The position numbers were made by a program, and so were the translations under genes. Positions 1-28,589 of a DNA stretch of 28,589 nucleotides are shown piece after piece; position 1 is the first letter of the stretch, and each line of letters begins with the position of its first letter. The DNA lies in the IMG/VR virus record IMGVR_UViG_3300050138_000569, positions 1 through 28,589 of that record, one strand, 5' to 3'. Under the pieces are notes generated by a model. That model ran no database searches, was not told where the DNA came from, and saw only the letters and a program-made list of their open reading frames with translations. The DNA is from a virus.

Positions 1-259
1 ACACACCACCAGCGCTGATGCCGACGTTCAGACCCACAGTGTTGATCGCACCGTCGTAGGCTTGGGGCGGAGTCGGATCGTTTGGGGTGAACAGGCACTC
101 CAATGGTTGGTGGCCAACTATGATGAAGCCGATGTTCGGATTGACTTTGCAAGAAAGCGAACCCACCTGCGTCCACGACTGCGGAGCCTGGGCCGCGGTA
201 GGCATAGAAAGCATCGCGGTTAGAGCGAGCGTCGCAAGTAGTAAAGGATGGCGGTGCAT
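1..259 (-). CDS. DUF992 family secreted protein, partial (runs off the left edge)
   Basis: This is the first 86 codons of a minus-strand gene whose 3' end lies left of the window. It begins ATG at 259 with a purine-rich RBS (GAGGGG) about 10 bases upstream. Residues 1-25 are a clear signal peptide (MHRHPLLLATLALTAML... ending AQA), predicting export to the periplasm. The mature part has the pattern of DUF992 proteins: a cysteine in SLSCKV, a glycine/hydrophobic IGFIIVG stretch, a second cysteine in ECLFTPN, then YDGAINTVGLNVGISAGGV. DUF992 is common in Bradyrhizobium relatives and has no known function. Family membership is judged from pattern only. Confidence 0.75.
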   Translation of the reverse strand, partial: MHRHPLLLATLALTAMLSMPTAAQAPQSWTQVGSLSCKVNPNIGFIIVGHQPLECLFTPNDPTPPQAYDGAINTVGLNVGISAGGV

Positions 260-370
260 GATCGTCGGCCCCCTCTGTGCTCAATCGTATCTCGCCAGAT
301 AGCACCTAAACTAAAGTGAATGCTATCGACTTTAACGCTTGCGATCCGTTGCGCTTCCTGCGCTGCGAGA

Positions 371-400
371 AAGAGAAAAGGCCGAGCATGACGCCCGGCC
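371..400 (-). terminator. Rho-independent terminator, minus strand
   Basis: Read on the minus strand, GGCCGGGC and GCTCGGCC form an 8-bp stem with one G-U pair and a 5-base loop, followed by TTTTCTCTT. It would stop leftward transcripts of element 1 before the DUF992 gene. The plus strand lacks a U-run after the stem. Confidence 0.6.
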
Positions 401-448
401 CCTCCATCGCTATCCTAGAAGCTGCCAAGCGAACTAGGAGTGAAAATA

Positions 449-841
449 ATGCCCGAGTATTTACACATCACCGGCATGCTGCAAGCATCTCCAAACGCCG
501 ATACCAAAGACATACGCTTCGCCCTATCCGCATCAGAAGGGCCGCCGATCATGTGCGTGGCCCGCTACGGCGTCGCCGCTCAGATTGCATCCGGTCTCGG
601 CACGGCGCTTGGGGTTCTACGGATGGCACTAGCTTCCGAGATGGCAATAGAGCCCGTTGCGGTTGAGGAGGTTCAAGCAATTCACATTCAAAGGGATCTA
701 TTGTCCGACCAAATTGTTCTGGAGCTAACGACGAAGCACGGGATACCACACATATTTCAAATCCCCTCCCAAACTGCATCTGAATTCGCTGATCGGTTGA
801 GAACCGAAGCGGCGAAGCCCACTCAGGCAGGGAATGCCTGA
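449..841 (+). CDS. Hypothetical protein, 130 aa
   Basis: The product is not assigned to a named family. The ATG at 449 is chosen because AGGAG sits 8 bases upstream; a GTG at 440 overlaps that RBS and is less likely. The protein begins MPEYLHITGML, has a small-residue/hydrophobic middle (ARYGVAAQIASGLGTALGVL) that could be a helix packed in a core, and a polar C-terminus (FADRLRTEAAKP). It has no signal peptide or convincing membrane helix. It is the only convincing plus-strand gene in element 1, facing the minus-strand HTH gene at 866 tail to tail, which suggests independent regulation. Confidence 0.65.
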   Translation: MPEYLHITGMLQASPNADTKDIRFALSASEGPPIMCVARYGVAAQIASGLGTALGVLRMALASEMAIEPVAVEEVQAIHIQRDLLSDQIVLELTTKHGIPHIFQIPSQTASEFADRLRTEAAKPTQAGNA

Positions 842-865
842 CACATGTTTTTTGTTTAGACATAT

Positions 866-1087
866 TCATTCCGCTGCCTGCCCCAAGCTCGCTGCCATCA
901 GCGGCCCGCGCAGCCATTCGCAATACCGCCGCACGCTATCCTCAAGCGCAAACGTCCTGCCCGCGCCGCGCTCGATGACACCGGCCTTTGCAAGGTCGTA
1001 GATTTTCTTCGGCGGCACGCCGAGGATGCGCGCTAAAGTATTGGCATCAACTGCCGGGAGTTCGTGTTCGGTCACCGCGTCGCCCAT
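866..1087 (-). CDS. Small HTH DNA-binding protein (Nu1/MerR-like), 73 aa
   Basis: The core, LPAVDANTLARILGVPPKKI followed by YDLAKAGVIERG, is a winged-helix/helix-turn-helix of the kind found in phage Nu1-type small terminases and MerR/excisionase-like proteins: a recognition helix after 'LGV', then a turn into a short wing. The C-terminal VRRYCEWLRGPL is helical. The gene overlaps the upstream gene (stop at 1072). The ATG at 1087 or the GTG at 1075, which overlaps that stop as GTGA, could both start it; translational coupling is likely either way. It is the last gene of the leftward run. It may be a DNA-recognition subunit for packaging or a regulator; the sequence alone does not decide. Confidence 0.6.
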   Translation of the reverse strand: MGDAVTEHELPAVDANTLARILGVPPKKIYDLAKAGVIERGAGRTFALEDSVRRYCEWLRGPLMAASLGQAAE

Positions 1088-1314
1088 TTGCCCGCCTGCA
1101 CTGCGCATATAGCTTCTGTCCAAGCCCGGTTCGGCACCTCAGCGGCATAAGCCGCGTTACTCGCGGCCCTTACCGAAATGTCGTCAACCGACCGCCCGCG
1201 CAGCGCTACAGCCATGCGCTCAAAATATCTGTCGCGTGCCGCGTCGTTCTCGATCAACATCGCAAGCCTCAAAAGCTCGGCCAACTGCCAGTCTGAAAAG
1301 CTAAGCGGCATCAT
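1072..1314 (-). CDS. Hypothetical protein, 80 aa (phage-like)
   Basis: This short acidic/helical protein starts MMPLSFSDWQLAELLRLAML and ends AICAVQAGKWATR. I do not assign a family. It is likely real because it sits in a compact run: its start lies 7 bases from the stop of the 66-aa ORF upstream, and its stop overlaps the start of the HTH gene. Either of two adjacent ATGs (1314 or 1311) could be used. It has no membrane segment or cysteine pair, and its helical character suggests a small structural or adaptor protein. Confidence 0.5.
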   Translation of the reverse strand: MMPLSFSDWQLAELLRLAMLIENDAARDRYFERMAVALRGRSVDDISVRAASNAAYAAEVPNRAWTEAICAVQAGKWATR

Positions 1315-1320
1315 CGGCCA

Positions 1321-1521
1321 TCACCCGCTGCAGTTGGACGCCCGGCGGGATTCGGAGCCGCCGAGCGTCCACCGTTTGCCCGGTGCCACCACCAGGGAGA
1401 CAAAGGCAGCACCGAGCGAGGCGCGCCTCGGAAGAAGCATAGACCGAGGGTCGTTGTCCGCGCCGGCCGGGAGATACCTGGCCGCGCGGGCTGTCATGGT
1501 TTTGTTTTGCGTCGCACTCAT
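1321..1521 (-). CDS. Small hypothetical protein, 66 aa
   Basis: This open frame starts MSATQNKTMTARAARYLPAG and fills the gap between the coiled-coil gene and the 80-aa gene in the same direction. A GAGG lies about 12 bases upstream of the ATG, which is a weak ribosome site. The middle (ASLGAAFVSLVVAPG) is hydrophobic and could be a single membrane-associated helix. No family is recognised. A longer overlapping frame (1301-1717) exists but runs into the coiled-coil gene. Position is the main support. Confidence 0.35.
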   Translation of the reverse strand: MSATQNKTMTARAARYLPAGADNDPRSMLLPRRASLGAAFVSLVVAPGKRWTLGGSESRRASNCSG

Positions 1522-1608
1522 GACGAACCGACGCCTCGGGTGAAAACTGAAAAGCCCCGAGGAAAGTCGCGGGCGCCTGACGCAAATCTAACGCCCGCGC
1601 CATCTCGT

Positions 1609-2256
1609 TCAACTCGGTAGCGGCGCATCGGCATCGGTTCGAAGTTCCTTTAGCACCGCTCGCCACGCCGCCACGGCTACCAGTTCGGCGTCCGGGAAAG
1701 ATCCACTTCCGTGCCAATAAAGAAAGTCGTCCGGCAAATATGATTGCACGGCCTCCATAGCTCTTTGCAGATCAACGGCGCGACGCCGGGCGGCCGCGTA
1801 TTCGGCGGCGAGCTTGCGCACCGCAGGTTCGGCACGCACAACATCGCCGACGCATTTGTCCAGCGCCATGTCCGCGAACATCAAATCGTTCTCGGCGGCC
1901 TTTGTCTCTGTCTCTAGCGCGTCGCGCGTGCGGCGAGCGGTGCCAAGCTGGTCGTTGGCTTCCTCGACGGCGGCTGCAGCAGCTTTGACGGGCGAAAGCG
2001 CAGCGTCAGCGTCGCCCAAGGCTACTGCAGCAAGGTAACTTTCCTCCCCAACCTTCGCCGCATCGAGCGCGGCGATCGCCTTGTCGACGCTGTCTTTCAA
2101 GTCATAGATCGTGTTGGATGCGCGCTCGTGCGCGGCTTGGATGCGTGCGAGCTGCTTTGTAGCAGTGTCGCGCCGAGCGATCGCCTCGGCGAGTTGCTCA
2201 CGTTCGGGCGAGCGTGGAGGTGCGTCACCAACTAATCGCATTGCAGGTTTCGACAT
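1609..2256 (-). CDS. Coiled-coil hypothetical phage protein, 215 aa
   Basis: After a short N-terminus (MSKPAMRLVGDAPPRSPERE), residues 20-170 are almost wholly helical and rich in Ala, Glu, Arg and Lys with heptad-like spacing, so a long coiled coil is expected. The C-terminal part (SYLPDDFLYWHGSGSFPDAE) is aromatic and probably folded. GGGAG lies upstream of the ATG with normal spacing. It lies two genes downstream of the large terminase, where phages usually carry portal and scaffold genes. A scaffold or structural role is possible, but nothing diagnostic is seen. Confidence 0.6.
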   Translation of the reverse strand: MSKPAMRLVGDAPPRSPEREQLAEAIARRDTATKQLARIQAAHERASNTIYDLKDSVDKAIAALDAAKVGEESYLAAVALGDADAALSPVKAAAAAVEEANDQLGTARRTRDALETETKAAENDLMFADMALDKCVGDVVRAEPAVRKLAAEYAAARRRAVDLQRAMEAVQSYLPDDFLYWHGSGSFPDAELVAVAAWRAVLKELRTDADAPLPS

Positions 2257-2279
2257 AGTGTGTCTCCCAGTTTGAAGTT

Positions 2280-2756
2280 TCAGCGTGTGCCGATCATATC
2301 GTCGCGGCCGATTTTGCGGGCCGATGGAAACCTGGCGTCGAACGACGACATGCTGCTATCTTGCGCGCCGCGCGACGCCGACGCCTTCGCCATCTGCTTC
2401 GCTTCCTTCACGTTGTCGGGATCTTCACCGGCTTCGATTTGCAGGTATTCCCGGACTTGCCGCATGTCGGCGTCGCTGATCTTGCCGCTCAGGAATTGGA
2501 GAATTGCGTTTGGGATTTCGTTCGGGTCGCGGCCGGCTTCGTCGTATGCAAGGTCAGCGCTGCGCGAACGCGTATAAAGCTGGCCGCCGCTGTTCGGGAG
2601 CAGCACGTATCTGAATTTAGACATGGTAGATTCCTTTCGGGGTTTCAGAGCTTGGTCGAAAGCACCTTCCGGCCCGCGTGGCTTCACGAAGCCCGCTGCG
2701 CTACAAAAGGTTCGGAATTTGCTTAGGGCGTCGTCGCTAAACATCGCGTAGGTCAT
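2280..2756 (-). CDS. Hypothetical phage protein, 158 aa, with a strong internal start at 2624
   Basis: The first start (ATG at 2756, MTYAMFSDDALSKF) has AAGGAA upstream, only 19 bases after TerL. A second in-frame ATG at 2624 (MSKFRYVLLPNSGG) is preceded by GAAAGGAATCTACC, an equally good RBS. The frame therefore encodes 158 or 114 residues, or both. The shorter form has a compact N-terminal region (LYTRSRSADLAYDEAG) and a charged, helical C-terminus (DADMRQVREYLQIEAGEDPD). No family is recognised. A frame open 370 bp further upstream inside TerL is antisense-style noise and was excluded. Confidence 0.55.
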   Translation of the reverse strand: MTYAMFSDDALSKFRTFCSAAGFVKPRGPEGAFDQALKPRKESTMSKFRYVLLPNSGGQLYTRSRSADLAYDEAGRDPNEIPNAILQFLSGKISDADMRQVREYLQIEAGEDPDNVKEAKQMAKASASRGAQDSSMSSFDARFPSARKIGRDDMIGTR

Positions 2757-2775
2757 ATCGTTTTCCTTTTCTGGT

Positions 2776-4275
2776 TCATCGGAAGTAGACCGGCATCGAC
2801 CGCGTCCGTCGCGCGCTGTCGGGATATTTGTTGGCGTAGCTCGTTGGCATGCTGGCGCGCGCCAGCAGGTCTTTTGAAATAACAAACGGCTGCTTGTGGC
2901 TTGCCGCCAGCACCAATGCGCCAGCTGCGCTGTTGCAAACGTCATCGTGACCAGCCCTGCCGTGGTCGACGCGGTCTTTCCCAGTCGAAAACGTGCGGCG
3001 CTCCAACGCAGCGAACTGCGCAACCATCCGCGCATTGTCGATCAAACGTGCGCGCCCTGCCGTGAACAACGGCAAGCAATCAAGATAAATCTCCGAGCGG
3101 TCGCGCTCACTTTGAACGTATTTGATGCCCGTCTTAGCGAACGCCTCGACCACCCACTGCGCCGCATACCTGTCGCCTACAACTTGCGTGCAGCGGTAGC
3201 TCTTGATTATCGCCGCGATCTCAGAGGTCACTTGCGTCGGGTTGAACGGCGCCTTGCGCTCGAACAGCAGATCGAGCACGACGCTGCTGTCCTTCTCGCG
3301 ATGCGCGATTGCCATCGTGAAGCTGTCGTGTGCGCCACCGGAAGGATCGGCGAATGCAAAATAATTCGTACCAGCGATTGGCGACCGGACGGGCACGCCG
3401 CGATCAACCGCGGCCTCAAGCAACTCGCGACCGATGAATGTGGCGAGGTCATCGCGCCACTGCGAATTATACTCAGCGCCATATAACTGCGGGTCTTTCT
3501 CAATCTGCCGGGCAATGGTCTTAGCGTCGAAAGTTGGATTGAATTGCAGTGTCGTTCCGCGCACGACAAGTACATCATCAGCGTTGCGGCCGTAATGGTC
3601 TTTCCATTTTTGATAGAGCAAGCCCGAACGCTTATGCGCGCTTGAAATCAAAATCATCATGCTGCCCGGTATGCGCGCGAGCCCTGGCGCGACCGCGCCG
3701 GCTACTTCGAAATCAGGCGTCGCGGAATCCTCGGAGCGCCAAAATGCCACCTCATCAAAGACGGCGGCCAAGATCGACCGGCCACGAACGGAGCGATAGG
3801 AATTTGTAGCCACAACGATTGTGACGCCGTTGTGCAGCGCGATGCCGTCGCGATCAATACTCTTCACCATCTTGGCGAGCGCGGGGACCTGTTCGAAATA
3901 ACCCTTGATATAATTTGTAACGATGGCCGCTTGATCGCGGTCAACTGCGATCGCCATCACCACCGCGCGTTCACCGGGCCGCAGCTTTCCTCGCGGATCG
4001 AAGTTTACAGCTATGGTGGTGACGATTGCACTTGCGACGCTATCCTTGCCGCCTCCACGGCCGACGATGATGGTCGCTTCGGCGACACGTTGCTTGGGGG
4101 GATCGCGTTCGGCGACTTCGCGAAAGCTAGCAATCTCAGCCTCGCTCATCTTCTCGGCAAACATCGCCTTGATGACGGCTCGCCAAGTAGCCCAGCTTTC
4201 GCCACCGAAGAACGGGCCAAGCAATTTCGGGCTGCTCATTGCGGCGGAGACGCTGATGGCGAGAGGCTTCTTCAT
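2776..4275 (-). CDS. terL: Phage terminase large subunit
   Basis: The 499-residue protein has the two-domain layout of large terminases, the motor that translocates DNA into a procapsid and cuts it. The ATPase part has Walker A GRGGGKDS at residues 72-79 and Walker B ILAAVFDE at 168-175, with the catalytic Glu. The coupling segment ILISSAHKRSG follows near 208-218. The C-terminal RNase H-like nuclease shows the expected acidic residues: D310 in FADPSGG, D368 in VVGDRY and D444/D445 in GHDDV. It starts within the end of the upstream gene (ATGA overlap), so it is translationally coupled to a likely TerS. All motifs look intact. No portal gene follows it, which is unusual for a complete phage. 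Confidence 0.92.
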   Translation of the reverse strand: MKKPLAISVSAAMSSPKLLGPFFGGESWATWRAVIKAMFAEKMSEAEIASFREVAERDPPKQRVAEATIIVGRGGGKDSVASAIVTTIAVNFDPRGKLRPGERAVVMAIAVDRDQAAIVTNYIKGYFEQVPALAKMVKSIDRDGIALHNGVTIVVATNSYRSVRGRSILAAVFDEVAFWRSEDSATPDFEVAGAVAPGLARIPGSMMILISSAHKRSGLLYQKWKDHYGRNADDVLVVRGTTLQFNPTFDAKTIARQIEKDPQLYGAEYNSQWRDDLATFIGRELLEAAVDRGVPVRSPIAGTNYFAFADPSGGAHDSFTMAIAHREKDSSVVLDLLFERKAPFNPTQVTSEIAAIIKSYRCTQVVGDRYAAQWVVEAFAKTGIKYVQSERDRSEIYLDCLPLFTAGRARLIDNARMVAQFAALERRTFSTGKDRVDHGRAGHDDVCNSAAGALVLAASHKQPFVISKDLLARASMPTSYANKYPDSARRTRSMPVYFR

Positions 4276-4691
4276 ATGCCAGCCGCGCGTTCGGTGTCGA
4301 TGTCGCGTTGGGCGGCGGCCTCTTCTTCAGCTGCAATTTCGTCGGCGATGTCGGCGAGGCTGGGCGACACGTCGCGCTGGCGCCGCTCGATGCCGATAGC
4401 CTCAAGCAGCCGGCGCAAGCTGTTCGCGGTTCGCTGGTACAGGTCGATCTGCACTGGCAGCGCTTCACCGGCCAGGGCGAAGCCGCTTTCCATGCGCTCC
4501 AACTCGACCGTCAACGTTGCGACGCGCCGCACGATGCTGCGCTCGGCCTCGGACACGGCGTCGTCACCGCCCAGATCGGACAGGTGCAGAGCAATTAGAT
4601 CGCGCAGGCGGCGAACCCAGGTCGAGCGGCCGTCGACGCCGGGCAAGAGGGCGGACCCGTTTGAGATGCGGCTGCGAGCGGTAGGCGACAT
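4272..4691 (-). CDS. Probable terminase small subunit or TerL partner, 139 aa
   Basis: The position directly upstream of TerL with a 4-base ATGA overlap is the usual place for TerS, which recognises the packaging site. The protein is predominantly helical: an N-terminal segment (GRSTWVRRLRDLIALHLSDL), a long central helix pair (VATLTVELERMES... and LYQRTANSLRRLLEAIGI), and an acidic, Ala/Glu-rich tail (DIADEIAAEEEAAAQRD). Helical hairpins that oligomerise into rings and charged tails fit small terminases, but I do not see a definite HTH. The ribosome site is weak. The assignment rests mainly on context. Confidence 0.55.
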   Translation of the reverse strand: MSPTARSRISNGSALLPGVDGRSTWVRRLRDLIALHLSDLGGDDAVSEAERSIVRRVATLTVELERMESGFALAGEALPVQIDLYQRTANSLRRLLEAIGIERRQRDVSPSLADIADEIAAEEEAAAQRDIDTERAAGI

Positions 4692-4944
4692 GGACGCTAC
4701 GGCGGCGCTGTCTAGGGGTAATATTTGCCTCCATATTTGTTCGCTGTGCTTATTTATAGCCGAGAACCGACGAAAAAGCTTTAATTATATAAGCTTTTAT
4801 AAGTTTATACGAGTTATTTTACCCCCTTAATAAGGGGGCGTCCTTCGTTTTTGGCTGCGGCGAGCGCCTATCGGCACGGGCAATTTGGGGGCCAGGAAAA
4901 ATTTGGCGTTGGGAGGGTTGCGTTGGCGGGTCGTGGGGTCGCCC
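4692..4944. promoter_or_regulatory. AT-rich control region upstream of terS-terL
   Basis: This 253-bp gap holds no gene. It contains an AT-rich block at 4771-4820 with an inverted repeat AAAAGCTT (4774-4781) / AAGCTTTT (4791-4798), and a perfect hairpin CCCCCTT-AAT-AAGGGGG at 4822-4838. Leftward -10-like sequences (TATAAT-type) lie in the AT block, so a promoter for terS-terL with an operator or attenuator hairpin is plausible. No U-run follows the hairpin, so it is not a standard terminator. Confidence 0.4.
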
Positions 4945-5382
4945 CTACCCCACATCAATGTCAGCGGTTTTCTGAATGTGAATTTTGCATTGTTGCCCTG
5001 GCATTAATCCGTTGAGCTTCTCAGTGACCACTTCAAAGCGGAGTGGATCGCGAAAATACGCGGAATCGTGACAAACAAGCAGCCAAGCCTCTTTGGTCGC
5101 AGTGTTGACAGGATACTCAAACTTGATCGGTACAATGCTAAATTGTTCTGGATGCCAAAAACCCTTTCCCGAACTATCTGCATCCCACCATTGAATGATT
5201 GGCGTAGTTCGTTCGAGCTTGGCAATGTGTAAGGGTTTGTCCAAAAGTATATTTATAGAGGCAGTATAGATATTTTTCAGTTCGGGAAAGATTTGAACCA
5301 AGTGGGGCAATTGGGATTTGATGTTCTTGCTCGCAACTCCAAAACCGCGCTGAATAGTCGCGCTGATTACCGCATATTCCAT
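4945..5382 (-). CDS. Unassigned protein with riboflavin-kinase-like N-terminal pattern, 145 aa
   Basis: The ATG at 5382 (MEYAVISA) is preferred over one at 5415 because GGAG lies 9 bases upstream of it. Residues 1-50 contain TIQRGFGVASKNI, then QLPHLVQIFPEL...YTASINILLDKPL. The order Gly-rich turn, 'FPEL', then 'xINIxLxxPL' resembles the cradle-barrel fold of archaeal CTP-dependent riboflavin kinases (DUF120) and relatives. The rest (WHPEQFSIVPIKFEYPV, LLVCHDSAYFRDPLRFEVVT) is mixed beta. I cannot confirm kinase activity, and the resemblance could be only of fold. It lies between the replication iterons and the packaging genes and is AT-richer than its neighbours, as expected for cargo. Confidence 0.55.
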   Translation of the reverse strand: MEYAVISATIQRGFGVASKNIKSQLPHLVQIFPELKNIYTASINILLDKPLHIAKLERTTPIIQWWDADSSGKGFWHPEQFSIVPIKFEYPVNTATKEAWLLVCHDSAYFRDPLRFEVVTEKLNGLMPGQQCKIHIQKTADIDVG

Positions 5383-5517
5383 GGGCGCATTCTCCGTGAA
5401 CAAGACACTCCACATATTATGGTGTGCTCAAACTGGTTTGCTAGTCGGGATAGATGCTCACTTAAGAGCCGGATGTGCCGCGCAACGGAGCCGCTAAAAC
5501 GTGGCGCCTAGCCCGAA

Positions 5518-5750
5518 CCGTTTTGTTTTGTGCCTAGGGTAAGGACCAAAACAAAACGACACCCTAGAGGGGGAATTAAAAATTCCCCCTAGGGTCGTCC
5601 GTTTTGAGCAAAACGGTCAAATAACCCCTGCGGCTCAAGACCTTTTGCAATAATCGTTTTGACCGTTTTGCGCCGATCGTTTTGCCAAAACGGTTCATAA
5701 AGTGGCATTTTTCCGCACAACAGCCGTTTTGCCAGCAAAACGCGGTTTTG
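5518..5750. repeat. Iteron cluster, consensus yCGTTTTG: probable replication origin of element 1
   Basis: At least ten copies of CCGTTTTG, or its complement CAAAACGG, occur with at most one mismatch. Forward-type copies are at 5518, 5599, 5654, 5663, 5677, 5724 and 5743 (variant CGGTTTTG). Complement-type copies are near 5551, 5609, 5686 and 5736. Several are paired head to head: 5599-5606 with 5609-5616 is a perfect inverted repeat with 2 bases between. The cluster directly follows the prim-pol/helicase gene. Iterons beside a replication-protein gene are a standard arrangement for plasmid and phage origins. Function is inferred. Confidence 0.65.
5519..5594. repeat. Two tandem long stem-loops at the edge of the iteron cluster
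   Basis: CGTTTTGTTTTG (5519-5530) is the exact complement of CAAAACAAAACG (5547-5558), a 12-bp stem. The next palindrome pairs AGGGGGAATT (5567-5576) with AATTCCCCCT (5581-5590), extended by ccctag/ctaggg flanks. These may be origin hairpins, single-strand start sites for the primase, or a terminator for the gene at 5382. The second has no U-run. Confidence 0.55.
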
Positions 5751-5755
5751 ACCAC

Positions 5756-7747
5756 CTAGGCGGTGTGCTGGGCGGCCGGCGTTGCCAGGAAGGGCTGCGC
5801 GGGATGTGGAGGGGCTGTCTCAATTTCCTCCAACGCCTCTTTGCCCTTTTTGGTGAGTTCATAATGGTCGCGTTTCTTTGCGACCAGTCTGTCCTTGGCC
5901 AACTTGAGCATCATGCGGTGGACCATGCTCGTATTCGGGCCGCCATTTTTATACGACCACCCCAGCGCCTCGGCCAATTCGGACAGTGAGAGGCCAGCGT
6001 TGGCCTTCATCACGCGCAGTAGTTGGTTCTGCCGGTCATGCCCGGTGTCCTCAAGTGCAGATCTATCCTCTTGCGTGATGGGCTCAGCAGTGACCGTCGA
6101 AACCAGCCGCCCTTTTGTGTCTTTAAGCTTCTCACTGGTCCCCGCCACCAGCTTGAACGAGAACGGCTCGAACTCGGGGCCACGAAACTTCCCATGCGTA
6201 TCCAACGTAACTACCGGGCTGCCAGGCTCCTTCAGGCATACGAGGTTGCCGTCCACCTCGTTCAGGAACGCGCCGCCTCCACGCGGCAACAGGTTGGTCA
6301 TGTCAGGATTCTTAGTTGGATGACAGGTAACAATGACGGTCGGCCCGCCGGGGAGTTCCACAAACGACCGCATCATCCGCGCATGCGCGGCGAGCTGCGC
6401 GTTGCTGTTCTCGTCATCGCCACGAAAGTAGGCGGCGCTGGTGTCGATGATCACTAGACTAAACGGACCATGTTCAGCTGCCTCAGCGTCAATTTTCGCG
6501 CGGATGGCTTTATCAGAAATTGGTGGTGCACCAGATAGAAAGAATACGTCCATTTCATCCGGGCTTTGTTCTAGCTCTTCGCATTGCTTGATCCACCGCG
6601 TGCAAACGTCGACAGGGTTCTCGCCAGCAAAGTACAGCACGCGACCTTTCTCGACTTGCCTGCCAGCCAGTTCCATCCCCAGCGCCACGTGAGCGGCCAT
6701 GCGCAGCGCAATACATGTTTTGCCGGTGCCGGTCGGTGCCGTCATTGAGTAGACAAAACGCCGCTGCAACAAGCCATCGATCAGGTAATCAGGCGGCACG
6801 AACCCGGCGACGAACTGGGCGCTTGATTGCAGCAACCGTGTTCTTAATTCGGCAAGATCGATTTGACCCGCATCGCGGAACTTCTCCGCTGATGTCACCA
6901 AGTTCCGTATATTGTCATAGCGCTCCTGCCAGCGTGGTGTTCCCTTTGCGCCTGACAGGTGCATCACCCCGCAAAGAAAGTTGACAGCTGCACCGCCGCC
7001 TAATCCTGCAACGACGAGCTTTGCGGCAAGGCCGCGGGTTGACTTATGCAACACACGTCCATCGCGAATATTGGTAAGAAGTTCGCACCACTCGGTTGGG
7101 CCTTGATCACCAGCGCCGGTTGGTGCGACTCGGCTTCCCTCGCCGGCGCCTACCGCAAGTTTGATTAGCCAGTTCGGCGCGTCGGCAACAGCGTTCGCGT
7201 TCAGCCACCTATAGGTGCCTTTACCTGGGCGCTCACTCGGCGCCGCGATAACCATGCCGCCTTCGCCGCGTACATCAATGCCATCCGCGAAACCTGATTC
7301 ACTGTTCTTAATCGTCGCGTTGGTCGAGTAGTTGAAATAGTAGTGCAGCGAACCGCTCGGGCTTTCGGCCATCAATGTTTTCGGCAGCGTCCCATACTCG
7401 GCTTCCAATTCTCGCAGCGACGCGATGCCATCAACGTCGTGGCCTTCCAGCGTATCCGCGTCGACTACCCATATGCCTGACTTTGGACCGGTAACAATAC
7501 CGACATTGGCGTTTGGCCACTTTTCAAAATCGCGTTCGATTTGCTTGGCATCAGTGGTCGCGCCCCACTTTCGTCCCTCACTGTATTCGGCGGACTTATA
7601 TGATTTCCTTTCGCCGGGCGGTACCGGGAATACGTGCCAGCCTCTCGCCGCATAGGCGAGCGCCTGGTCAACCATGCGATGCGTTTGGCGCGGCGGGTCG
7701 GACGTCTCGGCCACGACCGCGAGCGTCGTCTTGCTGATTGTGGTCAT
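5756..7747 (-). CDS. Bifunctional primase-polymerase / RepA-like helicase
   Basis: The 663-residue replication protein has three parts. Residues 25-200 are an archaeo-eukaryotic prim-pol domain with its three active-site motifs: D96-A-D98 in WVVDADT, H135 in SPSGSLHYYF and D158 in GIDVRGEGG. Residues 325-530 are a RecA/RepA-type ATPase (AAA_25) with Walker A APTGTGKT at 337-344, Walker B LVIIDTSAA at 431-439, and a sensor VIVTCHPTKNP. The last 100 residues look like a winged helix (LLRVMKANAGLSLSELAEAL), probably for binding the origin. Such fusions prime and unwind DNA for phages, satellites and integrated plasmids. The start at 7747 overlaps the upstream stop (ATGA). The iterons lie immediately downstream. 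Confidence 0.9.
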   Translation of the reverse strand: MTTISKTTLAVVAETSDPPRQTHRMVDQALAYAARGWHVFPVPPGERKSYKSAEYSEGRKWGATTDAKQIERDFEKWPNANVGIVTGPKSGIWVVDADTLEGHDVDGIASLRELEAEYGTLPKTLMAESPSGSLHYYFNYSTNATIKNSESGFADGIDVRGEGGMVIAAPSERPGKGTYRWLNANAVADAPNWLIKLAVGAGEGSRVAPTGAGDQGPTEWCELLTNIRDGRVLHKSTRGLAAKLVVAGLGGGAAVNFLCGVMHLSGAKGTPRWQERYDNIRNLVTSAEKFRDAGQIDLAELRTRLLQSSAQFVAGFVPPDYLIDGLLQRRFVYSMTAPTGTGKTCIALRMAAHVALGMELAGRQVEKGRVLYFAGENPVDVCTRWIKQCEELEQSPDEMDVFFLSGAPPISDKAIRAKIDAEAAEHGPFSLVIIDTSAAYFRGDDENSNAQLAAHARMMRSFVELPGGPTVIVTCHPTKNPDMTNLLPRGGGAFLNEVDGNLVCLKEPGSPVVTLDTHGKFRGPEFEPFSFKLVAGTSEKLKDTKGRLVSTVTAEPITQEDRSALEDTGHDRQNQLLRVMKANAGLSLSELAEALGWSYKNGGPNTSMVHRMMLKLAKDRLVAKKRDHYELTKKGKEALEEIETAPPHPAQPFLATPAAQHTA

Positions 7748-8082
7748 CGCTGCACCACCGATCCGCGCCCGACGATTTTGGCGTGAAGTTTTTGCGAAAA
7801 AAATCCGAGTTGTTCGATTGCCTCGCGTTTTGATGCGTAGGCCGCCACGGATTTGCGGCCGGCGTTTTCAGTGAGGACAATGTGCCACCCCCGCACGCCA
7901 GCGGCACTGTAGTGATGAACAATTTCAATTTTGCGCGCGGCTGAGATCAGACGCGGCGAGTTGCTTGCGATGGGGGCTTTATTTTTTGCCCCAATTGGCT
8001 TATAAGGACTGCTCTGCCGCCAAGCATTGTAATCCGCCCCGCCCAGCGTTGCCGCGCTGGCGGGGTTTCTGATTTTTTGCAT
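7744..8082 (-). CDS. Hypothetical protein, 112 aa, coupled to the prim-pol gene
   Basis: The product is unrecognised. It starts MQKIRNPASAATLGGADYN, 6 bases after the excisionase-like gene ends, and its stop overlaps the prim-pol start by 4 bases, so the three genes form one translated unit. The C-terminal half (IVHHYSAAGVRGWHIVLTE, then AYASKREAIEQLGFFSQKLH) has a beta-beta-alpha look with the repeated pattern 'xxGWxIVLTENAGRKSVAAYASKREA', reminiscent of small AP2/DUF2188-like nucleic-acid-binding domains, but this is only a visual impression. A role accessory to replication is likely from position. Confidence 0.6.
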   Translation of the reverse strand: MQKIRNPASAATLGGADYNAWRQSSPYKPIGAKNKAPIASNSPRLISAARKIEIVHHYSAAGVRGWHIVLTENAGRKSVAAYASKREAIEQLGFFSQKLHAKIVGRGSVVQR

Positions 8083-8088
8083 GTGCGA

Positions 8089-8445
8089 TCACGCGCTCTG
8101 CCGCTTGCGCTTGGAGACGTGATGGGGCGATGCAGCGGAAAGCTTGCCGGCTTTCCGACCGCGCGCGGCCGTTACAGCTTCGGCCCGGGCCTTGGCGTCG
8201 GCCTCGGCGCCTCGCGGATATGTTCGAGCGCGTTGCCATTTCAGTTCGGCTTCGGCTGTGATGCGGATCAGGTTGCCAACGCGCATTTCATCGGGGCCCA
8301 GGCCGAGGCGCTTTAGTTTGTGGTACGTGCCGGTCCCAAAATTATTTCTGGTGCAGAACTCTGGAATGGAGAATGCAACGCGCTCAAGTGAGCGCGCAGG
8401 CGCGCGTTCGGCTTCGGGCTGTGCGGTAGCTTGGATAGGTGACAT
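8089..8445 (-). CDS. Excisionase/AlpA-like DNA-binding protein, 118 aa
   Basis: The ATG at 8445 (MSPIQATAQP) is chosen because GGGAG sits about 7 bases upstream; an earlier ATG at 8526 lacks this. Residues 25-65 (FSIPEFCTRNNFGTGTYHKL, then LGLGPDEMRVGNLIRIT) match the MerR-like winged HTH seen in excisionases and AlpA regulators: 'S-x-x-E-F-C', a turn, a recognition helix, then a wing ending in 'I-R-I-T'. The tail is very basic and alanine-rich. Location between the integrase and the replication gene is classic for a recombination directionality factor that also controls early genes. A pure repressor role is possible. Confidence 0.7.
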   Translation of the reverse strand: MSPIQATAQPEAERAPARSLERVAFSIPEFCTRNNFGTGTYHKLKRLGLGPDEMRVGNLIRITAEAELKWQRARTYPRGAEADAKARAEAVTAARGRKAGKLSAASPHHVSKRKRQSA

Positions 8446-8647
8446 ACATAGGCTCCCGTATGCGAGCGCCGAGTGCACTAAAAAAGGCCGCTCGGCGCTG
8501 GTTAAAGCGCTCGAAACGACCTTCATTGCGTGGCTCTATGGGCTGCCGCGCCGGCTGCGATACTGCCAGATTGCCCAGGCCCACTTAATATAGCCAATCG
8601 TGCCCTTACAATCAAGCCGCTTAAGTTTATTAGCAACCCAAAGAAAC

Positions 8648-9934
8648 TTAACGCGGCAACACAGCGAGCTTCTTGTCCCGCACAAAACCGAACTTCGGCG
8701 CAGCAGCGCGGATCGCCTTTTTGATGTAGTCGTCGTGCAAATGGCCGTAATGTTTTTCGACCATCAGTGTGTTTGCGTGCCCTAGGTTGCGGGCCACCAC
8801 CATCATCGGCATCTCGTTCATCGTCGCGAGGCTCGCCCAAGTGTGGCGCAGTTGGTGAAACCCGACCGGCGGTTCAATCTTCGCCCTCCGGCACGCCTCC
8901 CGCATTGGCCTAGCCTGCATTGATTTGAGCCAAGCGCTGCCGCCGGGCCGCTGAAACATCAAAGCATCCGCAGCGCGCCCTGCCGTTAGTTGCTCGAAGA
9001 ATGCAGCGCCCTCAGGCGAAAGCTCAACATCGCGCGGCCTGCCGCTTTTGCTTTCGCGAATATGGACCTTGCCGCGCGCAAAGTCGCGAACTTGAAGGGC
9101 GCATAGCTCGCCATATCGACAGCCGGTGGTGAGCGCTCCGCGAACGAGATCGCGAAAACCAGAGCTGGGATCGGCAGCATTGATGAGTCGCTTGCATTCC
9201 GGGATCGACAAAAAACCCGGTCGCGCAGCATCAACTTTCTTAAACGGCTCGACGCTTTGCCACGGCGTCGGGTCAAGCGTGATGCCATCCCTTCGCGCTG
9301 GCGCAACCGCCGCGTTCAAGGCGGCTTTGAGAACGCCCAATATGCGGTTTACCGTCGCCCGGCGTGCCCGCAGCGCATCCTTGGTCTCCGGGGCGGCCTT
9401 GAACTTCTGCTTTTCGCCCGGGCGCGTCCGCAACCGCGCCCCCTGCTTGGCCAAGGCGTTGCGCCAGTCAGTGATGTCGTCGGTTGTTAAATCCGCGAGC
9501 TTGATCCTGCCGAGCGTGGGTAGGATCAGCTGAGCCGCAGTCTGCTCGGCATCGTCGGCGGTGGCCGGGCGTTCCCTTCGCACGTCCGTCACGTAGTCTT
9601 TGATCGCTTCGGCAACGGTCTTGCCCTTGCCGCGCCCTTGCCGCGCTTGCTTGTGTGCAAGGGCCGCCCGCTGCGCGTCCGCGAAGGTCAACAGGTCGGC
9701 ATCGTCGGCCGCGTCCTGGAAGTCATCGGCCAGGCCGAGCGGCGCGACGTGGTAGCGCTCGCCACCGAGATAATGCCGAACGAGCCATTGGCCCGGCAGG
9801 TCCTTTTTCTTGCGCCGATACCCGAGGTGCAGCTTGCCCGGCACCAGTGTTTTGAAATGCGGAGTCTGGCCGGTGTGCAGCCGGTCGCGCGCCGCACGGG
9901 TTTCTAGCTTCGCGTCGCGGACGGTTCGGGGCAT
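8648..9934 (-). CDS. int: Tyrosine recombinase / integrase of element 1
   Basis: The ATG at 9934 (MPRTVRDAK) is chosen because a near-perfect AGGAGGT lies 6 bases upstream; an in-frame ATG at 9988 has none. This gives 428 residues. The N-terminal third carries an arm-binding/SAM-like region (TVAEAIKDYVTDVRRERPAT). The catalytic domain has the full set: R273 (TTGCRYGEL), K296 (RESKSGRP), H360-x-x-R363 (HQLRHTWA), H386 (LGHAN) and nucleophile Y396 (EKHYGHL). It lies about 170 bp from the tRNA fragment and presumably recombines that tRNA end with the element's matching sequence. All catalytic residues are present, so it may be active. Confidence 0.92.
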   Translation of the reverse strand: MPRTVRDAKLETRAARDRLHTGQTPHFKTLVPGKLHLGYRRKKKDLPGQWLVRHYLGGERYHVAPLGLADDFQDAADDADLLTFADAQRAALAHKQARQGRGKGKTVAEAIKDYVTDVRRERPATADDAEQTAAQLILPTLGRIKLADLTTDDITDWRNALAKQGARLRTRPGEKQKFKAAPETKDALRARRATVNRILGVLKAALNAAVAPARRDGITLDPTPWQSVEPFKKVDAARPGFLSIPECKRLINAADPSSGFRDLVRGALTTGCRYGELCALQVRDFARGKVHIRESKSGRPRDVELSPEGAAFFEQLTAGRAADALMFQRPGGSAWLKSMQARPMREACRRAKIEPPVGFHQLRHTWASLATMNEMPMMVVARNLGHANTLMVEKHYGHLHDDYIKKAIRAAAPKFGFVRDKKLAVLPR

Positions 9935-10100
9935 TTTGGCACCTCCTTCATAAGGTGGTAACAGGGTTTGGATATTTGTTTGGACCAAATATGCGCCCTA
10001 GTTTCCCGGGGTTGTCCCGAGTTGCTATAGGCTAAAGATAGCTATTTATAGGGCTTTTTTAAACCCGGGTAAACTAAAAAATACCGTAACGCCCCCCTTT
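9935..10100. promoter_or_regulatory. Integrase upstream region with inverted repeats, next to the attachment site
   Basis: No gene is present. TAGTTTCCCGGG (9999-10010) faces CCCGGGTAAACTA (10064-10076), an inverted repeat with one extra base. GCGCCCTAG at 9993-10001 is the complement of CTAGGGCGC at 10128-10136 inside the tRNA fragment. These fit recombinase or excisionase binding sites and a leftward integrase promoter, but none is proven. Confidence 0.35.
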
Positions 10101-10140
10101 CACGGCGGTAACAGGGGTTCGAATCCCCTAGGGCGCGCCA
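10101..10140 (+). other. tRNA 3' fragment (probably tRNA-Arg): attachment-site remnant of element 1
   Basis: A T-arm is intact: AGGGG (10113-10117), loop TTCGAAT, CCCCT (10125-10129). It is followed by the 3' acceptor strand AGGGCGC (10130-10136), discriminator G and encoded CCA (10138-10140). There is no D-arm, anticodon arm or 5' acceptor strand GCGCCCT in place, so this is only the 3' end. The acceptor/discriminator matches tRNA-Arg of the UCU type as in E. coli argU. Integrases that use tRNA 3' ends leave exactly this kind of fragment at the far end of the element. Confidence 0.6.
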
Positions 10141-10287
10141 TTTTGGCGCTGGCGGTTCCGATATGGCTGCCATGCGCAGATGTGCCGCATTTCACGCGAT
10201 TTTTAATGTAGAAATTATGGGCCGGACGATTCCTTGCGGGTACATTGGTGTTGCCCTGCAAGCAGCTCTCCTCGGGAGCGTCAGGCC

Positions 10288-10434
10288 ATGATCAAAAGCA
10301 AAAATGTGGTGGCGGAGCTGCGGCGCGACGTGCACTACGTCATGAATGCCGTGATCGCCGTGGTGTTCATCGGCTTTGCCAGCCTCGCGGTGGCGGCGGC
10401 CCTGCTCGACTTTTTGTCGATCCGACACCACTGA
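10288..10434 (+). CDS. Small single-pass membrane protein, 48 aa
   Basis: The ATG at 10288 has GGGAG 9 bases upstream, which favours it over an in-frame ATG at 10234. The protein begins MIKSKNVVAELRRDVHYV and then has one strong membrane helix (AVIAVVFIGFASLAVAAALL) before a short FLSIRHH tail. The basic N-terminus suggests it stays in the cytoplasm. It converges on epmB with about 20 bp between stops and lies in the short chromosomal island between the two elements. No function is recognised. Confidence 0.5.
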   Translation: MIKSKNVVAELRRDVHYVMNAVIAVVFIGFASLAVAAALLDFLSIRHH

Positions 10435-10454
10435 GCCGCTACGCGCCGGTCGCG

Positions 10455-11507
10455 TTAACCCGCCGGCGGATAATGATGCCGGCGCCCGTTGAAATCCTCG
10501 ACGACGAAATGCGCCGCGCCGTTTGAACCGGTGCACGCGAGATAGTCCGGGCCGATTGGCGATTTGCCGTAGCCGCCGGGAATGTCGAGCACGTAAGTCG
10601 GCTGGCATAACCCCGACAATCGCCCGCGCAAGGCACGCATCAGGTCCTGCCCGGTCGCGATGTCGGTACGCAAAGGCGCGGTTCCGGGCGCCAGATCGCC
10701 GTGATGCAGGTAGTACGGCTTGATCCGGCATTCGACCAGCGCGCGCATCAGATCGCCCATCACCTGCGGCGTGTCGTTCACGCCGGCCAGCAGAACCGAT
10801 TGCCCGAGCAGAACCAGCCCTGCGTCCGCCATGCGCGCACAGGCCGCGCGCGCCGCGGCGGTCAATTCGCGCGGATGGTTGATGTGCAGCGCCACGTAAG
10901 TCGGCTTTCCCTTGACCTTGATCGCCCGCACCAGTTCCGCCGTCAGGCGCGCCGGCTCCGCGACCGGGACGCGGGTGTGAATGCGCAATACCTTGACGTG
11001 CTCGATTGTCCCGAGGCGCTTCATCACCTCGCGCAGGCGGCGCGCCGACAACACCAGTGGATCGCCGCCGGTGAGGATCACTTCCCAGATTTCCGGCCGG
11101 CTGCGGATGTAGTCGAGCGCAGCGCTAAGCGCCGCCGCCGACAACGCGTTCGCCTTGCCGGGCCCGACCGTCTCGCGTCGGAAGCAGAACCGGCAATAGA
11201 CCGCGCAGATCGGCGTGAGCTTGAGCAGCACGCGGTCGGGATAGCGGTGCACGATGCCTTCGACCGGGCTGTGCGCGTCATCGCCGATCGGGTCGCTGAG
11301 CTCTTGCGGCCGATGATCGAGCTCCGCCGCATCGGGAACGAACTGGCGCGCGATCGGATCGTGTGGATCGTTCGGATCGATCAAGTCGGCCAAAGCCGGC
11401 GGCAGTGCCACCGCGTAGCGCGCGGCGACTGCCTCCAGTGCGGGCAGTTGCTCGTTCGGCGCAAATCCGTGATCGCAGATTTGTTGTGCGGTTCTGAACG
11501 TAGGCAT
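10455..11507 (-). CDS. epmB: EF-P beta-lysylation protein EpmB (lysine 2,3-aminomutase family)
   Basis: The 350-residue radical-SAM, PLP-dependent enzyme converts L-alpha-lysine to beta-lysine, which EpmA attaches to a conserved lysine of elongation factor P to relieve ribosome stalling at proline runs. The iron-sulfur motif CxxxCxxC is C101-C105-C108 in ICAVYCRFCFRRETVG. ILTGGDPL and LRIHTRVPV are standard KamA/EpmB segments, and the PLP lysine is expected in PGGYGKSP near the C-terminus. Length and order are normal. The 3' end of an old epmA copy lies 25 bp upstream (11533-11561), showing that epmB was once directly downstream of epmA. Element 2 now separates them by 15.9 kb, so its promoter is uncertain. 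Confidence 0.93.
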   Translation of the reverse strand: MPTFRTAQQICDHGFAPNEQLPALEAVAARYAVALPPALADLIDPNDPHDPIARQFVPDAAELDHRPQELSDPIGDDAHSPVEGIVHRYPDRVLLKLTPICAVYCRFCFRRETVGPGKANALSAAALSAALDYIRSRPEIWEVILTGGDPLVLSARRLREVMKRLGTIEHVKVLRIHTRVPVAEPARLTAELVRAIKVKGKPTYVALHINHPRELTAAARAACARMADAGLVLLGQSVLLAGVNDTPQVMGDLMRALVECRIKPYYLHHGDLAPGTAPLRTDIATGQDLMRALRGRLSGLCQPTYVLDIPGGYGKSPIGPDYLACTGSNGAAHFVVEDFNGRRHHYPPAG

Positions 11508-11532
11508 CGCTATTCCCTGTATGTGTTGTTGT

Positions 11533-11561
11533 TCACGGCTCGACCACCGGCGTCCATATCA
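11533..11561 (-). pseudogene. epmA: Stranded original 3' end of epmA
   Basis: Read on the minus strand, these bases encode I-W-T-P-V-V-E-P-stop, in frame with the end of EpmA at 27437 (I-W-T-P-V-V-E-T-stop). They are the pre-insertion end of epmA, cut off by element 2, with 25 bp to the epmB start. This remnant proves the ancestral gene order epmA-epmB. Confidence 0.85.
11546..11561. repeat. attachment-site core, left copy (att for element 2)
   Basis: accggcgtccatatca is identical to 27450-27465 and flanked on both sides by mismatched bases. It is the integrase crossover core within the epmA 3' end. Confidence 0.85.
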
Positions 11562-11583
11562 GTTTCCTAGCCGTTTCGTCGCT

Positions 11584-11718
11584 TTGCATGCCATTGCATA
11601 TCGTTTGGTCGCCGTCAAAAAACCCCTGTCTTGCTTGCATTACCCGTTGCAAGGAGTATCATCGCGTTGCGTCTGGCAACACTGTATTGCACGAAGTTTG
11701 TTGCCAGCGTGTTGCCAG
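11584..11718. repeat. Probable integrase arm sites, left end
   Basis: TTGCAT occurs at 11584, 11594 and 11635. GTTGCCAG occurs at 11700 and 11711, with its complement TGGCAAC at 11674. The same two motifs recur at the opposite end of the element, which is how tyrosine-integrase arm sites are arranged. The region also separates the divergent integrase and epmB and must contain whatever promoter each uses. Confidence 0.55.
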
Positions 11719-11737
11719 AATGGGGGGTATCGAGCAC

Positions 11738-13141
11738 ATGACGAAACGAAACTTGACCGACCGAACGTTGAAGGCATTGAAGGCCGCGGCACCCGGCAAG
11801 CTAATCGACACATGGGATTCAACCGTGGCCGGCTTCGGAGTCCGCGTGTCCGACAGCAGGCGCCGGACGTTTGTGCTGATGGCACGCTACGGGGGCAGCC
11901 GCCACCCGACAAGGCGGGCGATCGGGGTCTATGGCGAGATCACGCTCGCCGACGCGCGCGCCAAGGCCGTGCGTTGGAAAGAGCAGATCGCCGCCGGTAT
12001 CGACCCGGCCGAGGCCGAGGAAGCAATCCGCCGGGCGGCGCTGCGGCGACGGGCAAATACGTTCGGCGCCGCGGTCGAGGATTATCTTCGCCTGCATGTG
12101 ATCGGCCCCAACCCCGCCAAGCTCAAGCAACGCAACGGCCGCGAAGTCAGGCGTCTACTATTGCGCACTTTCATGCCGATCTGGGGCGATCTTCCGATCA
12201 CGGCGATCACCCGCGACCAAGTGCGCGACGTCATCGAGGACGTGCGCGATTACGGCACCGCCGCGATGCTGGCGAAGCGCGGCGCGAAGGAAAAGCACCA
12301 CAACGGTGCCGCGAAGCCGACCCCCGGCCAGGCGCGCAACCTGTTTGCCTACCTGCGCGCGTTCTTTTCCTGGACGATCGAGCGCGGCGACTTCGGGCTC
12401 GAGCTGTCGCCCTGCGACCGTCTGCGGGCGACGCGCATACTTGGCGCCCAACGCTCGAGCGACCGCACGTTGACCGACCTCGAACTGTTCGCGTTCTGGC
12501 GCGCCGCTCTGCGCACGCCCTACCCCTATGGCGCGGTCCACCGAATGCTCGTGTTGACCGGCCTGCGCTTGAACGAGGTTGCCGACGCCTCATGGGGTGA
12601 ATTCGATTTAAAGGAAAAGCTCTGGACGATCCCGGCGCGCAGAATGAAGGGCACCGACGACGCGGCACGACCGCACGCTGTTCCGTTGACCTCCGATATG
12701 CTGGCGATCATCGAGGAGTTGCCGCGCTTCAAGGGCGGCGATTTTCTGTTCTCCGTCACCGGCGGCACGAGTCCTGTCTGGATGAACGACAAAGTCAAGA
12801 AGCGGCTCGACGTCAAAATGCTACGCTGCTTGCGGGCGCTGGCGCGCATGCGCGGCGAGGATCCTGCCAAGGTGAAGCTTGCGCCGTGGGTCAACCATGA
12901 CTTGAGACGCACGCTCCGCTCGGGGCTGTCGCGACTGCGGATCGATCACGACGTAAAGGAAGCCGTGCTCGCCCACGTCAAGCCGGGCATCGTCGATCGT
13001 TATGACCGATACGATTTAGCCGTTGAGAAGCGCGAGGCATTGGAAAAGTGGGGCGCGCGTCTGCGCGATATCGTGCAGCCGACGCCCGAGAATGTTGTGT
13101 CGTTTGCCTCGCGTGACCCTTCTTCGGCGGTGGGGCGGTGA
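11738..13141 (+). CDS. int: Tyrosine integrase of element 2 (P4-type with DUF4102 arm domain)
   Basis: The ATG at 11738 (MTKRNLTDRTLKAL) gives 467 residues and the normal N-terminus of P4-like integrases; an in-frame ATG at 11720 is possible and a frame open from 11588 is not needed. Residues 1-90 are the arm-binding domain (TVAGFGVRVSDSRRRTFVL, ADARAKA). The catalytic domain carries R277 (LTGLRLNEV), K304 (RRMKG), H387-x-x-R390 (NHDLRRT), H413 (LAHVKPG) and nucleophile Y422 (VDRYDRYD). It lies 177 bp inside the left attachment core, as expected for the enzyme that inserted this element into epmA. All key residues are intact. Confidence 0.93.
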   Translation: MTKRNLTDRTLKALKAAAPGKLIDTWDSTVAGFGVRVSDSRRRTFVLMARYGGSRHPTRRAIGVYGEITLADARAKAVRWKEQIAAGIDPAEAEEAIRRAALRRRANTFGAAVEDYLRLHVIGPNPAKLKQRNGREVRRLLLRTFMPIWGDLPITAITRDQVRDVIEDVRDYGTAAMLAKRGAKEKHHNGAAKPTPGQARNLFAYLRAFFSWTIERGDFGLELSPCDRLRATRILGAQRSSDRTLTDLELFAFWRAALRTPYPYGAVHRMLVLTGLRLNEVADASWGEFDLKEKLWTIPARRMKGTDDAARPHAVPLTSDMLAIIEELPRFKGGDFLFSVTGGTSPVWMNDKVKKRLDVKMLRCLRALARMRGEDPAKVKLAPWVNHDLRRTLRSGLSRLRIDHDVKEAVLAHVKPGIVDRYDRYDLAVEKREALEKWGARLRDIVQPTPENVVSFASRDPSSAVGR

Positions 13142-13145
13142 CGTC

Positions 13146-13751
13146 ATGCTGTCGGCCACGTCCTTCACGGATGATCTCGAGCGGTACCAAATCGCTGATC
13201 CTCGGTGCCAGCAGATCATCGACAGTTGGCGGGAATTCGCTGGCACCAACGAAATGTGGCGCAAAATCCAAAAGGTCGCTGCTCGCCATTGTCGGCCACC
13301 ATTAGACGCTAAAGAATTTATCGACTTCGTTCTCTCCGCAACGTGGTCAGTCGATCGGATCGTTGAGCACGACAAGCAGGTCAAATCCGAGTGGGAAAAA
13401 TTGAAGCGGGAAATGAAAACAGCGATAGACGACGCCGATTGGCCGTCTGATCTATCTTGGCTTCTCCCGACATTTGATAAGCGCATTTTGGAGCTCCACC
13501 GGAGCAGCTACGATTCCAATTCACCGCCGGTTAGTCGACAGAATGTACGCGGGTCGCGGGATCAAAAAGCGTTTATAGGACGTGTCGGCAAGTACCTCAA
13601 AACGCACTGCGGCGAATGGTGCGAGGGAGAGGTCACCGACCTGATCGAAATCGTCTTTGAGAAAGATTCCAACAGGGATCAAGTGCGCCTGGCCCGGAGG
13701 CCAAGCACGCGAGCGGGCCGGAAGGCCAAGCATCGGAAAGATAAGCCCTAA
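13146..13751 (+). CDS. Hypothetical protein, 201 aa
   Basis: This gene starts 4 bases after the integrase stop (ATG at 13146, MLSATSFTDDLERYQIAD), so the two are probably co-transcribed. The protein is soluble and mostly helical with several tryptophans (IDSWREF, EMWRKIQKVA, DWPSDLSWLLPTF). It ends in a strongly basic tail (RRPSTRAGRKAKHRKDKP) suited to nucleic-acid contact. No signal peptide, membrane helix or enzyme motif is seen, and no family is recognised. Its codon use is more AT-rich than the integrase. A modulator of recombination or unrelated cargo are both possible. Confidence 0.65.
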   Translation: MLSATSFTDDLERYQIADPRCQQIIDSWREFAGTNEMWRKIQKVAARHCRPPLDAKEFIDFVLSATWSVDRIVEHDKQVKSEWEKLKREMKTAIDDADWPSDLSWLLPTFDKRILELHRSSYDSNSPPVSRQNVRGSRDQKAFIGRVGKYLKTHCGEWCEGEVTDLIEIVFEKDSNRDQVRLARRPSTRAGRKAKHRKDKP

Positions 13752-13826
13752 ACTGCGGGTGCACTCGATCGCGATTTTGCGCCCTGGGTGCGCCCGCCAA
13801 TCCATTACAATTAATCGTATTCCGAA

Positions 13827-13848
13827 GCATCGATACTCGATTCGATGC
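13827..13848. promoter_or_regulatory. Operator-like inverted repeat before the AlpA gene
   Basis: GCATCGA (13827-13833) and TCGATGC (13842-13848) are perfect complements separated by 8 bases, just upstream of the RBS GAGGAAA of the AlpA-like gene. It may be an autoregulatory site. Confidence 0.35.
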
Positions 13849-13858
13849 GAGGAAACCT

Positions 13859-14080
13859 ATGGCGAGATTTTTGGATAGCAGGCGGTTGGCCGAAAAGTTG
13901 GAGGCCGCGCTTGGCCACAAGCCCAACCCATCAACAATTTGGCGGCAAGAGAAGCTCAATCGTTTTCCGAAGCGTCTTCGCCTGTTCCCCAATTCGCGCT
14001 CGCTATGGGTCGAAGACGAAATCGATGCGTGGCTTGCTCAAAAGATAGTCGAGCGCGACGCGACCGTTAAGGCAGCCTAG
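13859..14080 (+). CDS. AlpA-family HTH regulator / excisionase, 73 aa
   Basis: This small DNA-binding protein has the excisionase/AlpA plan: MARFLDSRRLAEKLEAALG, then a recognition segment (PSTIWRQEKLNRFPKRLRLF), a wing (SRSLWVEDEIDAWLAQKI) and a short tail. The 'VEDEIDAWL' motif after the wing is typical. A good RBS (GAGGAA) precedes the ATG. AlpA proteins activate or direct excision of the neighbouring integrase's element, and the distance of about 0.7 kb from int fits. An inverted repeat upstream and a terminator downstream make it a stand-alone unit. Confidence 0.75.
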   Translation: MARFLDSRRLAEKLEAALGHKPNPSTIWRQEKLNRFPKRLRLFPNSRSLWVEDEIDAWLAQKIVERDATVKAA

Positions 14081-14084
14081 GAAA

Positions 14085-14114
14085 ACGAAACGGCGGCCGG
14101 GTTAGGGCCGCCGT
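14085..14114. terminator. Bidirectional hairpin terminator after the AlpA gene
   Basis: ACGGCGGCC (14090-14098) pairs perfectly with GGCCGCCGT (14106-14114) around a 7-base loop. On the minus strand it is followed by TTTCGTTTTCC, a good terminator tail. On the plus strand the tail (ctggatttct) is weaker. It insulates the AlpA unit from the operon starting at 14203. Confidence 0.6.
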
Positions 14115-14202
14115 CTGGATTTCTACGGGCAACAATCAATCGCTGGCAAGCGATGCTGATTTAAGCCCGCCGCGAATCAAAAGCAAGCGCGACGAGGCTC
14201 AC

Positions 14203-14451
14203 ATGAACGACCAGACCCAAATCAGCCCACGATCGCGGGACCAACGCACATCGCGGGCTGCGCCAATTACGCCCTGGCGCCGGCGGCACCGCGAGAAAAT
14301 GCGGCTCCGGGCCAAGCGCCTGCAATGGCCCTTTAAGCTTGCTGAGCGCGAGGCAAATAAACTTCGGATGAGGGTCGTGAGAGCCCGCCGGAAAGGCGCC
14401 GGCGATCAGATTGCCGCGCGCCAGCCCGCAACACACCAGCTTCCACAATGA
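14203..14451 (+). CDS. Small basic protein, 82 aa; first gene of the coupled replication operon
   Basis: The ATG at 14203 has GAGG 6 bases upstream. The product is strongly basic (PWRRRHREKMRLRAKRL, VVRARRKGAG) with an Arg/Lys-rich helical centre, likely to bind DNA or RNA. It has no recognisable family. Its stop overlaps the next start as ATGA, which begins a chain of genes joined this way up to 17772. Confidence 0.55.
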   Translation: MNDQTQISPRSRDQRTSRAAPITPWRRRHREKMRLRAKRLQWPFKLAEREANKLRMRVVRARRKGAGDQIAARQPATHQLPQ

Positions 14452-14621
14452 GGGATCGATACAAAAATACGGGCGATCGGCAGCGGATCCAGCGCGGCCG
14501 CAGCTTGTGGCGGTCGCCCCGTTTGAGAAAAGACGAGTTGCGCACAATGGCGGCGGAAGCATTTCGGAACACCGCGATCATCAAGGTTCAGCGGGTACAG
14601 CCGAGCAAGGCTAAGCGATGA
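14448..14621 (+). CDS. Very small basic protein, 57 aa
   Basis: A 57-residue frame starts in the ATGA overlap with the gene before and ends in an ATGA overlap with the gene after. The sequence starts MRDRYKNTGDRQRIQRGRS and is highly basic, with one hydrophobic patch (TMAAEAFRNTAIIKV). No family is seen. Support comes from the consistent overlap chain rather than from homology. Confidence 0.45.
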   Translation: MRDRYKNTGDRQRIQRGRSLWRSPRLRKDELRTMAAEAFRNTAIIKVQRVQPSKAKR

Positions 14622-14773
14622 TTGACACCCGCGAGCCACGTCCAATCTTCCTGATCCGTTTGCGTGCGGAAAAGGGCGTCGATGCCCTGCGCGCTTTACG
14701 GGCAGCATTGAAGGTGTTGGGCCGACGCTTCGGCCTGCGCGCGGTTGAGGTGCGCGAGGAATCGAATGAATAG
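14618..14773 (+). CDS. Very small protein, 51 aa
   Basis: This starts in the ATGA overlap at 14618 (MIDTREPRPIFLIRLRAEKG) and ends 8 bases into the next gene. The pattern, a beta strand (PIFLIRL) followed by a helix (GVDALRALRAALKVLGRRFG) and a short strand (LRAVEV), is like small phage proteins found beside primase or resolvase genes in alphaproteobacteria. No firm family can be given. Confidence 0.5.
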   Translation: MIDTREPRPIFLIRLRAEKGVDALRALRAALKVLGRRFGLRAVEVREESNE

Positions 14774-14975
14774 CCCCGCCCCCGCCGTCGATCCGCTCGA
14801 GGTTTTAAAGCTGCGCGCTTGGGCGCGCGCGAGGTTGTACGCCGAAAATCTGCTCGAGCTCGGCGAAGCGGTCGACGTTTTGCAAGACGCAGCAGAGCAA
14901 AGCGGCCTTGTCCGCGCGATAGGGGCCACCGGCGTGCAGGAAATTCTCGCGGCGGCCTTCGAGGAGGCACGATGA
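14766..14975 (+). CDS. Small helical protein, 69 aa
   Basis: The ATG at 14766 (MNSPAPAVDPLEVLKLRAWA) has GAGGAA just upstream and overlaps the previous stop. After a Pro-rich start, the rest is a helical hairpin (LRAWARARLYAENLLELGEA and VDVLQDAAEQSGLVRAIG). This fits a small adaptor or dimerising protein. No known family is recognised. It overlaps the next gene by 4 bases (ATGA). Confidence 0.55.
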   Translation: MNSPAPAVDPLEVLKLRAWARARLYAENLLELGEAVDVLQDAAEQSGLVRAIGATGVQEILAAAFEEAR

Positions 14976-15316
14976 CCGACGCCGCCAGCTCCACCATCAC
15001 CGCGCCGGACTTGCTCACCAAGGTGATCGACCAGGCGCGCGAGCGCATTGAAGCGATTCCACCGCCGGCGACGAAAAAGATCGTTCATATTTTTTGGGCC
15101 GCGGCTAAGCAGGCACGCGATCTCGGCGCCAGCAAAGTAGTTCACGACGCCTTCATGGCGTTGGCGATCGACGTCAACCTGATCGCCAAGAATGGCCGAT
15201 GGACCGGCACCGATGTGCGCGAGAGTATCCGCCGATATGGCGCGGAAAATATATCGCACGCGATCACCTGGGCGCTGCGCGGCTGGAACCCGTTTGAGAA
15301 AGGCCCGCTAAAATGA
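14972..15316 (+). CDS. Hypothetical protein, 114 aa, coupled to the RepA-like ATPase
   Basis: It begins in an ATGA overlap (MTDAASSTITAPDLLTKVID) and ends in one with the ATPase gene. The frame is open further upstream, but the overlap start is the sensible one. The C-terminal half (DVNLIAKNGRWTGTDVRESI, RRYGAENISHAITWALRGWNPF) resembles short DNA-binding or helicase-loader segments and has a repeated aromatic pattern. A helicase-associated role is inferred from its tight link to the ATPase; no family is identified. Confidence 0.6.
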   Translation: MTDAASSTITAPDLLTKVIDQARERIEAIPPPATKKIVHIFWAAAKQARDLGASKVVHDAFMALAIDVNLIAKNGRWTGTDVRESIRRYGAENISHAITWALRGWNPFEKGPLK

Positions 15317-16632
15317 AAACGGCCACCGAGCAATTCGCGGACGAATTCAATCGCGGAATAGATGAAGAGCTAGAGCGCATTGAGCCGAAGGCGAAGGTTC
15401 TCGAATTCAACGACGCGCCCGCGCAAACGAATGGGCACGAGGGCGGCGCCTGGGACAACGAGACACCACCGGCAACGAGCGCCGGCGGAAACGGGCTGGC
15501 GCCGGGCGATGGCACGGCTGAGCCGATCATGCTGGCAAAGAGTTTTACCCCGGTCGCAATCGATGACGTCACGCTCTCTGCTGAGCCAGCATGGGCGATT
15601 CATCGGCTGCTGCCAGCGCGAGGGCTCGCCTGCATTGTCGGCCCGCCAAAATCCGGCAAGTCATTCCTCGCGAGCGATGCCCTTTTCTCGATTGCGAGGA
15701 ATGTGCCCTACGCCGGCCGCGCCGTCCTGCAGGGCCCGGTGATCTACCTTACCGGCGAGGGCGTTTCGGGGTTTAAGCGCCGCATGATTGCGCTTCGCCG
15801 GCATCATGGCGTCGAGGGCCAGGGCGTTCCGTTTTTTATGATCGAGGAAGTTCCGGATCTTGGGTCTGAGACAACCGACGCGCACCAACTCATCGCGGTG
15901 CTTGACAGGTTCATTGCGGATCGAGGATTGCCGCCGCCCCGGGCTATCGCGCTCGACACGCTGGCCCGCTGCATGGGGAGCGGCGACGAAAATACAGCGA
16001 AGGACATGGGCCGCTTCGTCGACCGCTGCGGGATCATCGAGCGGCATTACCGCTGCCTAGTCGTTCCGATCCACCACATGGGCAAGGACCCGGGCAGGAA
16101 GGGCCGCGGCTCGAATTCCCTAAATGGCGGATCAGACGTTACCTGGGAAGTGGAAAAACTCGACGGCTACAGCCGCGTCAAAATCGAGGAAATGAAAGAC
16201 GGGCCGGAAGGCGCAACTTGGACTTTCCGGCTTTTGCCGGTCGAGATCGGGGATACAAGCGCAACTTTTGACGACGCGAAGGAAGGTGCCGAAACGATGA
16301 CTTGCGTGGTCGAAATCGTGTCCGAGCCGGCCCTGGCGCAACCAAGCGCAACTAAATCGAGGCGACCGCCGACCGGCGTGGCGGGCGACCTCTTGAAGAT
16401 CATCAAGCACGCGATCGAAGAAGCCGGACAGACCAACATAGACAGCGTGGCAGCACCCCGCGGCGCACGCGCTGTCAACCACGACCTGCTGAAAAACTAT
16501 TGCAGCACAATGGATTGGCAGCAAGATCGAAAGCCCAACGCATTCCGCGCCGTGCTCTCCAAAAGTCTAAGTCAACTACGCGCACGCGATACGATCGGCT
16601 TCGATCAGCGGTGGATATGGGTGACACCATGA
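15313..16632 (+). CDS. repA: RepA-like AAA/RecA-fold ATPase (replicative helicase-like)
   Basis: The 439-residue protein has an acidic, flexible N-terminus to about residue 75, then an AAA_25/RepA ATPase core: Walker A GPPKSGKS (110-117), a VIYLTGEGVSGFKRR segment (143-157), Walker B AIALDT (211-216), and the sensor VPIHHMGKDP (251-260) typical of plasmid RSF1010 RepA-like hexameric helicases. The C-terminus looks like a winged helix (LLKNYCSTMDWQQDRKPNAF, WIWVTP). It probably opens or unwinds the element's DNA at the iterons that begin inside its 3' half and continue past its stop. No primase domain is present, unlike the analogous protein of element 1. Confidence 0.85.
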   Translation: MKTATEQFADEFNRGIDEELERIEPKAKVLEFNDAPAQTNGHEGGAWDNETPPATSAGGNGLAPGDGTAEPIMLAKSFTPVAIDDVTLSAEPAWAIHRLLPARGLACIVGPPKSGKSFLASDALFSIARNVPYAGRAVLQGPVIYLTGEGVSGFKRRMIALRRHHGVEGQGVPFFMIEEVPDLGSETTDAHQLIAVLDRFIADRGLPPPRAIALDTLARCMGSGDENTAKDMGRFVDRCGIIERHYRCLVVPIHHMGKDPGRKGRGSNSLNGGSDVTWEVEKLDGYSRVKIEEMKDGPEGATWTFRLLPVEIGDTSATFDDAKEGAETMTCVVEIVSEPALAQPSATKSRRPPTGVAGDLLKIIKHAIEEAGQTNIDSVAAPRGARAVNHDLLKNYCSTMDWQQDRKPNAFRAVLSKSLSQLRARDTIGFDQRWIWVTP

Positions 16633-17033
16633 CAACCGCAACTGCGCAACTAAAGCGCAACTTGGCGCAACTATTCCCGGTTGGCACTGCCTTAAACCCA
16701 AGCGCAACTAGCGCAACTGAGTTGCTAAAGAGAGAGTTGCAAAGTTGCTCTCTCCCTCGCGCCTCGGCTCAGCACTCCGCGCCTACCATCGCTCGCTCTC
16801 GGCTTCGCCTTCGCTCGCTCTGCGGCGCATCACCACCACGGTGCACCAGCATGACCACCAGCACCCTCGCCCGCACGTCAGCCAAAGCCCATCAACCGGA
16901 ACACCCTGAAGGCCATTTAAAGCCGCACAGCACAAAGCCGGATGCAGAAACAAAACGAGGCGCAAAAGGGCGGGGAATAGGTATTCGATGCTCACGCACG
17001 CGCCAAAACATTCTGAAAAGAGGCCGACGATGA
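16629..17033 (+). CDS. Low-complexity ORF overlying the iteron array, 134 aa (doubtful protein)
   Basis: The ATG overlaps the ATPase stop (ATGA) and the stop overlaps the next start, so the frame fits the coupled chain. The protein itself is unconvincing: MTTATAQLKRNLAQLFPVG reflects the DNA repeats read in shifting frames, followed by Ser/Arg/His-rich low complexity. An internal ATG at 16851 (MTTSTLARTS) might begin a shorter product. The open frame may persist mainly so that ribosomes reach the following gene, with the DNA serving as origin. Function unknown. Confidence 0.35.
   Translation: MTTATAQLKRNLAQLFPVGTALNPSATSATELLKRELQSCSLPRASAQHSAPTIARSRLRLRSLCGASPPRCTSMTTSTLARTSAKAHQPEHPEGHLKPHSTKPDAETKRGAKGRGIGIRCSRTRQNILKRGRR
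16636..16754. repeat. Iteron array, consensus GCGCAACT: probable replication origin of element 2
   Basis: GCGCAACT or a one-base variant occurs at 16636 (CCGCAACT), 16644, 16655, 16665, 16702 and 16711. The inverted core AGTTGC follows at 16720, 16735 and 16743. The motif also occurs in the ATPase gene at 16211, 16259, 16336 (variant) and 16346. GCAACT-g-AGTTGC at 16713-16725 is a perfect palindrome, and GAGAGAG (16730-16736) pairs with CTCTCTC (16748-16754). Spacings near 9-11 bp match one helical turn. An origin role is inferred. Confidence 0.65.
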
Positions 17034-17509
17034 ATAAGCCCACGCGCCAGGCGCTCGCTGTGCACGGTCGATCCGCGCCGCACCGCGTCACCGGCAAGCT
17101 GCGAACCGCGATCGAGCGGATGATCTGGCAAGGCGATAAGCGCGCTGATGCAGCCGTGGCCGCCGGCATGACCGATCATGGATTGCGCTCGGCGCTGCGA
17201 AAATCGCATGTAAAGGCGGCCTATCTCGCCGAGCTCGATTTGCTGCGGACCAGCGAGCGGGCCCGCAATGTGCACGCCCTGGTCGACGTTAGGGACGCCA
17301 GCGACAACGCGATGGCGCGGGTTGCCGCAGCGAAGGAGCTCGAGCGCAGCGCCGAACAGCAGCCACCCTTCGCGGGCAGCGGTGTGCGCCCAGGCCTTCT
17401 GATCGTCGTTGTTGATCCGCAGGGCCGAGCATTGCCGACGCAGCCAGTGCAGCCCGCGCCGCGCGTGATCGAGCTCACGGCGAACAGCGAAGACGATGCC
17501 GCGGAATGA
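17030..17509 (+). CDS. Terminase-small-subunit-like HTH protein, 159 aa
   Basis: The ATG at 17030 has GAGG 8 bases upstream and overlaps the previous stop. Residues 25-110 have the layout of TerS-like HTH proteins: TGKLRTAIERMIWQGDKRAD, then AAVAAGMTDHGLRSALRKSH (the DNA-binding helix pair, equivalent to the 'AAxxAGxSxxxxxxxLxxxxV' motif), then a long oligomerising helix (LDLLRTSERARNVHALVDVR and NAMARVAAAKELERSAEQQ). The C-terminus is Pro/hydrophobic (GLLIVVVDPQGRALP). If it is a TerS, it would let a helper phage's packaging motor accept element DNA, since no TerL is present here. A plain transcription factor cannot be excluded. Confidence 0.6.
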   Translation: MNKPTRQALAVHGRSAPHRVTGKLRTAIERMIWQGDKRADAAVAAGMTDHGLRSALRKSHVKAAYLAELDLLRTSERARNVHALVDVRDASDNAMARVAAAKELERSAEQQPPFAGSGVRPGLLIVVVDPQGRALPTQPVQPAPRVIELTANSEDDAAE

Positions 17510-17772
17510 GCAACTATCTTCCCCCGACGACCGCAGCACCGCGCAGCCGCGGGCTCGACGGCGAGGACGACGATGCACAATCCAACGACAAACTAGCAGT
17601 CAATCAGTTGGCCGAGCGAACAGAAACGCATGCAGACAAGGGCTTTGTGGCCTGCTGGCCCACCCAACGCTCAAATCTGGCAACGGCTTGGCAACAGCGG
17701 TGCGCGTTCGGCGCTTCGATCGATACGCGGACAGGCGCCGAACCTTGCGCGCGCGTGCCTTTACTTCGGTGA
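17506..17772 (+). CDS. Small hypothetical protein, 88 aa
   Basis: Last member of the overlap chain: it starts in the ATGA at 17506 (MSNYLPPTTAAPRSRGLDGE). The composition is acidic and polar at first (DGEDDDAQSNDKLAVNQLAE), then less regular (ACWPTQRSNLATAWQQRCAF). No family or motif is recognised. Competing open frames cover the same bases (17496-17888 and 17630-17866) and codon bias is not decisive, so the protein is uncertain. From 17773 to 17954 I see no gene. Confidence 0.35.
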   Translation: MSNYLPPTTAAPRSRGLDGEDDDAQSNDKLAVNQLAERTETHADKGFVACWPTQRSNLATAWQQRCAFGASIDTRTGAEPCARVPLLR

Positions 17773-17954
17773 GAGTCAGAGGGAGCGCACGCCAGCGCGG
17801 CACACGGCGCGACCAGCGCCTCGCAGGAGGGCCCCGGCACCCTCGCGAGCTCAGAAAGTCCATTAGCGACGACCGGGGGCAAAACTGAGTGTTCGCCCGC
17901 GCCGCTCGATTTGCTCATCCATCCTCGCCATTAGAACACCCGGAGGCTGAAAAT

Positions 17955-18224
17955 ATGGTGACACCGAAAATCTCAGGACTGGAAAAGCCGGAAGGCATCA
18001 CGTTTGAAACGTGGGCCGATTTTGGCGCGGTGGTGTCGACGACGGCGAGTGGCGATCAACCGCGCTTTGCGTTTCTCATCACGTCGCTGGCCGGGCGTGG
18101 CGTTGCGTGGGTTGAGAGTGGCGCGGACGTGCTGGCGCTCGCTGCCGAGTTGGAGCACGCGGCCGGCGCCTTGCGGCAGCACGGCACGGACATGGGGCCG
18201 GACGCGGCCGGCAAGCCGAATTGA
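17955..18224 (+). CDS. Hypothetical protein, 89 aa
   Basis: The ATG at 17955 has a strong GGAGG 9 bases upstream; a longer frame from 17889 has no such site. It is a compact soluble protein: MVTPKISGLEKPEGITFETW, a beta-rich centre (QPRFAFLITSLAGRGVAWV) and a helix (GADVLALAAELEHAAGALRQ). It ends DAAGKPN, like the unrelated-looking gene at 24703 (GAPAEKPN), and the DNA around both stops is similar. No family is recognised. Confidence 0.6.
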   Translation: MVTPKISGLEKPEGITFETWADFGAVVSTTASGDQPRFAFLITSLAGRGVAWVESGADVLALAAELEHAAGALRQHGTDMGPDAAGKPN

Positions 18225-18255
18225 TCGCGCGCGGCTGGGCTTTCCCGCAGATTAC

Positions 18256-18275
18256 GCGCGCCCCCGAGGGCGCGC
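18256..18275. terminator. Perfect GC hairpin between genes
   Basis: GCGCGCCC (18256-18263) pairs with GGGCGCGC (18268-18275) around a CCGA loop. There is no U-run, so it may be a pause or mRNA-stabilising hairpin rather than a terminator. It lies 31 bp after the 89-aa gene. Confidence 0.35.
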
Positions 18276-18350
18276 CTGTGTCCCGAGGCGGTGCGTTGTA
18301 AGAAAATTTGAGGCGTGCCATCGAGCAGACGACCGATTGGAGGCGCGACG

Positions 18351-18665
18351 ATGATTGAGCGGATCGATACCGCGAATTGGGGCAATGCGAAGCCCGGCAG
18401 CACGCTGGCGACGGTCGATGACTATGCGGCGGTTGTCGCGGCGCTGCGCGCGCGCAAGCGGGCGCTGAGCCTGAGCAGCGCCGAGATCGCGGCGCGGTGC
18501 GGCTTGGGCGAAAGCTACGTCAGGAAAATACTGACCGGCTCGAAAATTCTCGGGCCATTGACGCTTCCGCTGATGCTGGCGGTGCTCGGCCTGCGCATCG
18601 CGGTCCTCGCCGCCGAGACGCCGCGGCCGGGTGTTCCGAAACGAAATCACAGCGAGGCGGCATGA
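18351..18665 (+). CDS. XRE-like HTH regulator, 104 aa
   Basis: GGAGG lies 7 bases before the ATG at 18351 (MIERIDTANWGNAKPG). Residues 25-70 form a Cro/C1-type HTH: VVAALRARKRALSLSSAEIA, ARCGLGESYVRKILTGSK, with 'SSAEIAARCGL' as the first helix-turn and 'ESYVRKILTG' as the recognition helix. It continues LGPLTLPLMLAVLGLRIAVL. This tail matches that of the protein at 20270 (KILAPNRSKNVGPKTFGPLL, LLGIKLIAV), so the two are probably distant paralogues. It likely represses or times element genes. Confidence 0.72.
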   Translation: MIERIDTANWGNAKPGSTLATVDDYAAVVAALRARKRALSLSSAEIAARCGLGESYVRKILTGSKILGPLTLPLMLAVLGLRIAVLAAETPRPGVPKRNHSEAA

Positions 18666-18862
18666 GGATCACGGTCGAAATCACCGCGCCGAAGCGGGAA
18701 AAGGCGACGGGCGAGCGAGAGGCGCAAGCCCGCATTGCCGAATTTTCCGCGGCCTTGCGGCTCGTGTCCGACCGGCTCGCAAATACAGGCGCCCAAAATG
18801 GCGAGCAAGGATTTGAGTTCGGCGAGCTCAAGGGAAGCTACAAATTTATAGAGGGAGAATGA
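18662..18862 (+). CDS. Small hypothetical protein, 66 aa
   Basis: It starts in the ATGA overlap with the regulator gene (MRITVEITAPKREKATGERE). A beta strand (RITVEITA) is followed by a charged helix (AQARIAEFSAALRLVSDRLA) and an acidic C-terminus (EFGELKGSYKFIEGE). No family is recognised. It is co-translated with the XRE-like gene and the next gene begins 4 bases after its stop. Confidence 0.55.
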   Translation: MRITVEITAPKREKATGEREAQARIAEFSAALRLVSDRLANTGAQNGEQGFEFGELKGSYKFIEGE

Positions 18863-18865
18863 GCC

Positions 18866-19066
18866 ATGGCTGCGCCAACGTTTTCGGTAACAAGCGCGCT
18901 TCCCGTCAGTGAGACGCGCGCGATCGAAGTCGCGTGGATCGCCCGCTACCTAGATCTCGTCGCGCATGACGTTCGCTCGGCCGGTGGCACAAAAAGTAGT
19001 GGAACAATCACAGCCGCGGGGCTGACTCTCGGGACGTGGAGTTACACGGCTGGGGCCGCGTCTTAG
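18866..19066 (+). CDS. Small phage-structural-like protein, 66 aa
   Basis: GGGAG lies upstream of the ATG (MAAPTFSVTSALPVSETRAI). Short Ser/Thr/Gly-rich strands (SSGTITAAGLTLGTWSYTAG) surround one central helix (VAWIARYLDLVAHDV), a composition often seen in small phage decoration or head proteins. This is a compositional judgement, not a family match. It precedes the scaffold-like gene, as small head proteins often do. Confidence 0.5.
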   Translation: MAAPTFSVTSALPVSETRAIEVAWIARYLDLVAHDVRSAGGTKSSGTITAAGLTLGTWSYTAGAAS

Positions 19067-19120
19067 CGCGTAATCGATGTAGGTACGCACGATGCGCGGA
19101 GATTTGAAGGGCATGAAAAA

Positions 19121-20011
19121 ATGACGGACATTCCAGCGCCAGGCGCACAGTCACCACCGGCCGGTGGCCAGCAGCAATCCGGCGCGGCACCTGCGGGCAA
19201 CAGTCAGCCCCTCGAGCAACTCGACCGGCAGGCTCAGCACCAGCAGCAGCAACGGCCGCCCGAAAATCCGAATACGCGCGGCCACTCGCCGGCGCGCGAC
19301 GCTAGGGAAGCGGCCGCCGTTCGACAGCCGGGCGATCAGCAGCAGAGCGACCAGCAGCAGCAACAGCAGCCCACCGGCTCTGATGAGGTGCAGATCGGCG
19401 ACGTCAAGATCAGCCCCGACAAATTCAAAGAAATTATGCAGCGTCAGGGCGCGGAAGATGCGCGGAAGCTGACGCTGCCGACCAGCGCCGAAGGCTATGA
19501 ATTGAAAGTGCCAGCGGATTTCAAACCGCCCGGCGACGTCAAATTTGAATTCAACAAAGACGATCCGGTGCTCGCGAACGCCCGAAAATTGGCGCTCGCA
19601 CGCGGAATGGATCAGGGCACGTTTTCGGATTTTCTCGGCGTCTACGCAGCCGAGCGGATTTCGGAGGCCACCAAAATCAACACCGCGCGCAATGCCGAGA
19701 TTGCGAAGCTCGGAACTATGGCGCCGCAGCGCATTGATGCGGTGAAAACCTGGGCGCACGGCACACTCGGCAGCGAGCTCGGCGGCGCGATCGAGCAAAT
19801 GCTTGTCACATCGAAGCACGTCGAGGCGTTCGAAAAGATCATCAATCAATTCAGCCGCCAAGGCGGCACGCAATTCAGCCAAGCCCACCGTGAAGGCGAG
19901 CCACCGGCGGGCAAAATCCCCGGCTACGAGAATATGAGCTTTGAACAAAAGCGCGCCGCGCAAATGAGAATGAATCCGCCAGCGCAGCGGACAACTCGCG
20001 ACATCCGGTAA
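19121..20011 (+). CDS. Phage scaffold / capsid-assembly-like protein, 296 aa
   Basis: The first 90 residues are disordered and Gln-rich (QQQSGAAPAGNS, QHQQQQRPPE, QQQSDQQQQQQP). The middle has the pattern common in scaffold or capsid-assembly proteins of tailed phages: GYELKVPADF, then NKDDPVLANARKLALARGMD, GTFSDFLGVYAAERI, where 'YELK...DPxxxxARxLAxxxGxxxxxFxxxLxxYA' is a recurrent motif. A helical region and a basic C-terminus (RMNPPAQRTTRDIR) follow, as is usual for scaffolds that contact coat protein. No coat or portal gene lies nearby, which makes a stand-alone scaffold notable: satellites such as P4 carry an external scaffold to resize helper capsids. The family call is moderate. Confidence 0.55.
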   Translation: MTDIPAPGAQSPPAGGQQQSGAAPAGNSQPLEQLDRQAQHQQQQRPPENPNTRGHSPARDAREAAAVRQPGDQQQSDQQQQQQPTGSDEVQIGDVKISPDKFKEIMQRQGAEDARKLTLPTSAEGYELKVPADFKPPGDVKFEFNKDDPVLANARKLALARGMDQGTFSDFLGVYAAERISEATKINTARNAEIAKLGTMAPQRIDAVKTWAHGTLGSELGGAIEQMLVTSKHVEAFEKIINQFSRQGGTQFSQAHREGEPPAGKIPGYENMSFEQKRAAQMRMNPPAQRTTRDIR

Positions 20012-20021
20012 TTGACCCGTG

Positions 20022-20267
20022 ATGCTCAAACCCTCGCCGCCGGAAATGTTGATCTGTTGCCATTGTGAAAGGCGGCCGGCTGCGCGAGGCGCGATCGGTG
20101 TGCCGCTTTGTCTCAAGTGCAGAACTGAATCTTTCGAGCGAACCGCGGCGGCCGAACCGAGGCCGGTGACGGTCTTATCCAACGCCACCGGGCTCGATCT
20201 CTTGATCCGGAAAGGCCAGGTGCTCATTGCATCCGGATCGCCGGGGCTTCCCTTGGAGGCAGCCTAA
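20022..20267 (+). CDS. Small zinc-ribbon protein, 81 aa
   Basis: The ATG at 20022 (MLKPSPPEMLICCHCERRPA) or GTG at 20019 could start it; the RBS is weak. Two cysteine pairs, CCHC and, after about 18 residues, CLKC, form a probable zinc ribbon (C-x2-C...C-x2-C). The C-terminal half (LLIRKGQVLIASGSPGLPLE) is beta-like. Small zinc ribbons in phage-like elements often bind nucleic acid or regulate transcription. It lies 2 bases before the next gene. Confidence 0.55.
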   Translation: MLKPSPPEMLICCHCERRPAARGAIGVPLCLKCRTESFERTAAAEPRPVTVLSNATGLDLLIRKGQVLIASGSPGLPLEAA

Positions 20268-20269
20268 TC

Positions 20270-20761
20270 ATGCTCGACCAGCGCGCATTCGCCATCATCG
20301 CCGATTACGATGGTTTTATAGCCGCGATCGTGGCGCGCATGACGGCAATCGGCATCACCCACGAAGGCTTAGAGGCCCTTGGATTTGCAAAGGGTCACGT
20401 TGGCAAAATACTAGCTCCGAATCGATCAAAAAACGTGGGACCAAAAACATTCGGCCCACTGCTCCAACTTCTCGGAATTAAGTTGATCGCGGTCGAAGAT
20501 GAAAAAATGACCGCACAGATGCGACCTCACTGGCAGAAACGCGAAAAATCTTTACCACTTCTTGCGAACGTAAGAACGCCGCCGCGCGCGACGTGGCTGT
20601 TTTCGTCAAGATCGGGCCGGAAGGCGGCGAAAGCGCGCGCGGAAAAGTTGTCGGCCAGCGAACGCCACGCAATCGCTTTGAACGCGATCACCATACGTTG
20701 GCAGCGTGAGCGTGAGAAGGAGCAGCACCGATGCAAGGCCGTTGCAAGAGCGCCCGGTTAA
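20270..20761 (+). CDS. XRE-like regulator paralogue, 163 aa
   Basis: GGAGG sits about 10 bases before the ATG (MLDQRAFAIIADYDGFIAAI). Residues 18-75 look like an HTH (VARMTAIGITHEGLEALGFA, KGHVGKILAPN) followed by VGPKTFGPLLQLLGIKLIAV, a segment recurrent in rhizobial island proteins and like that of the gene at 18351. The C-terminal half is strongly basic (RSGRKAAKARAEKLSASERH) and may be a second DNA-contacting region. Regulation of element genes is inferred. A short ORF at 24571-24663 ends with a similar tail (EKESRR...ARAPG). Confidence 0.6.
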   Translation: MLDQRAFAIIADYDGFIAAIVARMTAIGITHEGLEALGFAKGHVGKILAPNRSKNVGPKTFGPLLQLLGIKLIAVEDEKMTAQMRPHWQKREKSLPLLANVRTPPRATWLFSSRSGRKAAKARAEKLSASERHAIALNAITIRWQREREKEQHRCKAVARAPG

Positions 20762-20947
20762 TCATTGCTGCAGGTAGGCCCTATGCAGCGCACTCAATAA
20801 AGTCGATGGTCGAAGCTGAAAGCCCCGCCGTCTGCTGTCGCGGCGTTGCTCTGTTGATGTCTATCAAGCGACCTTTTGTTCCATATCAATACGCTTAGTA
20901 ATTTAATTGAGGTGACACAATTACTTAACGGTTTAGGGAAGAGTGTT

Positions 20948-21682
20948 ATGCGTAGTGTGCGGTCAATCAAATTTCGCGTTGTTGTTTGGTACAGCAAAGC
21001 CATCCAAAATTTTAAGACGCGACGATTTTCGTTCGCCATTGCTCTGATTACTGGCTTGTTTCCCTATATGGCAAACAGCGCCAACGCGGCCACGTTTAAT
21101 CTTTTGCCGGGCAATACAGTCGAGCTCGAGATAACAGGCGACTTTTCAACGCCAGGGTCAATTACGATAACCGAATCCATGCAGCCCACTATCGTCGAGC
21201 TACTCTCTACCCCGGGTATTACTAGTTTTTCCGGATTCATAGACTACACAGAGGTTTCTCAATCCGGAAGTGTCAATACCGGTTTCTTCATTCCGCAAGC
21301 TTGCGCCGCCCCCGGAGATTGCGGCCTACTCGGTGGCGTCTTCGAATGCATTTGCGGAATAGACTTTCCAGAAGGCTATATCGTTGCCAGAGATGGATAC
21401 CCAGTCACTATTTCTGTCACAGATACGTCGCGGTACTTTCAGTTCGTCGATTATTTTTCGACAGTCGGCCTTGTGACGAGTGTTGGTATTCTCCCATTCG
21501 ATTTGAAGCTGACGGTGGATGCCTCTGATGGCCTCGGCATCAATTTTATTTCCGGGGCGGCCCCCCTCTTTATTTCCGGGGCGACCCCCCTCCCCGCCGC
21601 TCTCCCACTCTTCGCCTCTGGCCTCGGCGCGTTGGGCCTGCTTGGATGGCGCAGGAGACGAAACAGCACATCGGTAAAATGA
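20948..21682 (+). CDS. VPLPA-CTERM (PEP-CTERM-like) sorted exported protein, 244 aa
   Basis: The ATG at 20948 (MRSVRSIKFRVVVW) has GGGAAGAG upstream. Residues 28-48 form a signal peptide (FSFAIALITGLFPYMANSAN...A). The mature part is beta-rich with a Cys cluster (ACAAPGDCGLLGG, ECICGIDFPEG) that suggests disulphides. The C-terminus is a PEP-CTERM-type sorting tag of the VPLPA class: TPLPAALPLF, a glycine-rich helix (ASGLGALGLLG), then WRRRR. Such tags direct proteins to an exosortase and the cell surface or matrix. A 24-bp tandem repeat lies just before the tag. The gene is AT-richer than its neighbours and is probably cargo. Its exosortase partner is not in this window. Confidence 0.82.
   Translation: MRSVRSIKFRVVVWYSKAIQNFKTRRFSFAIALITGLFPYMANSANAATFNLLPGNTVELEITGDFSTPGSITITESMQPTIVELLSTPGITSFSGFIDYTEVSQSGSVNTGFFIPQACAAPGDCGLLGGVFECICGIDFPEGYIVARDGYPVTISVTDTSRYFQFVDYFSTVGLVTSVGILPFDLKLTVDASDGLGINFISGAAPLFISGATPLPAALPLFASGLGALGLLGWRRRRNSTSVK
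21545..21592 (+). repeat. 24-bp tandem duplication before the sorting tag
   Basis: Two adjacent 24-base units (21545-21568 and 21569-21592) differ at one base. They encode FISGAAPL-FISGATPL, the spacer directly before PAALPLF. The repeat keeps the reading frame and lengthens the linker by 8 residues. Confidence 0.8.
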
Positions 21683-21951
21683 GCGCTCACTGGCTCAACA
21701 TAATCGGCCTTGCGCTCGGGATGTTGGGAGTCCTGATAATTTTCAAATGGGGTCCACCTCAGCCAAGTTTCGAGACAAGACGCAGTGCTTTATTATTGCA
21801 CTCGACTGCGGAGGATGGCCTAAAAAATAATGAGATCGAACAACAGAAGCGACGATATCAAAACCGATCCAGGTTCGGCCTTTTTCTGATTTTTTGTGGC
21901 TTCGGTTTGCAACTTTACGCGGAATGGGTCGGGCACTCCAGCCCGTACTAA
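21679..21951 (+). CDS. Small two-helix membrane protein, 90 aa
   Basis: It starts in the ATGA overlap with the VPLPA-CTERM gene (MSAHWLNIIGLALGMLGVLI). One membrane helix lies at residues 5-24 (before FKWGPPQPSFE), then a charged loop (EDGLKNNEIEQQKRRYQNRS), then a second helix (FGLFLIFCGFGLQLYAEWV). The HWLNIIGLALGMLG...FKWGPPQP N-terminus recurs in small hypothetical proteins of rhizobia. It may be a membrane partner for export of the upstream product, but that is inference from co-translation. Confidence 0.65.
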   Translation: MSAHWLNIIGLALGMLGVLIIFKWGPPQPSFETRRSALLLHSTAEDGLKNNEIEQQKRRYQNRSRFGLFLIFCGFGLQLYAEWVGHSSPY

Positions 21952-22269
21952 GGGCTCGCACTTTGACGCGGGCTCGGCTGGCGCAGGAAGCGGAAGGCTG
22001 CTGCTGTAGCCGCCTGATCAAAACACCTGATCTGATTTTGGAGAGACCGCTGTTCCCGACACGCCGAACTCCGCGCTAACGATCTAGAATTCGAATGATG
22101 CGCCGCGCGCTCCCGATTTGCGGGAGATGCTGACATGGAAGCGCCAGTTGCAGCCGTCGCATCAATTGCCAGTAATTCGCGATGAAGCGGGAGTGCCAGT
22201 GCCAAAACGCTTGACACCTCTGGGTATGACAAAACAATATGCGCGCATTGGTTGAGGCCGGAGGGCCTG
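21952..22269. other. Gap without a convincing gene
   Basis: In these 318 bases I see no good RBS/start. An open plus-strand stretch from 22088 to 22255 reads NSNDAPRAPDLREMLTWKRQ... and ends ...MTKQYARIG-stop, with a protein-like composition but no ATG near its start. It may be the tail of a decayed gene. Minus-strand frames here look random. Confidence 0.4.
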
Positions 22270-23298
22270 ATGCTTCGTAATGCGTTTTCATGGGTTCCGG
22301 CCTGGGCACGGCTATTGCTTGAATTTGGTGCCGGGATCGGCGCGTGGCTCGCCGGTTTTGAAGCGGTAAAGTATTGGCTGGAGGGTGTGAATAGCCGAGC
22401 GATTGCCGCTCAAATTTACGTCGTGCTCACCGCCGCTCTTCTACTCGCGTTGCTTGCTTATCGTGAACTGGTGACCAGCCGAAAGGAAAAATACGCAAAC
22501 ATCACAAGGTACACAAACCGTATTGCGGAGTTGGTAAAGGAGATTCATACTTACATCGAAGAACACAAACCGGCCGACACAGCCAGCGTGAGCGAGTTCG
22601 AATCGTTTTTTGAGATTTGTAAAACGAAATTTGCGCACGTTCTTGATCAATTGAATTTAATTTTCGTTTCATTGACTGGAACGAGTTGTCGTACGTCGAT
22701 CAAGTTGATTTATCATATCGAGAACGAAGCTTATTATTATACGCTTGTTCGAGACGAGGGCTCATCCTCGACTTGCGTCGAGATGGATAATCGTCGCGTT
22801 GAGCAAAATCACGACCCGCTGATAAAGAACCCACCATTTTTGAAGTTGTTCGACAACACGAACAGCACTTGGCACTACTTTTCGAATAATCTCCTGAAAG
22901 ATGGGAGTTTTGAGTCCACGAGTTTCAGAGCCTATAATCCAAGCTGGGGTGACCGGTTGCCCCAAAAGTCGAGCATTTTAAGGCCTTTTAAAGACTTTTG
23001 GCCGCTACCATATAGGAGTACGATCGCATGCGCGGTCCGGCATGGACCCGCACCATTTCTTACTGGTCAGAAATCGATCGTTTTGGGATTCGTGACGGTG
23101 GATAGCGAGTCGCGCCGCGTGTTCGAAAGTCGGTGGGATGTCCCGCTCGTGTTTTCTGTTGCCGACGGGCTTTATCACCCACTGAAAGCTTTTCTAGAGA
23201 TCCAGAATCGTGTGAAGATGGCGCCCGGATTGGGCCATAAACGGGTGTCAGGAACTACTCACGTTCCAAGTGCGTTAAGCCTACCTCCTCCAGGGTGA
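22270..23298 (+). CDS. Two-TM membrane protein with a possible GAF-like C-terminal domain, 342 aa
   Basis: The ATG at 22270 has GGAGGG 5 bases upstream, which favours it over a TTG at 22252. Residues 10-30 (WARLLLEFGAGIGAWLAGF) and 42-62 (AAQIYVVLTAALLLALLAY) are membrane helices. A charged helical stalk follows (RKEKYANITRYTNRIAELVK, IHTYIEEH). The soluble remainder has the ordering of a GAF-like sensor: SLTGTSCRTSIKLIYHIE, a long insertion, then STIACAVRHGP, SIVLGFVTVDSES and VFSVADGLYHPL. It is AT-rich and lies beside a tiny Pro-rich gene, as cargo. A signalling or phage-defence role is possible, but no known defence family is recognised. Confidence 0.7.
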   Translation: MLRNAFSWVPAWARLLLEFGAGIGAWLAGFEAVKYWLEGVNSRAIAAQIYVVLTAALLLALLAYRELVTSRKEKYANITRYTNRIAELVKEIHTYIEEHKPADTASVSEFESFFEICKTKFAHVLDQLNLIFVSLTGTSCRTSIKLIYHIENEAYYYTLVRDEGSSSTCVEMDNRRVEQNHDPLIKNPPFLKLFDNTNSTWHYFSNNLLKDGSFESTSFRAYNPSWGDRLPQKSSILRPFKDFWPLPYRSTIACAVRHGPAPFLTGQKSIVLGFVTVDSESRRVFESRWDVPLVFSVADGLYHPLKAFLEIQNRVKMAPGLGHKRVSGTTHVPSALSLPPPG

Positions 23299-23302
23299 AC
23301 CA

Positions 23303-23515
23303 ATGACCACCGTAAAGGATCGCGCCGCGCCGCCGCCGGCAACCGAACCTCCTCCTGCGCCACCGAAAGCGCCAGAGGTGAACGTTGAGGTCAAGACTCG
23401 TACGGATGTAGGTGCTGGGGTAATTGAGGTGACTGTGCAAGTGGATGACCAACCCGCTGGCTCGTCGTTCGTTTTGACTTCGCCGCGCAATTTCGCGTTT
23501 CGGAGAATCGGTTGA
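23303..23515 (+). CDS. Small Pro-rich protein, 70 aa, paired with the membrane protein
   Basis: It starts 4 bases after the two-TM gene (MTTVKDRAAPPPATEPPPAP), with AGGG at suitable spacing. The N-terminal third is a proline-rich linker. The rest is a single beta-rich module (EVNVEVKTRTDVGAGVIEVT, VQVDDQPAGSSFVL) ending NFAFRRIG. It has no signal peptide. Close spacing suggests it works with the upstream protein. No family is recognised. Confidence 0.55.
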   Translation: MTTVKDRAAPPPATEPPPAPPKAPEVNVEVKTRTDVGAGVIEVTVQVDDQPAGSSFVLTSPRNFAFRRIG

Positions 23516-24015
23516 TCTTAGCCGATGAATTCCCAACGCACGGGTGTACCGTCCGAGATCTGGACCATCCTTCCTTCGTGATTTCCGCCGACCGGGGAGC
23601 ATTTGGGATGCCCTTGGCCGTCAGCATCCGCTGAGCGGATCTCGATACGGCCTATCGGTTTGCGTCAAGAATGGCGTCCAAATAGTGCAATGGGTGCTCT
23701 CTCATTCCAGTTTGGCCGAGCGTCGGCGCCGATCGCGCTGGAGGTCGTGCACACCATGCGCGGGCCGAAGGCCGGCACGGGCAGGTCGTCGGGATAGCCG
23801 CGCGCGTAACCGTTCCGGCATTGCCGGAAAAACTATGCCCTTTTTCGGCAATTCATTTCCGTTCTCATTTCACGGAACGTTCTTATGGGGCGCCGGGGAC
23901 TGTCCGTATTTGACCCCAGTGTCCTAATTTGCCGGATCAATCATATACGAGTGCCCCCGATTGCCCTCACCCCTTAGTTGTCCGATGATGGTGTGGGGTC
24001 TGGGGGATTTTAGTT
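23516..24015. other. 500-bp region without an intact gene
   Basis: This holds one decayed minus-strand coding remnant (23665-23832) and otherwise nothing I can call. The last 20 bases hold GGGGGATTTTAGTT, the RBS of the lipoprotein gene. No hairpin terminator or promoter is clear. Confidence 0.5.
23665..23832 (-). pseudogene. Decayed zinc-ribbon-type protein fragment
   Basis: A 55-codon minus-strand frame bounded by stops reads RQCRNGYARGYPDDLPVPAF, then GPRMVCTTSSAIGADARPNW. It looks like the C-terminal part of short zinc-ribbon proteins common in rhizobial islands, where PAFGPRMVC is followed by x-x-C-G; here the second cysteine pair is lost (CTTSS). There is no usable start codon and the frame closes upstream with TAG. 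It is probably a remnant. Confidence 0.4.
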
Positions 24016-24444
24016 ATGCGTATCGGGGTGTTTGCGGCAACGGCTGCCGGCCTTGCGTTGGCGGCGTGTGCGGGGCGTGACCCGGAACCTATCGCTATCG
24101 TACAACCGCAAGATCAAACCTCGACTTGCACAATGATCAGCGCGGAAATTCAAGCAAACAACGTACGAGTTAAAGAACTTGCTGATGAGCAGGGTTTAAA
24201 GGTTGCTCAGAACGTCGTTGCGGGCGTTGTCGGCATCGTGGTCTGGCCGGTATGGTTCGCGATGGATGCAAAGGGGTCAGCGAGCAAAGACGTAGCCGCG
24301 CTGCAAGCGCGTCAGCAATATCTTGCGGCGTTAGCCGTCGAGCGTTGTGCCCCGCCACCACGTGCCGCAGCAGCGCCCCCACCGCGTCGTGTCGCGCCTA
24401 AGCCGAAGCCTAAACCTAAGGTACTAGAGCCGGACCCTGATTAA
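24016..24444 (+). CDS. Lipoprotein, 142 aa
   Basis: GGGGGA lies about 10 bases before the ATG. The N-terminus (MRIGVFAATAAGLALAACAG) is a signal peptide with lipobox LAAC, so Cys18 is probably lipidated. A second hydrophobic stretch (NVVAGVVGIVVWPVWFAMDA) lies near residue 75. Flanking helices carry two cysteines (TSTCTM, VERCAPP) that may bridge. The C-terminus is a Pro/Lys-rich tail (APKPKPKPKVLEPDPD). Such small lipoproteins with a central hydrophobic helix are common in alphaproteobacteria. The function is unknown; an envelope role is likely. Confidence 0.72.
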   Translation: MRIGVFAATAAGLALAACAGRDPEPIAIVQPQDQTSTCTMISAEIQANNVRVKELADEQGLKVAQNVVAGVVGIVVWPVWFAMDAKGSASKDVAALQARQQYLAALAVERCAPPPRAAAAPPPRRVAPKPKPKPKVLEPDPD

Positions 24445-24702
24445 ATCTTACTTGTCATTGCCCCCCTGAGTTGGCGGCCTCTTTCATTTCAAACCAAGCG
24501 AGGGTCATGGGTGTTTGCTGTGTACGCCCAGCGATCGTTTGCGGTTTAGGGCAATTGGTCCTTTGACCTGATGGACGCATGGGCGCAGTTTTGCGGAAAC
24601 GCACAGGCGGCAGGGCGCGAGAAGGAGAGCCGCCGGCGCACTCCTGCAAGAGCGCCAGGCTGACGCGCGCCCGTTGCGCGAGAAGGCCCCATCGGTGAGC
24701 TC

Positions 24703-25092
24703 ATGGACCACAGCGAAAAATTGACGGCCTTAGTTTTGGTCGACCGAATGGCTGACCTGGAAAGCTACGTGAGGCGCGGCCGCGCGCACGAGGGCCTATC
24801 CGCCGGCGAGCTCGAAAGTCTCTGCATCGCCGAACTCCGGTTGCTGGTCGAACGCTACGGCCCGAAAAATGAGTGGCAGGGCGTTTCCGATGTGATGGCC
24901 GAATATCGATTGCGCGGCTTCGATGACATTCCGAAAGGCGATGCGACCGAATTGGTCGACCGGCTGGTGGCGGCTCACGGCGCGGCACGCGAAAAGATGA
25001 AGCTAGAGGATCCCGAGCGATTCGCCGGGACTGATGCGGCGATCGACCGGGCGGTGGAGAATTTAGGGGCGCCGGCTGAAAAGCCGAATTGA
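24703..25092 (+). CDS. Hypothetical protein, 129 aa
   Basis: The ATG at 24703 (MDHSEKLTALVLVDRMADLE) has GGTGAG upstream. It is soluble, acidic and mainly helical (SAGELESLCIAELRLLVERY, ATELVDRLVAAHGAAREKMK). No motif or family is recognised. The stop region (aagccgaattga...ggctttcccg) resembles that of the 89-aa gene at 17955. Between the lipoprotein gene and this one (24445-24702) there is only a possible 30-codon ORF (24571-24663). Confidence 0.6.
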   Translation: MDHSEKLTALVLVDRMADLESYVRRGRAHEGLSAGELESLCIAELRLLVERYGPKNEWQGVSDVMAEYRLRGFDDIPKGDATELVDRLVAAHGAAREKMKLEDPERFAGTDAAIDRAVENLGAPAEKPN

Positions 25093-25172
25093 CGGCTCGC
25101 CGCGGCTTTCCCGGAAACACTGCACACCCTCCCCCGTTGCAAGACCGAGGATTCGCGCGTCTAATGCGCTCA

Positions 25173-25201
25173 GCCGGCGGGTGGTTAAAACACCCGCCGG
25201 C
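25173..25201. terminator. Strong 11-bp hairpin between genes
   Basis: GCCGGCGGGTG (25173-25183) pairs perfectly with CACCCGCCGGC (25191-25201) around GTTAAAA. There is no U-run on either side. It may be a transcription pause, an mRNA-stabilising element or an imperfect terminator after the 129-aa gene. Confidence 0.45.
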
Positions 25202-25316
25202 CAAGACTTGCCATCAACCGCCGCGACGGGCGACGACCGATGACCGAATCAAACCTATCCCAAAACCATCGGGTTTTCCGCCTGGCCGTGGCTCCCATCA
25301 ACAGGAGCTCGCCATC

Positions 25317-26192
25317 ATGCAGACCACCTCACGTCGCACGCTTCTCGCCGGCGCCGCTATGCTGCCTGCGCTCGCCGTCCCTGCGTTTGCCGCCACGTCC
25401 ATTAAAGACGATCCCACCTTTGCGGCAATCGATCGCGCCCGGAAGGAGTACAAAGAGTTTCTCGCACTAGCTCAGCGCGAGGACGCGGCCGAGGGCGCAA
25501 GCATCAAATTGGATAAAGCGCCAGATGATCACCGCACGCCGGAAATGGTCGCCGCCGTCAAAGAAAGCATCGCGGCACGCATTGCGCTCGCCCACACCGT
25601 TCCGACGACGCCTGCCGGGCTGATCGCGTTGCTGGCGTTTGTTCGAGAATATTCAATAGACAATGGCTCTTGGGGTTTTGACCTCTATTTCGACGGCAAC
25701 GACGAGCAATATGCACATGCATATTCGGTAGAAATGGCAATCCGCGGCATGGCGGGAGAACTGCGGAATTGGGATGGACTAGCGGTTGCCCTGCCATCGC
25801 TCGCCGTTCCCGCAATGGCATCAATGCCGCCGGCCGACGTCGATCAGATCTTCGCCGCTATCGAGAAACACCAGCAGGCCGAGGCCGCCTTCGGCGGGAT
25901 TTACGACAACGAAATAATGCGGGGCGCAGTATATCTAACGCCGGCCATCAAGGCGTTGGAGGATCAGGCGGGCGAACTGTGCGTCAGGTCGAATGCCGCG
26001 TATGTTGAGCTCGTGAAGTTGACGCCTACAACCCTGGCCGGCTGCGCGGCCTTGCTGCGCCATCTGGAAGCCCACGAGCGGTCTTATGACCAACCGGCCC
26101 TGCTCGCAAATCATAACCATGCCAAGGTTGCGGCTCGGGATTTACTGTCACGCATAGCGGCGATGCTCGCCAGTAAGGCGGTGCAATCATGA
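25317..26192 (+). CDS. Tat-exported hypothetical protein, 291 aa
   Basis: The ATG at 25317 (MQTTSRRTLLAGAAMLPALA) has AGGAG 9 bases upstream; the frame is open far upstream, but only this start gives a signal. The SRRTLL twin-arginine motif and cleavage after AFA indicate export by the Tat pathway. The mature part is helical: DPTFAAIDRARKEYKEFLAL near the start, then PTTPAGLIALLAFVREYSID and TPTTLAGCAALLRHLEAHER. The recurrent 'TPTTLAG..ALL' segments look like a duplicated unit. Proteins of this type are frequent in rhizobial islands and are of unknown function. The stop overlaps the next start. Confidence 0.72.
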   Translation: MQTTSRRTLLAGAAMLPALAVPAFAATSIKDDPTFAAIDRARKEYKEFLALAQREDAAEGASIKLDKAPDDHRTPEMVAAVKESIAARIALAHTVPTTPAGLIALLAFVREYSIDNGSWGFDLYFDGNDEQYAHAYSVEMAIRGMAGELRNWDGLAVALPSLAVPAMASMPPADVDQIFAAIEKHQQAEAAFGGIYDNEIMRGAVYLTPAIKALEDQAGELCVRSNAAYVELVKLTPTTLAGCAALLRHLEAHERSYDQPALLANHNHAKVAARDLLSRIAAMLASKAVQS

Positions 26193-26464
26193 AAACCAGA
26201 AAAGCCAAGCGCACGCCCTCGCGCGCGCGCCCGATCATCGGCCGTAAACTTCTCCAAAAGATGCTCACCGATCTCGAACAAAGGGCGGTGCGTCAAACGC
26301 TCGTTGCCGAATCGCTCGTGGGCCTGATCGAACCGAACGACCAAATGACACGTGAAGAATATATGATCCGTACCGCAATTGGTCAGGCGCTTGAAACGCA
26401 CGCGCGGGGCATGCGGGACCTCTCTGGATTTGCGGAGATCATCTGCGAAGATCGGTCAGCGTGA
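26189..26464 (+). CDS. Hypothetical basic protein, 91 aa
   Basis: It begins in the ATGA overlap with the Tat-exported gene (MKTRKAKRTPSRARPIIGRK). The first 20 residues are very basic. The rest is a helical, mixed-charge domain (LEQRAVRQTLVAESLVGLIE, MTREEYMIRTAIGQALETHA). It lacks a signal peptide, so it would stay in the cytoplasm although co-translated with an exported protein. No family is recognised. It converges on the minus-strand gene that ends at 26511. Confidence 0.55.
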   Translation: MKTRKAKRTPSRARPIIGRKLLQKMLTDLEQRAVRQTLVAESLVGLIEPNDQMTREEYMIRTAIGQALETHARGMRDLSGFAEIICEDRSA

Positions 26465-26510
26465 CGGGGCGAACTATTGGGCTCGCCGTTCCCGCGGCGG
26501 GCCCATGACG

Positions 26511-27146
26511 CTAACCTTTCTGCTCAATCGTCAACCCCGAATCCCTCAGAAATACTTTGTGGAGATCGCTATCGAAGCGATGCAGGCGGGGCTCCAATTT
26601 TGCGACGACCTCCCGGATGCGGCTGAGATCATCCGTAGAAAGCACATCGTCGGAATGTATCTCGGCCATCGCTAGAGCTGTCCTCATCGTGGCCATGATC
26701 ATAAGCAGGTTAATGCGATCGTCCGCGCCAAGTTCACCCATTAGGGCTAGCAACAGATCTCGATCCAGCACCTGATCGAGGTGACGCGCAGATCTCTTTA
26801 TGCGAAGCGACTTGCCGTCGCGATCGCCGGACTGAGATAATTCTTTGTCCAGGAAAAGCAGCCACGCTGCCGCGGCGTGAACCGGCTGGACGACCACCAC
26901 AACGGCATCCTCTTTGCAAACTATTGCGCGCTCAACCCTATCTTTTTGCGCCCGGTGCACCTGCATTATCGCCGACTCCCAAGCGAGCCAACCGGCAAAA
27001 ATGGTTGCCGCGGCGCCCGCAAGAGTAGCGAGGACCTCTCTCTGAGACGCGTCTTTTACGAACGCGAGTCCGTAATGTCCCAGGGCAATGAGAACAGATA
27101 GGACAATGGCTACACAAAGCGCTTTAAATAAAAAGCCGATCGCCAT
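26511..27146 (-). CDS. Two-TM membrane protein, 211 aa
   Basis: GGGGA lies before the ATG (MAIGFLFKALCVAIVLSVLI). Two membrane helices are near residues 5-30 and 40-56 (VLATLAGAAATIFAGWLAWE). A helical cytoplasmic domain follows (HRAQKDRVERAIVCKEDAVV, AWLLFLDKELSQSGD, RSARHLDQVLDRDLLLALMG). It is the only confident minus-strand gene inside element 2 and the one closest to the right attachment core. Proteins of this 2TM-plus-helical layout are common island cargo; function unknown. Confidence 0.65.
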   Translation of the reverse strand: MAIGFLFKALCVAIVLSVLIALGHYGLAFVKDASQREVLATLAGAAATIFAGWLAWESAIMQVHRAQKDRVERAIVCKEDAVVVVVQPVHAAAAWLLFLDKELSQSGDRDGKSLRIKRSARHLDQVLDRDLLLALMGELGADDRINLLMIMATMRTALAMAEIHSDDVLSTDDLSRIREVVAKLEPRLHRFDSDLHKVFLRDSGLTIEQKG

Positions 27147-27343
27147 TTATGGTCCCCGTGCGCGGCGTCACAATCGGGCCCGACCGGCGCCTCCATCGAT
27201 TTTGACACATCTGGTCGACAATACGAGGGGCGGCGCTCAGGCAGCCACAGGGGGCCCGTGCATAGGTTAGCCTTTGCGCGCGGAATGGGTCGCCTTGCGT
27301 ATTCTAGCTCACCAGCGACCTCGCCAGACCGTTTTCGCGAAGT

Positions 27344-27433
27344 TTGCATGATGTTGCCAGCAGCGTTGCCAAACGGCGCCTGTGGATTCGGCCCCTTGGC
27401 ATAGATCATTGTAATTACTTGCATTTATTGCAT
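27344..27433. repeat. Probable integrase arm sites, right end
   Basis: TTGCAT occurs at 27344, 27419 and 27428. GTTGCCA occurs at 27353 and 27365. These are the motifs found inside the left end of the element, in matching order relative to the core: TTGCAT nearer, GTTGCCA farther. The whole gap 27147-27436 holds no gene. Confidence 0.55.
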
Positions 27434-27436
27434 GAA

Positions 27437-28480
27437 TTAGGTTTCAACAACCGGCGTCCATATCACCTGCTCGATGCGTTGCGCAGCCGTGGCCAGCATC
27501 ACCAGCCGGTCGAAGCCGAGCGCAATGCCGCTGGCTGGGGACATCTCACCGAGGCTGCTAAGAAAATCCTCGTCGACCGGATAGCGCTCGCCGTGGATGC
27601 GCTGCTTCTCGGCCATCGCGGTCTCGAAGCGCGCGCGCTGCTCGGCCACGTCGGTCAGCTCGCCGAACGCATTGGCAAGCTCCACCCCGCAGGCATAAAG
27701 CTCAAAGCGCTCGGCGACCTTGTCGCTACCCGGTTTCGGCCGCGCCAGCGCCGCCAGCGGCAGCGGATACTCATATAAGAGTGTCGCGCGCCCGACGCCG
27801 AGCTGCGGCTCGACCCGCTCGGCCAGGATCCGGCTGAAGATATCGCCCCAGTTGTCGTCCGCCGTCGTAGCAACGCCGGCCTTGGCCGCCGCAGCGGCGA
27901 GTTTCTTGCCGTCGCCCTTCCCGTCGGCAACCGTCGCCAGCAGATCGACCCCCGCATGGCGCTCGAAGGCTTCCGCCACGCTCACGTGCTCCGGCGCGGC
28001 ATAAGGATCGATGGTCTTGCCGCGAAACGTGAACTGCTTGGCGCCGGCGGCGCGCGCCGCCGCGGCCATCAGCGCCGCGCAGTCGTCCATCAGCGTCTCA
28101 TACGGCTCGTTCGCCCGATACCATTCCAGCATGGTGAATTCAGGGTGATGCAGCGCGCCGCGCTCGCGGTTGCGGAACACGCGGGCAAAATCGAAAATAC
28201 GCGTCTCGCCCGCGGCCAGCAGCTTCTTGCAGGCAAATTCCGGCGAGGTGCGCAAGTAAAGCGGCCGCCGCTCCCCGCCGGGTGAGATCAACTCGGTGGC
28301 GAAAGCATGCAGATGGGTCTCGTTGCCGGGCGAGACCTGCAAGGCCGCGGTTTCGACCTCGATGAAATCGCGCGCTGAAAACCAGGCCCGCAACGCCGCC
28401 GCGATGCGGCCCCGCGCCAGCAAATAAGGCCTACGCGCCGCATGCGGCCCGGGCAGCCAGAACGGCGGGGGTTCGCGCAC
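27437..28480 (-). CDS. epmA: EF-P--(R)-beta-lysine ligase EpmA (GenX/PoxA/YjeA)
   Basis: The 347-residue class II lysyl-tRNA-synthetase paralogue lacks the anticodon-binding domain. It charges beta-lysine onto elongation factor P. Class II motif 2 is visible as YLRTSPEFACKKLLA...RIFDFARVFRNRERG around residues 75-107, with HHPEFTMLEWYRA following. Motif 3 is SGIALGFDRLVML near 317-329. The start is GTG at 28480 with GAGG 6 bases upstream; no in-frame ATG lies nearby. The last residues after the attachment core (VVET-stop) come from element 2 instead of the native VVEP-stop. epmB, formerly next in line, is now 15.9 kb away. Confidence 0.93.
   Translation of the reverse strand: MREPPPFWLPGPHAARRPYLLARGRIAAALRAWFSARDFIEVETAALQVSPGNETHLHAFATELISPGGERRPLYLRTSPEFACKKLLAAGETRIFDFARVFRNRERGALHHPEFTMLEWYRANEPYETLMDDCAALMAAAARAAGAKQFTFRGKTIDPYAAPEHVSVAEAFERHAGVDLLATVADGKGDGKKLAAAAAKAGVATTADDNWGDIFSRILAERVEPQLGVGRATLLYEYPLPLAALARPKPGSDKVAERFELYACGVELANAFGELTDVAEQRARFETAMAEKQRIHGERYPVDEDFLSSLGEMSPASGIALGFDRLVMLATAAQRIEQVIWTPVVET
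27450..27465. repeat. attachment-site core, right copy (inside epmA)
   Basis: accggcgtccatatca, identical to 11546-11561. It encodes the I-W-T-P-V end of EpmA on the minus strand. The bases 27437-27449, on the element side, provide the replacement codons and stop. Confidence 0.85.
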
Positions 28481-28589
28481 ATTTACCTCAACGAAATGGC
28501 CTTAGTTACTTTAAGAAAAGGCCTTCGGGAAACACTGGCATCGCGCGCGAAGATCGCTATGGTGCGCCCGAAACCCGCCTCCCACCTAA

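Follow-up and report, generated by a model that had tools for sequence, protein, structure and literature searches.

The window analysed here is a linear IMG/VR record of 28.6 kb (28,589 nt). The genes and repeats delimiting the element under study are as follows:

11546-11561, putative attL, exact 16-bp direct repeat ACCGGCGTCCATATCA
11588-13141, plus strand, tyrosine integrase (Pfam Phage_integrase and Arm-DNA-bind_3), first gene of the 15.9-kb element
15313-16632, plus strand, AAA_25 / RSF1010-RepA-like helicase gene, 439 aa (Pfam AAA_25, E 9.6e-31)
27437-28480, minus strand, lysyl-tRNA-synthetase-like (epmA-type) gene, named from its translation
27450-27465, putative attR, the same 16-mer ACCGGCGTCCATATCA, inside the 3' end of the epmA-type gene

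When one half of the window was compared with the other, the ACCGGCGTCCATATCA pair was the only exact direct repeat of at least 16 bp; it probably marks the ends of a 15.9-kb element, which appears to be inserted between epmA- and epmB-like genes. The repeat array described below is carried by a small mobile integrative element within a bacterial chromosome. Rfam and tRNA scans of the window gave no match.

The core of the helicase has a RecA fold and is related to RepA of RSF1010, which was the best match among solved structures both in a PDB profile search (E 1e-12) and in Foldseek (top entries 1nlf/1g8y); a preliminary description of this DNA had likewise named a RepA-like ATPase. In the AlphaFold2 model, the RecA-type core is followed by a linker of low confidence (residues 341-348) and a confidently predicted C-terminal winged helix, which was located as follows:

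16375-16623, plus strand, C-terminal winged-helix domain, residues about 355-437 (AlphaFold2, pLDDT about 80-97)
16534-16584, plus strand, predicted recognition helix, residues 408-424 (AlphaFold2), with covarying residues 409, 410, 412, 413, 416 and 417

For a related phage protein, a hexameric helicase with 5'-3' unwinding has been reported, and the same 2022 paper gives no described function for AAA_25 proteins (PMC8965321).

A word scan of the window found eight forward copies of GCGCAACT, starting at 16211, 16259, 16346, 16644, 16655, 16665, 16702 and 16711, and one further copy elsewhere on the opposite strand. The total of 9 compares with an expectation of 2.38 for the whole window and both strands and was reached in none of 100 shuffles. 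The 8-mer array near 16636-16718, the inverted cores extending to 16748 and the copies inside the ATPase gene, all noted in the preliminary description, were thereby confirmed, three of the in-gene copies being exact:

16211-16218, plus strand, in-gene copy of GCGCAACT, E-G-A-T frame
16259-16266, plus strand, in-gene copy of GCGCAACT, S-A-T frame
16336-16343, plus strand, in-gene near copy GCGCAACC, with GCGCAAC at 16336
16346-16353, plus strand, in-gene copy of GCGCAACT, S-A-T frame
16636-16672, plus strand, first downstream block, CCGCAACT at 16636, then GCGCAACT at 16644, 16655 and 16665
16702-16718, plus strand, second downstream block, GCGCAACT at 16702 and 16711, a 37-bp step from the first block
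16720-16748, minus strand, inverted AGTTGC cores at 16720, 16735 and 16743

The main array, with GCAACT as the core of its layout, begins directly 3' of the ATPase stop codon, and the start-to-start steps beyond the gene are 8, 11, 10, 37 and 9 bp. A spacing close to one helical turn, as proposed before, therefore applies within each block (8, 11, 10; 9) but not across the 37-bp step. Multiple short phased direct repeats near an initiator gene, a trait of iteron origins, are present at this array.

It had been argued that the repeat is conserved as DNA since the coding sequence reads it in different frames. This argument holds only in part: all three exact in-gene copies share one frame (offset 1 mod 3 from 15313; G/S-A-T). 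A-Q-L and R-N-L are readings of the ORF 16629-17033, and this ORF appears to be non-coding: GC at its three codon positions is 0.56/0.63/0.54, compared with 0.64/0.48/0.70 for the ATPase and 0.63/0.49/0.77 for the integrase, and it has no PHROGs match. The ORF was rejected as a coupled small protein, and the coupled small proteins suggested earlier as binders are supported neither as genes nor as binders. The conclusion itself is right for another reason. In some relatives the array follows the stop codon and so escapes translation, and in others it is read through as an unconserved C-terminal tail; therefore, the array is a DNA feature.

Relatives were sought with the ATPase and its alignments in IMG/VR, GTDB genomes, plasmids and phages. 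They were recruited via conserved core peptides, and all counts refer to the matches listed. The contig IMGVR_UViG_3300037156_000431 (L008) is 100% identical to the window over 13.3 kb (window positions 9313-22629, parts of both elements) and was, because of this identity, rejected as an independent relative. The nearest non-identical relative among the matches listed is a circular 35-kb plasmid of Methylobacterium currus, which encodes phage tail genes and also ParA, and whose ATPase is 42.7% identical. Its array of GCGCAACA has copies at +5, +14, +24, +71 and +80 from the stop codon and inverted copies at +101 and +109. The corresponding positions in the window are +5, +13, +24, +34, +71 and +80, with inverted copies at +103 and +111, so that 7 of 7 positions agree to within 1-2 bp, a match not seen in any of 200,000 random placements. 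The inverted cores at 16735 and 16743 are the counterpart of the inverted pair in relatives. With the M. currus ATPase as query against viral contigs, no match was obtained.

For the family-wide placement, the most over-represented clustered 7-mer of each locus was determined with no motif given in advance. In a first set, the top cluster adjoins the ATPase stop codon in 22 of 26 loci (2.9 expected; matches listed). The larger set comprised 87 non-redundant genes, less than 70% identical and with an alignable C-terminus, and hits between -300 and +500 relative to the end of the winged helix were counted; here, the top cluster lies at the winged-helix end in 78 genes (13.2 expected; matches listed). 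Both expected counts presume uniform placement along each locus. Homologues which keep the ATPase and lack the repeats had been named as the observation that would speak against iterons; this search was run, and repeats were present in M. currus and in the 78 of 87 listed genes. The words vary between elements (CGTTCCC, CGTTACC, CGTTGCC, CGTGACA, CGTCACA, CGGGACA, AGGAACA and others), while among consecutive same-strand copies in relatives distances of 9 bp (83 pairs) and 10 bp (51 pairs) dominate. Judged by these sequences, the layout is shared by dozens of distant relatives, each set of repeats having a word of its own. Copies of the word inside the gene are enriched as well (54 compared with 4.6 expected in 64 loci) and occur in 21 loci.

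Four circular plasmid records carry this gene together with phage-type genes, namely two of Methylobacterium and one each of Caenibius and Klebsiella. In all four, the top cluster lies directly after the helicase stop codon (for Caenibius, 24.8 of 38 kb were scanned). That the module is found on plasmid records does not by itself prove that the array is their origin. In six relatives (L012, L013, L022, L030, L040 and L133), direct and inverted pairs flank a short palindrome that is rich in GC and has AT at its centre, as in CCCTATAGGG. The single-strand folds of such palindromes reach z-scores of -3.9 to -6.7, unlike the window, in which the fold between direct and inverted copies is not significant (z -0.5).

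Covariation between the repeat word and the protein was analysed with a partial-Mantel test on 64 arrays, in which winged-helix columns were compared with the word while overall domain identity was controlled. The columns best correlated with the word correspond to window residues 417, 412, 410, 409, 401, 416, 419 and 406, followed at a lower value by 413 (partial r up to 0.42, compared with 0.01 for the median column). All top columns lie inside the predicted recognition helix except 401 and 406, the latter just before the helix. In pairs with under 35% identity in the rest of the domain, residues of the helix face are shared to 53% when the word is the same and to 16% when it differs, a contrast reached by none of 2000 permutations. 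At column 417, 98% of same-word pairs agree compared with 25% of different-word pairs. Across differing scaffolds, Q-[A/R]-F-x-R pairs with CGTGACA (L022, L136, L256, L277) and K-A-F-Q-R with CGGGACA (L218, L252, L254, L240, L245). These controls lessen the influence of shared ancestry, some of which remains in the correlations. Because the word covaries with the recognition helix even between distant proteins, the winged helix is the predicted reader of the repeat. That the ATPase binds the repeat with its own C-terminal winged helix can be proposed with high, though not full, confidence, and direct binding by the helicase is strongly implied, the covariation being strong indirect evidence for recognition of the repeats by their cognate initiator, as in iteron origins. 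The earlier proposal, in which a RepA-like ATPase is connected with iterons that bind protein, is thus supported by sequence comparison, and the winged helix of the ATPase itself can now be suggested as the likely binder, which is more precise than before.

These data are best accounted for if the repeats form an iteron-type replication origin of the 15.9-kb element, read by the C-terminal winged helix of its own helicase; we consider this reading very likely. The repeats would act as origin iterons of the integrative element. After excision, several subunits of the RepA-type hexameric helicase would dock via their winged helices on the phased copies, i.e., on a block with 8-11 bp steps, a second block beyond the 37-bp gap and the inverted pair. 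Docking would position and load the helicase, leading to DNA opening and the start of replication; the in-gene copies would be sites of the same type forming a secondary cluster. The sequences themselves establish the array, the conservation of its position and geometry, and the covariation of word and recognition helix; both helicase loading and origin activity are presumed from this arrangement. As a positive control, the same scan was applied to EcCICFT073, in which it places the top cluster (GGTAGAC-type) immediately after pri-rep (score 15.0 compared with 7.2 for the next cluster). Others have cloned the pri-rep-ori region of EcCICFT073 and tested whether it maintains a plasmid (PMC6092414). 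For SaPI Rep and SCCmec Cch2, the C-terminal domain binds repeats just downstream of the own gene (PMC7581432). Evidence for an origin from AT content, hairpins and GC skew is weak or mixed. An AT-rich unwinding region next to the iterons, another trait of iteron origins, was found neither in the window, where no pronounced AT-rich tract exists at the array (AT 0.40-0.53, mean 0.41), nor in M. currus, whose array has no clear AT-rich tract. The extremes of GC skew of the M. currus plasmid are not at the array, and other records are mixed.

The array might instead be an operator, with which the ATPase or another regulator controls the ATPase operon or downstream genes, and have no role as an origin. 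Repeated sites beside a gene are typical of autoregulation, copies exist inside the gene, and in most annotated relatives the next gene has the same direction as the ATPase. This function is nevertheless less likely, because the array is situated where the helicase gene ends (3') and not at a promoter. In Xanthobacter (L135), moreover, the gene on the far side of the array is annotated on the strand opposite to that of the ATPase, which places the array at the 3' ends of both. In addition, the word tracks the helicase's own helix, and the tested PICI origin has the same layout. Overall, an operator appears improbable.

A site for partition, incompatibility or packaging, at which the same winged helix serves for anchoring or copy-number control, is judged very improbable. 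An initiator can be titrated by several sites in phase, ParA is encoded on the M. currus plasmid and many carriers have phage genes; however, the array follows the helicase gene and neither ParA nor terminase genes, and it accompanies phage-like as well as satellite-like elements. The three in-gene copies in one frame (G/S-A-T) could raise the suspicion that the repetition is due to chance, to base composition or to a peptide repeated in the protein. The shuffles, the conserved placement with different words in the relatives listed and the excess of in-gene copies over 64 loci already refute this explanation, and the downstream ORF does not look coding either; its probability is negligible.

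The preferred reading, an iteron origin behind the helicase gene, has counterparts in known systems. In the rep-ori regions of SaPIs and PICIs, as in the window, an initiator helicase is followed directly by short iterons with element-specific words in two sets, and the reader is C-terminal (predicted here). The two iteron sets 3' of rep flank an AT-rich region in PICIs and SaPIs, whereas the two blocks of the window have none. Moreover, the helicases are unrelated: Pri-Rep of EcCICFT073 matches D5_N, DUF5906 and Pox_D5, while that of the window is a RecA-fold AAA_25 protein. Had the EcCICFT073 Rep been an AAA_25 member, the finding in the window would already be known; this assignment was rejected, as the protein is D5-type. 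The comparison suggests that the design of a helicase reading iterons behind its own gene also occurs with an unrelated helicase fold. SCCmec Cch2 likewise has direct repeats just downstream of its gene and a C-terminal reader (predicted in the window), but its helicase is D5/MCM-like, in contrast to the RecA fold found here, and there are only three iterons. Among solved structures, RepA of the IncQ plasmid RSF1010 is most closely related to the helicase core, and repeats at the origin (a predicted one in the window) are common to both. In RSF1010, the separate protein RepC melts the origin for loading of RepA (PMC8965321). RepC acts on 20-bp iterons of the IncQ oriV, whereas the repeats of the window have 7-8 bp and the winged helix is fused to the helicase. 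In pRN1, the putative origin also lies directly downstream of a helicase gene (ORF904) with a C-terminal winged helix, and has a palindrome; ORF904, however, is an SF3 helicase and the origin a long stem-loop without iterons (PMC4234260). SGI1 rep-oriV resembles the window in that iterons follow the initiator gene, rep, directly; SGI1 is an integrative island which replicates after excision (PMC7433901). It differs by its RepA_C-type initiator, by 17-bp iterons and by the presence of AT-rich regions and a DnaA box.

The open-access literature yielded no description of such an arrangement with a RecA-fold helicase. A wider proposal, which we hold to be evenly balanced between right and wrong, is that phages, phage-plasmids and integrative elements share a large, unrecognised family of replication modules. 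Each RecA-fold AAA_25 helicase gene would be followed directly by an origin of its own, and a readable residue-to-base code of the winged helix would allow the word to switch while the geometry remains fixed, giving rise to many mutually independent replicons. A widespread AAA_25 subgroup would thereby gain a predicted binding site and a role that is concrete and can be tested. Since word and helix covary, the sequence of a helicase could be used to predict its origin and to foresee which elements are incompatible.

The Rhizobium phages 16-3 (L136) and RHph_X2_25 (L137) have 15-16 copies of CGTGACA after an AAA_25 helicase gene, which in phage 16-3 encodes Prim-Pol plus AAA_25. This array is a candidate origin of the classical laboratory phage 16-3, for whose origin nothing was found in the open-access literature.

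A second element adjoins the 15.9-kb element in the window and has the same design:

5519-5742, parallel array of CAAAACG, 10 copies on both strands
5756-7747, minus strand, Prim-Pol plus AAA_25 gene, with the CAAAACG array directly 3'

Several of the CAAAACG copies form inverted pairs, and this array is the strongest 7-mer cluster in the whole window.
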